64,000 nucleotides of DNA, from NCBI GenBank assembly GCA_902617515.1, contig CACMWX010000003.1, positions 16,886 to 80,885 of the forward strand, written 5' to 3'. The notes below the pieces were generated by a model that was given only the letters and a program-made list of their open reading frames with translations, ran no database searches and was not told the DNA's origin. A program made the translations under genes and the position numbers. This DNA is from an uncultured Alphaproteobacteria bacterium. Its GTDB lineage: Bacteria > Pseudomonadota > Alphaproteobacteria > HIMB59. Positions 1-64,000 of the stretch are shown here, piece by piece (position 1 is the first letter of the stretch; the number at the start of each line of letters is the position of its first letter).

Positions 1-1411
1 TGTTTACTTTTTCCTCAGCTTCTACAGCCTTAGCGCGAGCATTTTCTTCTTCCATTTTAGTTTTTAAGACTGACTTAGATTTTTCTAGAACTTCCATTTG
101 TTTTTGCTTTTCTTCAATTTCTATTCTTTTTGCCTTTTCAATATCTAAGACTCTTGTCTCTTGCTCAGCAGCAATTTTGAACGCATCAACATTTTTCTGT
201 TGAGCAGTTTTTGCATTTTTAATTTGCTCCTCAGCCATAATATAAGCCTCTTCAGACTCATACCTTTTTCTAGCTTCTTCTTTTGCTGTTTGAGCTTTTT
301 CCTCAGCAAGTTTGATATCAACTGATCTTTGTTTTTCTAGACGACTGAATTCAACATCTCTTTCTAATTCAAGAATAGTTTTTTCTGTCTCAATATCTTT
401 TTGTTTAATCTCGATAGAAGTTTGTTGTTTAAACTCATTTTGTTCTTTTCTTCTTTTCTCAATTTCTTGGATAAGTTTAGTTTCTTGTAAACTTTTTTCC
501 ATCTCAACAAAGTCTTTCTTGCTAATCTTTGCAATCTCAATATCTTTTTCTGAAGAGATTTCAGCCAGCTCAGACTCTTTGTCTTTCTCAGCTTTTGTTT
601 TTACTGTCTCAGTATTTTCAATAGCTCTTTGTTGTTCGATTTCACGTTTTTGTTGATACTTTGAAAATTCTTCCTCTTTTTCAATTTCAAGAGTTTGCTT
701 GATAGACTGGAGGTTTTTATTTCGAATACTTACCTCTGTATCTTTCTCAATATCATTTCTTTTCTTTTTACGTGACTGAGTAAATTCTGTTATTTGAGTT
801 AAACCCTCAGCATCAAATGTATTTGAAGGGTCGAATACACCCACGGGTGCTTGGTTAAGAGATGTCAATGAAACAGTCTCTAACTCCAAACCAGTGTGCT
901 TAATGGCTTCTTCAACATGAGCTGCAACATTTTTAATGTACTCAGATCTATTCTCTTGAATTTCATCAAGGCTCATTTTTGCGGCTACAACACCTAGTCC
1001 ATCAACAAATCGACCTTGAACAAGCTCCTTTAAATGATCAGGCTCTAATGTTCTATTTCCCAATGTTTGCGCAGCTATTGAGACAGCTTCAGTTGTAGGC
1101 GCTACTCTAACGTAGAATTCAGCGGTTACTTCAGCCCTCATTCTATTTTTTGTGATAAAAGATTTACTCCCGTTTCGTTGAACCTCTATACAAAGAGTTT
1201 TCATACCCACTGAGGTAATGTTATGAATAATAGGCAAAACGAAGGCACCTCCGCTGATCACAACTTGTTCACCTCCCATACCAGTTCTAACAAAAGCTAT
1301 TTCCTTTGAGGAACGCCTGTACAGCCAATGTAGCAAGTAAACTATAATTGCTATTGCTAACGCTATTAAGATTATTATTGCAATAATATCTGCACCACTA
1401 GTAATGTTCAT
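1..1411 (-). CDS. Flotillin / SPFH-domain membrane protein (C-terminal part runs off the left edge)
   Basis: Minus-strand frame opens at ATG 1411 behind a full Shine-Dalgarno AGGAGGTGAT (revcomp of 1420-1429). Translation MNITSGADIIAIIILIALAIAIIVYLLHWLYRRSSKEIAFVRTGMGGEQVVISGGAFVLPIIHNITSVGMKTLCIEVQRNG... is flotillin-like, followed by an E/K/Q-rich coiled coil. No stop before position 1. Confidence 0.88.
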   Translation of the reverse strand, partial: MNITSGADIIAIIILIALAIAIIVYLLHWLYRRSSKEIAFVRTGMGGEQVVISGGAFVLPIIHNITSVGMKTLCIEVQRNGSKSFITKNRMRAEVTAEFYVRVAPTTEAVSIAAQTLGNRTLEPDHLKELVQGRFVDGLGVVAAKMSLDEIQENRSEYIKNVAAHVEEAIKHTGLELETVSLTSLNQAPVGVFDPSNTFDAEGLTQITEFTQSRKKKRNDIEKDTEVSIRNKNLQSIKQTLEIEKEEEFSKYQQKREIEQQRAIENTETVKTKAEKDKESELAEISSEKDIEIAKISKKDFVEMEKSLQETKLIQEIEKRRKEQNEFKQQTSIEIKQKDIETEKTILELERDVEFSRLEKQRSVDIKLAEEKAQTAKEEARKRYESEEAYIMAEEQIKNAKTAQQKNVDAFKIAAEQETRVLDIEKAKRIEIEEKQKQMEVLEKSKSVLKTKMEEENARAKAVEAEEKVN

Positions 1412-1438
1412 ACCTATTTATCACCTCCTAAGTTGATG

Positions 1439-2140
1439 TTATTGTCCATTAACTCTCATGTCTTGTATTGCTGCTTTGTAAATTATTAAACCAAAAACTA
1501 TTTTATTTAAAAAGTCTGCTAAATTATAAATCACATTAACACTATTGGGGTCAATGCCCCCGCCCAAATGCTCTATGAAATATCCCATTGGATATATAGC
1601 CCATCCAATTGTAATAATAAGTCTGTTCGAGAAGAAAACCATTTGTACATTTTCGTTTCCGCATCTAGCATTTGCTCTTCCGGCCTCTCCAACATATAGC
1701 TCACCGAGGATGTACAACCATCCAGCTAACCAAACAATGAAACCTAATGTCTTGCTCATATAACCCGCTGCACCTAAGAAACCTGCTACAACAAAAACTA
1801 AAGTTCCAACCAATAATCTCCAGAACATGCCTTGTTTAACTTTGACAACTGACATAAGCATTGCATAAAAAATAAGCACAAGCATTGGAAAGTTAAGAAA
1901 CCAATCTATATATCTTAATAAAGTTGGGGCGGTACCGCTGACTACCCAAAGATTTTTTACGAAGAAATAATGTATAGAGGACATCAAACATACAACAGCT
2001 ATCATTGTCATCGGTGTATGAAATCTCGAGCTTACTTTGCTGCGCTCAAAAAAGAAAAATAAGGTGGCACCAATCATGCCAACAGAAATTAACCAGAAAG
2101 ACCCCCCTACAATGTCGTAAGGGAGAAGCATTTTATTCAT
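1439..2140 (-). CDS. Microbial (type 1) rhodopsin, proteorhodopsin-like with variant helix C
   Basis: 233 aa, 7-TM pattern; helix C RYIDWFLNFPMLVLIFY, helix F GWAIYPMGYF, helix G NLADFLNKIVFG with Schiff-base Lys213; helix B His57 (IHYFF). Confidence 0.95.
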   Translation of the reverse strand: MNKMLLPYDIVGGSFWLISVGMIGATLFFFFERSKVSSRFHTPMTMIAVVCLMSSIHYFFVKNLWVVSGTAPTLLRYIDWFLNFPMLVLIFYAMLMSVVKVKQGMFWRLLVGTLVFVVAGFLGAAGYMSKTLGFIVWLAGWLYILGELYVGEAGRANARCGNENVQMVFFSNRLIITIGWAIYPMGYFIEHLGGGIDPNSVNVIYNLADFLNKIVFGLIIYKAAIQDMRVNGQ

Positions 2141-2264
2141 TAAAACTTATTCCTCTTAAGTACATATTACCCGTCCTCTTTAACTAATAATAATTTTTGT
2201 TTCATATTTTGAAATAAATATTCATTGTAAAAACGACAAAATCTGTTGATTAAAAACATTTTTT

Positions 2265-3656
2265 TTATATTTGCTCCCTAATATGGGGTGCTCTAGAGTA
2301 AAGAGCAACAAGAGGCAAAATAAGAAGACCAAATATAAATTGTTGACCCTCAAAACTTAAACCTAGTCCTGCCAAAAATGTACTAATGACTTGAAGTGCA
2401 AGAACACCGATTACTGTAAATCCGTATCCTCCATATCCGCCTAATAAGGAAGTTCCTCCTACAGCCACAGCTGCCACTGTTAAAAATAAATATTGATCAC
2501 CTACACCAATGAACCCTCCACCACTCCAACCCAGCAACATTGCTCCAGTTGCTGCAGAAGTAAACCCACTAATGACATAAACTCCAACCCAATAGGCTCT
2601 CTCAGAAATTGATAATCTGTCAGCAGATAACCTTTTTCCACCAACAGCATATAAGTTTCTTCCCCACTTAGTGTGTCTTAGTCCAACAATTAACAAAATT
2701 GAAATCAATATCCAAATTAAGATAACTGGAGGTATTGGAAGACCAAAAAATTTTCCATTTAATGAAGCTAGGTTTTTTAACCAGTCTGGAACTACACCGA
2801 ACACAGTTCCACCTGTAACAGTGGGAAGTGATACCAATATCTGTACTCCACCTACTACCATGAAGCCAACTCCAAGCGTAACTATTAATGATTGTCCTTG
2901 GAGATTAAAACTTATCAAACCATTGAAAAGCCCGACGATCGTACCAAAAGCAAGAATAACTATAAACGCAAGCCAAGGAGGAACTCCAAGTGAAATAAGT
3001 GACATTAATCCTAAATTAGTTGCGCCAATTAAAAATGGTATTGATAAATCTAGGCCGCCTAACATCACAACTAATGTTTGTCCAATAGTTGCAAGCCCTA
3101 AGAAAGAAGCAAAAACCAACATAGATTTAATATTCTGCAATGATAAGAAGCCATCAATAGAAACTGATCCGATTATAAAAAGACCAACTAACACTGCGAC
3201 TCCTATTATCACGCTCTTATTAATATTTAAAAATTTGTATGCAAGAAATGCTAAGATTAAGAAACCTAATAGTATGATTGCTGATACGACTGTTCTACCT
3301 GAGAAGAACCCGGGTACCAAAAAACACAGTAGTATAAAAAGACCTAAAAGAAGTAAAAATCCTGTAACAGCTATCCAGTTCTTTGCAATAAGGTCCCAAA
3401 AAAGGCTTCTTTTGCTTGTGGTTTCAGTAGTTTCAGGAGGTTGAGATCCATCTTCCTTTACTAAAGATCGATAAGACCATCTAACTAAGAAAAAATGCCA
3501 TCCCCAAAGAATAATGGCAACAACTGCTACAGAGTAAAATGCAACCTGTATCCAATCAGTTCTATCTACATAACCAAGAACTGCGGTACCTATCCCAGCA
3601 GCAACGGCAAAAAGAATTCCAAGTCCTTTTAAAAAATTATGAGTTCTTTTCTCCAT
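2265..3656 (-). CDS. ABC transporter permease, CUT2/ribose type (BPD_transp_2 family), with extra N-terminal TM segments
   Basis: GLATIGQTLVVMLGGLDLSIPFLIGATNLG and GGTSLLGGYGGYGFTVIGVLALQVISTFL motifs typical of RbsC-like permeases; 463 aa. Confidence 0.88.
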   Translation of the reverse strand: MEKRTHNFLKGLGILFAVAAGIGTAVLGYVDRTDWIQVAFYSVAVVAIILWGWHFFLVRWSYRSLVKEDGSQPPETTETTSKRSLFWDLIAKNWIAVTGFLLLLGLFILLCFLVPGFFSGRTVVSAIILLGFLILAFLAYKFLNINKSVIIGVAVLVGLFIIGSVSIDGFLSLQNIKSMLVFASFLGLATIGQTLVVMLGGLDLSIPFLIGATNLGLMSLISLGVPPWLAFIVILAFGTIVGLFNGLISFNLQGQSLIVTLGVGFMVVGGVQILVSLPTVTGGTVFGVVPDWLKNLASLNGKFFGLPIPPVILIWILISILLIVGLRHTKWGRNLYAVGGKRLSADRLSISERAYWVGVYVISGFTSAATGAMLLGWSGGGFIGVGDQYLFLTVAAVAVGGTSLLGGYGGYGFTVIGVLALQVISTFLAGLGLSFEGQQFIFGLLILPLVALYSRAPHIREQI

Positions 3657-3659
3657 TTA

Positions 3660-5933
3660 CTAAACTTTTCTATCTTCTGATAGACCTCCCCATTTTTCAA
3701 GTCCTTCTTGAGATTTTAATTTTATTTTATAAACACCAAACGCTTGCCATATCAGAGGTGAAATAGCTATTCCAATTGCTGTAATTAAAATCATTTTCCA
3801 ATAAGGATAACCAATTGCGAAGAACATCGCAGACCATGTTAATGCAGCTATACTTAAGATAGCAATGTAAGGTCTGAACCTAGCAAATGATATTTTTGCT
3901 CCCATTGTTAAATATGTAAAAAATTGAAATACAAATATTGCAAATATAATTAGTGCTGCTTCTTTAAGCCAAGTAACATCACTTGTGATAAATTCACCGC
4001 GGATAGGTCTTGTATAGTTTATTGATGATGTATCGCCAACAATTAATTCTGTAATAATTGGAGAGTAAAACTTACTTCCATCATCAGTAATAATTGTTCC
4101 AGATGGTGAGGCTAAAAAGTATACAGCGAGTATTGCTAATACACCGAGGAAAATAATGAAAACATTATTTAAATTGATATTCGAGAAAAGAGTTGGTGCC
4201 GTGAGTAAAAAAAGTAAAAATAAAATTAGTATTACAGCGTATCCATCTATCCCAAAGAAACTCTGTCTATTTGATTCAATTCCGTAATAAGATATTGCAG
4301 CAAATACAATAAATGAAATTGCTATTGCAAATAATACCAATGTTTGTGTTTTGATTTCTTTTCTAAATCTTGGCATAGCAATTATTACTATCGCAGATGT
4401 AAAGAAAACTATTCCTCCTAAAGTTGCGACAGCGTAAGCGAAGCCAACCAAAGCGCTCGAGGAAGATGAAAAATCAGGCAATCCTGCACCAACTCTTAGA
4501 TATTCAGATGTAAAATACTGAGGAGCATAATTTAAAATATATTGTAAGTTGGTACCCAAATCAGCGTTAACGAAATAAGCCTCTCTTGTGCCACTCCAAA
4601 CACAACCGAAGAAAATAACAATTGCTGCGATAATAAAAGACACTGTTGGGCCATCTCTATGTTTAACAAGCAAATAGACGAGATAAATCAAGGCTGCTAT
4701 TCCAATAGCAATAAACATCCACACTGTAGAATTTCCACCCTCTGCGCATGCCTTACCTGTGATTAAACAGTCACTCCCGGACTCAAGAGCTTTTTCAAAA
4801 ATCTCAGCATCTTTAGATTTACCTCCAAAACCTCCCACAGTCCCTCTAGTTACTTGATCAAATTTCATATGAATTTGAACAGCAGCAGCACTTAATGTTC
4901 CAATAATAAAAAATACAAAAACTGATAAATTTTTGAATGCTTTTTGAATATAAGGAAGTGCAATAAGTATTAAAAGAGAAGCCACCAATACCGCACCATA
5001 TGATAAGTCTGTTACGAAACTTTGAAATCTTTCAAACCTAAAAGTTGATAGAATAAAATTTATCAAATAAATGTTAACTGAACCTAGAATAGCTCCAAAC
5101 GCACCGCCTCTTCCACCAATTAAACTTGACCCACCTAATACAAGTGCTGTAACTGCCATCAATGTATAAGTAGTACCTTGAGTTGGGTCTCCAGAACCAA
5201 TTAAGCCTGTAAATGCAATAGCTGCCAGTGCAGCGTAAACTCCACCTATAATATGAGCGCCAATTCTTACGACGTAAATTCTCACTCCACTTGTATAAGC
5301 AGACTTTTCATCTGAACCCATTAATTTTAAATGTTGCCAGTAAGCAGTATGAGTTAGTGCATACCAAATAAGTGTCGAGAAAATTAAAAGTATTAGTGTG
5401 GGCTGTACTACCTCAGTGCCAGCACTCCAAGATAACATCCAATCAGGTGCTCTTCCTCCTGGTCTTGGTAAAATAACTAAATTGATACCAGAGAAAGCAA
5501 GAAACATACTTAAGGCAACTATTATTGGTTGAACTCTGATAAAAATTACGATTAAAGCATAAAGAAATTGGTAAATTACTCCTATTGCAAGAGCACATAT
5601 GAAATACGCAACTGGCGATTGAATATAACCTGCAGCATAAAGTTGTATTGTCGTTACATTAATAAAACCAATAAGTGGTCCTATTGATAAATCGACTGTT
5701 ACTCTGCCGGCTAAAGCCAATGCAGTAAGAGCATAAGTAGCAAGAATAAGGGGTGTTGAAACCATAATTGCGGTTCCAATACCCGAGCCTGAAATAATTT
5801 GAGGTCCTCTAATCATCGCAAAAATCATTAGGGCAAAAAATATAAATATTGGAACGATTAAGTATTTTGTTGACTGAGGATCAGAACCTGGAATTTGAGA
5901 GGGTTTTATTGCTGCTACAAGTTGATTAACCAT
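3660..5933 (-). CDS. ABC transporter permease, RbsC-like N-terminal half plus ~420-aa polytopic C-terminal extension
   Basis: VTVDLSIGPLIGFINV and LVLGGSSLIGGRGGAFGAILGSVNIYLI motifs in the first ~335 aa; 757 aa in total, with many further TM segments. Confidence 0.85.
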   Translation of the reverse strand: MVNQLVAAIKPSQIPGSDPQSTKYLIVPIFIFFALMIFAMIRGPQIISGSGIGTAIMVSTPLILATYALTALALAGRVTVDLSIGPLIGFINVTTIQLYAAGYIQSPVAYFICALAIGVIYQFLYALIVIFIRVQPIIVALSMFLAFSGINLVILPRPGGRAPDWMLSWSAGTEVVQPTLILLIFSTLIWYALTHTAYWQHLKLMGSDEKSAYTSGVRIYVVRIGAHIIGGVYAALAAIAFTGLIGSGDPTQGTTYTLMAVTALVLGGSSLIGGRGGAFGAILGSVNIYLINFILSTFRFERFQSFVTDLSYGAVLVASLLILIALPYIQKAFKNLSVFVFFIIGTLSAAAVQIHMKFDQVTRGTVGGFGGKSKDAEIFEKALESGSDCLITGKACAEGGNSTVWMFIAIGIAALIYLVYLLVKHRDGPTVSFIIAAIVIFFGCVWSGTREAYFVNADLGTNLQYILNYAPQYFTSEYLRVGAGLPDFSSSSSALVGFAYAVATLGGIVFFTSAIVIIAMPRFRKEIKTQTLVLFAIAISFIVFAAISYYGIESNRQSFFGIDGYAVILILFLLFLLTAPTLFSNINLNNVFIIFLGVLAILAVYFLASPSGTIITDDGSKFYSPIITELIVGDTSSINYTRPIRGEFITSDVTWLKEAALIIFAIFVFQFFTYLTMGAKISFARFRPYIAILSIAALTWSAMFFAIGYPYWKMILITAIGIAISPLIWQAFGVYKIKLKSQEGLEKWGGLSEDRKV

Positions 5934-5938
5934 TATTA

Positions 5939-7441
5939 TTAGTCAAAATATACGACTTTGATACCCCCTCTGTCAGACTGCGATCTTCCATGACCTACTT
6001 TAAGCTTATCTGTTTCAACAATTTTAATTCTCTTTGAGTCCAAATCAATATTTTTAGTAAAACCATTTTTAAAAGATGTCTTACTAATAAGAGTGTTTAA
6101 ATTATTTTCGATATATTTTGTGTTGTGTTTACCCTTTGTAAAGTTTTTGTCTTTGAGAAGACAAATTAAAAAGGGGATGTTTGTCTTAATACCTTCAATC
6201 TGGGTGCCCTCTAAAAATTTTATTAATTTGGATATAGCATCGTCTCGAATTAAGTCATGAGATATAATTTTTCCAATCATCGGATCATAATAGAAACTTA
6301 CTTCATCTCTCTCATCGTATCCCCAATCTAATCTTATGCCATTTGGTATTTTAGGAAATTTTAATTTATTTATTTTTCCTGGAGATGGTAAGAAATTTTG
6401 AGAAGGATCCTCTGCATAAACTCTGCACTCAATTGAATGTCCATAAGTTTTAATTTTACTTTGATTTAAAAATTTATTTTTTCTATTAAAAGCAAAATTT
6501 ATTTGCATGGAAATTAAATCATTATTTGTAACTAACTCTGTAACAGGATGTTCAACTTGAATTCTAGTATTCATCTCAAGAAAATAATATTTCATTTCTT
6601 GGACATCATATATAAACTCTACAGTACCTGCTCCTTCGTATTTTACATCAGAAGATAATTTTACAGCGGCTTGAGCCATATTGTTAATTAATTCCCTATC
6701 TACTTCTGGTGCCGGAGACTCCTCAATTATCTTTTGATATCTTCTTTGCATAGAGCAATCTCTTTCGAACAGATGCACGGATCCTTTTGCACCAAATCCA
6801 AAAACTTGTATTTCGATATGTCGGGCGTTGGTGATAAATTTCTCAATAAAAATATCTCCGTTACCAAAAGATTTTGCAGCAAGATTACTAGTTTTTTCAA
6901 TTGCATTAGCTAGGTCTTTAAAGTTTTGGACGACGCTCATGCCTATCCCCCCACCACCAGCACTTGATTTTACAAGTAAAGGGTAACCTATTGCTTCACA
7001 TTTTGTCTTAAGTTGTTCATCGCTTAATTTATGAACATTATTTATACCCGGACATATAGGTATATTGGAATTTAGGGCTAATTCACGAGCAATATCCTTA
7101 TTTCCCATTGATTTTATTGATTTTGGTTTAGGGCCAATCCATGTAATGCCTCTGTTTATGACCTCTTGAGCAAAAATGTCGTTTTCTGATAAAAAACCAA
7201 AACCAGGATGAATAGCATCCACATTTGATTTTGTAGCAATTTCTAAAATCTTATTGTAAGAAAGATAACTTTCCTGAGCTTTACTAGGTCCGATATAATA
7301 AGACTCGTCAGATAATCTCACATGCTTTGAATTCTTATCTGCATCTGAATAAATAGCTACAGATTTGTGACCTAATATTTTACAACTTTTTATAATTCTA
7401 TTTGCTATTTCACCGCGATTAGCAATTAAAATTTTTTTCAT
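5939..7441 (-). CDS. Biotin carboxylase (AccC-like / urea-carboxylase-like BC subunit)
   Basis: MKKILIANRGEIANRIIKSC N-terminus, ATP-grasp loop KSSAGGGGIGMSVV, FERDCSMQRRYQKIIEESPAP, FLEMNTRIQVEHPVTELV; 500 aa. Confidence 0.93.
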   Translation of the reverse strand: MKKILIANRGEIANRIIKSCKILGHKSVAIYSDADKNSKHVRLSDESYYIGPSKAQESYLSYNKILEIATKSNVDAIHPGFGFLSENDIFAQEVINRGITWIGPKPKSIKSMGNKDIARELALNSNIPICPGINNVHKLSDEQLKTKCEAIGYPLLVKSSAGGGGIGMSVVQNFKDLANAIEKTSNLAAKSFGNGDIFIEKFITNARHIEIQVFGFGAKGSVHLFERDCSMQRRYQKIIEESPAPEVDRELINNMAQAAVKLSSDVKYEGAGTVEFIYDVQEMKYYFLEMNTRIQVEHPVTELVTNNDLISMQINFAFNRKNKFLNQSKIKTYGHSIECRVYAEDPSQNFLPSPGKINKLKFPKIPNGIRLDWGYDERDEVSFYYDPMIGKIISHDLIRDDAISKLIKFLEGTQIEGIKTNIPFLICLLKDKNFTKGKHNTKYIENNLNTLISKTSFKNGFTKNIDLDSKRIKIVETDKLKVGHGRSQSDRGGIKVVYFD

Positions 7442-8223
7442 TTCTTATCAACGATATAAGGCATTTTAGTATGATTGCCGTTTGAAGTTTTTTGTGGAAT
7501 TTTTTTATCAGAGGAAATTTTTTCTCTCAGAGCCTTTAAGATTTCTACAGCATTAGGAGTGTCAGAGTGGACACAAATTGTTTCACATCCTACGACTACA
7601 TCGTTTCCTTGAACAGTTTTAACTTTATTTTCATTCATTGCTCTTAAACAACGCTCCACGGCTCTATCAGTTGGATAATATTTATTTCGACCCTTGGCTA
7701 TAACCAAATAACCTGTTTCATCATATTCCAAGTCAGAATAAAATTCTCCATAAAATTTTATTCCTCTTTCTTTGTATACTTTTTCATGAAAGGTATTAAC
7801 CATTCCGAAAATACCAACATTAAAAATTTCAGCTGCGTCAGCAATTCCATGAGCCACATCTTCCTCTTTCGCGGAGACACCATATAAAGATCCATGAGGT
7901 TTGATATGGTTTAGTGGCATTCCATACTCATCTAGAAAGGCTTTGATAGCACCAGTTTGATACATCACAAGATTTTTGATTTCATCACGTTTCATTTTCA
8001 TCGGCCTTCTTCCAAATCCTACTAAGTCAGGATAGGCAGGGTGCGATCCAACTTTCACATCATATTTTTTTGCAAGCTCGACAGTTTTCCTCATTGTGTT
8101 TGGGTCTGAGGCGTGAAACCCACAGGCTACATTAGCAGCATCTATATAAGGCATTATTTCTTCGTCATCTGCGAAGGAGTAAATACCAAAACCCTCACCC
8201 ATATCGCAATTCAAATCGACCAT
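7438..8223 (-). CDS. pxpA: LamB/YcsF family protein, 5-oxoprolinase subunit A
   Basis: VDLNCDMGEGFG...ANVACGFHASDPNTMRKTVELA...VGSHPAYPDLVGFGRRPM...HIKPHGSLY is the YcsF/PxpA signature. 4-bp overlap with the biotin carboxylase gene. Confidence 0.93.
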   Translation of the reverse strand: MVDLNCDMGEGFGIYSFADDEEIMPYIDAANVACGFHASDPNTMRKTVELAKKYDVKVGSHPAYPDLVGFGRRPMKMKRDEIKNLVMYQTGAIKAFLDEYGMPLNHIKPHGSLYGVSAKEEDVAHGIADAAEIFNVGIFGMVNTFHEKVYKERGIKFYGEFYSDLEYDETGYLVIAKGRNKYYPTDRAVERCLRAMNENKVKTVQGNDVVVGCETICVHSDTPNAVEILKALREKISSDKKIPQKTSNGNHTKMPYIVDKK

Positions 8224-8368
8224 GAATAATAAATTCCTCTCATTTATAATTTACAGAAAATCAGGCTTTTATGTGAAAATCTTTTCCACATGTTGGAACA
8301 ATTTTGCTTATATTTTTCAGAATATAGGTATTATTATAAATACTTATATAAGTAAGGAGGATAAAACT

Positions 8369-9529
8369 ATGATATTGCTTAAAAAGTTCATAGCTATTTT
8401 AGCTGTTAGTTTTGTCGGTGTCGCAGGTAACTTAAATGCTGACATTTTAGACGAAATTCCAGCTGATATTAGAGACTTCGTTTATAATCCTGACTTTATG
8501 GATCCTAACCAACCGCTTGGTGAAAGTGTATACAGAAATTGGAAAAGTGATAGACCACTTCCTTGGACTATCGGTTATGCAAGTTCTTACGCAGGTAATC
8601 TATGGAGAAAAGGTGTGATGGAGAGATTGTACGGTGACTATTTACCAAAAATGAAAGCAGCAGGTATTCTTAATGATATCGTTGTTACACAATCTAACCT
8701 AAAAGACGCGGTTCAAATTCAACAAATGAGACAGTTAACTGATCAAGGAGTTGACGGATTAATAGTCTGTTGCTCAAATCCTGTTGCATTAAATCCAACT
8801 ATTGAGTATGCGTATGGAAAAGGTGTTCCTACTGCATCAATGACAGGATACTTAACTTCAGAATATGCTATCAGTACATCTGTTAACTATAAATTAACCG
8901 GATATTATATTGCACAATGGTTAGCAGAAACTATTGGTGGTGAAGGTAATGTTGTTATCATGGAAGGAATTCCTGGAACATCAGCATCTGACTCACAGCA
9001 CCAAGGTATGCTAGATGGATTTGCAGAATATCCAGATATTACCGTTGTTGCTGAAATTGCACACATGTGGACACCACAAATTGCTCAAGCTGAACTTCAA
9101 AAATGGTTATCAGCTAATACAATTGAAGTTGACGGATTTGCTGTTCAGTCTTCAGGAGAGTCCGGAGCACTTAACGCTCTAGAATCATCTGGAAGACCAA
9201 TGGTCCCTATGGCTTTGGGTGGAGAAATTGGTGCATTCTGCTATTGGAGAAATAATCCAGACTTTATTGACAGAGCGGTCTATGCATGGCCTCCTGGAGA
9301 TGATGCAGAGTTTGCGATGAATGTTCTTTTAAGAACTATGTATGGTCAGGGTCTTAAAATCCAGTCTATCTTAGTTCCTCCATATGAAGAAGATGTTGAG
9401 ACTATTCAGTCATTTGTTCCTGAGGATTGTGACAGAAACTCAAGTGAGTTTAGAACTGTTGGAATTGAAAACTGGGCTAGTGATGAATACTTAAATAATT
9501 TCTTCGATCGTGGAGAAGCATTACTTTAA
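8369..9529 (+). CDS. Sugar-type ABC transporter substrate-binding protein
   Basis: The ORF is given from 8222, but the likely start is ATG 8369, preceded by AAGGAGG at 8354-8360 and giving a signal peptide (MILLKKFIAILAVSFVGVAGNLNA). Periplasmic-binding-protein fold motifs (TDQGVDGLIVCCSNPVALNP). Confidence 0.88.
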   Translation: MILLKKFIAILAVSFVGVAGNLNADILDEIPADIRDFVYNPDFMDPNQPLGESVYRNWKSDRPLPWTIGYASSYAGNLWRKGVMERLYGDYLPKMKAAGILNDIVVTQSNLKDAVQIQQMRQLTDQGVDGLIVCCSNPVALNPTIEYAYGKGVPTASMTGYLTSEYAISTSVNYKLTGYYIAQWLAETIGGEGNVVIMEGIPGTSASDSQHQGMLDGFAEYPDITVVAEIAHMWTPQIAQAELQKWLSANTIEVDGFAVQSSGESGALNALESSGRPMVPMALGGEIGAFCYWRNNPDFIDRAVYAWPPGDDAEFAMNVLLRTMYGQGLKIQSILVPPYEEDVETIQSFVPEDCDRNSSEFRTVGIENWASDEYLNNFFDRGEALL

Positions 9530-9541
9530 TTCAAGTAATTA

Positions 9542-11326
9542 ATGAATGAAGAAAAAACTTTGGACAGTGCCCCAAACGGGAATGGGGCACAGTCTAACTC
9601 CTCTAAGGTCGGAGGAGATATTTATGTTCAAGATGCATCAAAGTCCTTTGGTGTTACAAAAGCCCTAAACGGTGTAAATTTCAAAGCTAACTTTGGTGAA
9701 ATCCACGCCATTGTTGGTGGTAATGGATGTGGTAAGAGCACATTGGCAAAGGTTATTTCAGGAGTTTTACCTTTGGACAAAGGAAAGGTCTCTATTATGG
9801 GGCATTCACCAAATTCCCCAATTGAAGCTCAAAGAATTGGTATCGCAACAGTTTTTCAAGAAGTGATGATAGCTGAAGAGGCTACTGTTTATGAAAATTT
9901 ATTTATTGGATATGACTCTTTTTTTGGGAAAAAATTAGCACATCGAGATAGGGTCGAAAAAGCTGCCTCTATAATGTTAGAACTATCCGGTGAATTTGTC
10001 GATCCATATACAATAGCAAATCAATTATCGCTTGGTATGAAAGCTTGGATAACAATTGGTAGAGCATTTTTAAGAAATCCTAAAGTACTAATTTTAGATG
10101 AGTCATCAGCTGCTCTCGATTTTGACTCTACAGAAAGACTTTTTGCAAAAATGAGAACATTAAGAGATCAAGGTGCAGCAATCTTTATTGTAACTCACAG
10201 AATTGCAGAGCTAGTTAGGATAAGCGATAGAGCAACAGTTATGAGAGATGGGGTTGATGTTGGAGTTTTAGCAGGAGAGGAAATTACTGAAAAAAATCTT
10301 CTAGGACTTATGACAGGTGATAAAAAATTTTCTACAGCATCAGAAATAAAAGCTACACCTCCAGACTCAATCTCAGATGAAATAGTTTTGTCTGCTAAAG
10401 ATTTAAAAGTTTGGGAAAATGGAGATGTTATTAACTTTGATCTTCCAAAAGGTGAGATACTTGGAGTCACAGGACTTGATGGGCAAGGACAAGATAATTT
10501 TGTTAAGGCTCTTGCAGGTATCGATCAACCACTTAGCGGAGAAGTAATTGTTAAACAGTCTGATGAGGAAAGAGAGAGAACCAAGAAAGATTACACTACT
10601 GTGAATAGCTTGTTAGATGCCAAGAAAAGTGGAGTTGGATATGTATCTGGAGATAGAAAAAAAGAGGGTATTTTTCCTAACATGAGCATATATGAAAATA
10701 TGGTCATACCTTTATATAAAGGAAAACAAGCTAAAACATCAGGTGGATTTATTGGTTTTATTAAATGGATGGAATTAAACGGTATTTTTGATTGGGAAGT
10801 AGAAAGATTAAGTATTAAGACAGGTCCAAAGAATAATCTAATTACCTCATTGAGTGGAGGAAATCAGCAAAAAGTCATGATTGCCAGAGCTTTCACAACA
10901 ACTCCAAAAATATTAATACTTAATGATCCAGCGAGAGGTATTGATGTTGGCGCAAAACGAGACTTATATAAACACTTAAGAATTTTCGTAAATGAAGGTG
11001 GTACAGCGATATTTCTATCAAGTGAACTCGAGGAATTTATAGGATTATGTCATCGAGTTTTAGTTTTTAGAGATGGGAGCATATTTGAGACCTTTGAGAA
11101 AGAGGATATTAATCCAAATACTATTCTTGAAGGAATGTTTGGTCATACTCAAAAGAAATCTAATGATAATAATTTATCAAGTACGCAAAATTCAAATCAA
11201 AAAGCTAATACTAATGCAGAGATTCAAAATAAAATTATTAAACCGACTGTGCCTACAAATGTCAAAGTTGTAGATTTTACAGATAAACCTAAGAGCAAAG
11301 AAAAAATTAAAGTTAAATATTTTTAA
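9542..11326 (+). CDS. Sugar ABC transporter ATP-binding protein (tandem ATPase, RbsA/MglA type)
   Basis: Walker A GGNGCGKST; second signature LSGGNQQKVMIARAF, DPARGIDVGAKRDLY; 594 aa with N/Q/K-rich C-terminal tail. Confidence 0.93.
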   Translation: MNEEKTLDSAPNGNGAQSNSSKVGGDIYVQDASKSFGVTKALNGVNFKANFGEIHAIVGGNGCGKSTLAKVISGVLPLDKGKVSIMGHSPNSPIEAQRIGIATVFQEVMIAEEATVYENLFIGYDSFFGKKLAHRDRVEKAASIMLELSGEFVDPYTIANQLSLGMKAWITIGRAFLRNPKVLILDESSAALDFDSTERLFAKMRTLRDQGAAIFIVTHRIAELVRISDRATVMRDGVDVGVLAGEEITEKNLLGLMTGDKKFSTASEIKATPPDSISDEIVLSAKDLKVWENGDVINFDLPKGEILGVTGLDGQGQDNFVKALAGIDQPLSGEVIVKQSDEERERTKKDYTTVNSLLDAKKSGVGYVSGDRKKEGIFPNMSIYENMVIPLYKGKQAKTSGGFIGFIKWMELNGIFDWEVERLSIKTGPKNNLITSLSGGNQQKVMIARAFTTTPKILILNDPARGIDVGAKRDLYKHLRIFVNEGGTAIFLSSELEEFIGLCHRVLVFRDGSIFETFEKEDINPNTILEGMFGHTQKKSNDNNLSSTQNSNQKANTNAEIQNKIIKPTVPTNVKVVDFTDKPKSKEKIKVKYF

Positions 11327-11331
11327 ATTCA

Positions 11332-12594
11332 ATGGTTCAAGAATATAAAAATACAGATTTAGATTTATTTCAAAAAATAGATTTAACCAATCCTAAAGAT
11401 GAGTTATTAAAAAAAAACAAGATAGGATCATCGCAACAAGAAAACAATAATATAAAATTTAATTATTTAAATCACGAGATTTCAAAATTTGAAAATTTAG
11501 AGAGTCATTTATCTCAAGATAAATCAAAAAAAGTTGATGATATTTTATTCTCTCAACTTGATGTTGACGATTATGCTAGTTTCAAAAATATGTATCCTCA
11601 TAATATTTCTCAACCTAAATTAAATGTAAGTAAACTCTCTGTAAAAAAACATATAAACGAGGATGGCACTTATCCCAATTTAGTTTCAAAGAATACAAAA
11701 GATAAAACCTCAGAGATATTTCAGGGAATTTACCCTGAGCCAAAGTTTTTACCAGGTGGTGATAAGTATTTATTAATAGAATTTGGTAATGTGATGAATT
11801 TAGAATTGAACTTTAAAGCTCAGGGGCTATCAAACTTAATTAAGACAGCAAATATAAAGGGAGTTTACGAAACACTCCCATGTTTTGCCTCAATGATAGT
11901 TCACTACAATCCAGATGATATCGGCTATCAAGATTTAATTAATGAATTGAAATCATTGCTTAAAGATATGAGAGATAATGATGATACTGTTGTAAATAGC
12001 AGACTTTTTCATTTCCCGACTGTCTATCTTGACAAATGGACAAAAGAGGCAATTGAAGACTATATAGCTAAAATCACAATGAAAAAGCCAGATCCTGAGT
12101 TCATTACAGAATTAAACCAATTAGATGACGTTAATCATTTTGTCAGAGTTCACTCTGGAACTGAGTATTGGGTGGCTTCGCTTGGTTTTTGGCCCGGTTT
12201 ACCATTTACAATGCCGCTTGACCCTAGGTGCAAATTAACCGCTCCAAAGTATAACCCACCTAGAACATGGACACCAAAAGGAACTGTGGGTATGGGAGGA
12301 TCGTCCACAGCTATTTATCCTGATAGGCTACCTGGAGGTTATCAAATTTTTGGTAGAACCCCTGTACCTATTTGGGATCCTGACAAGAATTTTGATGTTT
12401 TCAAAGATAGCATTTGTCTATTTAGGCCAGGAGATAGAATTAAATTTGTACCTTGTGATTATGATGAGTTTGAAATGATTGAAAAAAAAGTTGAGGATAA
12501 GTCATATCGATATGATTTAATTGAGGAGCATAAATTTTCTATCAAAAAATATAAAAGCTGGTTGTCTAAACTAGATTATAAAAAGAAGTTTTAA
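11332..12594 (+). CDS. pxpB: 5-oxoprolinase subunit B / KipI / AHS1-domain protein with ~134-aa N-terminal extension
   Basis: FLPGGDKYLLIEFG...HSGTEYWVASLGFWPGLPFTMPLDPR...PRTWTPKGTVGMGGSSTAIYPDRLPGGYQIFGRTPVPIWD is typical of the AHS1/KipI family. Confidence 0.92.
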   Translation: MVQEYKNTDLDLFQKIDLTNPKDELLKKNKIGSSQQENNNIKFNYLNHEISKFENLESHLSQDKSKKVDDILFSQLDVDDYASFKNMYPHNISQPKLNVSKLSVKKHINEDGTYPNLVSKNTKDKTSEIFQGIYPEPKFLPGGDKYLLIEFGNVMNLELNFKAQGLSNLIKTANIKGVYETLPCFASMIVHYNPDDIGYQDLINELKSLLKDMRDNDDTVVNSRLFHFPTVYLDKWTKEAIEDYIAKITMKKPDPEFITELNQLDDVNHFVRVHSGTEYWVASLGFWPGLPFTMPLDPRCKLTAPKYNPPRTWTPKGTVGMGGSSTAIYPDRLPGGYQIFGRTPVPIWDPDKNFDVFKDSICLFRPGDRIKFVPCDYDEFEMIEKKVEDKSYRYDLIEEHKFSIKKYKSWLSKLDYKKKF

Positions 12595-13563
12595 ATGTTT
12601 GAAGTTATTAAACAAGGACTAGAAACATCAGTGCAAGATTATCCCGGGAGAGTTGGTTATCTTAACCAAGGGTTCCCTCCATCAGGACCAATGGATAGTT
12701 GGTCTTTTCGACTTGCCAATTTACTTGTAGGTAATGAGGAGAGTTTTGCAGCGCTTGAGTGTCAGTACACTGGTCCAACTTTAAAATTTGAAAAAGATCA
12801 TGTCATTGCAGTCTGTGGTGCTGATATGCAGCCCAAAATAAATGGAAATTCTATTCCTATGTGGGAGAGTGTTTTAATAAAATCTGGACAAACTCTTGAA
12901 ATGGGTTTTACAGTATCTGGTGCAAGATCTTATGTGTCTTTTGCTGGAGGCATTGAGTCAGAAAAATGGCTAAACTCTCAATCAACTTTTCACAAAGCAG
13001 GCGTTGGTGGCATTGATGGTCATGCTTTGAAAGACGGTCAAAGAGTCCCTTTAGGTCAATCTAATGGGAAGATCGGTAGAAAAATTAGAACTGACTCAAT
13101 TCCAGAGATTAGCAATAGTGGTATTTGGGAAATTGAGGTTGTTCGGGGACCAAATGATGATTGGCTTGACGACGATGGATATGACACTTTTCTTAAAGCA
13201 GAGTGGAAACTTCAAGCAAGAAGTGATCGTACTGGATTTAGGTTGGATGGACCCACTTTAAGTTTTACTGAAAAAGCTACAAATAAATCTCCTGAACATG
13301 GCTATGAACCCTCAAATATAATAGATCAGGGCTACCCAATTGGTGGTATTAATTTGGCGGGTCAAACGCCAATAATACTTGTAAATGATGGGCCTAGTAT
13401 GGGTGGGTTTATTGTACCTTTTACTGTTCCATCAGCCTCTTTTTGGAAATTAGGACAAGCTAAACCAAATGAAAAATTTAAGTTTAAAGAAATAAGTGTG
13501 CAAGAGGCACAGGAAATGAGATCTGAACAAACCTCCATCTGCTCAATGGGAAGTGTCATATAA
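12595..13563 (+). CDS. pxpC: 5-oxoprolinase subunit C / KipA / AHS2-domain biotin-dependent carboxyltransferase family
   Basis: VIKQGLETSVQDYPGRVGYLNQGFPPSGPMDSWSFRLANLLVGNEE...VRGPNDDWL...RSDRTGFRLDGP...PIILVNDGPSMGGF. Confidence 0.93.
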   Translation: MFEVIKQGLETSVQDYPGRVGYLNQGFPPSGPMDSWSFRLANLLVGNEESFAALECQYTGPTLKFEKDHVIAVCGADMQPKINGNSIPMWESVLIKSGQTLEMGFTVSGARSYVSFAGGIESEKWLNSQSTFHKAGVGGIDGHALKDGQRVPLGQSNGKIGRKIRTDSIPEISNSGIWEIEVVRGPNDDWLDDDGYDTFLKAEWKLQARSDRTGFRLDGPTLSFTEKATNKSPEHGYEPSNIIDQGYPIGGINLAGQTPIILVNDGPSMGGFIVPFTVPSASFWKLGQAKPNEKFKFKEISVQEAQEMRSEQTSICSMGSVI

Positions 13564-13783
13564 TATGTCTACAGAAGTTTTAACGTCAGTTCCAGGTAAC
13601 ATATGGAAAGTTTTAGTAGAAGTTGGTGATGAAGTAAGTGAGGGGGATATATTATTTATTATGGAAGTTATGAAATCAGAGGTCAATCATAACGCTCCAG
13701 TTAGTGGAACGATAACTCAAGTTAACATTAGGAACGATCAAGAGGGTGTAAGCCCTGGCACTGTTGCTATTATCATAGATTAA
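13553..13783 (+). CDS. Biotin carboxyl carrier protein / biotin-lipoyl attachment domain
   Basis: 76 aa with biotinylation-type motif IMEVMKSEVNHNAPVSGTI; overlaps the pxpC stop. An alternative ATG at 13565 is equally plausible. Confidence 0.88.
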   Translation: MSYNMSTEVLTSVPGNIWKVLVEVGDEVSEGDILFIMEVMKSEVNHNAPVSGTITQVNIRNDQEGVSPGTVAIIID

Positions 13784-14398
13784 ATGACAGATACTCCACT
13801 TTTATATAATGGGCCTACTTCTCCTTTTGGAAGAAAATGTAAAGTATCTGCTCTTGTATTAGACGTTGCTCATAAAGAAGAAAAGATAAATATTTATAAA
13901 TCAAGATTTCTGGATGAATTTAATCCATTAAGACAAGTTCCTACTTTAATAGTTGGTAATAAAACGATCACAGACAGTGATAATATTTGTTTGTACTTTG
14001 ATAGTATTTCAAAAAAAGACTCTATATATCCAAAAGATCGTTATTGGGAAAGTATGACAATGATAAGTGTTTCAAATGGAATTATGGAAAATGCAGTTAA
14101 CCGTTATATAGAAATGTCAGCTATACCAGAATTAGAGCAAAGACATAAATCAATAGAACGTTATGAGAAAAAAATTTTAAGATCCATTGATTGGATTGAA
14201 AGAAAATATGATGAGTTCGTGACTGACAAGTTAACGATTGATCAAATATCTGTTGCCTGTGCATTAGACTATACATCTTTTAGATTTACTGATGCCTGGG
14301 GAGAAAATAATATTAAATTAAAAAAATGGTTAGAAAATATTACTAAGAATGATTTCATGAAATCAACATTACCTGGAGAGAGTTTTAAGTATGAATAA
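13784..14398 (+). CDS. Glutathione S-transferase family protein
   Basis: N-terminal thioredoxin-like GST fold LLYNGPTSPFGRKCKVSALVL...FNPLRQVPTLIVGNKTITDSDNICLYFDS. Confidence 0.8.
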   Translation: MTDTPLLYNGPTSPFGRKCKVSALVLDVAHKEEKINIYKSRFLDEFNPLRQVPTLIVGNKTITDSDNICLYFDSISKKDSIYPKDRYWESMTMISVSNGIMENAVNRYIEMSAIPELEQRHKSIERYEKKILRSIDWIERKYDEFVTDKLTIDQISVACALDYTSFRFTDAWGENNIKLKKWLENITKNDFMKSTLPGESFKYE

Positions 14399-14939
14399 AA
14401 GATTTAGAAAATTTTTTCTACAAATGATACATTATAAGTTGATGAGATATATTTTTGTACTTCTTCTAAGTTTGCCATTATTATCGATAAATTTGAATGC
14501 AGAGTATGAGATGCACATCCCAAATTGTACTCAAAAAGGTGTTGAAAATTGCGGTGGTTTTTTATTTGATAATGAAACTGGGGATGTCCTTTTTTGTGGT
14601 TCTGAGAGTTGTATCGATTTAAAACTCCCAAAATCTTGGAAGGCAAAACAGAAAGATAAACTATCAAAACAAGATCAAATATTAGAAATGCTCTCTAATA
14701 TTCAGGTTGGATCTGTCAACACAGTTCAAAATGTTGAGCCTTCCTCAGATACAAAAATTATAAATCAGGAAGTAAAATCAGAAGAAAAGAAAGAAGAAAA
14801 AGAGGTTGTCAAAAAAGAAGAGAAAAAAGAGAAGAAGATAGAAAAGTGTGACAAAGAAAAGAAAAGTTTGTGTAAAGGTTCTGGTGGCATGCAACTTGGA
14901 GGAACCGGAATGAAACTTAAGAAACCAACAAAAAAATAG
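14391..14939 (+). CDS. Hypothetical exported protein with K/E-rich low-complexity C-terminal half
   Basis: Internal hydrophobic signal (YIFVLLLSLPLLSINLNA), then EMHIPNCTQKGVENCGGFLFDNETGDVLFCGSESCIDLKLP, then KKEEKEVVKKEEKKEKK. True start may be one of several downstream ATGs. Confidence 0.65.
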   Translation: MNKRFRKFFLQMIHYKLMRYIFVLLLSLPLLSINLNAEYEMHIPNCTQKGVENCGGFLFDNETGDVLFCGSESCIDLKLPKSWKAKQKDKLSKQDQILEMLSNIQVGSVNTVQNVEPSSDTKIINQEVKSEEKKEEKEVVKKEEKKEKKIEKCDKEKKSLCKGSGGMQLGGTGMKLKKPTKK

Positions 14940-14940
14940 T

Positions 14941-15168
14941 TTGAAAAAAAAACAAAAGAGATCATTAGCTTCTTTAATATTAATAAGAGAAAAACTTGCC
15001 CATGACCTATGTAATGAGATTTATATGAGTAAAGATGAAGCTTATGAAATTATAGACTTTGCTTTCCAACTTAGTGATAAATTACCTGAAACTTATGATC
15101 AACTGAAATCAGAAATAAAGTCTTATATAATTATTAATATGTTATCTCTGGTTACTAAATTCCACTAG
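14941..15168 (+). CDS. Hypothetical small protein
   Basis: TTG start immediately after the preceding stop; 75 aa, no recognised family. Coding status is plausible but weak. Confidence 0.4.
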   Translation: MKKKQKRSLASLILIREKLAHDLCNEIYMSKDEAYEIIDFAFQLSDKLPETYDQLKSEIKSYIIINMLSLVTKFH

Positions 15169-15757
15169 TATCAATTTCTTCTTTTGAAATATTTTCTTTA
15201 TTTTCATCAAGTAAATTTTCATAGTTCGAATTTTCATTACTCAAATAAGCACTATCAGTTAAAATTATATCCATTCTCCTATTATTAAAACTATAATCAC
15301 AAGTAACTGAGAAAATTAACTCACTACTATTAGATTTATTGCTAAGATAAATTTCCCAGGTTGTTTTACTTTTAAGTTTATTTGGAAATTGTTTAACTTC
15401 AGTTTGAAATAATTCGGTGTTTTTCTTTTGAAATGAATTAATAAAGCTATCTTGAATGTCAAGGCACTCAACAGGACTGAGTTGCAATTGATTATTTGAA
15501 CCGTGAATTTCGTAAATATTTCCTGTTTTTGTTGATTTTAATGTGTATTCAGTAAGATATTTGTTTGCTATCAAGACGTTGTCCTCTTTAATAGAAATGC
15601 TTTCAATATTACCTTTCTTTAGTTTTATTCTACCATCATTTTCATACCTAAGAATGTCCTCGTACAATTTATAACCAAAAAGCTCAATTGATTGTGCATT
15701 CAAACAAAAAAACATGCTTACCGTGAATAATGTCTTAAACATAAGGAATTTTAACAT
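15155..15757 (-). CDS. Hypothetical exported protein
   Basis: The ORF extends to 15832, but ATG 15757 lies just after the upstream gene's stop (15762) and gives a signal peptide (MLKFLMFKTLFTVSMFFCLNAQSIE). Confidence 0.6.
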   Translation of the reverse strand: MLKFLMFKTLFTVSMFFCLNAQSIELFGYKLYEDILRYENDGRIKLKKGNIESISIKEDNVLIANKYLTEYTLKSTKTGNIYEIHGSNNQLQLSPVECLDIQDSFINSFQKKNTELFQTEVKQFPNKLKSKTTWEIYLSNKSNSSELIFSVTCDYSFNNRRMDIILTDSAYLSNENSNYENLLDENKENISKEEIDTSGI

Positions 15758-15761
15758 TGAT

Positions 15762-16211
15762 TTAGTTCTTTGAAATAGTGTTGAGCGGATATGGAACATC
15801 TTTGATAGAAAATTTACGACAATATTCAACACCCTCTAAAAGTTTTGACCATAGTTCGTTTGCATCCTTTTCTAATTCTGGGATCGAATATGATGCTAAG
15901 CTTAAAAACCATATCTTAAAAGAGTCCTTTGATAGTCTATCGACATTTGAATTAACTAATGTGGAAAAAGTATCTTTCCACTGTAGTAAGAGAACATCAG
16001 CTTCTTTTTTTGATAAATTCTGTGGTGATATAAAGTATTTTTTTTGAAGTGTTGATTTATCTTGTTCTAGGATAGATGTTTTAAATTGGAATGCATTATC
16101 GAGAATTGATGCTTTTTCTTTGCTATCATTTATTTCAATCCAATTAATAAAACCTTTCAATAATCTTGAGCATATGTCATGGAGTTGTTCATTATCTATT
16201 TCTTCATTCAT
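15762..16211 (-). CDS. Hypothetical protein (helical, poly(3-hydroxyalkanoate)-synthase-associated-like at best; family not identified)
   Basis: 149 aa ORF collinear between the ParA-like gene and an exported protein; no recognised motif. Confidence 0.55.
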   Translation of the reverse strand: MNEEIDNEQLHDICSRLLKGFINWIEINDSKEKASILDNAFQFKTSILEQDKSTLQKKYFISPQNLSKKEADVLLLQWKDTFSTLVNSNVDRLSKDSFKIWFLSLASYSIPELEKDANELWSKLLEGVEYCRKFSIKDVPYPLNTISKN

Positions 16212-16226
16212 ATAATTTATTAAAAT

Positions 16227-16865
16227 TTAAAATTTCAAGAATGACTGTATCTCTTTTGCTAGAGCCAACATTTCTAAACACCCTTTTCCAGTTCTTTGTT
16301 TTTCTACTACTGTTAACCCTAATCCCATAGTTGATACAAATATTTGTCTATTACCCAAAATCGTCTTTGCTTTTTTAACATTCATTTTATTAACAAATTT
16401 ATGTGCTTCTTGAATAAGTTTAGATTTTGCATTTGCTCTATTAATGAGTATTAATATCTCTCTTTTTTCTCTTTTCGCTAATTCAATTATGGACTCCGTG
16501 GCCCAAAAATCCACTTGAGAGGGAGATATCGGTATAATGACAAGGTCAGCTATTTCAATTGCTGGTCTTCCATCAGCGTCAATTTTGGGAGGAGTATCAA
16601 TTATTACTAAATCAGATTTTTCTTTAAGCGTTTTTGCCTCATACTGTGCGCCCCAGAGGCTTGCTGTTTTAAACTGAATCATGTTTTTATTTTTAAGTTT
16701 TTCATTTCTGGTAATAAACCACTTACCTAAACTGCCTTGAGGGTCTGTGTCGAGTAATGTCGTGGATAAATTATTTTTTAAAGAATAAACAGCAGCTAAA
16801 TTTGCAGCTATAGTGGTTTTTCCAGAGCCTCCTTTTTGTTGAGCGATGGTAATAACCTTAGACAC
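16227..16865 (-). CDS. ParA/MinD-family P-loop ATPase (orphan ParA)
   Basis: MSKVITIAQQKGGSGKTTIAANLAAVYS deviant Walker A; DTDPQGSLGKW; DLVIIDTPP. Confidence 0.92.
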   Translation of the reverse strand: MSKVITIAQQKGGSGKTTIAANLAAVYSLKNNLSTTLLDTDPQGSLGKWFITRNEKLKNKNMIQFKTASLWGAQYEAKTLKEKSDLVIIDTPPKIDADGRPAIEIADLVIIPISPSQVDFWATESIIELAKREKREILILINRANAKSKLIQEAHKFVNKMNVKKAKTILGNRQIFVSTMGLGLTVVEKQRTGKGCLEMLALAKEIQSFLKF

Positions 16866-16994
16866 AATTCAAGTATAAAAATAAAAAACTCTTAAGAAAG
16901 CCTTATTAAAAAAAAGTTGTGGGTTGATAGGTACTTAGAATAGGTTTGGTAAAATTATATAGGAAATAAACCTCATATCATCTATATTGCTATC

Positions 16995-18158
16995 GTGAAA
17001 GCGTTTCAATTCAACACTACTCCTGGAATAAGATTTGGAAGTGACTATTCAATAGGCACAGCAGAAGAAGTTTCTAAAAAACTTGGTAACAAAATACTAT
17101 TTGTAACTGATCCGGGTTTAGTAAAAATTGGGTTACACGAAAGAACAATTACTGAGCTTCAAAAATACTCTGAAATTTTAATTTTTGATAATGTTGAAGC
17201 TGACCCATCTATAAAAACACTTATGAGTTGTGTACAACAGGGAAGAGATTTTGATGCAACTGGTGTAATTGGATTTGGTGGTGGATCATCAATGGACGTA
17301 TCGAAATTAACTGCACTTTTGATTGGCTCAAACGAAAATATTCATGAAGCTTGGGGAGTGGCTAATGCTAAAGGGCCTAGGCTCCCTCTTGCACTTTACC
17401 CAACAACTTCTGGTACTGGTTCTGAAGTAACTCCAATTTCTATTATCACACAAGAAGATTTAGAAAAAAAAGGAGTCTCCTCTCCTATTATACTTCCAGA
17501 CCTTGCAATTCTTGATCCATCATTAACACTCGGTCTTCCCCCTCACATTACTGCTGCTACCGGTATTGATGCAATGGTCCACGCGATAGAGTCTTATGCT
17601 TCAAAAAGTGTGAACAATAATTTGATCTCCCAAACACTTGCAAAGGAAGCATTGAAGCTTTTAGGTAGTTCTATAAGACAAGCTGTCATTAACGGAAAGG
17701 ATATTGAAGCAAGATCAAATATGCTTGTTGGCTCTATGTTAGCAGGTGTCTCCTTTGGAAACTCTCCAGTTGCTGGCGTTCATGCTTTAGCATATCCGAT
17801 TGGAGGCACTTATCATGTCCCTCATGGTCTTTCCAACGCACTTGTCCTGCCATATGTTTTAAGATTTAATATATCTGATCAAAATGCATCAAAACTGTAC
17901 AGTGAAATAGCCCCGATTGTTTTTCCAGATATTGATACAAGCACCAGCACTCAAGATATTTCTTCAAAATTCATTGAAAAGTTGTCAGATCTATCAAGTG
18001 AATTAGGTTTAGAACAAAGATTAAGAGATCTCGACATCCCTGAAACTGCATGCGAAACAATGGCTAGAGATGCTATGAAACAAACCCGATTACTAATCAA
18101 TAACCCAAGAGAAATATCTGAAAAAGATGCTTTTGATATTTATAGGTCTGCATGGTAA
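16995..18158 (+). CDS. Iron-containing alcohol dehydrogenase
   Basis: GTG start; GVIGFGGGSSMDVSKL, ALYPTTSGTGSEVTPISII, GIDAMVHAIESYAS, AGVHALAYPIGGTYHVPHGLSNA (Fe-ADH metal-binding signatures). Confidence 0.93.
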   Translation: MKAFQFNTTPGIRFGSDYSIGTAEEVSKKLGNKILFVTDPGLVKIGLHERTITELQKYSEILIFDNVEADPSIKTLMSCVQQGRDFDATGVIGFGGGSSMDVSKLTALLIGSNENIHEAWGVANAKGPRLPLALYPTTSGTGSEVTPISIITQEDLEKKGVSSPIILPDLAILDPSLTLGLPPHITAATGIDAMVHAIESYASKSVNNNLISQTLAKEALKLLGSSIRQAVINGKDIEARSNMLVGSMLAGVSFGNSPVAGVHALAYPIGGTYHVPHGLSNALVLPYVLRFNISDQNASKLYSEIAPIVFPDIDTSTSTQDISSKFIEKLSDLSSELGLEQRLRDLDIPETACETMARDAMKQTRLLINNPREISEKDAFDIYRSAW

Positions 18159-18231
18159 AAACTTCATCTGATAAGAGATGGTAAATTTATCATCTTGAAT
18201 TATTAAGATTTTAAACTAAATAATATGAAAA

Positions 18232-18933
18232 ATGTTAAGTGTAATAGATATTTCTAAAAATTTTGGCGATTTTACTGCCATTAATAAACTCTCTTTTGAG
18301 GTCAAAGTTGGTGATGTGATGGGGTTCCTTGGACCTAATGGTGCTGGCAAAACGACTTCCATGAGGGTAATAACTGGTTATCTTAAATCTGACAGTGGAA
18401 ATGTTATCATAAATAATAAGGACATTGAAATAGATCCCATTTACACAAAGTCAATGATTGGCTACTTACCTGAAGGTGTTCCCCTTTATTTAGACTTTTC
18501 GCCATATCTTTACCTAGACTACGTTTGCCAGGTAAGAAATATAAAAAACTCAAAAGCAGCAATCAAAAAAGTAATTAATGATCTGCAACTAGAAGAAGTA
18601 AAAGATGTTCCCATTGAAACTCTATCAAAAGGTTTTAAAAGACGTGTTGGAATTGCACAGGCTCTTATACACAATCCCAAATTACTGATCTTAGATGAGC
18701 CAACTGATGGATTAGATCCCCTTCAAAAATTTGAAGTAAGAAAATTAATTAAAAAATTATCTAAAACAAAAGCAATTATAATTTCTACACACATTCTTGA
18801 TGAAGTCCCAGAGGTTTGTAATAAGTGTCTTATTATTAATGATGGACAAAAAGTCTTTGAGGGAACTCCAGCACAGCTTAAGAAAAAAATTGGTAAATCC
18901 CTAGATGAAAAATTTAGAAAGTTAGTAAGCTAA
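18232..18933 (+). CDS. ABC transporter ATP-binding protein, GldA/CcmA-like
   Basis: Walker A GPNGAGKTTSMRVI; LSKGFKRRVGIAQALIHNPKLLILDEPTDGLDPLQ. Confidence 0.92.
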   Translation: MLSVIDISKNFGDFTAINKLSFEVKVGDVMGFLGPNGAGKTTSMRVITGYLKSDSGNVIINNKDIEIDPIYTKSMIGYLPEGVPLYLDFSPYLYLDYVCQVRNIKNSKAAIKKVINDLQLEEVKDVPIETLSKGFKRRVGIAQALIHNPKLLILDEPTDGLDPLQKFEVRKLIKKLSKTKAIIISTHILDEVPEVCNKCLIINDGQKVFEGTPAQLKKKIGKSLDEKFRKLVS

Positions 18934-19652
18934 TGTTGGCGCTAATTAAAAGAGAACTTAAATTATATTTCATTACTCCTGTTGCCTATATTTTTACTGC
19001 AATATTTATTTTGACCTCTATGTCCTTGACATTTTATTTTGGCTCGTTTTTTTCCTCAGGAGTTGCAGACTTAACGGTTTTTTTTAGTTTTATTCCATGG
19101 GTTTTTATTTTCTTTGTCTCTGCAGTTACTATGAAAAGTTGGTCCGAGGAAAAGAGACTTGGTACTATTGAATTATTAATGACTTTGCCAATTCCTTTGT
19201 GGAAGATAGTGTTGAGTAAATTTTTTGCAACTTGGGCTTTTGTTGTATTCTCTGTTGTTTTGACATTTCCTATTTGGATTACAGTAAATTATCTTGGAAA
19301 CCCTGATAACCTTGTAATTATTGGCCAATATCTTGGTGTTATTATCATGGCAGGTGCTTATGTCTCTCTTGGAATTTTCTTTTCTTCGTTAACTAACAAT
19401 CAAATAATTGCCTTTATTTTATCTATTTTAGTCTCATTTCTTTTTACCATAAGTGGATTTCCTCTTATGATTAATTTTATAACTGGGATTTTACCTATTG
19501 AAATAGTAGAACTCATTTCTAGTTTTAGCTTTTTGACTCACTTCTCAAGTATCCAAACGGGTTTCTTCTCAATTAAAGGATTGTTTTTCTTTTTATCCTT
19601 TATTGCTCTTTGGAATTATTTAACAATTATAAAATTTTTAAATCGAGACTAA
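18933..19652 (+). CDS. ABC-2 type permease, GldF-like
   Basis: Polytopic 239 aa; SWSEEKRLGTIELLMTLPIPLWKIVLSKFFA is typical of ABC-2/GldF permeases. Confidence 0.85.
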   Translation: MLALIKRELKLYFITPVAYIFTAIFILTSMSLTFYFGSFFSSGVADLTVFFSFIPWVFIFFVSAVTMKSWSEEKRLGTIELLMTLPIPLWKIVLSKFFATWAFVVFSVVLTFPIWITVNYLGNPDNLVIIGQYLGVIIMAGAYVSLGIFFSSLTNNQIIAFILSILVSFLFTISGFPLMINFITGILPIEIVELISSFSFLTHFSSIQTGFFSIKGLFFFLSFIALWNYLTIIKFLNRD

Positions 19653-21487
19653 TGAATAAATTTTTACAAAAAAACTATCTTATAGTATCTATACTAAGCA
19701 CTGTTATTTTATTTTTGTCCTTTAATTTTATAATCCAAAAAATCAACTTTAATTTGGGAGTTGATTTTACCTCTACCAAAACTTTTACTCTTTCAAGTGG
19801 TACTAAGAGAGTTATAGACGAAATAGAAGAGCCAATAAAAATTACTTTTGTGTATAGCAGAGACTTGTCTAAAAATATTCCAATTATTCAAAATTACGCT
19901 AATCAAGTTCAAGGTCTATTAAACAGATATTCAGATCTAGCCTCAGGTAAAATTGAATTAAACTTTATTGAACCAGAGCCTTATTCAGATGATGAAGATT
20001 ATGTAAATAGATATGGTGTGCAGGGTTTTCCTATAGATCAAGAAGGGTCCAAAGTATATTTTGGATTAATTGCTTCAAATACAACAGATGACATAGAAAC
20101 TGTTCCCTTTTTTGATCCCTCAAAAGCTGGCACATTAGAAAAACAATTAACTGACATTGTATACAAACTTAATAGATCAAAAAAACCAATGATTGGTTTT
20201 TTATCATGGGTGGACACTACACCACCAATGATGCCAAATAATCAACTTGGACAAGGAGAATACACAATACTTGAGGAGCTTAGTTATTTTTATGATTTTG
20301 AGTTTTTAGATACAGACATAGAGAGTTTTGAGGGTATAGACTTATTAATAGTTTATCACCCCTCTGATATTAGTGACAAAACTGAATATGCAGTTGAACA
20401 ATTTATCTTGAATGGGGGAAAATCAGTTATTTTTGTTGATCCATTTTTTGAGAAAAATGACCATTCAAATAAATCATCAAATTTAGAAAATGTCTTAAAA
20501 ACCCTCAATATTAACTATAATAGCAATGTTATTTTAGATGGTGCTCAAGCAACAAGACTGCAAACACAACAAAACATAACTGAAAATACATCTTTGCAAA
20601 CTATGTTGAAATTGAATTGGCCTGAAGTCAGAGGACAGTTCATCAATCAAGCTGAAGAAATTGGAGACGGTTTATCTTTAATTAGACTTGTGTCTCCGGG
20701 TGGTCTTTCCCCATTAAATGATGAAAGTGAAATTTCTTACACTCCTATTATGTCCTCCAGTGAGGTAACAATGGATTTACCTATGAAAGAGGTACATGAT
20801 CCAATTAAGCTCATTAATAATTTTCAGCCAACAGGTATTAGCTATGACTTTGGTGTAAAATTAAGTGGTATCGCAAAAAGTAATTTTAATGATTTTGAAT
20901 TTAAAAATGATAATCATTTAGAAATATCCTCAAAAAATATAAATGTGGTAGTTTTCAGTGACGCTGATTTTATAAGAAATGCTTTTTGGGCAAGAATTCA
21001 AAAGTTTTTAGATACCAATGTAATAGAGGCGACATCTGATAATGGAAGTTTAGTTACAAATGTGTTTGACTCAATGACAGGTTATGATGAATTTATTGAT
21101 CTGAGAAACAAAGAAGCTCCATTTAGACCGTTTGTTGTAGTTCAAAAACTTCAAGCAGAAGCAGAACAGATGTATCTAGGACAAGAACAGCAATTACAAG
21201 CTCAACTTGATAATACATTAAATCAAATTCAAAATTTATCAGGCGGTAGAGATGTAGAAAGTGTCAATTTATCTGACAAACAATTAATGGAATTGGCAAA
21301 TTTTCAATTACAAGTAGAAAATACTCGTAAACAACTAAGAGAAGTTAGAAGAAATTTAAGTAAAGACATAGATCGATTAGCAAATCAAATAAACATATTA
21401 AATACTTTTTTAATCCCTGTTCTTTTAATTCTACTAATGTTTTTTATTCCAAGACAACTCGGTATCAGAAAAAGAAAAAGCAGATAA
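19652..21487 (+). CDS. GldG-like ABC-type uncharacterised transport system component
   Basis: The ORF is given from 19610, but ATG 19652 (overlapping the previous stop) is more likely. N- and C-terminal TM segments, VDFTSTKTFTLSSGTKRVIDEIEEPIKITFVYSRDL; GldG-type extracytoplasmic domain. Confidence 0.82.
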   Translation: MNKFLQKNYLIVSILSTVILFLSFNFIIQKINFNLGVDFTSTKTFTLSSGTKRVIDEIEEPIKITFVYSRDLSKNIPIIQNYANQVQGLLNRYSDLASGKIELNFIEPEPYSDDEDYVNRYGVQGFPIDQEGSKVYFGLIASNTTDDIETVPFFDPSKAGTLEKQLTDIVYKLNRSKKPMIGFLSWVDTTPPMMPNNQLGQGEYTILEELSYFYDFEFLDTDIESFEGIDLLIVYHPSDISDKTEYAVEQFILNGGKSVIFVDPFFEKNDHSNKSSNLENVLKTLNINYNSNVILDGAQATRLQTQQNITENTSLQTMLKLNWPEVRGQFINQAEEIGDGLSLIRLVSPGGLSPLNDESEISYTPIMSSSEVTMDLPMKEVHDPIKLINNFQPTGISYDFGVKLSGIAKSNFNDFEFKNDNHLEISSKNINVVVFSDADFIRNAFWARIQKFLDTNVIEATSDNGSLVTNVFDSMTGYDEFIDLRNKEAPFRPFVVVQKLQAEAEQMYLGQEQQLQAQLDNTLNQIQNLSGGRDVESVNLSDKQLMELANFQLQVENTRKQLREVRRNLSKDIDRLANQINILNTFLIPVLLILLMFFIPRQLGIRKRKSR

Positions 21488-22492
21488 ATGTATATTAAAA
21501 ATTTAAAAATATTGGTTTTACTATCTTTTGGATTTTTAATTATTGCCCTTGGTATGTATTTTGATGGCAAAAATATCTCTAACAAGTCATCATCTGAAGT
21601 ATTATTTCCTAGTTTTGATGATGTTTTACCAGAAATAGCATACATTGAATTTTCTAATCAAAATGGAAAATCTGTTATTGAAATCATTGATAATCAATGG
21701 CTTATTTCAAGCTCAAATAATTTTCCGGCAAATACTGAGCTTTTAAGTAGGTTTTTTATTCAACTTCGTGAAGCAAATATTTTAGATGCTAAAACTAATC
21801 GTGAAGATCTTTTATACAAATTGGGTCTAGATGATGAAAATAAAATGCAATTAATATTAAAATCTGAAGACGATGTAGTATTGTATTCACTAGATATTGG
21901 TATTTATAATTATAATATCCCAGGATCTTACATAAAGGCTCCTGAGTCTAATCAATCTTATCTGGTTTCAACAAACTTAAGCGCCGATGTATCTGATTTC
22001 TACTGGGTGCCCACCGATTTAATAAATATTGGTAAATCTCAAATTCAATCAATTCAAATTTATAATCAAAATATGATTAACTTAAGTGTCAAAGAAGGAG
22101 AGCTGAAACATACAAATTTGACCTCTCAATTTAATGAAATTGATAATGATAAAATTGTTGATGCTCAAAATATATTAACTGATCTTCAACATAATGGCTT
22201 TATACTTAAGACAGAATTACCTAACTCTCCAGATTTAAAAGCTAGGTTTACACTCAATAATGGAACTATAATTTTTGTAAATCTTTACGATATTGAGGGT
22301 AAAGGTGTTCACACTACTTTTGATTGGAATTATGTCGATGATAAAGTTCAAATATCAAAGTTTATAGATCCATTGCTAGATGGAAATCAAATACAAGTTA
22401 GTTCGGTTGCTTTTTTAAATAATTTTGCTTTTAGCGTTCCTCAAATATTTTTTGATACATTGAATATAAAATTAAGAGAAAAAACCAAATAA
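21488..22492 (+). CDS. DUF4340-like membrane-anchored protein
   Basis: Single N-terminal TM, then IEIIDNQWLISSSNNFPANTELLSRFFIQLREANILDAKTNREDLLYKLGLDD, typical of DUF4340 proteins encoded next to GldG-like genes. Confidence 0.72.
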   Translation: MYIKNLKILVLLSFGFLIIALGMYFDGKNISNKSSSEVLFPSFDDVLPEIAYIEFSNQNGKSVIEIIDNQWLISSSNNFPANTELLSRFFIQLREANILDAKTNREDLLYKLGLDDENKMQLILKSEDDVVLYSLDIGIYNYNIPGSYIKAPESNQSYLVSTNLSADVSDFYWVPTDLINIGKSQIQSIQIYNQNMINLSVKEGELKHTNLTSQFNEIDNDKIVDAQNILTDLQHNGFILKTELPNSPDLKARFTLNNGTIIFVNLYDIEGKGVHTTFDWNYVDDKVQISKFIDPLLDGNQIQVSSVAFLNNFAFSVPQIFFDTLNIKLREKTK

Positions 22493-23446
22493 TTATTTAA
22501 TTTCTCCAATTTCAAACTTCATTTGATGTTTATAAATTTGTGATGGGTTTAATTGTGTTGAAGGAAATTTTCGATTATTGGGTGCGTTTGGAAAACCCTG
22601 AGTTTCAAAACACATACCTTGATATTTTTTAATTTTAATACGATTACTGGAATATTTTAAATGCTGACCAGTATAAAATTGAACACCAGGTTGATTTGAA
22701 AAAATTTTTAGGGATAAATTGCTTTTTGGTGATTGTATTTTAGCTGCAAACTTAGAATTTTTTTTTATGATGAAATTTTCATCAAATCCCTTGAATTTAT
22801 TAGTAAATTTATCGCGTATCCTAGTTAATTTTTTAAAATCAAAACGTGTTCCTTTTACATTCATTACCCTACCAGTAGGTATATTTTCAGAGTCATTTTC
22901 TAAGTACTGATTTGAATTGATTTGGACGTGGTGATCAAAAATATCTTTTTTAATTTTATTTAAATTCCAATAGGCGTGATTTACCAAATTAACGTGAGTA
23001 GTTTTTGATGTTTGTGCACTTATATTGATTTTTAGAGTCGAATTTGCAATTGAGTAATCACAACTGGAATATAATTCTCCTGGGAAACCCTGATCTTTAT
23101 CTGGTGATATACAATAATAGCTAATATGAGATTTGGAGAAGCTCTTAACTTGCCAAATTTTTGAGTCAAACCCTTTTTTACCACCATGTAGTATATTTTT
23201 TCCCTCATTTCTAGTTAATTTGTATTTTACTCCTTTGATCTGAAATTGAGCTTTTTTTATTCTATTTGCATACCTACCACATGTTGCGCCTAAGTAATTT
23301 TTATTATTTTTATATGATGAGATATTTCCTAAATTTAGAATTAAATTGATTTTTTTCTTTTTATAAAAAACTTCAAATAATGTAGCACCAATATTGAGAG
23401 TCTTAACTCTTAAAAACTTATTTTCAATTGTGTGCGATTTAATCAT
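22493..23446 (-). CDS. galM: Aldose 1-epimerase
   Basis: LGATCGRYANRIKKAQF...NILHGGKKGFDSKIWQ...VNLVNHAYWNLN...GVQFYTGQHL...CFETQGFPNAPN. Confidence 0.92.
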   Translation of the reverse strand: MIKSHTIENKFLRVKTLNIGATLFEVFYKKKKINLILNLGNISSYKNNKNYLGATCGRYANRIKKAQFQIKGVKYKLTRNEGKNILHGGKKGFDSKIWQVKSFSKSHISYYCISPDKDQGFPGELYSSCDYSIANSTLKINISAQTSKTTHVNLVNHAYWNLNKIKKDIFDHHVQINSNQYLENDSENIPTGRVMNVKGTRFDFKKLTRIRDKFTNKFKGFDENFIIKKNSKFAAKIQSPKSNLSLKIFSNQPGVQFYTGQHLKYSSNRIKIKKYQGMCFETQGFPNAPNNRKFPSTQLNPSQIYKHQMKFEIGEIK

Positions 23447-23452
23447 GAATAG

Positions 23453-24283
23453 TTAAATTTTTGAAATATTCTCTAAAACTTTTTTTGTTACTTCTTTTAA
23501 TCTTGGAATAGTTGAATTGATTAATTTAATACGGTCATAAGTATTTGGATCTTTTGCAATTTCCCCTCTTAAAGTATCGCCAAAAGTTTTTCTGAGTTCA
23601 GTGCCGATATTAAACTTACAAACATTCGTTGTATTTGCTATCGTTCTTTTAAGTGTATCGTCGATACCGCTACTTCCGTGCAGCACCAATGGTACTTCGG
23701 TTAAGGTTTCTATCTTCTTTATGACTTGCATATCAATAGAAGAGGATTTGTTTGTCTGTAAGTGTACGTTTCCTGCACTGATGGCCATTGCATCACATTT
23801 GGTTAATTCAGCAAATGTCTTCGCTTCTTCTGGATCTGTGCTTTGTGACTTAGCACCATCATTGTAACCAACAAATCCAATTTCTCCCTCAACGGAAATA
23901 TTTTGTTTATGAGCTAATTCAACGATTTCACTTGTTTTATCAACGTTTTCGTTAAGTGAAAGCTTGGATCCATCAAACATTACAGATGTGAATCCGTTGT
24001 CAATTGCCTGTAAACACTCTTCTTTCGTATAGCCATGATCTAAATGACAAACTATTGGACTAGATGATTGCTCAGCCAAGTATCTAAACATTTTACCTAA
24101 AACTGGTAGAGGTGTATTTGCTCTACAACCTGGTCCTGCTTGAAGAATGACAGGTACCTTGAGCTCTTCGGCTGTTTCTGCATAACATCTTGCATCTTCC
24201 CAACCTAATACTACTAATCCTGCAACGGCATAATTATTTTTTTTTGCTTCTTGTAAAACTTCTGAAAGGCTAGCTATCGTCAT
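23453..24283 (-). CDS. Class II fructose-bisphosphate/ketose-bisphosphate aldolase (IolJ-type role plausible)
   Basis: VCHLDHGYTKEECLQAIDNGFTSVMFDGSKL; VEGEIGFVGY; VPLVLHGSSGIDDTLKRTIANTTNVCKFNIGTELR. Confidence 0.92.
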   Translation of the reverse strand: MTIASLSEVLQEAKKNNYAVAGLVVLGWEDARCYAETAEELKVPVILQAGPGCRANTPLPVLGKMFRYLAEQSSSPIVCHLDHGYTKEECLQAIDNGFTSVMFDGSKLSLNENVDKTSEIVELAHKQNISVEGEIGFVGYNDGAKSQSTDPEEAKTFAELTKCDAMAISAGNVHLQTNKSSSIDMQVIKKIETLTEVPLVLHGSSGIDDTLKRTIANTTNVCKFNIGTELRKTFGDTLRGEIAKDPNTYDRIKLINSTIPRLKEVTKKVLENISKI

Positions 24284-25122
24284 TTATATTTTGCTATCAT
24301 ATCCTTAATACCTGGGATTGTTTCTAATTGGTAAGCATGAGTTTTTTGGAAAGATTGAATAAGTGATCTTTGAGAAAGACCTACTAGGATTGTAAAATAA
24401 TACATCTCATATCCTGGGGCAACCACACATGGATGATATCCTTTATTAATTGCAATAGTAGAGCCATTAAAAAGTTGATAACCGTGACCCTCTTTTTCAT
24501 CTTCTGATTGCATAATTTGAACACCAAAACCATGTCCAGGTTTAAATCGATAATTATAAACTTCATCATGACGAGTTTCTTGAGGGAGATCATCTGTGTC
24601 GTGTTTGTGAGGAGGGAAGCCTGACCACCCTCCAGCGCCAACAGTATATAATTCATTTACTAATAATCGACCAACTTGATCATGATGTTTCGCACCTAAG
24701 ATATGTTTAATTTTTCTGTGAGTTTTAGTATCGTCTGAGCCGTATTGAACAACATCTAGTTCTTCTTTTAAAACGAGAAATGGCTCTAATTTTTTTTCAT
24801 AAATTCCACCAGCTATGAAACACTCAGAGGAGTTAGATAAACAAGTTATTTTACATTTTGAATTTGTAGGAATATAACTACCTTCAGGTTCACCATCCCA
24901 TACGTCAGTTGTTCTTTTTCCAATCTGTCCTAACTTATTATCCTCCACGGTAATCTCGACGATACCTGTTGCTGGAACTACGCTACTTTCATGTTTTGAT
25001 AGTTGGTATTCATAAGACTCACCTTTTTTTAAATTGATAATATTAAAATAAACTAAAGGTACTGTTTTATTTGTTTCTCCAAATAAAGCTTGATTTTTAT
25101 TATCTGAATAAGGGATGTGCAT
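24280..25122 (-). CDS. iolB: 5-deoxy-glucuronate isomerase
   Basis: VNELYTVGAGGWSGFPPHKHDTDDLPQETRHDEVYNYRFKPGHGFGVQIM...IAINKGYHPCVVAPGYEMYYFTILVG is characteristic of IolB. Confidence 0.93.
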   Translation of the reverse strand: MHIPYSDNKNQALFGETNKTVPLVYFNIINLKKGESYEYQLSKHESSVVPATGIVEITVEDNKLGQIGKRTTDVWDGEPEGSYIPTNSKCKITCLSNSSECFIAGGIYEKKLEPFLVLKEELDVVQYGSDDTKTHRKIKHILGAKHHDQVGRLLVNELYTVGAGGWSGFPPHKHDTDDLPQETRHDEVYNYRFKPGHGFGVQIMQSEDEKEGHGYQLFNGSTIAINKGYHPCVVAPGYEMYYFTILVGLSQRSLIQSFQKTHAYQLETIPGIKDMIAKYK

Positions 25123-26085
25123 CTATGACTCCTTTTGATTTTGGTTAATAAATTTTTCTAATTCCTGATTATTGGGCATAGCAGAGGAACATCCTACTCT
25201 TGTTACTACTATTGCAGCATTTGCGGAACCCCGAATTACTGCATCCTCTAAACTAAGGCCATTGTATAGGGAGCTTATAAAACCTCCATTGAACGCGTCA
25301 CCTGCACCCGTTGGTTTAATAGCTTCGACATTAAATGTCCCGTATTGGCTCTCATTTTCTTTAGTAAATACTTTGGATCCCTCTTCACCCATTTTATAGA
25401 CAATTACTGATGGTTTTTTTTTAATATACATTTTTGCTAATTCAAGTCCATTTGTGGAATTATCAGCCACATTAAATTCTAAATCGTTTCCAATGATTAT
25501 ATCCATTTCATTCATAATTTCTTTATATACATCTGATTTAATTGTATCAGACTCCCAATTGTAAGGCCGATAATCAAGATCGATTATTAATGGTATCTTG
25601 AGATCTGAAGTTAGTTTTGAGGCAACCAAAACAGCATTCCTTGAAGGTTCTCCTGAAAGCGCAGTTCCAGAGATGAATACTGCAGAGTAATTATTGAAGT
25701 TAATTTTATTAATATCCTCTTTATTAAGTTGCAGGTCGCAAGGATTACTTCTGTAAAGAATAGATTGATTATTTTTTAAAATAGTTTCAACAACAGCTAT
25801 TTGTGTTTGAAAGGATTTATTGACTTTCCTGCAGTGTTCTACACCAACTTTGAATTCATTAAGTTTATTAATAATATATTCTCCGATTGCATCGTCAGAT
25901 ACACAAGTAAGTAAATCAGTGCTGACACCCAAGTTCGATAGAGCAACACAAGTATTTGCCGCCGAGCCTCCTAAATGAGAGGAAAAGTTATTTACATCAG
26001 AGATTTTTGTACCGGGTGGCTCTGGGTAAATATCTAATCCAGCTCTCCCTATTACAAGAATTTTTTTCGTATTATCAAATTTCAT
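25123..26085 (-). CDS. iolC: 5-dehydro-2-deoxygluconokinase-like PfkB kinase
   Basis: GRAGLDIYPEPPG...FSSHLGGSAANTCVALSNLG...IIDLDYRPYNW...PTGAGDAFNGGFI; adjacent to iolB. Confidence 0.85.
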   Translation of the reverse strand: MKFDNTKKILVIGRAGLDIYPEPPGTKISDVNNFSSHLGGSAANTCVALSNLGVSTDLLTCVSDDAIGEYIINKLNEFKVGVEHCRKVNKSFQTQIAVVETILKNNQSILYRSNPCDLQLNKEDINKINFNNYSAVFISGTALSGEPSRNAVLVASKLTSDLKIPLIIDLDYRPYNWESDTIKSDVYKEIMNEMDIIIGNDLEFNVADNSTNGLELAKMYIKKKPSVIVYKMGEEGSKVFTKENESQYGTFNVEAIKPTGAGDAFNGGFISSLYNGLSLEDAVIRGSANAAIVVTRVGCSSAMPNNQELEKFINQNQKES

Positions 26086-26119
26086 TTAATGAAAATTAAG
26101 TCTAGAGGAATTATTGTAA

Positions 26120-27277
26120 TTACTTAAGAATTTTTTGTATTTCCTCTAGTGAAAAATAATCTGCCTTTTTAAAAGTAGTCTTTATCTCTTGGGGTGTTTT
26201 GGTGTCTGCTGCCTTCATTGTTGATTGAATAATATCCAAAACATGTAACGATAACTCTCCGCTACATCTGTGCTCAAGATCATTATCAATACAGTATGCC
26301 ATTTCAGCTAATCCAACTCCACGGTAGTTCGCATTAGTTGGCGACTCATTAGCCCTACCGCTGTGAGATGTAATATTAATTTTACCAAGGGGCATGTCAT
26401 CAGTTTTGTGCTCTTGCCAGACTCCACTGTCATCTGTGCTTGTGTATACTGAACCTCCAAACATATTTGGATCAGGCACAATCATAGAGCCTTTATCGCC
26501 GTAAAGCTCGATGTGATTACGTTGATGAGCTACAACATCAAACGATAGAGTTATTTGAATTAGAGCGCCAGTATGAAATTCTAAATTAACTAAATAGCTA
26601 GTTTGACATTCCACATCAAACTCCTGGTCTTTTTTTGGACCTATGCCTATCACTCTTTTATTGAAAACTTTAGTAGAAATTCCGTGAACACTTTTAGCGG
26701 GGCCAAGTAAATTTACTAAAGCTGTTAAATAGTATGGTCCCATATCTATAACTGGGCCACCTTCGTTATCGGCAAACCATGGTTCAGGATTAGGGTGGTA
26801 AGATTGGACTCCTGGGTAAGCAAAGATAGCGTTTCCAAGTCTGACATTTCCAATTTTATTTTCATTTATTAATTCGATTGATTTTTGAATTCCACCACCA
26901 AGAAACGTATCAGGAGCATTTCCTATATACAGATTTTTAGACTTTGAAATTTCTAGTAATTTTTCACCATCAGAAAAATTCACAGCCATAGGTTTCTCAC
27001 TGTAAACATGTTTGCCGCTCTCCAATGAATTTTTAGCAACTTCATAGTGAGCTTTTGGAATTGTAAGGTTTAAAATAATTTCAATTTCAGGATCATTTAA
27101 TAATTCATCAACTGTGCAAGAAATAATGTTATAGTCTTGTGCACACTTATTTGATGCTTCCTTATTTAAATCAGCGCATTTAATTATTTTAAAATTGTTA
27201 AAGTATTCATGACCTCGAAAATAAGTTTCAGAAATATGACCACAGCCAATCAAACCAACATTAAAAACTTTATTCAT
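26120..27277 (-). CDS. Gfo/Idh/MocA family oxidoreductase
   Basis: VGLIGCGHISETYFRG; GKHVYSEKPMAVNFSDGEKLLEISKS; GGPVIDMGPYYLTALVNLLGP. Confidence 0.93.
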   Translation of the reverse strand: MNKVFNVGLIGCGHISETYFRGHEYFNNFKIIKCADLNKEASNKCAQDYNIISCTVDELLNDPEIEIILNLTIPKAHYEVAKNSLESGKHVYSEKPMAVNFSDGEKLLEISKSKNLYIGNAPDTFLGGGIQKSIELINENKIGNVRLGNAIFAYPGVQSYHPNPEPWFADNEGGPVIDMGPYYLTALVNLLGPAKSVHGISTKVFNKRVIGIGPKKDQEFDVECQTSYLVNLEFHTGALIQITLSFDVVAHQRNHIELYGDKGSMIVPDPNMFGGSVYTSTDDSGVWQEHKTDDMPLGKINITSHSGRANESPTNANYRGVGLAEMAYCIDNDLEHRCSGELSLHVLDIIQSTMKAADTKTPQEIKTTFKKADYFSLEEIQKILK

Positions 27278-27286
27278 GAGTAATGG

Positions 27287-28744
27287 CTATTTGTCTAAGC
27301 CGCACATATTGATGTATTTGATTTCAAGAAAGTCATCTACACCATACTTAGAGCCCTCTCTACCGAGACCAGACTCTTTAATTCCTCCAAATGGCGCTTC
27401 TGCCTTTGAAGTTAAACCTGTATTTACACCTACCATGCCATACTCAAGTGCTTCAGCCACTCTCCAAATTCTGCCTATATCTCTTGAATAAAAATATGAC
27501 GCAAGACCAAAAGGAGAGTTATTAGCTAATTCTATGACTTCATTTTCATCTTTAAACTTATAAATGGGAGCTACCGGACCAAATGTTTCTTCGGTTGTTA
27601 TTTTTGCTTCAGAACTAACACCTGTTAAAATAGTAGGCTGATAGAAGTTCATTCCTAAAGCGTGTCTAGAACCTCCAATTGCTACCTTAGCTCCATATTG
27701 GATTGCATCCTCAACATGCTCTTCAACTTTAGTTAATGAGTGTTCATCAATCATTGGGCCTGAGGAGTTTTCCTCATTTAAGCCATCTCCAACTTTCATT
27801 TTTGAGACCTCTTCAATAAATTTTTTACAAAATTCTTCGTGCACTTTTTCTTGTACATATATTCTATTAGCACAAACACATGTTTGCCCTGTATTTCTAA
27901 ACTTACTTTGCATTGCTCCAGCAACAGCATCATTAATATTTGCGTCATTGAAAACTATAAATGGAGCATGTCCTCCAAGCTCCATAGAAACTTTTTTTAC
28001 AGTGCCGGAACACTTTTGAAGGAGAATTTTTCCTATTTCAGTAGATCCTGTAAAGGATAATTTTCTGACAATTGGATTAGTAGCTAATTCATCTCCAATC
28101 TCTGAAGCCTTACCGGTTATGACGTTAAGAGTTCCTTTTGGAAAGCCTGCCTCTTCTGCTAATGCAGCTAAAGCTAAAGCAGAGAAAGGAGTTTGACTTG
28201 CAGGTTTTATTACAACTGGACAACCTACTGCTAGGGCTGGAGCACACTTTCTAGTAATCATCGCATTTGGAAAATTCCAAGGTGTAATAGAAGCGACTAC
28301 ACCGACAGGTTGTTTCAATACTACTATTCTTCGATCAGTCATCGGATCAGGTATTGTATCTCCATATACTCTTTTTGCTTCCTCGGAAAACCATTCTATA
28401 AACGAAGCTCCATAACCAATTTCACCTCTTGACTCATTTATTGGTTTACCTTGCTCAATAGTCATGATTTGAGCAAGTTCTTCTTTATTTTTGATAATTA
28501 ATTCAAACCACTTACGTAAAATATCTGATCTTTGACGTGCAGATTTTGCTTTCCAATCTGGCCAAGCTTTGTTTGCTGCTTCAATAGCTTTTTTTGTTTC
28601 GGATGCACCACATTTTGGCACAGTTCCAATTTCTTTAAGATTTGCGGGATTATTTACTGAAATAGTATCTCCAGAGTCAGCTGTAATCCATTTACCGTCT
28701 ATATAATTTTTATCTCTAAAAAGTTTAAAGTCCTTAATATTCAT
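27287..28744 (-). CDS. NAD(P)-dependent aldehyde dehydrogenase, succinate-semialdehyde dehydrogenase (GabD)-like
   Basis: ITPWNFPNAMITRKCAPALAVGCPVVIKPA; MELGGHAPFIVFNDA; FRNTGQTCVCANRIYVQ; PFGGIKESGLGREGSKYGVDDFLEIKYI. Confidence 0.93.
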   Translation of the reverse strand: MNIKDFKLFRDKNYIDGKWITADSGDTISVNNPANLKEIGTVPKCGASETKKAIEAANKAWPDWKAKSARQRSDILRKWFELIIKNKEELAQIMTIEQGKPINESRGEIGYGASFIEWFSEEAKRVYGDTIPDPMTDRRIVVLKQPVGVVASITPWNFPNAMITRKCAPALAVGCPVVIKPASQTPFSALALAALAEEAGFPKGTLNVITGKASEIGDELATNPIVRKLSFTGSTEIGKILLQKCSGTVKKVSMELGGHAPFIVFNDANINDAVAGAMQSKFRNTGQTCVCANRIYVQEKVHEEFCKKFIEEVSKMKVGDGLNEENSSGPMIDEHSLTKVEEHVEDAIQYGAKVAIGGSRHALGMNFYQPTILTGVSSEAKITTEETFGPVAPIYKFKDENEVIELANNSPFGLASYFYSRDIGRIWRVAEALEYGMVGVNTGLTSKAEAPFGGIKESGLGREGSKYGVDDFLEIKYINMCGLDK

Positions 28745-28808
28745 AATTTAATACTAACAGTTTTAAATACCTTTCTGTAGTGACATTTTGTTTCCAAATA
28801 TATTAAAA

Positions 28809-29630
28809 TTAATCAAGATTAATTTTTCCATCAGGTTTTGGTGGTGAAAAAGGATAACCTCCCCAAACAGATTGATCAAAATTTACAACAGAACCAGTCA
28901 TCATACCCGAGTCATCTGAAGCTAAAAAAGTAACTGCTTTTGCTACCTCTTTAGGGTCCAAGAGTCTCTCAAAAGGTTGTTCTTTTGATGCATCATCTAG
29001 CCAATCTTCTTTAGCTCCATGAAACTTAGTTTGAATTTCGTGCTCACCATCAGAGGCCATCCATCCTATGTTAAGTTGATTTACTCTTATTTTATTATTC
29101 AATAAAGCAAACGCGGTATTCCTAGTTAATGTTGCTAATGCTCCCTTAGAAGTTGAGTAAGCGGAAATAAACGGCTGCCCAGTTAATGCTGAAACTGAAC
29201 CAATGTTTATTATTGAACCCTCGATATTCTGCTTAATCATTATTTTTACTGTCTCTTGAATTAAAAAAAATGGGCCTCTTAGATTAACAGCTATCATCTT
29301 GTCAAACAGTTCCTCAGAAGTATTGATGATATTACCTCGATCGGTAAGGCCTGCCGCATTGACTAATATGTTTAATTTACCAAAATTTTTTAATGCTACT
29401 GCTACTGCATTACGGCACTGTTTCACATCTGATAAATCAGTTTTGATGAATATTACTTTACAACCAGTCTCGTCTTGAATTTGTTTTGCTACCTTATCTC
29501 CTTTTTCCTCTTTTCTTCCAATTGTAACAATACCTTCGGCTCCGTTTTCGGCAAAATTTTTTGCAATTGCAGCTCCTAATCCTTGTGTCCCACCTGTTAC
29601 CAAAGCAAACTTTCCTTTTATACTATTCAT
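28809..29630 (-). CDS. SDR-family oxidoreductase
   Basis: ALVTGGTQGLGAAIAKNFAENGAEG; NVRGPFFL-like NLRGPFFLIQE; SAYSTSKGALATLTRNTA. Confidence 0.93.
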   Translation of the reverse strand: MNSIKGKFALVTGGTQGLGAAIAKNFAENGAEGIVTIGRKEEKGDKVAKQIQDETGCKVIFIKTDLSDVKQCRNAVAVALKNFGKLNILVNAAGLTDRGNIINTSEELFDKMIAVNLRGPFFLIQETVKIMIKQNIEGSIINIGSVSALTGQPFISAYSTSKGALATLTRNTAFALLNNKIRVNQLNIGWMASDGEHEIQTKFHGAKEDWLDDASKEQPFERLLDPKEVAKAVTFLASDDSGMMTGSVVNFDQSVWGGYPFSPPKPDGKINLD

Positions 29631-30534
29631 CGATATAATCTTCTATTCCATAACCATAAATACTAAGACAATCTACTAATTCTTTATTTCCAATTTTAGC
29701 GTATTCAAATGGATTTGCTTTTGTAGGATCTTGTTCAGCTTCAACTATAAACCACCCCTCATAGTTATTTTTGTATAAAGCCTCAATCACCTCTTTAAAA
29801 TTGATATTTCCATCCCCAGGCACTGTAAAGGCTCCCTCTAGAACAGCATCTAAAAAACTTTGTTTTGAATGATCTAAATTGTTTATAACGTTCGAACGAA
29901 TATCTTTGGCATGGAAATGATTAATTCTGTTTGCATATTTATTGATTACAGCTAACGAGTCACCCTTTGCAAATGTCATGTGACCTGAGTCAAATAAAAG
30001 TTTTACCGCTTCACCAGTATGACTCATCAACATATCTAATTCGTGCTCTGTTTCAATTGCTGTACCCATATGATGATGGAAAGAGATTGGAACACCGAAG
30101 TCTGAACAAAATTCAGCAAACAATGTAAGCTTTCTCCCATACTCCTTAAATTCCTCAGCGTGTATTTTTCTTTTAGTGTTCAAAGGCGCATGTCTGACAT
30201 TTTGTATAGTTCCTGAGGTTTCACCATACGCTAGAACCGAAGCTCCCAATTCCTTAAAGAGAACCAATTGTTGAAGAACTCTATCTTTTTCGTTTTCTAA
30301 ATCATTATCAAGAACTGTCCCTGAATACCAACCTGAGGCTAGGTGAAGTTTGTGGTTTTTTAAAATAGGACCAAGTTCTTCAGGTGTTTTTGGGAATTTT
30401 CCTCCAGTTTCTACTCCAATAAACCCTGAGAGTTTTGACTCACGAAGACAAGTATCTAGAGTCGTTTCTCCTCCTAATTCAGGTAAATCATCATTTGACC
30501 AAGCTATAGGTGCTATACCCAATTTTGCTTTCAT
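29623..30534 (-). CDS. iolE: Inosose dehydratase-like TIM-barrel protein
   Basis: The ORF is given from 30573, but ATG 30534 follows AGGAGGGTTCA. KLGIAPIAWSNDDLPELGGETTLDTCLRESKLSGFIGVETGGKFP is IolE-like. Confidence 0.88.
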   Translation of the reverse strand: MKAKLGIAPIAWSNDDLPELGGETTLDTCLRESKLSGFIGVETGGKFPKTPEELGPILKNHKLHLASGWYSGTVLDNDLENEKDRVLQQLVLFKELGASVLAYGETSGTIQNVRHAPLNTKRKIHAEEFKEYGRKLTLFAEFCSDFGVPISFHHHMGTAIETEHELDMLMSHTGEAVKLLFDSGHMTFAKGDSLAVINKYANRINHFHAKDIRSNVINNLDHSKQSFLDAVLEGAFTVPGDGNINFKEVIEALYKNNYEGWFIVEAEQDPTKANPFEYAKIGNKELVDCLSIYGYGIEDYIDE

Positions 30535-30646
30535 TGAACCCTCCTGATATGAGATTATAAATAAATAAATCATTTAGAGAATACATAAATTATAAATATG
30601 AATTATTTTTGTTTTTAATATCAAAAGAATATTATATTTCTGAGTT

Positions 30647-31651
30647 ATGAATAAAGTAAGAATAGCAGTTATCGGATGTGGTCGTATTGGTCAAATGCAT
30701 GCAAGAAATATCGATCTTCACGAAAAAACAACACTTAGTTGTGTTTATGATGTTAATAGTGAATTTGCAGAAAAAATTTCAAGAGAATTAAATGTCTTTT
30801 CTGTTCAAAATGTTGAAGAAATTTTTAATAACAATGAAATTGATGCTGTTCTTGTATCATCTCCCACAAATACACACATAGATTTTATAGAAAAGTCTGT
30901 AGCTGCAAAAAAACCAGTTTTATGTGAAAAGCCTATTGACCTTGATATTGATAAAGTCAATCAATGTTATGAAAGACTTAAAGGAAATACTATACCTATA
31001 CAACTGGGTTTTAATCGAAGATTTGATCCTGGTCATCAAGCTGCAAAACATTCTTTGATGAATGGAGATATTGGGGAGTTGCATCAGTGTATTATTACCT
31101 CAAGAGATCCTGGTTTACCATCTTGGGATTATCTCAAAGTTGCCGGTGGTCAATTTAGGGATATGACAATTCATGATTTTGATATGGCTCGCTTTATGTT
31201 GGGAGAAGAACCAGTAAAAATATTTGCAATATCTAATGCTTTGATAAATCCCAAAATAAAATCTGAATTAAATGATAGCGATACTCTTATGATTATTATG
31301 GAGACTGCTTCGGGAAAACAATGTCATATTAATAATTCAAGATCTGCCACATATGGCTATGATCAACGAGTTGAACTTTTTGGAAGTAAAGGAATGGTTA
31401 TATCTGATAATAGGAAACCACATGAATTAAAAAAGTACAATTCAGAATATGTGGAAAAACAGGAGCCCTATTTAAATTTCTTTATAGAAAGATATCAAGA
31501 AGCTTACATGAACTCTATTACATCATTTGTTGAGACTATTCTGGAAAAAAAGCCAGTATCTGTAAGCTTTGATGATGGAAGAAGAGCGCTTATTTTAGCA
31601 GAAGCTGCTTACAAATCTGTAAAAAGTGGGAAGTTTGAAAATATTAATTAA
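30647..31651 (+). CDS. iolG: Inositol 2-dehydrogenase (Gfo/Idh/MocA family)
   Basis: VRIAVIGCGRIGQMHARNI; KPVLCEKPIDLD; IQLGFNRRFDPGHQAAKHSLMNGDIGELHQCIITSRDPGLPSWDYLKVAGGQFRDMTIHDFDMARFMLGEEP. Confidence 0.9.
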   Translation: MNKVRIAVIGCGRIGQMHARNIDLHEKTTLSCVYDVNSEFAEKISRELNVFSVQNVEEIFNNNEIDAVLVSSPTNTHIDFIEKSVAAKKPVLCEKPIDLDIDKVNQCYERLKGNTIPIQLGFNRRFDPGHQAAKHSLMNGDIGELHQCIITSRDPGLPSWDYLKVAGGQFRDMTIHDFDMARFMLGEEPVKIFAISNALINPKIKSELNDSDTLMIIMETASGKQCHINNSRSATYGYDQRVELFGSKGMVISDNRKPHELKKYNSEYVEKQEPYLNFFIERYQEAYMNSITSFVETILEKKPVSVSFDDGRRALILAEAAYKSVKSGKFENIN

Positions 31652-31725
31652 ATTTATGCATTTATTTATGAATAATAAATAATTGTTATAATTAATTATT
31701 TGAATATTTTTATAAATTAAATTGA

Positions 31726-32547
31726 ATGATAGATAATAAAGTAATTGCTAAATGGAATAAAAAAGAAGTTGTGCTAAATAGCTTTTTATCAATACCAAAT
31801 ACTTTCACTGCTGAGATAATGTCCGAGCAGGGTTACGATGCCCTTACCATTGACTATCAACACGGGATGATTGGCTTCAGCGACTTATTAACTATGTTGC
31901 AGAGTATTAGAAATAGTGGTGTTACTCCAATCTGTAGAGTCTCCGGTTTAGATCATGCAGTAATTTCTAAAGTTATGGATGCTGGAGCATTGGGAATTAT
32001 TTGTCCAATGATTAACAATAGGAAACAAGCAGAACAATTAGTTAAGGATAGCAAATATCCTCCTGTAGGTATTAGAAGTTTTGGTCCTACAAGAGCAAAT
32101 TTTACTGTTAGCTCAAATTATTTTTATGAGTCTAATGATGGGACATTCTGTCTAGCAATGATAGAAACTCAAGAAGCTTTTGATAACCTTGATGATATTG
32201 CTTCCACTCCTGGTTTAGATGGGCTTTACATCGGGACAGCTGATCTGACAATAGGTCTCAACCAAGGAAAGTTAACCCCTGGGTTCGATCGAGCTGAACC
32301 AGAGATGATTGAGTCAAAGAAGAAAATATTAGAAGTTGCACATAAACATGGAAAAGTGGCATGTCTTCATTGCGGAACTCCAGAGTATGCTGCCAAAGCA
32401 ACTGAATGGGGTTTTGACCTTGTGACTATCACTAATGATGTGAGGTTATTATCAGGCGCAGCTGCCGCTCATGTAAGAAAATTTAAAGATCTTACTAATC
32501 AAAAACACGATGAGTCTGATAAAGATAATAATCCTAGTTCTTACTAA
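31726..32547 (+). CDS. HpcH/HpaI family aldolase
   Basis: IMSEQGYDALTIDYQHGMIGFSDLLTMLQSI; VMDAGALGIICPMI; GIRSFGPTRANF; MIETQEAFDNLDDIASTPGLDGLYIGTADLTIGL. Confidence 0.93.
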   Translation: MIDNKVIAKWNKKEVVLNSFLSIPNTFTAEIMSEQGYDALTIDYQHGMIGFSDLLTMLQSIRNSGVTPICRVSGLDHAVISKVMDAGALGIICPMINNRKQAEQLVKDSKYPPVGIRSFGPTRANFTVSSNYFYESNDGTFCLAMIETQEAFDNLDDIASTPGLDGLYIGTADLTIGLNQGKLTPGFDRAEPEMIESKKKILEVAHKHGKVACLHCGTPEYAAKATEWGFDLVTITNDVRLLSGAAAAHVRKFKDLTNQKHDESDKDNNPSSY

Positions 32548-32555
32548 TTAAAGTA

Positions 32556-33347
32556 TTATACGGACTCAAGCTCTTTAGCTAGATCGCCTATTTGAGCACC
32601 ACCAGCCATTAAACGTTTAACATCATCTCCACCTAATTCTGACGACTTTCCAGATCCTATTACTTCACCCAAGCTTAAGAATGTAAATCGATCAGCAATT
32701 AGTCTCGCATGGATTTCGTTGTGAGTAATCAAAATAATTGCGATATTCCCTAATTGTTGGACCTTTTTAATAGTTTTTAAAACTTCCATTTGTTGTTTTT
32801 GTCCAAGAGCTGATGTTGGCTCATCCAAGATTAATATTTTAGCTCCAAAGTATATCGCTCTAGCAATCGCCAAAGTTTGTCTCTGTCCTCCAGACATCGT
32901 ACCTACTAACTGAGTCGGATCAGAGATATTTATTCCTATCTTACCCATTTCAGCAATAGTAATTTCATTCATATTTTTAAAGTCTAAAATTCCAAGTGGT
33001 CCTGGACCTTTTTTTAACTCATTGCCCAAAAAAAAGTTTCTAGTAACCGAAGTAAGTGCGTTCAGTGCTAAATCTTGATAAACAGTTCCTATGCCTGCAC
33101 TCGTAGCTTCTCTTGGAGATCCAAATTTCACTTCACTTCCAGCAACTTTAATAACACCAGATGTAGGTTTGTGAACACCAGATAAAACTTTTATCAAAGT
33201 TGACTTTCCTGCACCATTATCACCAAGTAGTGCGTGAACCTCTCCAGGTAAAACATTTAAGGAGACTCCGTTCAGTGCTGTGAATGTACCAAACTTTTTA
33301 ACTAAATTTGTAATTTCAATAAATGGAGCTTGATTATCTTGACTCAT
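32556..33347 (-). CDS. Sugar ABC transporter ATP-binding protein (single ATPase domain)
   Basis: LLGDNGAGKSTLIKVLSG; MSGGQRQTLAIARAIYFGAKILILDEPTSALGQKQ. Confidence 0.94.
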   Translation of the reverse strand: MSQDNQAPFIEITNLVKKFGTFTALNGVSLNVLPGEVHALLGDNGAGKSTLIKVLSGVHKPTSGVIKVAGSEVKFGSPREATSAGIGTVYQDLALNALTSVTRNFFLGNELKKGPGPLGILDFKNMNEITIAEMGKIGINISDPTQLVGTMSGGQRQTLAIARAIYFGAKILILDEPTSALGQKQQMEVLKTIKKVQQLGNIAIILITHNEIHARLIADRFTFLSLGEVIGSGKSSELGGDDVKRLMAGGAQIGDLAKELESV

Positions 33348-34936
33348 TATATGCTTCCTATGATTCTTTTTCGGATATTTTCATTAGTTAGTGCAGAGGC
33401 TATGATCACTAACCCCAAAAATACTCTATAAAATGATCCATCAATTCCAGGTATATAGAAGAAAGCCTCTTTTGCTATTCCAAAAATAAATGCACCAACA
33501 CATATACCTAAAATTGTTCCAAAACCACCTGTTAGTACGACACCACCAATAACAGCAGCAGCAATCGCCTCTAATTCTTTTAAATTTCCTTTAGCTGCAT
33601 CTGCGGTATTAACCTCGAAAACTTGGCAAGTTGCAAATACAGTTGCACAAAAAGCAGAAAACATAAATAGAGATACTTTAACTTTATCTGTGGGCACACC
33701 ATTAGCTTTAGCGGCACTTAAGTTTCCACCAGTAGAATAAATCCAGTTACCGGCCTGTGTTCTACTTAAAACAACATAACAGATTATGGCTATAATAAGC
33801 CAAATCATTACACACGAGTATAACCCAGGAGCAAATTGATTTCCAAAATTATTGGTATTCCAATCAATTGGAAAATATAACCAATCAAATACAGGCTCTA
33901 AAATATCTCCACCAAAAAAGTTAGCGACAGGTTGAGCTGAGTATAATGAGTCTATATAAACCCTTGCTATATCAACATCTGTAACAGTTTTTGCAACAAC
34001 GGGATCAATTTGAAAGTTAGCAATTTTTTCTTGTATCATCCCAACCATATATTCGTTTCCAGTAGCCTGAGCATTTACTAGAGCTTCTTGCAAAGGTTTG
34101 GTGTCTTTATCCACCAAAATTTGAGTTTTGGCATCTGCTACCCTTTGATATGTATATTCGAGTCTTTCAGTTATTGCTGCGACTGTATCAGCTGGTAATG
34201 TTTGAGCTAAAGATACAAGGTCAGCTTCTGGAAGGGCTTTTGCTTTTTCACGAACCATTTCACCATGTCCGGGAACATTTACAATATTTTTAATATCTGG
34301 GATTTCTGTAACTGTTGTAGCGCCTTTAGCTTGATCTGGTCTATGATTGAAGGAGCGTAGAGATACTTCTGTAAGTCCTCTTAAAAAAAATAATCCACCA
34401 AGGGTAACAATGAAAGAAGGTAAGCCTGATCTAACTACAATGGTACCTTGTATCCATCCAAAAAAAAGTGTGAAACATAAAGTAATAAATATTGCCAGTA
34501 TTGGGGAAACATCAGCAATGTGGAAAACCGTATAAAATTCTATATGGAAACCTCCCTCAAAAGATATGTAGGGCACAATAAATGAAAAACCCCATCTAAG
34601 AATCATTGCCATACAGGCTCCTGCGAAACCAATCATGGATCCAATAGATAAGTCAAACTCACCTGCTATGATTAATAGACCAGCACCAATTGCTATGATA
34701 CCAAGTTGAGATATAACTCTTAGAAAGTTTCTAATACCTAATGCATTAAAACCCTCACCTGTAAAAGGGTTCCAAGACATTTCACCAGTAGGGATGGAGA
34801 AATAACCAAGCATTCCAAATAAAAGGAGCATAACTCCGATAGGTCCAATTTCTGGTCTTGAAACCAGTGTGGTAAGCCAAGTTTTCTTTTGATGCCTATC
34901 AGACTCTTGTCTTTGGGGAGTAGAAGTTGTTGCCAT
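33347..34936 (-). CDS. Sugar ABC transporter permease (BPD_transp_2) with ~150-aa soluble insertion
   Basis: GAGLLIIAGEFDLSIGSMIGFAG; VRSGLPSFIVTLGGLFFLRGL; AAAVIGGVVLTGGFGTILGICVGAFIFG; insertion at about aa 196-345. Confidence 0.92.
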   Translation of the reverse strand: MATTSTPQRQESDRHQKKTWLTTLVSRPEIGPIGVMLLLFGMLGYFSIPTGEMSWNPFTGEGFNALGIRNFLRVISQLGIIAIGAGLLIIAGEFDLSIGSMIGFAGACMAMILRWGFSFIVPYISFEGGFHIEFYTVFHIADVSPILAIFITLCFTLFFGWIQGTIVVRSGLPSFIVTLGGLFFLRGLTEVSLRSFNHRPDQAKGATTVTEIPDIKNIVNVPGHGEMVREKAKALPEADLVSLAQTLPADTVAAITERLEYTYQRVADAKTQILVDKDTKPLQEALVNAQATGNEYMVGMIQEKIANFQIDPVVAKTVTDVDIARVYIDSLYSAQPVANFFGGDILEPVFDWLYFPIDWNTNNFGNQFAPGLYSCVMIWLIIAIICYVVLSRTQAGNWIYSTGGNLSAAKANGVPTDKVKVSLFMFSAFCATVFATCQVFEVNTADAAKGNLKELEAIAAAVIGGVVLTGGFGTILGICVGAFIFGIAKEAFFYIPGIDGSFYRVFLGLVIIASALTNENIRKRIIGSI

Positions 34937-34991
34937 ATTTTATTTTATATAATTTTAATAAAAGTCATTCAGTTTAATTTTACTTAAATTT

Positions 34992-35024
34992 AAAAAAAAA
35001 GTGGGCAGTTTACTACCCACTTTT
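34992..35024 (-). terminator. Terminator-like intercistronic hairpin between substrate-binding-protein and permease genes
   Basis: Read on minus strand: AAAAGTGGGTAGTAAACTGCCCACTTTTTTTTT; stem AAAAGTGGG/CCCACTTTT extended by AGT/ACT with one mismatch, followed by a U-tract. Confidence 0.8.
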
Positions 35025-35043
35025 CAAGATTTATAAGATTATA

Positions 35044-35946
35044 CTATCTATCAATACCTGCTAAAGCAGCAACTGATGAAGCATTTGACTTGTCAACAAA
35101 TCCTGGACCTGATGGAATATTTGCACCAGGTAAAAGGCCAGCACCGTTGTTGTATAAGTGTAATACTACAACAGGCATATAACCTTGTAGACGTTGTTGT
35201 TGGTCAATTGTGAAAGCAACTTTACCCTCATTGATTAAGTCCATAACAGGTGGGCTTAAGTCAAAACAAGAGTGGTGTACTGACATACCTAACTCATCGA
35301 TAGCCTGTTGAACTCCGACACAAACGTGCGGACCAACTGATAATACTGCATCAACATCTGGGTTTGCTTGTAAACCAGCAGCAGCTCTTGTTGGGATTGT
35401 AGCTGGATCGTTTGAGCTATCTACTAATTCAGTAGGAATAGCTTCACCGTAACCACCACATCTATCTGTCAAAGCTGTGTTGTATGCTTCTTGAATCATG
35501 CAAAGAGCTTTTGTAGCACCTTCTGCTTTTGCTCTTGCACCAGCAGATTGACCAGCAAGATATTCAGGCTGACCAACGTGCATTAATGCACCAAGTGATG
35601 CAGAAGACTCAAGACCTGAGTTCATTGTAATAACTGGAATACCAGCAGCAACTGCGTCTTTAATAGCTTGACCTAATGCTTCTGGATCTGGAAGTGAAAC
35701 AACCATTCCATCAGGCTGAGTTGCAGCAGCAGCAGCAATTGATTTTGCCATGTCACCCATGTCACCTGAAGGGTTAAAGATATATTCAAAATCTGCACCT
35801 ACGTGTCTAGCAGCATCTTCACCACCTTTTTGCACAACAGGCCAGAAAGGGTCTTTACCCTCACCGTGTGTAACCATTACATATCTTTCAGCAAAAGCAG
35901 AAAGAGATAAGAATGATACAAGAATTGTAAGAATTATTTTTCTCAT
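35044..35946 (-). CDS. Sugar (possibly inositol) ABC transporter substrate-binding protein
   Basis: Signal peptide MRKIILTILVSFLSLSAFAERYVMV; AATQPDGMVVSLPDPEALGQAIKDAVAAGIPVITMNSG; preceded by AAGGAGGAATTT. Confidence 0.92.
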   Translation of the reverse strand: MRKIILTILVSFLSLSAFAERYVMVTHGEGKDPFWPVVQKGGEDAARHVGADFEYIFNPSGDMGDMAKSIAAAAATQPDGMVVSLPDPEALGQAIKDAVAAGIPVITMNSGLESSASLGALMHVGQPEYLAGQSAGARAKAEGATKALCMIQEAYNTALTDRCGGYGEAIPTELVDSSNDPATIPTRAAAGLQANPDVDAVLSVGPHVCVGVQQAIDELGMSVHHSCFDLSPPVMDLINEGKVAFTIDQQQRLQGYMPVVVLHLYNNGAGLLPGANIPSGPGFVDKSNASSVAALAGIDR

Positions 35947-36139
35947 AAATTCCTCCTTAATTATAACGAGAGCATAATATTAATTTTTTCAAGCAAATCC
36001 AAAACATTTGTTACTTAAAATCATGCAATTTGATCATTTGCGACAAAAAAATCAGATTAAACATCAAAAAGTTTCAATAATCAAAAATATAGGCATTTCT
36101 CGTGTTTTACTTATAATAAATCAAAACACATTGGCTAAA

Positions 36140-37543
36140 TTAACTATGAATATATGTTTCCCAATTAAGATAATTACCACAAGCCTCATTTAATATTTCG
36201 CCCGTTTTAGAAGCATTCATAACTACATGGTGTTCGTAACCGTGTCTACAAACATATTGCATTAATTTTTGAAGCTTGGGTACTTTCGCAACTGCTCTTG
36301 TACCAAAAGTATTTAAAGGATCATCAGTTAGCTCTCCCTCTCCAAAGTAGCATTTTATTTTACCTAAGTTATCATCAGTGGAAATCCTTCCATAAGTTAG
36401 AGGATTGGCTGGTGTTCTACCCTCAAGTGCCCCATGGGTTTTTTCCTCACCAAAAACACTTCCCAATATAGGTGCTGTACTTATTTTCAAATCAGGGAGG
36501 AAACTTTTAGCCCAATTTCCACAATGAAATAAAACACACTTTTCCTCATCTTGGTCATAATTATTATTCCAATCAACTAAAGCACTAGGACTGTTTGAGG
36601 CTAATTGCATAGCATACATCGTTAAAGTTCCAGTGACATCTACTTCACAAGCACTTGGAAGCATATTTTCGCTCATCATGCTCATTGACGTACAAACATT
36701 ACATCCATAATTTTCTTGAACACTTGTCCAACATTGAATAGCAGTAGCATCGAGTTTGTTTGTTTCAACAAAATCATTTAAAACAACATCGAGCCTCGCA
36801 AGCTGTAATAATTTTTCAGATGGGGTGGCAGTAGAATCTCCATAACCTGAAATTTTATTCATCGAGTCTTTAACTTTTTTGCTATCATCATTAAGTTCTT
36901 TAGCTTTACCAAGGACTTCTGATAAATCGATAGTAGTGACACTAATACCATGGCGTTCTAAAATTTTTTCACTGAACCTGACTGTATTAAAAGCTTGTGG
37001 TCTTGCTCCAACAGCTCCTATTCTGACCCTCCTCATACCTTTCACTACTTTACAAATTGAAATAAATTTATTTAGCTCATGATCAAATTCATTTCCCGAC
37101 AAACTTACAACATGGCTTTTTGTTAACGAGTACTTTATTCCATATTGATAAAGATTATTACAAACAGATATTTTACCACAATAAGCATCTCTTCTATTTG
37201 AGGGTTGCATTTTATCTAAATCATCTGGAGTTGCTTGAACCAGAACAGGCACATCTAAACCTGATAGTCTAATTGTGTCAGCTACTCCTTTTTCATCACC
37301 AAAATTAGGTAAGACCACTAATATGCCCTCTATTTCATCTTTATGGGATTTAAAAAGATCAGCGCACTTTTGAGCTTCAAGAAATGTTTCCACTCCACCC
37401 AGCTTGGTGTCTGAGTCTTTCAAAATAATAGGTTTTAAACCTTTATTCTTAAAAATATTTAAAACTTCATTTCTAGCCTCAGTAATAAGATGATCTGGAA
37501 AAAAATCTCTATTACCTATTATTATACCTAATGTTGATGACAC
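36140..37543 (-). CDS. L-fucose/L-arabinose isomerase-family protein
   Basis: GTG start behind AGGAGGTAAT; GILVVLPNFGDEKGVADTIRLSGLDVPVLVQATPDDLDKMQPSNRRDAYCGKISVCNNLYQYGI; TAIQCWTSVQENYGCNVCTSMSMMSENMLPSACEVDVTGTLTMYAMQLAS. Confidence 0.85.
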   Translation of the reverse strand: MSSTLGIIIGNRDFFPDHLITEARNEVLNIFKNKGLKPIILKDSDTKLGGVETFLEAQKCADLFKSHKDEIEGILVVLPNFGDEKGVADTIRLSGLDVPVLVQATPDDLDKMQPSNRRDAYCGKISVCNNLYQYGIKYSLTKSHVVSLSGNEFDHELNKFISICKVVKGMRRVRIGAVGARPQAFNTVRFSEKILERHGISVTTIDLSEVLGKAKELNDDSKKVKDSMNKISGYGDSTATPSEKLLQLARLDVVLNDFVETNKLDATAIQCWTSVQENYGCNVCTSMSMMSENMLPSACEVDVTGTLTMYAMQLASNSPSALVDWNNNYDQDEEKCVLFHCGNWAKSFLPDLKISTAPILGSVFGEEKTHGALEGRTPANPLTYGRISTDDNLGKIKCYFGEGELTDDPLNTFGTRAVAKVPKLQKLMQYVCRHGYEHHVVMNASKTGEILNEACGNYLNWETYIHS

Positions 37544-37625
37544 GTCTTATTACCTCCTACCTTACTAAATGTAATATATAATAATTGATCAAGCCTAGAA
37601 AGGGGATATTCTTTATCTATTCACT

Positions 37626-38453
37626 ATGAATGAGAAAAATTTAAAAAAGAAATCATTAGAATATAGAAAAACTATTCTTGAAATAATTTTTCAATCTGGT
37701 GCAGGTCATACTGGGGGGAGTCTCTCTTGTATTGATATTTTGAATGTTCTTTACAATTCAGTTATGGATATTTCTCCCAAAAATTTTTCGAGCTTGGATC
37801 GTGATCATTTTATTCAAAGTAAAGGACACTCTGTGGAAGCATTATACACAGTATTATGTGATTGTGGTTTTTATTCAAAAAAAGATTTAAGTACTTTAAA
37901 TCAATTTAATTCGCACTTTATTGGTCACCCTACAATAAAGGTACCTGGAATTGAACATAACACTGGAGCTTTAGGACATGGTCTGTCAGTTGCTGTAGGT
38001 TTAGCGCTATCTAAAAAAATAGATAAAAAAACAAATAAAGTTTTTACATTGTTGGGAGACGGTGAGTTATCTGAGGGTTCAGTTTGGGAGGCTTGCACCA
38101 CTGCTTCTAAATATAAATTAGATAATTTAATCGTAATTATAGATAGAAATGATTTACAAATTACTGGAAAGACTGAAGATGTTAATCCTATTGAACCCAT
38201 TGATAAAAAATTTGAGTCATTTGGTTTTGAAACTATTTTGACAAATGGGAATAATATATCTGATCTCTTAAATGTTTTAAAAAAATTACCTATTAAAAGG
38301 AGTAAGCCATCTGTAATAATTGCAAAAACTACTAAAGGGTCAGGTGTAAGCTTCATAGAAAACCAAATCAATTGGCACCATAAAGTACCTAGTGAGGATG
38401 AGTATGGGAGGGCAATCTCAGAGTTAAGCGAGAAACTAAATTCTTATGAATAA
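37626..38453 (+). CDS. Transketolase, N-terminal (TPP-binding) subunit
   Basis: SGAGHTGGSLSCIDILNVLY; DRDHFIQSKGHSVEALYTVL; PGIEHNTGALGHGLSVAVGLAL; LLGDGELSEGSVWEA. Confidence 0.94.
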   Translation: MNEKNLKKKSLEYRKTILEIIFQSGAGHTGGSLSCIDILNVLYNSVMDISPKNFSSLDRDHFIQSKGHSVEALYTVLCDCGFYSKKDLSTLNQFNSHFIGHPTIKVPGIEHNTGALGHGLSVAVGLALSKKIDKKTNKVFTLLGDGELSEGSVWEACTTASKYKLDNLIVIIDRNDLQITGKTEDVNPIEPIDKKFESFGFETILTNGNNISDLLNVLKKLPIKRSKPSVIIAKTTKGSGVSFIENQINWHHKVPSEDEYGRAISELSEKLNSYE

Positions 38454-39387
38454 AATTGGTAAACCTAACCTTGAGATCTTTTCTGAGACATTAACGTCTG
38501 AAGCGAAAAAAAATAAGGACATTATAGTTGTAACAAGTGACTCAAGGGGATCGGGAAAATTAGTCCCTTTTGGTAGAGAATTGCCTGATCAAATCATTGA
38601 AGTAGGTATAGCTGAACAGAATTTAGTGGGAGTTTCAGCGGGGTTAGCTGCTGGGGGAAAGATTGTATTTGGGGTATCGCCTGCAAGTTTTTTAACTGCT
38701 AGATCTTTAGAGCAGATAAAGAATGATGTCGCCTATTCTGACTGTAATGTCACATTAATTGGGATCAGTGCAGGGATAAGTTATGGGCAGCTTGGGTCAA
38801 CACATCACTCAATCCATGATTTTGCTACATTAAGAACAATAAATAATATGACAATAGTCGCACCTGCAGATAACTTTGAAGCATCAGAGGTTATTAAACA
38901 GGCTGTTTCTTATAATAAACCTCTTTACATTAGGTATGGGAAAAAACCAATGATGGATATTCATCCTCCAGGTACAAAATTTAAAATTGGAAAATCTATT
39001 TTGGTCAAAAAGGGAGAGGATTTAACAATCATTGCAACTGGTGAAACTTTACAACGAGCATATTTAGCTTATGAAATTTTAAAAGAAAACAATATTCATT
39101 GTTCTATTATTAGTATGCATACAATAAAGCCCTTTGATAAAGATACATTTTTAGAATTTTCTAAAAACTCCAAAGCGATCTTAACAATAGAAGAACATAG
39201 TATATTTGGGGGGCTTGGAGAATGCTGTGCAAACCTAATTGCTCAAAACAATATAGATACAAACCTCAAAATACTTGGTATCCCTGATGAATATATGATT
39301 AATGGATCTCAATCTGATGTGTTAGATTACTATAATATGAGCCCAGAGAGGATAGTTGAAATATCTAAGGATTTACTAAATAAATGA
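38446..39387 (+). CDS. Transketolase, C-terminal subunit
   Basis: DSRGSGKLVPFGRELPDQIIEVGIAEQNLVGVSAGLAAGGKIVFGVSPASFLTARSLEQIKNDVAYSDCNVTLIG; 8-bp overlap with N-terminal subunit gene. Confidence 0.94.
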   Translation: MNKIGKPNLEIFSETLTSEAKKNKDIIVVTSDSRGSGKLVPFGRELPDQIIEVGIAEQNLVGVSAGLAAGGKIVFGVSPASFLTARSLEQIKNDVAYSDCNVTLIGISAGISYGQLGSTHHSIHDFATLRTINNMTIVAPADNFEASEVIKQAVSYNKPLYIRYGKKPMMDIHPPGTKFKIGKSILVKKGEDLTIIATGETLQRAYLAYEILKENNIHCSIISMHTIKPFDKDTFLEFSKNSKAILTIEEHSIFGGLGECCANLIAQNNIDTNLKILGIPDEYMINGSQSDVLDYYNMSPERIVEISKDLLNK

Positions 39388-40859
39388 GTTATCTGACTAT
39401 TGACTCGAGCACATCTTCTACAACAGTTCTTGTATTTAATGAAAAATTAGAAGCAATAAAAAGATTTCAAAAAGAACATCGCCAAATAATTACAGAAGAA
39501 GGATATATCGAGCACGATTTAGAGGAGATTTATCAAAACTTACTTGACTTAATTAAAGATGCATCTGAAATAATGCCTAATCCCAAGTTCATTAGTCTAA
39601 CTAATCAGAGAGAAACATTTACTCTTTTTAGCAAAAAGGACGGGAAGCCAATATATAATGCAGTTGTTTGGCAATGTACTAGAGGTCAAAAAATTTGTGA
39701 AGGTATTCTGAAAGATGAATTAAAAAGTGATGAAATTCTGAGTAAAACAGGTCTCAAACCAAATACATTTTTTTCAGGAAGTAAATTTAAATGGCTATAT
39801 AACAACAAATCAGAAATTAAATCGAAGATTGATAACGGTGATATTTTATTTGGGACAATTGAGACATATCTCATTTACCGACTCACAAACTTTAGTTCAT
39901 ATGTCACAGACACAACTAATGCATCAAGAACTTTATTATTTAATTGTTTGAATAATTCTTGGGATGATGAATTGTTAAATATTTTTGATGGTACTAATCT
40001 CAATTTTCCAAAAATAATTAAAAGCTCAGAGATATTTGGAGAGAGTGATTTTAATAAAGCTTTCAAATATCCAATACAAATAATTGGAGTAGCTGGTGAT
40101 GCACAAGCATCACTTTTTGCTAATTTTTGTTTTGATAAAGGTGATACGAAGATTACAACTGGAACTGGTTTTAATATTCAAACAAATATTGGCAATGAGA
40201 TGGTAATTGATGAAAATTCACTTACCTCACTTGCTTTCACTAGTGATAAAGAAAATATTTATGCATTAGAGTGTTTGAACTCATTTGCTGGAGGAACAAT
40301 CTCATGGTTTAAGAATAGTTTAAATTTAATTGAAACAGCTAGCGAAAGTGAAATCTATTCAAAAAAAGAAAAAGATAGTAATGGAGTGTGTTTCATTCCA
40401 GCTTTCTCTGGACTGGGTCCACCGTTTTGGAAATCTAACGCAAGAGCTGCTTTCTTTGGTATCAGTGCATCAACAAATAGAAATCATTTAGTTAGAGCTG
40501 GATTAGAGTCAGTTGCTTATCAAATGGTGGTATATTTAGAAACTATGAAGAAATCGAGAAATTTGGATTTAAAAAGCTTATCTATTGATGGTGGAATGAT
40601 AAAAAATAATTTTTTTCTTCAAATAATTAGTGATCTATTAGAGATTGATTTAACTATCCCTGAGATGGAAGATATGTCTTCCTATGGAGCCTTGCTTTTT
40701 GGGATGCAATATTTTCATAATTTTAAAAATTTGGACGATTTGAGAGATTTTAAAGTAAAAAGTTCAGTAATTAGTCCCGGTAATAATGAGATTACAAGAA
40801 ACTCCTATAACTTATGGAAAGATATCGTAGATAAACATTTCATCAAAAATCAAGACTAA
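39384..40859 (+). CDS. FGGY-family carbohydrate kinase (glycerol-kinase-like)
   Basis: YLTIDSSTSSTTVLVFNEKLEAIKRFQKEHRQIITEEGYIEHDLEEIYQNL; ISLTNQRETFTLF; GDAQASLFANFCFDKGDTKITTGTGFNIQTNIG. Confidence 0.9.
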   Translation: MSYLTIDSSTSSTTVLVFNEKLEAIKRFQKEHRQIITEEGYIEHDLEEIYQNLLDLIKDASEIMPNPKFISLTNQRETFTLFSKKDGKPIYNAVVWQCTRGQKICEGILKDELKSDEILSKTGLKPNTFFSGSKFKWLYNNKSEIKSKIDNGDILFGTIETYLIYRLTNFSSYVTDTTNASRTLLFNCLNNSWDDELLNIFDGTNLNFPKIIKSSEIFGESDFNKAFKYPIQIIGVAGDAQASLFANFCFDKGDTKITTGTGFNIQTNIGNEMVIDENSLTSLAFTSDKENIYALECLNSFAGGTISWFKNSLNLIETASESEIYSKKEKDSNGVCFIPAFSGLGPPFWKSNARAAFFGISASTNRNHLVRAGLESVAYQMVVYLETMKKSRNLDLKSLSIDGGMIKNNFFLQIISDLLEIDLTIPEMEDMSSYGALLFGMQYFHNFKNLDDLRDFKVKSSVISPGNNEITRNSYNLWKDIVDKHFIKNQD

Positions 40860-40882
40860 AAAATTAAAATTTGACTAGTAAG

Positions 40883-40911
40883 TTAGCATAACAATAAGAT
40901 ATTGTTATAAT
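40883..40911 (+). promoter_or_regulatory. Candidate sigma-70-type promoter with inverted-repeat operator between -35 and -10
   Basis: TTAGCA (40883-40888), 17-bp spacer, TATAAT (40906-40911). Spacer holds the perfect inverted repeat ATAACAATA-aga-TATTGTTAT (40888-40908). AGGAGG follows at 40922-40927, then ATG 40936. Confidence 0.6.
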
Positions 40912-40935
40912 GACTATATATAGGAGGAAATAACT

Positions 40936-41970
40936 ATGAGAAAATTATCTCTAGTTCTAGCTTCACTTATGGCAGTTGCTTTTACTTTTGCTACTATGCC
41001 AGCAAAAGCAGGAAGCCATGCTGTTGAAGCTTGCTTAATTACAAAAACAGACATCAATCCTTTCTTCGTTAAAATGAAAGAAGGTGCAGAGGCGAGAGCA
41101 AATGAATTAGGTGTCAAATTATCATTCTTTGCGGGTAAAGTTGATGGTGACCATGAGACTCAAGTAAGAGCTATTGAGACTTGTATTGCTTCAGGTGCAA
41201 AAGGTATTTTAATTGCTGCATCTGATACAAAAGCTATTGTTACTCCATTAAAAAATGCTCAAGACAATGGTTTACTAGTCATTGCTCTTGACACACCACT
41301 AGAGCCAATTACAGCTGCAGACTCTACTTTTGCAACTGATAACTTCAAGGCAGGTGAATTAGGTGGAGCATGGGTTGCTGCAAAGTTAGGAGCAGATGCT
41401 GCTAATGCCAAAATTGCAATGTTAGACCTTAACGAGAGTCAACCTTCTGTTGGTGTTCTTAGAGATCAAGGTTTCTTAACTGGATTTGGAATCGATGTAA
41501 AAGATGTTTCCAGATGGGGAGATGAAGATGATCCTAGAATTATCTGTAATGAAGTTACAAACGGTAACGAAGAAGGTGGAAGAACTGCAATGGAAAAATG
41601 TCTTCAAAAAGATCCAGACATAAACGTTGTTTACACTATTAATGAGCCAGCAGCTGTTGGTGCTTATGAGGCGTTAAAAGCAGTTGGTAAAGATGATGGT
41701 AGTGTTCTCATTGCTTCAGTTGACGGAGGTTGCCCAGGTGTAGCTGACGTTGAAAGAGGTATCATTGGTGCTACATCTCAACAGTACCCATTATTAATGG
41801 CTTCTTTAGGTGTTGAAGCTATTAAAGCTTGGGCTGAAGATGGATCAAAGCCTGAAAATACTCCAGGTCTTGACTTCTTTAACACTGGTGTGAACTTAGT
41901 TACAGATGATGCTGCTAGCGGAGTTCCATCAATTAGTGTCAAAGAAGGTATGGACAGATGTTGGGGTTAA
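40936..41970 (+). CDS. frcB: Fructose-type sugar ABC transporter substrate-binding protein
   Basis: Signal peptide; [95 protein letters not shown]; followed by matching permease and ATPase. Confidence 0.88.
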
Positions 41971-41988
41971 TCCAATAATTTTATTATT

Positions 41989-42010
41989 CAGGGCAGATTA
42001 TTCTGCCCTG
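41989..42010 (+). terminator. Intercistronic hairpin between substrate-binding-protein and permease genes
   Basis: CAGGGCAGA-TTAT-TCTGCCCTG: perfect 9-bp stem with 4-nt loop, in the 59-nt gap between the two genes; weak downstream T-tract. Confidence 0.8.
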
Positions 42011-42029
42011 AAACTTTTGCATTTTTAAT

Positions 42030-43124
42030 ATGAATAAAATTTCTGATGACATTTCTAAAGATCTAAAGGATCAACCTAAATTTACTACTGATATCGGTGA
42101 AAAAGATCAAGATCATCACTCATTTGATTTAGGTGAACAGACCACACTAAAAAAAATTCAACATTTTCTTCATGGTAACCCAACTATAGTTCCTGTTATA
42201 ATTTTGATTTTAAGCGTTATCGCTTTCGGTTTTATAGCTGGAGGAAAATTTTTCTCTGCTTTCAATTTATCTTTAATTGTTCAACAAGTTACAATCGTTG
42301 GGATACTTGCAGCTGCTCAGACGCTAATTATTCTCACTGCTGGTATTGACCTAAGTGTTGCTGCTATGATGGTTTTGGCATCAGTTTTTATGGGTAAACT
42401 TTCTGTCGAAATGGGCATACCTACATTACCTGCTATTCTTGTTGGAATGATATCAGGTGTTGCGACAGGAGCATTCAATGGATTATTAGTTACAAGATTA
42501 AGATTGCCTCCATTTATTGTTACATTGGGAACTTGGAACATATTCTTTGCTTTAGTGATCTTTTTTACTGGGTCTCAATCTATTAGAAGCTCTGACATTG
42601 AAGTAAATGCTCCTCTTTTACATTTTTGGGGAGAAAGAATTAATCTTGGAGGCTTTGTATTTACTTATGGCGCTTTCCTTATGATTGGAATTTTCATTTT
42701 TTTATGGTTTTTGCTTAACAGAACAGCATGGGGCAGACATGTTTATGCAATTGGTGATGATAAAGAAGCTGCAGAACTCTCAGGTATTAGAACAGATAGA
42801 ATGCTTGTTTCAATATATGCAGTGGCAGGTTTTGTAGTTGCAATTGGAGCATGGGTTTCAATAGGCAGAGTTGGCTCAGTATCACCTACAAGTTTCTATG
42901 AAGGTAACTTAGACTCAATTACTGCTGTTGTTATAGGTGGAACCTCGCTTTTTGGAGGAAGGGGAACAATAATTGGCTCTCTATTTGGAGCGTTAATTGT
43001 GGGAGTCTTTAGTTCTGGATTATCAATAGCGGGCTTGGATGTTTTATGGCAGCGATTTGCTTTGGGTTGTCTTATAATCGTGGCCGTTGGAATAGACCAA
43101 TGGATAAGGAAGGTGTCAAACTAA
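42030..43124 (+). CDS. frcC: Sugar ABC transporter permease, FrcC-like
   Basis: GILAAAQTLIILTAGIDLSVAAMMVLASVFMGKL; LRLPPFIVTLGTWNIFFALVIFFTGSQSI; ITAVVIGGTSLFGGRGTIIGSLFGALIVGVFSSGLSIAG. Confidence 0.92.
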   Translation: MNKISDDISKDLKDQPKFTTDIGEKDQDHHSFDLGEQTTLKKIQHFLHGNPTIVPVIILILSVIAFGFIAGGKFFSAFNLSLIVQQVTIVGILAAAQTLIILTAGIDLSVAAMMVLASVFMGKLSVEMGIPTLPAILVGMISGVATGAFNGLLVTRLRLPPFIVTLGTWNIFFALVIFFTGSQSIRSSDIEVNAPLLHFWGERINLGGFVFTYGAFLMIGIFIFLWFLLNRTAWGRHVYAIGDDKEAAELSGIRTDRMLVSIYAVAGFVVAIGAWVSIGRVGSVSPTSFYEGNLDSITAVVIGGTSLFGGRGTIIGSLFGALIVGVFSSGLSIAGLDVLWQRFALGCLIIVAVGIDQWIRKVSN

Positions 43125-43888
43125 TGGATCCAGTTCTTGTTGCGAAAAAACTGTCAAAAAAATATGGAAAAGTAGTAGCTTTAGATAATGCTGATCTTGA
43201 ATTATACCCAGGTGAAGTTTTAGGAGTAATTGGTGACAATGGTGCAGGAAAATCAACATTGATTAAAGCTCTTTGTGGTGCAGTAATTCCAGATAGTGGT
43301 GAAATTCAATTAGATGGAAATAAGGTTTCTTTTACATCTCCCATTGAAGCTAGAAAGTTAGGTATTGAGACTGTTTACCAGAACCTTGCACTCTCTCCAG
43401 CTTTATCAATTACAGATAATATGTTTTTAGGTAGAGAAATTAGACAAAAAGGATTTATGGGGAAAATTTTAAAATTTCTAGATCAAAAAGCTATGGCGGA
43501 AGAAGCAAGAAAAAGACTCTCCGATCTTGGTCTTCTAACTATTCAAAACATTAATCAACTTGTCGAAACACTCTCAGGAGGACAAAGACAAGGTGTAGCT
43601 GTTGCACGCGCTACCTCTTTTGGAACTAAGGTGGTAATTATGGATGAACCCACTGCTGCCTTGGGTGTAAAAGAGAGTAGAAGAGTATTAGAATTAATCG
43701 GAGAAGTTAGATCAAGAGGAATACCTATTATTTTAATTTCTCACAATATGCCCCACGTATTTGAAGTTGCAGATAGAATTCATGTACATCGATTAGGCAC
43801 TAGACTATGTGTTATTGATCCAAAAAAATATGAAATGTCAGATGCTGTTGCGTTTATGACTGGTGCTAAGGAACCTCCACAAAATTAA
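43124..43888 (+). CDS. frcA: Sugar ABC transporter ATP-binding protein, FrcA-like
   Basis: The ORF is given from 43046, but ATG 43124 (TAATG overlap with permease stop) begins the domain MDPVLVAKKLSKKYGKVVALDNADLELYPGEVLGVIGDNGAGKSTLIKAL; LSGGQRQGVAVARATSFGTKVVIMDEPTAALG. Confidence 0.93.
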   Translation: MDPVLVAKKLSKKYGKVVALDNADLELYPGEVLGVIGDNGAGKSTLIKALCGAVIPDSGEIQLDGNKVSFTSPIEARKLGIETVYQNLALSPALSITDNMFLGREIRQKGFMGKILKFLDQKAMAEEARKRLSDLGLLTIQNINQLVETLSGGQRQGVAVARATSFGTKVVIMDEPTAALGVKESRRVLELIGEVRSRGIPIILISHNMPHVFEVADRIHVHRLGTRLCVIDPKKYEMSDAVAFMTGAKEPPQN

Positions 43889-44514
43889 TTTTCAAGAATA
43901 TATTCAGCCGCAATACTATTTTTTAAAACATTTACGCCATTAGGTAGATCGTTTTTATATACTTTTTCATCAATTTCTTCTTTGGGTAAATTGAAATTTC
44001 TCCATCGCTCAATTAGTCTTTTTTCTAAAATTTTTTTTTCACAATTTATCATTACAGTTGTATTAAAAAACTTATGTAACTCACTCCAAGGATAGGAATT
44101 TAAAAGGACATAGTTTCCCTCAACTATAATTACTTTAGTATTTTTTGAAATTATAACTGCTGAGGATCTTGATAATTCTAATGATCGATCAAAAATTGGT
44201 ATTACAACCTCGTCCTCTTTGTGCAATCTAGACACAAAGTTGATTAAACCCATTACGTCGAATGTTTCTGGTGCTCCTTTTTTTGATAAAAGGTTTTTCT
44301 CTTTTAAAATTAGGTCATCGTAGTGAAAACCATCCATTTGAAGAATACTTGAGTTATACCCTTTTGCACTTAGGTCTTTTGCTAAATTTTCAGATATAGT
44401 ACTTTTACCAGAGGCAGGAGGGCCAGAAAGGGCAATAAAATAACGGGTTTTATTGTTATTATCAATGTGATCTGTAACTGATCTTATAAGCTGATCATAA
44501 GTTAATCCTGACAT
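43885..44514 (-). CDS. P-loop nucleoside/nucleotide kinase family protein (FrcK-like)
   Basis: RYFIALSGPPASGKSTISENLAKDLSAKGYNSSILQMDGFHYDD; IIVEGNYVLLNSYPWSEL; adjacent to frcBCA-like genes. Confidence 0.85.
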   Translation of the reverse strand: MSGLTYDQLIRSVTDHIDNNNKTRYFIALSGPPASGKSTISENLAKDLSAKGYNSSILQMDGFHYDDLILKEKNLLSKKGAPETFDVMGLINFVSRLHKEDEVVIPIFDRSLELSRSSAVIISKNTKVIIVEGNYVLLNSYPWSELHKFFNTTVMINCEKKILEKRLIERWRNFNLPKEEIDEKVYKNDLPNGVNVLKNSIAAEYILEN

Positions 44515-44532
44515 TATTTATTTTAAGAAAAA

Positions 44533-45978
44533 CTATTTAACATAGTATTTCTTCCAACCATCAAAGCGATCTCTAAGTATTGGTTTTATATTATTATTTT
44601 TTTTTATTATTTCTTTAACTAAAGGTGGCTTTAATACATCTTGATGTTTAAGATTATTAAAACCGAGGTATGCCAACCTTGCGGCACCGTAAGCAGCCAT
44701 AGCATCAGATGCTTCTGTAATAGCCAGATCTCTATCAAGTATTGATGCTAAAAGTTTAATCCAATCTTTGTTTTTGGACCCACCACCAATTACAAATAAA
44801 TTATTTAATTTGATGCCAGTTTTTGAGAGAGCTTGGTAGTTATCAAAAAGGCCAAAAGAAATACCTTCGATTAAACTATAAACAAGTGTATTTTTATCTG
44901 TTTCAATTCCCATATTATGAAAACTTGCTCTAACGTGAGGATCATTTAATGGAGTTCTTTCTCCTGTCAAATAAGGCAAGTAATAAGGTGAGTTAATCAT
45001 TGAAGTATCAGAACTCATAGACTCTTTTAAACACTTTGTAATTTCATCAATTGAAGAGTCAAAAGTATTTATAAACCAATTAATGTTTGAAGTGCAGGAG
45101 AGCATTACCGACATAAGATGCCAAGTATTAGGCAAACAATGGCAAAAAGAGTGTATTGCATCATCATAATTTTTTAAGAATTTCTTTGTGGACCCAAATA
45201 TAACGCCTGAAGTACCTAGTGATATTGATGCATCACCCTCTTCATATAATCCTAAACCGACTGCAGCAGCAGCGTTATCTCCTGCGCCACCGTAAACCTT
45301 GCATCCCATATTGAAGCCATATTTGTCAGCTATATCCTTTTTTATAATACCAGTTTGATCAGTACCTTCACAAACATTTGGCATTTGTGAAATATTCATT
45401 GAGCTTGCTTCAAGTAATTTTGTAGACCAATCTCGTTTTTCAACGTCCAGCCAATAAGTTCCAGAAGCATCAGATAAATCGCTAAAAAATTCTCCTGTTA
45501 GGTAAAATCTTAAGTAATCTTTAGGTAAAAGAACCTTATAGATTTTATTAAAATTATTATTTTCATTTCTTTTAATCCATAGAACTTTTGGTGCTGTGAA
45601 ACCTGGCATTGCAATGTTTCCAGCTATATCCATGACAGATTTGTCAGTCATTATCTCTGAACACTCTTGATGGCTTCTTGTATCATTCCAAAGTATACAG
45701 GGTCTGATTATTTGATGATCCTTATTAATACATGTAGCACCATGCATATGCCCTGAAAAAGAAACTGAATTTATTTCATTGATGTTAATTTTTTCTTTTA
45801 ATCTTAACATACATTGATCAAAGGCAACTATCCAAGAGGATGGATCTTGTTCAGACCATCCACTTTGAGGGTTAGATGAAGGTATATCTTCGCTAGAGAC
45901 ACTATGAATAATTTCCTGCTCTTCACCAATGACTAAGCATTTCATTGATGAAGTTCCAAGATCTATACCTAAATACAT
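44533..45978 (-). CDS. xylB: Xylulokinase (FGGY family)
   Basis: MYLGIDLGTSSMKCLVIGEEQEIIHSVSSEDIPSSNPQSGWSEQDPSSW; SFSGHMHGATCINKDHQIIRPCILWNDTRSHQEC; GGAGDNAAAAVGLGLYEEGDASISLGTSGVIF. Confidence 0.93.
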   Translation of the reverse strand: MYLGIDLGTSSMKCLVIGEEQEIIHSVSSEDIPSSNPQSGWSEQDPSSWIVAFDQCMLRLKEKININEINSVSFSGHMHGATCINKDHQIIRPCILWNDTRSHQECSEIMTDKSVMDIAGNIAMPGFTAPKVLWIKRNENNNFNKIYKVLLPKDYLRFYLTGEFFSDLSDASGTYWLDVEKRDWSTKLLEASSMNISQMPNVCEGTDQTGIIKKDIADKYGFNMGCKVYGGAGDNAAAAVGLGLYEEGDASISLGTSGVIFGSTKKFLKNYDDAIHSFCHCLPNTWHLMSVMLSCTSNINWFINTFDSSIDEITKCLKESMSSDTSMINSPYYLPYLTGERTPLNDPHVRASFHNMGIETDKNTLVYSLIEGISFGLFDNYQALSKTGIKLNNLFVIGGGSKNKDWIKLLASILDRDLAITEASDAMAAYGAARLAYLGFNNLKHQDVLKPPLVKEIIKKNNNIKPILRDRFDGWKKYYVK

Positions 45979-46052
45979 AACTATTACTATACAATCTTTA
46001 AATAAATTTTCTATTTATACTGTGAGAAATTTGATGATAAAGTTTTAATATA

Positions 46053-47045
46053 ATGAATAAATCTTTAGAGACGAAATTACAAAAAATAAAAAAACAAATT
46101 TACAAACCCAAAGATTTTATTATTGCAGATGCAAAAGACGGTGATATGGCAATGGGCATCATTACGCCTGGGCCTAAAAGAGATATTAAGGGTAAAATTT
46201 TAAAATCTTATAAGAAGCTAGATGATTATAAGCAAGCTATGATATCTATGTCTAAATCAAATCTTGTCGATATTATGTTAATGTCTGCATCAACTGGTGA
46301 AGAATTAATTAAAAAAAAAATATTTATTAATTCCAAAGTTACTCCTGCTATACGGATGAATGATACTACAGATATTTGGTTAATGAGAAATGGTAATTAC
46401 AGATCTACTTATCCAAGACCTTTCCGATCTGCTCGTCTAAAAAGTGTATCAAAATTTGCAAATTTAGGATTATTTTCAATGACATTCTCTAACAATGTAG
46501 ATTTTGATTTAGCAATGTTAAATGCTTATAGAGATTTTAGAATTGAAGCTATTGAATATAAATTTAATCATTTTTTGGAGGTATTTAACCCTCCAATTAA
46601 TATCGGCATGAAATCAAATAATCTGGGTGACTACATTAATGATTGCATTATTAAAGCCATTGCGGGACAAACTAAAGAAGAAAGACCCTTATTTTTGAAA
46701 ATTGCATATAATGGCCCAAAAGCGATGGAGGAACTGGCAACTTATGATCCTGCAAATTTAATAATTGGTATATTAGGCGGTAGTAAAGGAACCACACGAG
46801 ATTGTTTTGAATTAATTAAAAAAGCTAGTCATTATGGTGCAAGAGTTGCTCTTTTTGGTAGAAAAATTAATCTTGCAGAGAATCCAATCTTGTTAGTAAA
46901 GCTAATGAGGGCGGTAATAGAAAAAGATATAAAAACTATTGAAGCTGTTAAGTTATATCATAGCGAATTAAATAAAAAAAATTTAAGACCAGATCAATCT
47001 CTCAATAAAGATCTTCAAATAACTGATCCTATTTTAAAATTATAA
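46053..47045 (+). CDS. Uncharacterised protein, possible DhnA/FbaB- or LacD-like TIM-barrel aldolase
   Basis: C-terminal LIIGILGGSKGTTRDCFELIKKASHYGARVALFGRKINLAENPILLVKLMRAVIEKDI resembles class I aldolase barrels; N-terminal IIADAKDGDMAMGIITPGPKR. Family assignment is weak. Confidence 0.6.
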   Translation: MNKSLETKLQKIKKQIYKPKDFIIADAKDGDMAMGIITPGPKRDIKGKILKSYKKLDDYKQAMISMSKSNLVDIMLMSASTGEELIKKKIFINSKVTPAIRMNDTTDIWLMRNGNYRSTYPRPFRSARLKSVSKFANLGLFSMTFSNNVDFDLAMLNAYRDFRIEAIEYKFNHFLEVFNPPINIGMKSNNLGDYINDCIIKAIAGQTKEERPLFLKIAYNGPKAMEELATYDPANLIIGILGGSKGTTRDCFELIKKASHYGARVALFGRKINLAENPILLVKLMRAVIEKDIKTIEAVKLYHSELNKKNLRPDQSLNKDLQITDPILKL

Positions 47046-48014
47046 TTTTTTGATATTAGGTAAATTACCTGACGATGAGTCAATTTTCATCATAGCTGAT
47101 CCCGCTGCATGAGACTTCCTCAGTGTAACTTCAATATCCCAGTCTTCATGTACACCAAAAATAAATCCTGCACAAAAAGCATCCCCTGCGCCAACAGCAT
47201 TTTTGATATTTTTTTTTTGAATTTTGGGAGACTGGGAGTGATAAATATCTTTTTTAGAAATATAAAGTGACTCATACGGGCTATGTATAATAAAAGCTCT
47301 TTGAAGGCCTTTTTGAAAAATTTTTCTAGACAAGTTTATAATGAGTTTTTTGTCTAATCGGTTTTTTGAGTTTATAATTTTTTTTTTAAAAAGTAATTGT
47401 GCTTCAATTTCATTTAGTAAAAGATAGTCAGTATAAGGAAGAGCACTAAAAATAATTTTCTGAAAATTTGGAATATTGTTTGATGCTAAATCAATGATAT
47501 TAATAATACCTTTTTTTCTTGACTCTTTTAAAACTTTACAAAGTCTTGTTTCTTTCCCACTAAATTCGTCTAATCTTCCTAAAAGGCTGAGATATCCTAC
47601 ATATAAAATTTTAGGATAATTGCTAAGTTTACTTAATCTAAAATGATCTATGTCTAATAAATCATTTGCCCCAGAGTAGTAGAGAAAAGTTCTTTCATTT
47701 TGTTTCTCAGACATGCACAAAGAATATGAAGTTGGGATATTAGATGAAACTGAAAGGTATTTTGAAATAATGCCATTACTTCGACAATGATTTTTAATAA
47801 GTTTAGAATTATCATCATTTCCTATTGATCCCATGGCAATTAAATTATATTTGAAACCAAGAGAAGATAAGTTTGTTAATACATTATTAGGACCGCCGCC
47901 AACACATTGATATTGACCTTTGATAGACTCAAGCTTGCCTCTCTCAGGAAGGTAGTCAATTTTATAAGTTGTATCTACGCACCATATACCTAATCCTACA
48001 ACCCCACGGCGCAT
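47040..48014 (-). CDS. PfkB-family carbohydrate kinase
   Basis: VVGLGIWCVDTTYKIDYLPERGKLESIKGQYQCVGGGPNNVLTNLSSLG; NAVGAGDAFCAGFIFGV. Confidence 0.9.
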   Translation of the reverse strand: MRRGVVGLGIWCVDTTYKIDYLPERGKLESIKGQYQCVGGGPNNVLTNLSSLGFKYNLIAMGSIGNDDNSKLIKNHCRSNGIISKYLSVSSNIPTSYSLCMSEKQNERTFLYYSGANDLLDIDHFRLSKLSNYPKILYVGYLSLLGRLDEFSGKETRLCKVLKESRKKGIINIIDLASNNIPNFQKIIFSALPYTDYLLLNEIEAQLLFKKKIINSKNRLDKKLIINLSRKIFQKGLQRAFIIHSPYESLYISKKDIYHSQSPKIQKKNIKNAVGAGDAFCAGFIFGVHEDWDIEVTLRKSHAAGSAMMKIDSSSGNLPNIKKL

Positions 48015-48679
48015 TAAACTTCATTCCATAAGGGATGAAGAGGTGGTTCATCTTCTTGTATCTGACTAAATCTTCCAACTTGCTCAAGAAAATAATTGTC
48101 ATTATTGTCATCATTGACTTGGGACACTTCTCCAGCCATAACCATTCCAGAGCCTTTAACAGAATAAAATCTATGAAAAACATTTCTCTCAACAGTAACG
48201 CTTTGACCCTTTTTTAAAATCAAAGGTTCATGTGGATCTAGTTCTATTTTTTCTCCATCAACAAGAACAGTAATTTTTTTTGATAATTGCTTGTTATTAT
48301 TATCAATTTCTAAAAACTCAATTGCTAAATCTCCACCACCTCTATTTATAATATCTTCCAATTTAATCTTATGACTATGAAAAGGGATTTCCTGACCCTC
48401 TTGCATGAAGAGTAATTTTTCTGCATAAGGTTTATCATCAAAATTACTTTGAATGCCATTCCTAATGCAAAAAAGTGTTATACCTTGACTATTAAAATTA
48501 TCTTTTCCAAAATCTGTTACATCCCAGCCCATTTGATGATCTTTAAGATATTTAGTCATCTCGGGATTGTTGTTATAGTCTTCCTTTGACCAATAACCCC
48601 ATTTTGGAAGTGTCCAATTATATGTATCCATCATTTTTTTTGCTATTTCTATAGCATTATTAATCTCTGAGCGCTTCAT
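48014..48679 (-). CDS. D-lyxose/D-mannose ketol-isomerase (D-lyxose isomerase family)
   Basis: KKMMDTYNWTLPKWGYWS...WDVTDFGKDNFNSQGITLFCIRNG...EKLLFMQEGQEIPFHSHKIKLEDIINRGGGDLAIEF (cupin His/Glu metal motif). Confidence 0.88.
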   Translation of the reverse strand: MKRSEINNAIEIAKKMMDTYNWTLPKWGYWSKEDYNNNPEMTKYLKDHQMGWDVTDFGKDNFNSQGITLFCIRNGIQSNFDDKPYAEKLLFMQEGQEIPFHSHKIKLEDIINRGGGDLAIEFLEIDNNNKQLSKKITVLVDGEKIELDPHEPLILKKGQSVTVERNVFHRFYSVKGSGMVMAGEVSQVNDDNNDNYFLEQVGRFSQIQEDEPPLHPLWNEV

Positions 48680-48723
48680 GGAGTAAGATTATCAAAAATA
48701 AAAATAATTGATATAATCATGTA

Positions 48724-49740
48724 ATGAAAACAATTATTGTTGATCCATTTCCACGTAAAATGGAATTAATTTTTAAATCTAGTAAACTTAAACTTTTAAA
48801 AAAAAAATTTAATATAATTAATGCACCTAAAGAAAATAAACTAAAATTTTATAAACAAAATATCCCAAATGCTGATTTTATTATTGGCCAACCTGATCTA
48901 CCAAAATCAATATTAATTTTAGGTAAAAAACTTAAAGCTATTTTCAATGTTGAAAGTAATTTTATGGATAACATGGACTATGATTACTGCTTTAATAACA
49001 ATATCTATGTTTTATCCACGGCTCCTGTTTTTGCTCAAAGTGTTGCTGAAATAGCTGTTGGTTTAACTATTTCTTTGAAAAGAGAAATACATACAGCACA
49101 TTTAGATTTTATACAAAAAAAGGAAAAGTATGGCTTAGAAAGTAATAAGCGAAGCAGTCTATTGCTTAACAATAAAATCGGTATTGTCGGTTTTGGAGAC
49201 TTAGCTAAAAGTCTTAAACCTATGTTGGTACCTTATACTTCAGATTTTCGAGTTTATGATCCTTGGCTTCCAAATAAACTTATAGAGGACAATGGTTGCA
49301 AGCCAGCATCATTAGGTAAAATTTTCAAAAATTGTGAGGTAATATACATACTTACCACAATAACAAAAAAAAATAAAAACATGATAGATGAAAAACTTAT
49401 AAGATTAATGAAAAAAGATGCTTGTTTAATCATTCTGAGTAGAGCTAATGTAATTAATTTTCAAGATTTAAATAAAATTTTAAAGAAAGGTAAAATTAAA
49501 GTTGCCACTGATGTTTTTCCTCAAGAACCTGTTTCTAAAAATGATCCAATAAGAAGACAAAAAAATATTCTTTTTTCTTCTCACAGAGCGGGAGCTTTAA
49601 ATAGTGTTTTTTTTGAAATGGGAGAGATTGTTTATGAGGATTTAAATTTGATCACAAAAGGACTGCCTCCTAAATTATGTCGTCGAGCTGAATTGGAAAC
49701 TGTCAAAAATTTAAGATCTAAGCCAGTTGTTATAAATTAA
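48724..49740 (+). CDS. D-isomer specific 2-hydroxyacid dehydrogenase family protein
   Basis: APVFAQSVAEIAVGLTISLKREI; NNKIGIVGFGDLAKSLKPML; VATDVFPQEPVSKNDPIRRQKNILFSSHRAG. Confidence 0.88.
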   Translation: MKTIIVDPFPRKMELIFKSSKLKLLKKKFNIINAPKENKLKFYKQNIPNADFIIGQPDLPKSILILGKKLKAIFNVESNFMDNMDYDYCFNNNIYVLSTAPVFAQSVAEIAVGLTISLKREIHTAHLDFIQKKEKYGLESNKRSSLLLNNKIGIVGFGDLAKSLKPMLVPYTSDFRVYDPWLPNKLIEDNGCKPASLGKIFKNCEVIYILTTITKKNKNMIDEKLIRLMKKDACLIILSRANVINFQDLNKILKKGKIKVATDVFPQEPVSKNDPIRRQKNILFSSHRAGALNSVFFEMGEIVYEDLNLITKGLPPKLCRRAELETVKNLRSKPVVIN

Positions 49741-49780
49741 TTATATTGAATATAGTTAATTTATTTAGTTCTATAGGTAT

Positions 49781-50239
49781 ATGTTAATTAATATTGATCC
49801 AATTCTTGGACCTGAGGTTCTTCACACCCTTCGTGCTATGGGCCATGGTGACAAACTCATTTTATGTGACTCAAACTTTCCAGCTTATTCTATGAATTCA
49901 GTTGTACATCGTTTAGATGGAGTTGATGCAGCCAAAGCAGCGAAAGCTATATTATCTATTTTCCCTCTGGATAGTTTTATAAAGTTTCCAATACTAAGAA
50001 TGCAAATCGATAACAAACCTGATGAGCTTAACGATGTTCATAAAGAAATTATTGATGTAACTAGAAGTGTAGCAGGTGAAAACTGGAAAATAGGATCAAT
50101 CGAAAGATTTATGTTTTATGAAGAGGCAAAAAAAGCCTTTGCAATTATCACAACTAATGAGACACGACCATTTGGTTGTTTTATTTTAACAAAAGGAGTT
50201 GTTAAACCTGATGGTACTGTTTGGGTACTAGATAAGTGA
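49781..50239 (+). CDS. fucU: RbsD/FucU mutarotase family protein
   Basis: NIDPILGPEVLHTLRAMGHGDKLILCDSNFPAYSMNS; IERFMFYEEAKKAFAIITTNETRPFGCFILTKGVV. Confidence 0.9.
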   Translation: MLINIDPILGPEVLHTLRAMGHGDKLILCDSNFPAYSMNSVVHRLDGVDAAKAAKAILSIFPLDSFIKFPILRMQIDNKPDELNDVHKEIIDVTRSVAGENWKIGSIERFMFYEEAKKAFAIITTNETRPFGCFILTKGVVKPDGTVWVLDK

Positions 50240-51141
50240 GTATTTGTGTATTTGGGATATTCGTTGCAGATCTATGTTTTTTTGCAAATGATATTCCAAT
50301 ACCAGGTCAAACGGTATTAGGAAAAAAATACATCATCGGACCAGGTGGTAAAGGGTCTAACCAAGCAATAGCAGCAGCAAGAGCTGGAGGTAATGTATCA
50401 TTTATAAGTAAAGTAGGTAAAGATAGCTATGCCGATCTTGCAATCTCTTTATATGACAGAGATAAAATAAATTATGATGGTTTGGTTATCTCTGAAAATG
50501 AATCAACTGGGGCTGCAGGTATTTTGATTAATGAAAAAACTGGGCAAAATGCAATAAATGTTGTTCCAGGAGCCGCTGGTACAATCGATGAAAAGTTAAT
50601 CGACTCAAAGTTAAAAATAATAGAGTCTTCTGATGTTTTTTTAACTCAGTTAGAGACACCAAAAGAGGTAACACTCTATGCTCTAAAAAAAGCGAAAAAT
50701 TTTAATTGTACAACAATTCTAAATCCAGCACCTGCCAGTGAAATAACTTATGATAACTTTCAATATTTTGATTTTTTTACCCCGAATGAAACGGAGGCAA
50801 GTTTTTATTATGGTCAATCAATTAAAAATGAGGAAGACTGTAAAAAAGCAGGAAGTTTTTTTTTAAATAAAGGGATAAAAAATATAATTATTACACTTGG
50901 AGAAAATGGTTGTTATTTTAAAAACAATAAAGAGGAGTTTATAGTACCTGCATCAAATCTAAAAAAACCTGTAGTTGACACAACAGGTGCGGGAGATGCT
51001 TTTAATGGGGCTTTAAGTGTGGCAATCTCACAAAATAAAAACTATAAAGAAGCTATTGAGTTTGCTAATCTTGTAGCAGGTCTGTCTGTTACAAAGGAGG
51101 GAGCAGCAAATTCAATGCCATACAAGAAGGAATTATTTTAA
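50236..51141 (+). CDS. rbsK: Ribokinase
   Basis: GTG start; IPIPGQTVLGKKYIIGPGGKGSNQAIAAARAGG; NPAPASEITYDNF; TPNETEA; VVDTTGAGDAFNGALSVAI. Confidence 0.92.
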   Translation: MSICVFGIFVADLCFFANDIPIPGQTVLGKKYIIGPGGKGSNQAIAAARAGGNVSFISKVGKDSYADLAISLYDRDKINYDGLVISENESTGAAGILINEKTGQNAINVVPGAAGTIDEKLIDSKLKIIESSDVFLTQLETPKEVTLYALKKAKNFNCTTILNPAPASEITYDNFQYFDFFTPNETEASFYYGQSIKNEEDCKKAGSFFLNKGIKNIIITLGENGCYFKNNKEEFIVPASNLKKPVVDTTGAGDAFNGALSVAISQNKNYKEAIEFANLVAGLSVTKEGAANSMPYKKELF

Positions 51142-51143
51142 AA

Positions 51144-52169
51144 ATGCCATATATTTCAGACAAAAATCGCTATCAAAAAATGCATTATAGAAACTGCGGT
51201 GATAGTGGTTTAAAACTACCTGTCTTGTCAATAGGGTTATGGCATAACTTTGGTGGCAATGGAATGGCTTCAGAGTCTAAAAAAATTCTTTTTGAGTCTT
51301 TTGATGCAGGAATTACTCATTTTGATTTAGCAAATAATTATGGACCACCTTATGGCAGTGCTGAGTCTAATTTTGGAAATGTCATGAAAAGCGATCTTGG
51401 AAAATACCGTGATGAGTTAATTATATCGTCTAAAGCAGGTTACGATATGTGGGATGGACCATATGGTGAATGGGGTTCAAAAAAACATGTAATTGCTAGT
51501 TGCGATCAAAGTTTAAAAAGGATGAAACTAGATTATGTAGATATATTTTATTCTCATCGTTTTGATCCAAATACACCTCTTGAGGAAACAGCTGATGCTT
51601 TAGAAAGTATCTATAAAGCTGGTAAAGCCCTGTATATTGGTGTCTCTTCTTACTCCTCCAATAAGACAAATAAAATGATTTCAATTTTAAAGAGCAAAGG
51701 TATCAAATTATTAATTCATCAACCATCTTATTCATTAATCAATAGATGGATTGAAAAAGATTTAACAAAAACTCTCATAAAAAAAGGTGTTGGTTGTATC
51801 GCCTTTTCTCCACTAGCCCAAGGTTTTTTATCTAATAAATATTTGAAAGGAATTCCCAAAGTTTCAAGGGTTAATGAAAATAGCTCTTTCAGCAAAGATT
51901 TAATAACGAAAAAAAATACTAAAATTATTAACGAACTCAATAAAATTGCAAAAAAAAGAAATCAATCTTTATCGCAAATGGCTATAGCATGGGTATTAAA
52001 TAATCGTGCAATAACTTCTGCTTTAATTGGAGCTAGAACCGTAAAACATCTTAAAGAAAACCTAGCAGCACTTGATAATTTAAAATTTTCAAAAAAAGAA
52101 ATAAAAGAAATAAATAAAGCGGCAAAAGAGGGTGATATAAATATATGGGCTCCTTCTAGTGCCCATTGA
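51144..52169 (+). CDS. Aldo/keto reductase (L-glyceraldehyde-3-phosphate reductase-like, YghZ/MgrA group)
   Basis: MHYRNCGDSGLKLPVLSIGLWHNFG; FDLANNYGPPYGSAESNFG; SSKAGYDMWDGPYGEWGSKKHVIASCDQSLKRMKLDYVDIFYSHRFDPNTPLEET. Confidence 0.93.
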   Translation: MPYISDKNRYQKMHYRNCGDSGLKLPVLSIGLWHNFGGNGMASESKKILFESFDAGITHFDLANNYGPPYGSAESNFGNVMKSDLGKYRDELIISSKAGYDMWDGPYGEWGSKKHVIASCDQSLKRMKLDYVDIFYSHRFDPNTPLEETADALESIYKAGKALYIGVSSYSSNKTNKMISILKSKGIKLLIHQPSYSLINRWIEKDLTKTLIKKGVGCIAFSPLAQGFLSNKYLKGIPKVSRVNENSSFSKDLITKKNTKIINELNKIAKKRNQSLSQMAIAWVLNNRAITSALIGARTVKHLKENLAALDNLKFSKKEIKEINKAAKEGDINIWAPSSAH

Positions 52170-52202
52170 TTAATTCAAATTTTTTATTATCTAACTAATA
52201 AA

Positions 52203-53210
52203 TTAAATTTTAATCCACTTTTTTTTCTTAATAGACATAAAAATTGCATCTAATACTTTCATATTTTTTTTTGCATCTAATAATCCATAATCTATTTTAG
52301 TTTTATAAATTAACTCATTAGAAAATTTTGTAACTTGATGTTCATATTGATCAGTCGCTGGAAATACTTTTATTGTATTGTCTTTTCGATAGATTGATTT
52401 TCCATTGTAGATAACTACTGTAGTTGGTTTATTCGCAATTGCGTTGAAAGGATTTTCAATAACAACTGTTTTTTTTGTGCCAAGAATTACTACTTGTTGT
52501 GAATATGTGCTTTGTGTAGCAACTGTAAAGGTTGAGAAAATATCTCCAAAATCTAATAATGCAGATGATAAGATATCTGTTTTAAATTTTTTATCATTTT
52601 TAGAAGTTGCAATAACTCTTTTTGGTTCTTTATCTATTAGAAATCTTGATATGACAGTCGGATAACATCCAATGTCATAGATGGCCCCTCCACCAAAGTT
52701 TTTGATATTTCTGATATTTTTTGGATTTTTATTATTGTATGAAAACACTGTTGATATACTTGATATTGATCCGATTTTACCTGATTTTATATATTCTTTA
52801 ACCCATCGCCATTGAGGATGATGCCTGACCATAAATGCTTCTTTAACAATAACTTTATTTTGTGAGGCAATTTTTATTAATGGATCTATATCTTTTGATT
52901 TTAAAGATAATGGTTTTTCTAATAGGAGATTTTTTTTATTTTTACAGGACTCAATACTTGATTTTATATGTAAGTGGTTAGGAAGAGGGTTATATATTAC
53001 ATCTACATCTTTATCTTCATACAACTCTTTATAAGAACCATAGCTTTTTGGTATTTTAAATTTTTTTGTTAGAGCTGTTGCTCTGGATAAATTTCTACTA
53101 GCGAGCGCTATAACCTGACTATTTTTAGATTTTTTTATTGCAGGTATTACGTGCTCCCAACCAATTTTAGCAGTGCTTAATATGCCCCAATTAATAATTT
53201 TTTTTTTCAT
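52203..53210 (-). CDS. Gfo/Idh/MocA family oxidoreductase
   Basis: INWGILSTAKIGWEHVIPAIKKSKNSQVIALASRN; NLLLEKPLSLK; VKEAFMVRHHPQWRWVKEYIKSGKIG; GGGAIYDIGCYPTVISRFL. Confidence 0.92.
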   Translation of the reverse strand: MKKKIINWGILSTAKIGWEHVIPAIKKSKNSQVIALASRNLSRATALTKKFKIPKSYGSYKELYEDKDVDVIYNPLPNHLHIKSSIESCKNKKNLLLEKPLSLKSKDIDPLIKIASQNKVIVKEAFMVRHHPQWRWVKEYIKSGKIGSISSISTVFSYNNKNPKNIRNIKNFGGGAIYDIGCYPTVISRFLIDKEPKRVIATSKNDKKFKTDILSSALLDFGDIFSTFTVATQSTYSQQVVILGTKKTVVIENPFNAIANKPTTVVIYNGKSIYRKDNTIKVFPATDQYEHQVTKFSNELIYKTKIDYGLLDAKKNMKVLDAIFMSIKKKKWIKI

Positions 53211-53301
53211 AAAAAAAATTTTAAACTATCTGACTACAATCCATACATATATTTAAAAGATTTCATACATTTATTTTATAACTTATGGTATCTATTTAAA
53301 A

Positions 53302-54225
53302 ATGAGTGATTTTAAAATAGGCATTGATTACGGTGGTACCAAAATTGAGGGTATTTTAATAGACTCAAATGGTAAAGAAATTCTGAGAAAAAGATCTACT
53401 TATGAAAAAAATTACGAAAGTGGTTTAAATACCGTAAAATCTTTAGTTTCAGAATTTGATAAATTTACAGATCAACAAAATTCTGTAGGGGTTTGCATAC
53501 CAGGATTTTCTTCATATGAAACTGGCTTAGTAAATAATGCTAATTGTATATGGATTAATGACAAACCATTTCATAAAGACTTAGAAAAAAGTTTAAATAG
53601 AGAAATTCGAATCATGAATGATGCTAACTGTTTTGCATTATCTGAAGCTATCGATGGCTCTGGGGCAAATTATAAATCAGTTTGGGGTGTAATTATTGGA
53701 TCTGGTTTTGGCGGATCATTTGTTTATGAAAAGAAAGTCATTGAGGGCGTCAACCAAATTGCAGGAGATTGGGGACATCAACCATTGCCCTATCCTACTG
53801 AGGAGGAAATTAATTCTAATGTACAATGTAATGTAGGTAATTGCAAAAGACCCTTATGTGCTGAGCAATTTATATCAGGAATAGGTTTTACAAAATTATT
53901 TAACGAGAAATATGGCACCAGTTTAAGAACAAGAGAAATAGTTGCTTTGGAAGCAAATGGAGATGAAAGAGCAAAAAAAGAATTTGAATTATATGAAGAT
54001 CGTTTTGCCAGATTAATATCTGTCATGATAGGTATCGTTGACCCTGAGGTAATAGTTTTTGGTGGAGGTATGTCAAACGTTGGTAGACTTTATGACAATA
54101 TACCTAAATTACTTCCTAAATACACATTTAGTGATAAGATAAGGAATAAGATCTTACGGAATACTCACGGTGACTCCAGCGGTGTTAGAGGAGCAGCGTG
54201 GTTGTGGGACTCAGATAAATTTTAA
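53302..54225 (+). CDS. ROK-family sugar kinase
   Basis: KIGIDYGGTKIEGILID; RIMNDANCFALSEA; WGVIIGSGFGGSFV; GDWGHQPLPYP; zinc-type CNVGNCKRPLCAEQFISG; no N-terminal HTH. Confidence 0.93.
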   Translation: MSDFKIGIDYGGTKIEGILIDSNGKEILRKRSTYEKNYESGLNTVKSLVSEFDKFTDQQNSVGVCIPGFSSYETGLVNNANCIWINDKPFHKDLEKSLNREIRIMNDANCFALSEAIDGSGANYKSVWGVIIGSGFGGSFVYEKKVIEGVNQIAGDWGHQPLPYPTEEEINSNVQCNVGNCKRPLCAEQFISGIGFTKLFNEKYGTSLRTREIVALEANGDERAKKEFELYEDRFARLISVMIGIVDPEVIVFGGGMSNVGRLYDNIPKLLPKYTFSDKIRNKILRNTHGDSSGVRGAAWLWDSDKF

Positions 54226-55308
54226 ATGAAAAAAATTGGAATTCTTACTAGTGGTGGAGACTGTGGTGGTTTAAACGCGGCAGTTAGATCGATATTTTTC
54301 AGAGCTAAAAATACATATCAGATGGAAGTTATGGGTATTCGTGATGGCACTGTTGGTTTAATGCAAAGACCAGTGGCTTATGTTCCATTAGACTATCAAA
54401 CTTTTAGCGGTTCTCTTCTAAGACAAGGTGGGACATTTTTGGGAACAACAAGTAAAGGTAATCCTTTTAAATTTCCCATGCCAGATGGTAAATACAAAGA
54501 TAGATCCCAAGACATTATTGATGGTTACAAAGAATTAGGTCTTGATGGGCTTATTGTTATAGGCGGTGATGGAAGCATGTCGATATTAACTGAAATTGCA
54601 AAAAGAGGTGACTTAAATATTGTAGCCATACCTAAAACAATTGACAATGATGTGGGAGCCACTGAAAGCTCCATAGGGTTTAATACAGCTGTAAATGTTG
54701 CTACCCAAGCACTAGATAACTTACAAACAACTGCTGCAAGTCATCAAAGAACGATGATTTTAGAAGTAATGGGTAGAGACGCAGGGCACATAGCTATTAA
54801 CGCAGGCATTGCAGGTGGAGCAGATGTAATCCTAATTCCTGAGTTAGATTACTCTATCAAAGGAATTGTCAATAAACTCACTGAAATGAAAAATAGAGGA
54901 ATAGTTCATTCGCTGATTGTAGTAGCAGAGGCAGTAAAAACAGAAAACGGAAAAAGTTATACTGTTGAATACGCTGATGGTCAAAAAAGATTAGGCGGAA
55001 TAGGTAATTATCTTTCAGAGGAAATAATGAAAGGTACTGATATAGAGTGTAGGGTCACTTCTTTGGGGCATGTTCAACGAGGTGCGCCTCCTACTCCACG
55101 TGATAGAATTTTAGCAAGTGCTTTTGGAGTTTATGCTGTTGATTTAATAGCAAAAGGGAAATATGGAAGAATGGTTGCCTGGAGAGATAGGAAAGTTGTT
55201 GATGTTCCAATTAGTGAAGGAATTTCTACTTATAAAGTTGTAGATAGATCCGATCCTCTAATTGAAACTGCTTTAGCACTTGGGGTATATGTTGGTGATA
55301 TAAAGTGA
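54226..55308 (+). CDS. 6-phosphofructokinase
   Basis: IGILTSGGDCGGLNAAVRS; GGDGSMSI; IPKTIDNDVGATESSIGFNTA; GRDAGHIAINAGIAGGAD; LGHVQRGAPPTPRDRILA. Confidence 0.93.
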   Translation: MKKIGILTSGGDCGGLNAAVRSIFFRAKNTYQMEVMGIRDGTVGLMQRPVAYVPLDYQTFSGSLLRQGGTFLGTTSKGNPFKFPMPDGKYKDRSQDIIDGYKELGLDGLIVIGGDGSMSILTEIAKRGDLNIVAIPKTIDNDVGATESSIGFNTAVNVATQALDNLQTTAASHQRTMILEVMGRDAGHIAINAGIAGGADVILIPELDYSIKGIVNKLTEMKNRGIVHSLIVVAEAVKTENGKSYTVEYADGQKRLGGIGNYLSEEIMKGTDIECRVTSLGHVQRGAPPTPRDRILASAFGVYAVDLIAKGKYGRMVAWRDRKVVDVPISEGISTYKVVDRSDPLIETALALGVYVGDIK

Positions 55309-56139
55309 ATGTTTATACCAATAGAAAAAATTTTAAATCTTCAAGAATTTAAAAAAGATATTTTTAGTGGAAAAGTTTTTGTATTTCAAAAATCAAAAAC
55401 TTCAAATGATTTAATAACCCAAATTAAAAATAAAATACAAAATATTTATGATGGTGAAATAGAAAAAATACACTATTTAAAAAATTCTGAGGATATAAGT
55501 AAGGATATTGTATCAAAATTAAAAAACCATGAAGATTTCAGAAAACTATTTTCAAACTTTTTATATGAAATTGGATATAATAAAGGTGGAACTTTTTGGG
55601 ATCGATTTGTGGTAAGAGTAGCACCAGCAGAAAATAACTTACCTTATAGAGAAGCATCTAGAATAAATATTCATCGTGATACTTGGGGCACAAATTTGTA
55701 TCAACAAATTAATTGGTGGGCACCAGTAAGCAATGTAGAGGAAAAAAATACTATGATTTTTTATCCAGATTATTTTGATGTTCCAGTTAAAAATAATACT
55801 TCGACTTGGGACTTAAACATTTATTTAGCCAATAGAAAAAAAGGCGATTTTTCCTATCCCTCTGCTCCACAATTAAAAGAGGACTTGCCCAGTAATATTA
55901 AGAAAATACCAGTGACTATAAAACCAGGAGAAATTTTATGTTTTTCAGGTGCCCACTTACATAGCTCATCAAAAGAAAAGTCTGAAAATACAAGGATAAG
56001 CTTTGAAATCAGAACTATTTGTGAAAATGACTTAAATAGTTCAGCTCAAGCCCCAAATGTAGACTGCGATTTGCAATGGAAGTTCCCTAAAATTTTTAAA
56101 AAAATTAATGACAATTCGCCCCTGAAAATAACTAGCTGA
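55309..56139 (+). CDS. Uncharacterised protein, possible cupin-fold/Fe(II)-2-oxoglutarate dioxygenase-like
   Basis: Putative metal motif RINIHRDTWGTNLYQQINWW and distal CFSGAHLHSSSKEKSENTRISFEIRT; abuts the pfk gene. Confidence 0.65.
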   Translation: MFIPIEKILNLQEFKKDIFSGKVFVFQKSKTSNDLITQIKNKIQNIYDGEIEKIHYLKNSEDISKDIVSKLKNHEDFRKLFSNFLYEIGYNKGGTFWDRFVVRVAPAENNLPYREASRINIHRDTWGTNLYQQINWWAPVSNVEEKNTMIFYPDYFDVPVKNNTSTWDLNIYLANRKKGDFSYPSAPQLKEDLPSNIKKIPVTIKPGEILCFSGAHLHSSSKEKSENTRISFEIRTICENDLNSSAQAPNVDCDLQWKFPKIFKKINDNSPLKITS

Positions 56140-56167
56140 TTATTTTATTTTTTGCTAATTTGCTGAT

Positions 56168-57418
56168 GTGAAGAAAAAATATTCAATATTTAGCCTTGCT
56201 AAAAATGCACTATCTGGCCATAAAGAGTGGCCAAAAATGTGGAGAAGCCCCGAACCTAGAGAGTTTTATGATGTCATAATAATTGGTGGTGGGGGTCATG
56301 GACTAGGAACTGCATATTACTTAGCAAAAGAACATGGATTAAAAAATATTGCCGTAATAGAAAAAGGTTGGCTTGGTGGAGGTAACACAGGTAGAAACAC
56401 CACTATCATTAGATCAAATTATTTATGGGATGATAGTGCTCATTTGTACGAACACTCTTTGAAGTTATGGGAAAACCTATCAAGCGAATTAAATTACAAT
56501 GTAATGTTTAGTCAGAGAGGGGTTATGAATTTAGCCCATAACGAACATGATATAAAAGAGATTAAAAGGAGAGTGAGTGCAAATAATTTAAATGGTATTG
56601 ACTCATTTTGGTTATCTAAAGAAGAAATTCAAAAAAAGGTTCCTATAATGAATACTGACAATCTTCGATATCCAGTGCTAGGTGCATCTTACCAACCTCG
56701 TGGTGGTGTAGCAAGACATGATGCAATAGCATGGGGTTTTGCAATGCGCGCTGATGAGATGGGAGTTGATATAATTCAAAATTGTGAGGCACATCAAATA
56801 AGGATTAAAAATGGAACAATAGAAGGTGTCGAAACTTCCAAGGGTTTTTTAAGGGCAAATAAAATTGGAGTTGTTGCTTCAGGACATACTGGTGTTTTAG
56901 CAGAGAGTGCAGGTATCAGATTACCTTTACAAAGTAAGCCACTTCAGGCACTTGTTTCTGAACCAATCAAACCTATTATTGATACAGTGGTAATGTCCTC
57001 TGCAGTTCATGCTTATGTCAGTCAATCTGATAAAGGTGAATTAGTTATTGGAGCAGGAACTGACAGTTATAATTCTTTCACTCAAAGAGGTGGTTTTAAC
57101 ATTATTGAAGATACTATTCGAGCTATGGTCGAGCTTTATCCAGTATTTGGCAAAATGAAAATGCTTCGTCAATGGGGTGGTATTGTTGACATCTGCCCAG
57201 ATGCTAGTCCTATTATTAGTAAATGTGACATTGAGGGTTTGTTTTTTAATTGTGGCTGGGGCACAGGTGGTTTTAAAGCTACACCTGGAAGTGCGAATGT
57301 TTTCGCACATACCATTGCAAAAAATGAACCTCATCAAATTAATAGTGCTTTTAATCTTGATAGATTTGCAAGTGGAAGATTAGTCGACGAACACGGTGCT
57401 GCAGCCGTAGCACATTAA
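56168..57418 (+). CDS. soxB: Sarcosine oxidase subunit beta
   Basis: [70 protein letters not shown] start. Confidence 0.95.
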
Positions 57419-57423
57419 TAAAT

Positions 57424-57774
57424 ATGCTCATTATTAATTGCCCTTATTGTGGCCCGAGAGATCAATCGGAATTTTCAAATGGAGGAGAGGCGCATGTAAA
57501 AAGACCCGATGGATCAAAAGAAATTGGTGATCGAGAGTGGGGAGAATATGTCTTTATACGAGCAAATCCGAAAGGTTTGTTTTATGAGCGCTGGGTACAC
57601 ACACATGGTTGTCGCAAATGGTTTAATTGTGTAAGAGATACATCTACTGATGAAATTTTGGTAACCTACAAGCTCGATGAAAAAAAACCAAATTTAAATA
57701 ATTTTAAAAGTGTTGTTAAAACGCCCTCTGGTGAACCAGAAGTTGGGTCGGGTAATTTTACGGTTGAAAAATGA
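57424..57774 (+). CDS. soxD: Sarcosine oxidase subunit delta
   Basis: LIINCPYCGPRDQSEFSNGGEAHVKRPDG...YVFIRANPKGLFYERWVHTHGCRKWFNCVRDTSTDEI. Confidence 0.95.
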   Translation: MLIINCPYCGPRDQSEFSNGGEAHVKRPDGSKEIGDREWGEYVFIRANPKGLFYERWVHTHGCRKWFNCVRDTSTDEILVTYKLDEKKPNLNNFKSVVKTPSGEPEVGSGNFTVEK

Positions 57775-60749
57775 AATCTATAAATTTAAAAGAAAATCAA
57801 TTTATTCAGTTTCATCAAAAAATTAGCTTCAAGTTTGATGGGGTTAAATATTTTGGCTACAAAGGCGATACTATAGCTTCAGCTCTATTAAGAAATAATA
57901 TTAACCTTGTAGGAAGAAGTTTTAAGTACCATAGGCCAAGAGGAATTTATACCTGTGGTATAGAAGAACCAAATGCTCTAGTCCAAATAATTAGTGAATA
58001 TTCCGAACCAAACACAAGAGCAACTATAAAAAAAATTTATGAAGGGATGGAAATTGAAAGTCAAAACAGATGGCCTTCTCTTGAAAACGATTTTGGAAGT
58101 ATCAATAACTTATTTTCTCCAATTTTTACTGCTGGTTTTTACTATAAAACATTCATGGGGCCACATAAGAAATTTTGGAAAAATTTATATGAACCACTTA
58201 TTAGAAGAGCAGCTGGATTAGGTAAACCTCCCAAAGATTTTAAAGGCATAAGTAATCATATCCATCATAACGTCGATGTTACAATTATAGGGGGAGGATT
58301 AAATGGACTTCTCGCAGCTAAATCTTTCATCAACTCAAATTATGATGTGTTGTTAATTGACTTTGAAGAACAACTTGGTGGCATTATAAATAATTCAAAC
58401 AAAATATCATTAATTGATAACACAGAGCCTAAAAATTGGTTAAAAGAAACTATACAAGAAATAGAAGACTCTAAGAATATAAAGATTTTAAAAAACACAC
58501 TTGTTACAACTTATAATTACATAAATCATCTTATAGCCATTGAAGATAGATTTGTTGGCTCTAAACCGATAGAAGGAAAAGTTAATAGTACTTTACATAA
58601 GATACGTACAGGTCACACAATATTATGTAATGGACACATTGAGAGATTTTTATCTTTTCAAAATAACGATCTCCCAGGCATAATGCTGAGCTCTTCCTTT
58701 GAAAAATATATGTGCCGATATGGACTAGCACCTTCTAAAGAACCTGTTATTTTCAGTAATAATTCGAATTCAAACAGCTTAGTTTATAGTCTTATAAAAG
58801 CTGGTTTAAAACCAAAAGCATATATCGACTCACGATCCGGCGAAGAAATTGAGCCAAATTTGTTTGACTTGATAAGAAAAAATGATGTTCCTCTATATAC
58901 AAATTCACAAATAAAAGGAGCATTTGGAAATAAAAAAATTGAAAAAATTCTTGTTGAGGATAGTTCTGGTGCTTTAAATGAAATTAAATGTGACTGCTTA
59001 TGTTTGTCAGGCGGAATAAATCCAGATGTTCACTTGTTTACTCAATCAAAAGGTTTATTAGATTGGGATGAGAAAGATTTAACTTACAAACCATCAAAAC
59101 CTTTTCAACCTACCATAACTCTTGGATCTGCTTCAGGACAATTTAATTTTGATAATTTAAATTCTGATATAAATGAAAAATTGAAAACTTTTAAAGTCAA
59201 AAAATTAGACGTAAAACTCGAATTAAATACAAACACTAAGTATAACATTGAAAAATTGTGGGAGGTCTCTCCGCAAAAGAAATCATTATGGGCCAAATCA
59301 TTTATTGACTTACAAAATGATGTAACAACTAAAGATATCCGTCAAGCAATAACAGAGGGTTTTGATAGAATTGAACATTTAAAAAGATATACAACAAATA
59401 GCATGGGAACTGATCAAGGTAAAATTAGTAGTATTAACGCACTGGGAATAGTTTCTGATCTTCTGGATAAAAAAGTAAATGAAGTTGGCACAACTATTTA
59501 TCGACCACCCTATGCTCCTTTAAGTTTTTCTGCAATAGCTGGCAGAAATTGCTATGAGTTTTATGACCCAGAGAGAAAATCACCAATACATAGTTGGCAC
59601 TTAAAAAATGGTGCAATTTTTGAGGATGTCGGGCAATGGAAAAGGCCATGGTACTTTCAAATTAATAAAGATGAGTCGATGCATGATGCTGTTCAACGAG
59701 AGAGCAAAAATGTAAGAGAAAACGCAGGTATTTTAGATGGGAGTACATTAGGAAAAATTGAGATCAAAGGTGAGGATGCGTTGGAATTTATGAATTTAAT
59801 TTACACAAACAGTTTTACTAAGATGAAACAAGGTTCTGCAAGGTATGCTCTTATGTTGGGGGAAGATGGAATGGTAAAAGATGACGGGATAATTTGTAAA
59901 ATTTCTGATCAGCATTTTATTGCCACTACAACTACTGGAGGTGCTGCTACTGTTTTAGGTTGCATGGAAGAATATGCTCAAACCGAGTGGCCAAACTTAA
60001 AAGTTTTTATGAACTCGATTACAGAGCAATATGCAACTTTCAACATTAGTGGGCCAAATACCAGAGAAATTATGAAAAAAGCCTTTCCAAATATCAATTT
60101 TAGCAATGAAGAGTTTCCATTTATGACTTTCCAATTTCATGAATTTAATGGTGTTCCAATACGAATTCTAAGAGCAAGTTTTACCGGGGAGTTAGGCTAT
60201 GAAATATATATTCCGTCAAATAGTGCCCTTAAAATTTGGGATAATATTCAAAGTTTAGGAAAAGAATTTGGTCTTGCTCCCTACGGTACGGAGGCAATGC
60301 ATCTTTTAAGGGCAGAAAAGGGTTACATTATTGTTGGCCAAGACACAGATGGTTCTATAACGCCTATAGATTTGGGACTTAGCTGGATGATTGGTAAATC
60401 AAAAAAAGATTTTTTAGGTAAAAGATCACTTACTCGGTCTGATACTATAAGAGAAGATAGGAAACAACTTGTTGGTATCATTCCTTCGAATAAAGCCGAT
60501 AAACTAGAGGAAGGACAACATATCATTCTTGATAAAGAAATTAAGTCTCCTATCCCAATGCTTGGTCATATTACATCTTGCTATTATAGTTCTACATTAG
60601 GTCATGATTTTGCATTAGCTGTTATCAAAAATGGCCACTCTATGATTGGAACAAAAGCTTACGCTTCTACATCAAGTATGAGCACAACTGGTGTGGATAT
60701 AGTAAAACCTGTTTTTTATGATGAAGATAATAAAAGGTTAGTTTCATGA
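57771..60749 (+). CDS. soxA: Sarcosine oxidase subunit alpha
   Basis: FKFDGVKYFGYKGDTIASALLRNNINLVGRSFKYHRPRGIYTCGIEEPNALV; VDVTIIGGGLNGLLAAKSF; C-terminal GcvT domain; 992 aa. Confidence 0.95.
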   Translation: MKSINLKENQFIQFHQKISFKFDGVKYFGYKGDTIASALLRNNINLVGRSFKYHRPRGIYTCGIEEPNALVQIISEYSEPNTRATIKKIYEGMEIESQNRWPSLENDFGSINNLFSPIFTAGFYYKTFMGPHKKFWKNLYEPLIRRAAGLGKPPKDFKGISNHIHHNVDVTIIGGGLNGLLAAKSFINSNYDVLLIDFEEQLGGIINNSNKISLIDNTEPKNWLKETIQEIEDSKNIKILKNTLVTTYNYINHLIAIEDRFVGSKPIEGKVNSTLHKIRTGHTILCNGHIERFLSFQNNDLPGIMLSSSFEKYMCRYGLAPSKEPVIFSNNSNSNSLVYSLIKAGLKPKAYIDSRSGEEIEPNLFDLIRKNDVPLYTNSQIKGAFGNKKIEKILVEDSSGALNEIKCDCLCLSGGINPDVHLFTQSKGLLDWDEKDLTYKPSKPFQPTITLGSASGQFNFDNLNSDINEKLKTFKVKKLDVKLELNTNTKYNIEKLWEVSPQKKSLWAKSFIDLQNDVTTKDIRQAITEGFDRIEHLKRYTTNSMGTDQGKISSINALGIVSDLLDKKVNEVGTTIYRPPYAPLSFSAIAGRNCYEFYDPERKSPIHSWHLKNGAIFEDVGQWKRPWYFQINKDESMHDAVQRESKNVRENAGILDGSTLGKIEIKGEDALEFMNLIYTNSFTKMKQGSARYALMLGEDGMVKDDGIICKISDQHFIATTTTGGAATVLGCMEEYAQTEWPNLKVFMNSITEQYATFNISGPNTREIMKKAFPNINFSNEEFPFMTFQFHEFNGVPIRILRASFTGELGYEIYIPSNSALKIWDNIQSLGKEFGLAPYGTEAMHLLRAEKGYIIVGQDTDGSITPIDLGLSWMIGKSKKDFLGKRSLTRSDTIREDRKQLVGIIPSNKADKLEEGQHIILDKEIKSPIPMLGHITSCYYSSTLGHDFALAVIKNGHSMIGTKAYASTSSMSTTGVDIVKPVFYDEDNKRLVS

Positions 60750-61267
60750 CTGAAGTAATCCGATCTGATGGTATTGAAATAAAAAAAAAAGTTATTCAAC
60801 AAATTCTGTTAAGAGGATCTGGTGACTCAAAATTTAATAATCACATAAATAAATCTTTAAAACTTTTACCGCCATCAGATAATTTAAGGATAATTTCAAA
60901 TGATAATTATACTTTAGCAAAAATGTCTTTTGATCAATGGAATTTAATATTTGAAAAAGAAATTGAAATTAAAAAGCTCAACAAAATCTTAGATGATTTA
61001 AATAAATCACCCTTAATATTAGCTACAAATATTTCTGACTCACAAGTATTTTTTGAAATTCAAGGTAAAAATAGTCTTGATATATTAAATAAATTAACGC
61101 ATTTTGACTTTAGAGAAAAATCCTTTAAAAAATCTACTGCCGCACAAACATTATTAGCTAGAGTAGACTGTTCTATTTTTAATCTTGATCTTAAATTTTT
61201 ACTTAGTTGTAATCGATCATTTGCTGACTATCTTGAGGGTCGTCTTATTGACGCGGTTAACTATTAA
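60746..61267 (+). CDS. soxG: Sarcosine oxidase subunit gamma
   Basis: Position after soxA with 4-bp overlap; degenerate GcvT-like FDQWNLIFEKEI...AAQTLLARVDCSIFNLDLKFLLSCNRSFADYLEGRLIDAV. Confidence 0.8.
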   Translation: MTEVIRSDGIEIKKKVIQQILLRGSGDSKFNNHINKSLKLLPPSDNLRIISNDNYTLAKMSFDQWNLIFEKEIEIKKLNKILDDLNKSPLILATNISDSQVFFEIQGKNSLDILNKLTHFDFREKSFKKSTAAQTLLARVDCSIFNLDLKFLLSCNRSFADYLEGRLIDAVNY

Positions 61268-61325
61268 GTTTTTTTTCATATTGACATCAAATTTTGGAAC
61301 TGATTAGGTATTTCCAGGGGAACAA

Positions 61326-63800
61326 ATGGCAAGAAAATCAAGAATAATAATCGTTGGTAGTGGTATTGTTGGAGCAAGCACCGCATATCATTTAGCTCAA
61401 TTGGGTTGGAAAGATATGGTTATACTTGATCAAGGGCCATTGTTTGAAACCGGAGGCTCTACTAGTCATGCACCAGGAGGTGTGTTCCAAACTAATCCTT
61501 CACGAATGATGTGTAAATTTGCACAGTACACAGTTGACTTACTTAGATCATTATCATTTGAGGGCAAACCTTGTTTTCATACTGTTGGGGGAATTGAGGT
61601 ATCTAAGACAAAAGAAAGACATCAAGACCTTTATCGAAAACTAGGTATAGCTCACAGTTATGGATTAACTGATGCAAAAATAATTACTCCAGATGAAGTT
61701 TTAAAAATGAGCCCCTATATTGATCCAGAAAAAATTCATGGGGGATATTATGTTCCAACTGACGGTTTAGCAGCACCCGTAAGAGCAGTTAGAGCAATGG
61801 CAAAATATGTGACTGATTTAAAAGCAGGAGAATTTTTTGGTGATACAGCAGTTAATGGTTTTAAAATTCAGAATAATCAAATTCGTGGCGTGCAAACTTC
61901 TAAGGGTGATTATGAAGCTGACATTGTGCTTGTCTCGACTGGTATCTGGGCTCCAAAAATGGGAAGACTTGCTAACATATCATTACCTTTAGTTCCATGT
62001 GAACATCAAATGGTGTGGTTAGAGCCGTTTGAAGAATTGAAAGAATTTAAAGCTGATCACAAGGAGGCTTTGGTTGAACATGCATTGATGCGTCACCAAG
62101 ATTACAGTCTCTATTTCAGACAATGGAATGATACTTATGTTATTGGAAATTATCGACATGAACCAAGAATTTTGGAGTCAGAAGAACTAAAGAAACCTGA
62201 GGATGCTGAAGAAATGCCCTCACTGGTAGACTTTAGACCTGATGATTTTGAAGGTGCACATAAAGAGTCGAATTGGTTGTTCCCAAGATTTTCTGAAAAA
62301 AAACTTACAAAAAAAATTAATGGAATTTTTTCATTTACAACTGATGGTAACCCTTTGATGGGCGAGACAAGTGTAAAAGGTTTATGGACTGCCAATGCTG
62401 TATGGATTACACATGCTGGTGGTGTTGGAAAAGCTATGGCAGAATGGATAGTGAATGGTGAGCCTGAACTCGATGTTCGTCAAGGAGATATAAATCGTTT
62501 TCATCAACATCATCATGTCAGGAAATATCTAAGATCGAGAGGTAAACAGAATTATAAAGAGGTATATGACATTATTCATCCGCTTCAACAAATGGAGCAG
62601 CCAAGACCACTACGAAGAAGTCCATTTTATGCAAGGTTAGAAGGACAAAAAGCACATTTCTTTGAGACAATGGGCTGGGAAAGGCCTCAATGGTATGAGT
62701 CAAATGCTGAATTAATGAAAGGTAAAAACTTTCCAAATAGAACAGGCTGGGCTGCAAAATATTGGTCACCGATTCAAGCAGTTGAACATCTTGTAACAAG
62801 ACAAACAGGCGCCCTGTTTGATATTACAGGATTTGTGAAAATTGAAGTAAGTGGAAAAGGTGCTCTTAAGTTATTACAGAAAGTTTGCACAAATAATATT
62901 GATGTTGCCGTAGGTAAAGTTGTTTATAGCGTAATTTCTAATATGTATGGTGGTATAAAGAGTGACCTTACAATTAGTAGACTTGAGGAGAATAAATTTT
63001 GGGTCTTGGCTGGAGCTGGCAATGGAATGATTGATATTAGTTGGCTTCAAGCAAATGCTCCTGATGATGGAAGTGTTCAGATCATAGATTGGACATCTGC
63101 TTTTGCAGGTATTGGCTTATGGGGACCAAATTCAAGATCTGTTCTTGAAAAACTTTGTGATGATGATGATGTATCTAACGAAGGTTTTCCATTTTTCCAT
63201 ATTAAAAAGATTTCTATCAGTAACATTCCCTGTGTTGCTGTAAGAATATCTTATATAGGTGAATTAGGTTGGGAAATATATACACCTACTGAGTATGGAT
63301 TATCATTATGGGATGAACTTCGAGAAACTTCAAGAGAGTTCAACATGATTTGTTCTGGAGCTGGTGCTTTTGAGTCACTCAGATTAGAGAAAGGCTATAG
63401 ATCACTGGGCACAGATATTCATACTAATTACAACCCTTATGAGTCAGGCTTAGGCTTTACGGTGAAGCTTAAAAAAGAAAATGAGTTTATTGGCAAGACT
63501 GCACTTCAGAAAATAAAAGAAAAACCAATTGAAAAGAAACTTACTTGTATGATTATTGATGACCCTGAAGGAATGGCCTTAGGCACAGAACCAATATATT
63601 CAAACGGTAAAGCTGTAGGGTACGTAACGAGTACAAATTATGGCTATTTTGTTGATAAACACATTGTTTATGGATATTTACCAACAGAAGTTTCAGAAAA
63701 AGGAAATAAGTTAGAGGTCGAGTACTTTGGCAAAAGGTATCCATTAACAATTACTGAAGAACCTTTGCTGGATCCAGAAAATAATAGATTAAAGTCTTAA
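61326..63800 (+). CDS. FAD-dependent oxidoreductase + GcvT (dimethylglycine/sarcosine dehydrogenase-like)
   Basis: RIIIVGSGIVGASTAYHLAQLGWKDMVILDQGPLFETGGSTSHAPGGVFQTNPS; C-terminal GLWGPNSRSVLEKL, ELGWEIYTPTEYGLSLWDEL. Confidence 0.93.
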   Translation: MARKSRIIIVGSGIVGASTAYHLAQLGWKDMVILDQGPLFETGGSTSHAPGGVFQTNPSRMMCKFAQYTVDLLRSLSFEGKPCFHTVGGIEVSKTKERHQDLYRKLGIAHSYGLTDAKIITPDEVLKMSPYIDPEKIHGGYYVPTDGLAAPVRAVRAMAKYVTDLKAGEFFGDTAVNGFKIQNNQIRGVQTSKGDYEADIVLVSTGIWAPKMGRLANISLPLVPCEHQMVWLEPFEELKEFKADHKEALVEHALMRHQDYSLYFRQWNDTYVIGNYRHEPRILESEELKKPEDAEEMPSLVDFRPDDFEGAHKESNWLFPRFSEKKLTKKINGIFSFTTDGNPLMGETSVKGLWTANAVWITHAGGVGKAMAEWIVNGEPELDVRQGDINRFHQHHHVRKYLRSRGKQNYKEVYDIIHPLQQMEQPRPLRRSPFYARLEGQKAHFFETMGWERPQWYESNAELMKGKNFPNRTGWAAKYWSPIQAVEHLVTRQTGALFDITGFVKIEVSGKGALKLLQKVCTNNIDVAVGKVVYSVISNMYGGIKSDLTISRLEENKFWVLAGAGNGMIDISWLQANAPDDGSVQIIDWTSAFAGIGLWGPNSRSVLEKLCDDDDVSNEGFPFFHIKKISISNIPCVAVRISYIGELGWEIYTPTEYGLSLWDELRETSREFNMICSGAGAFESLRLEKGYRSLGTDIHTNYNPYESGLGFTVKLKKENEFIGKTALQKIKEKPIEKKLTCMIIDDPEGMALGTEPIYSNGKAVGYVTSTNYGYFVDKHIVYGYLPTEVSEKGNKLEVEYFGKRYPLTITEEPLLDPENNRLKS

Positions 63801-63818
63801 CTATTATATTTTAAATAT

Positions 63819-64000
63819 ATGATCAAAGAAAATATTGTTTCTTTAGTAGATGGCTTTACCATAGAGTTAAACCCAAAAGTAAGACACAAACTAAAGTCTA
63901 TCCCTCTAGATAAAAAAAATAATGTCTACGTAACATATTTACCTGATGCTACGGAAAACGATATCTTAGAAACTGTTGATTTTGTATCAAAACAAGAATT
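63819..64000 (+). CDS. 5' end of a methylenetetrahydrofolate reductase (MetF)-like gene, truncated by window edge
   Basis: ATG 63819; MIKENIVSLVDGFTIELNPKVRHKLKSIPLDKKNNVYVTYLPDATENDILETVDFVSKQE; position after a DMGDH-like gene. Short fragment, so tentative. Confidence 0.5.
   Translation, partial: MIKENIVSLVDGFTIELNPKVRHKLKSIPLDKKNNVYVTYLPDATENDILETVDFVSKQE

Follow-up and report, generated by a model that had tools for sequence, protein, structure and literature searches.

A flotillin-associated rhodopsin of HIMB59 with an apparently filled retinal pocket, probably a light-independent partner of flotillin and an ABC importer

The rhodopsin gene at positions 1439-2140 (minus strand, 233 residues) of the window, by which we mean the whole 64,000-nucleotide stretch of HIMB59 DNA analysed here, is the DNI type of flotillin-associated rhodopsin (FArhodopsin, FAR) of the HIMB59/AEGEAN-169 group, a type that has already been described. 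We put at roughly two in three the probability that its product is a retinal-independent, light-independent and probably pentameric membrane partner of flotillin and of an ABC importer. Both the gene and its DNI motif have been published; what was found is not a novel slow pump or sensor. New here are the apparent filling of the retinal pocket by different residues, the large-genome and sponge-associated carriers, the split in the occurrence of Blh, and the contrast in selection between FAR and proteorhodopsin (PR).

Sequence features and family assignment

The initial annotation had read a rhodopsin in this open reading frame, leaving its strand unstated, and had listed D79, N83, L87, I90, Lys213, Asp209 and His57; all are present, as are W80 and Arg76. 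By arithmetic from the ORF start, the helix-C motif lies at 1871-1906 (minus strand), with the codons of D79 at 1906-1904, N83 at 1894-1892, F84 at 1891-1889, L87 at 1882-1880 and I90 at 1873-1871, and the kept codon of K213, the retinal-lysine position, lies at 1502-1504 (minus strand). The protein was aligned by MAFFT with green proteorhodopsin (GPR) and bacteriorhodopsin (BR). In this alignment D79 corresponds to D97, N83 to T101, L87 to L105, I90 to E108, D209 to D227 and K213 to K231. The retinal Lys (K213) and the Asp counter-ion (D79) of proton pumps are present, Thr101 is replaced by Asn, and the carboxylate donor of proton-pumping PRs (GPR E108) is Ile90, all in agreement with the earlier reading; a shifted carboxylate that might replace the donor was looked for in helix C of the same alignment, and none was seen.

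The protein matches the Pfam family Bac_rhodopsin at 5e-32, and NCBIfam holds no FAR model. The gene is considered real because of this match, its presence in 38 of the 52 genomes of the genus and its pooled dN/dS of 0.014. A viral origin was rejected after one scan of viral contigs, which returned no close relatives.

FArhodopsins owe their name to the flotillin gene next to the rhodopsin, which in the window had escaped the initial annotation. Haro-Moreno et al. (2023, PMC10308929) described the motifs DTT in Pelagibacterales, DTL in Pseudothioglobus and DNI in HIMB59, placed all marine FARs in three streamlined taxa, and reported that flotillin adjoins the FAR and that a canonical DTE PR is always found elsewhere in the genome. 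The window gene resembles the HIMB59 FArhodopsin of that study in taxon, DNI motif, flotillin directly downstream, short N-terminus and DTE paralogue elsewhere, as well as in its cluster, which contains genes for an ABC translocator, a sodium symporter, a biotin-dependent carboxylase, PxpA and a dimethylformamidase-like protein, and it shows no difference that would exclude it from the group. In a tree of 45 rows the FARs form a single clade (support 100/100), separate from the proton-pumping PRs, with the window gene placed among HIMB59 single-cell genomes; together with the comparison of FAR loci, the tree supports DNI as the mark of a clade. The window subclade has L87, G120 and W137 rather than Q87, E120 and G137.

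With the green and blue PRs (DTE pumps) the window FAR shares the fold, the Asp acceptor, Asp209, the retinal Lys and His57, and it is 47-49% identical to the PR of its own genome. Unlike these pumps, it has no donor Glu, its N-terminus is about 23 residues shorter, its pocket appears filled, it bears the FAR signatures A124, G146 and E190, and its neighbour is flotillin, not the retinal genes. The freshwater FArhodopsins without the retinal lysine (PMC10308929) and the Rh-noK proteins have the rhodopsin fold and are judged incapable of binding retinal; the lysine is absent from them, whereas the window FAR has it. A separate 2023 paper mentions, for the HIMB59 group, rhodopsin paralogues that lack a functional prediction, and our literature search on the function of FARs or of PsFAR, the structurally solved member considered below, returned nothing beyond the 2023 publications.

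Structure and the retinal pocket

A PDB sequence search with the window FAR returned 9r21 and 9r23, both named flotillin-associated rhodopsin. The entry titles (released 2025-07-23) give 9r21 as PsFAR, 9r23 as PsFAR H84V/E120G, and 9r22 as the pump PsPR. PsFAR, whose entry contains five chains, belongs to the same clade as the window FAR and has the same fold: the two are 56% identical over 230 columns (9r21), and an AlphaFold model of the window FAR (mean pLDDT 80, built from 19 input sequences only) compares with PsFAR at a TM score of 0.88. Sites 84 and 120 number one to one in the two proteins in the MAFFT alignment with GPR and BR, and align with GPR V102 and G138 (BR T90 and G122), which belong to the retinal pocket in established rhodopsin structures. 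The double mutant swaps both sites to the PR residues and thus looks designed to reopen the pocket, a purpose read from the titles and sequences of the entries. PsFAR has the pocket fillers H84 and E120 and the motif D-T-M, whereas the window FAR has F84, F116, G120 and W137 and the motif D-N-I.

The donor Glu is absent in every FAR examined (all FAR loci fetched) and present in all PRs examined. At site 84 FARs have F, H, V or A where PRs always have V, and at site 120 they have E, Q, A or G where PRs always have G. The window subclade (68 locus rows, including near-duplicates) combines F84, F116, G120 and W137, its sister subclade (10 rows) F84, F116, E120 and G137, and the SAR11-type FARs F84, W116 and Q120, the helix-F Trp and Pro being also lost in the latter (F180, H184). 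Pocket residues are therefore conserved within clades and different between them. The W137 codon (1730-1732, minus strand; BR Ser141/GPR Gly155 site) is clade-specific, and the Trp is predicted to fill the retinal pocket at its beta-ionone end. BR S141 is the counterpart of site 137 and BR M118 that of site 116, and both lie close to the beta-ionone ring. Loss of E120 and gain of W137 form one event on one branch, which suggests, short of proof, that W137 may compensate for the missing E120, and the E120G/G137W swap provides a concrete set of pocket residues.

Summed over eight pocket sites, a crude measure, side-chain volume amounts to 1403 Å3 in the window clade, 1313 Å3 in the sister clade and 1359 Å3 in the SAR11 type, compared to 1154-1158 Å3 in PRs, 1223-1250 Å3 in the PsFAR type and 970-1023 Å3 in the sponge-symbiont FAR group, which is PR-like or roomier. 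By this measure three plankton lineages overfill the retinal pocket with different residues, and the sponge group does not. From its residues we infer that the pocket of the window FAR does not take retinal; if no retinal is bound, the green absorption that had been predicted from Leu87 is moot.

Distribution of FARs and supply of retinal

FAR occurs in 38 of the 52 genomes of the genus, and in eight of the ten with completeness of at least 90%. The window genome (949 kb, 63% complete) encodes one further rhodopsin on another contig (L001 1477-2244), a DTE PR with Gln at the tuning site, located beside a GGPP-synthase-like gene, crtI, crtY and blh. The initial annotation was right that retinal-biosynthesis genes are missing from the vicinity of the FAR, and its guess of a second paralogue is borne out by this canonical rhodopsin.

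The FAR cluster was also found in MAGs labelled Rhodospirillaceae (SB0661_bin_7, CO36386bin_9, Spongia_Bin9 and bin65), Kiloniellaceae, Hyphomicrobiales, Chromatiales, a gammaproteobacterium and EF100-94H03 bin56, these large-genome carriers measuring 3.7-5.4 Mb. A sponge origin, presumed for the remaining carriers, is supported for some by the name Spongia and by the label EF100-94H03. This label is mentioned in a paper on Aplysina aerophoba bins. The large-genome loci (L090-L092 and L095-L105) have helix-C motifs D-T-V, D-T-I, D-T-T, D-T-S or D-T-L and a roomy pocket in which Gly replaces Trp at site 141. Loci from SAR116, Cellvibrionales and UBA genomes that the scan of genome contigs also picked up encode ordinary PRs, with the DTE motif and no flotillin and in several cases with Blh elsewhere in the genome, and were kept out of the FAR count; a second FAR copy in one genome (L089, G008:C23) falls inside the SAR11 type and is probably a stray contig.

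FAR is the sole rhodopsin in 14 genomes, six of which are 95-97% complete. These genomes bear on the hypothesis (PMC10308929) that FAR is an accessory subunit which forms a hetero-oligomer with a canonical PR and tunes or regulates the pump. A PR is also encoded in the window genome and in many other FAR-bearing members of the genus, and the pentameric structures of PsFAR and PsPR were deposited together. However, at least 11 FAR-only genomes, six of them 95-97% complete, lie outside HIMB59 and SAR11, and to these is added a HIMB59 SAG that is 94% complete (G030). A canonical PR partner is thus not universal for the family, and pairing is excluded as its general function; pairing in particular lineages is still allowed, and we regard it as an improbable role for the window FAR. 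The HIMB59 SAG (locus L087) contains a FAR without PR, Blh or CrtI, contrary to the published rule that a PR accompanies every FAR; a missing contig is possible in this case.

Blh (PF15461) was detected in none of the 14 FAR-only genomes and in all 17 PR-bearing genomes (Fisher p = 2e-7 for the first 25 genomes, related genomes not being independent); the genomes compared are SAGs or MAGs, many of them incomplete, with shared ancestry. Strong CrtY and CrtI homologues split in the same manner as Blh, except for CrtI in one genome. Lycopene cyclase (PF05834) matched all genomes through a short FAD-binding stretch, so a match had to exceed 100 bits to count. FAR-only genomes, lacking Blh as they do, speak against retinal-based and PR-partner functions as a general rule. 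Eight of the FAR-only genomes encode RPE65-family dioxygenases, and those of several sponge-type FAR genomes might cleave carotenoids to give retinal or another apocarotenoid; these enzymes and the roomy sponge-type pocket speak against retinal independence in that group.

An alphaproteobacterial genome that is 100% complete (G727) contains a FAR relative with 30% identity (L203 1967-2701), placed as in the window between ABC importer genes and flotillin. This relative carries K213R, D79G and D209E, and no Blh was found in its genome. Such a copy is compatible with a structural charge pair that persists without retinal, and it recalls the freshwater FARs that have lost the lysine. G727 is possibly a cultivable strain.

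The initial annotation favoured a protein that binds retinal and acts as a sensor, pumps protons slowly or transports a different ion. In accord with this, Lys213, Asp79, Asp209, His57 and Arg76 are kept, the host genome makes retinal for its own PR, and K213, D79 and D209 persist in nearly all marine FARs, which would be unexpected if they were useless. The proposal nevertheless appears unlikely. No FAR, from any environment, keeps the donor, the pocket of the window clade looks filled, FAR-only genomes have no Blh, and a lysine-less relative (G727) occupies the same gene cluster. In addition, the FAR cluster has no transducer gene (PMC10308929), and an expressed DTT-type relative showed neither retinal binding nor pumping or pH change, to go by the account of Olson et al. 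given in PMC10308929. The missing donor, the bulky pocket residues, the sites altered in the PsFAR mutant, the Blh split, the G727 copy and the DTT-type relative are the grounds on which we favour retinal independence. Of the earlier interpretation, the divergent PR relative with Ile in place of the donor Glu, present as a paralogue, stands, and the light-driven mechanisms become unlikely.

Gene cluster and proposed role

Flotillin (662 residues in full; Pfam Flot 2e-29, and Band_7) lies on the same strand as FAR, with its start 27 nt beyond the FAR stop, occupies 1-1411 (minus strand) and continues past the window edge (locus L003 16308-18296). Directly upstream of FAR, across a gap of 124 nt, lies an ABC importer permease (BPD_transp_2; 2265-3656), followed, again on the minus strand, by a second, long permease of the same family (3660-5933), a biotin carboxylase-like protein (5939-7441) and a PxpA-like (LamB/YcsF) protein (7438-8223). 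Divergent from these, on the plus strand, are a sugar-type periplasmic substrate-binding protein (Peripla_BP_4; 8222-9529, the true start being probably inside the ORF), the importer ATPase (9542-11326), which is kept with the cluster in relatives, and a urea carboxylase-related pair (11332-13563) that is PxpB-like (11332-12594) and PxpC-like (12595-13563). Beyond flotillin are a 129-residue protein, an alpha/beta hydrolase, a sodium symporter and a dimethylformamidase-like pair. The window matches the published FAR-cluster set of translocator, sterol-carrier-like protein, hydrolase, symporter and dimethylformamidase-like protein, and the cluster enzymes suggest, as far as sequence goes, that an amide- or lactam-like solute is imported and degraded.

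The core kept across FAR loci is ABC permease - FAR - flotillin - 129-residue protein - alpha/beta hydrolase. Flotillin adjoins FAR in 38 of 38 copies of the genus and in all other FAR loci examined, and the binding protein shares the cluster with FAR in many loci. The 129-residue protein (L003 15909-16298), termed SCP2-like here, occupies the place of the sterol-carrier protein of PMC10308929 and matched neither a Pfam nor an NCBIfam family in its own right. It is 76-81% conserved in most distant FAR clusters, exceeding the conservation of FAR itself. In one genome (G016; L027 2224-3697) the flotillin frame is broken into two overlapping ORFs by a frameshift or an assembly error. A ParA-like ATPase gene (16227-16865) adjoins the edge of the FAR cluster in the window, and positions 22493-31651 contain what appears by eye to be an inositol-catabolism-like run (IolB-like protein, sugar kinase, IolG-like dehydrogenases, MmsA-like aldehyde dehydrogenase and IolE-like isomerase), after which comes a further sugar-type ABC transporter (32556-34936).

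As a light-independent partner of flotillin and importer, the window FAR would be made together with flotillin and would form or reside in a membrane domain containing the neighbouring ABC importer, organising the lipid environment of the importer and of associated catabolic proteins. It would be pentameric like PsFAR, and its retained Lys and Asp residues would form a structural charge pair. The most concrete candidate for its activity, by analogy with other opsins, may be retinal-independent lipid scrambling: scrambling that does not depend on retinal has been shown for actinorhodopsin, bacteriorhodopsin and bovine opsin, in the case of actinorhodopsin as a pentamer (PMC12805836).

The same observations could be read to mean that FAR is a dedicated, light-independent phospholipid scramblase within a flotillin-defined domain, the ancestral moonlighting activity of opsins being now its sole function. 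The need for a pentamer, the five chains of PsFAR and the flotillin that always follows FAR would fit such a role. The case is one of analogy, however; scrambling would also be expected of the canonical PR in the same cell, which leaves the existence of a dedicated copy to be explained otherwise, and the genes conserved nearby encode an importer and hydrolases, not lipid-synthesis enzymes. We consider this reading possible but doubtful. Alternatively, FAR might be a chemoreceptor-like seven-helix protein that takes up the imported solute, or some other small molecule, in its reshaped pocket and passes a signal to flotillin or the importer. The clade-specific pocket residues, conserved inside clades, the adjoining permease and the binding protein present in the cluster at many loci are in keeping with this possibility; against it, the pocket of the window clade looks filled rather than open to a ligand, and no ligand was seen or predicted here, so we give it little credence.

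Extended to the whole family, the preferred reading of a light-independent membrane partner would make FARs retinal-free pentamers that never need light and that organise the membrane, perhaps as dedicated scramblases, in association with flotillin and an ABC importer, reaching far beyond streamlined plankton to sponge-associated and other large-genome proteobacteria without Blh, with a pocket filled differently by lineage; we offer this wider view tentatively, with the odds against it. If FARs are light-independent organisers in abundant marine bacteria and sponge symbionts, rhodopsin gene counts taken as markers of phototrophy overestimate the use of light.

Selection on FAR and its neighbours

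Over unsaturated pairs, pooled dN/dS in HIMB59 is 0.014 for FAR and 0.078 for PR, so that purifying selection on FAR is about five times stronger than on PR. The values for its neighbours are 0.017 for flotillin, 0.016 for the adjacent permease and 0.008 for the hydrolase. The low pooled value indicates that FAR is functional and more constrained than the pump. Between close HIMB59 genomes (FAR and PR loci of 12 genomes), the synonymous difference is 0.09-0.16 in FAR versus 0.016 in PR, as if one of the two loci had been exchanged or swept.
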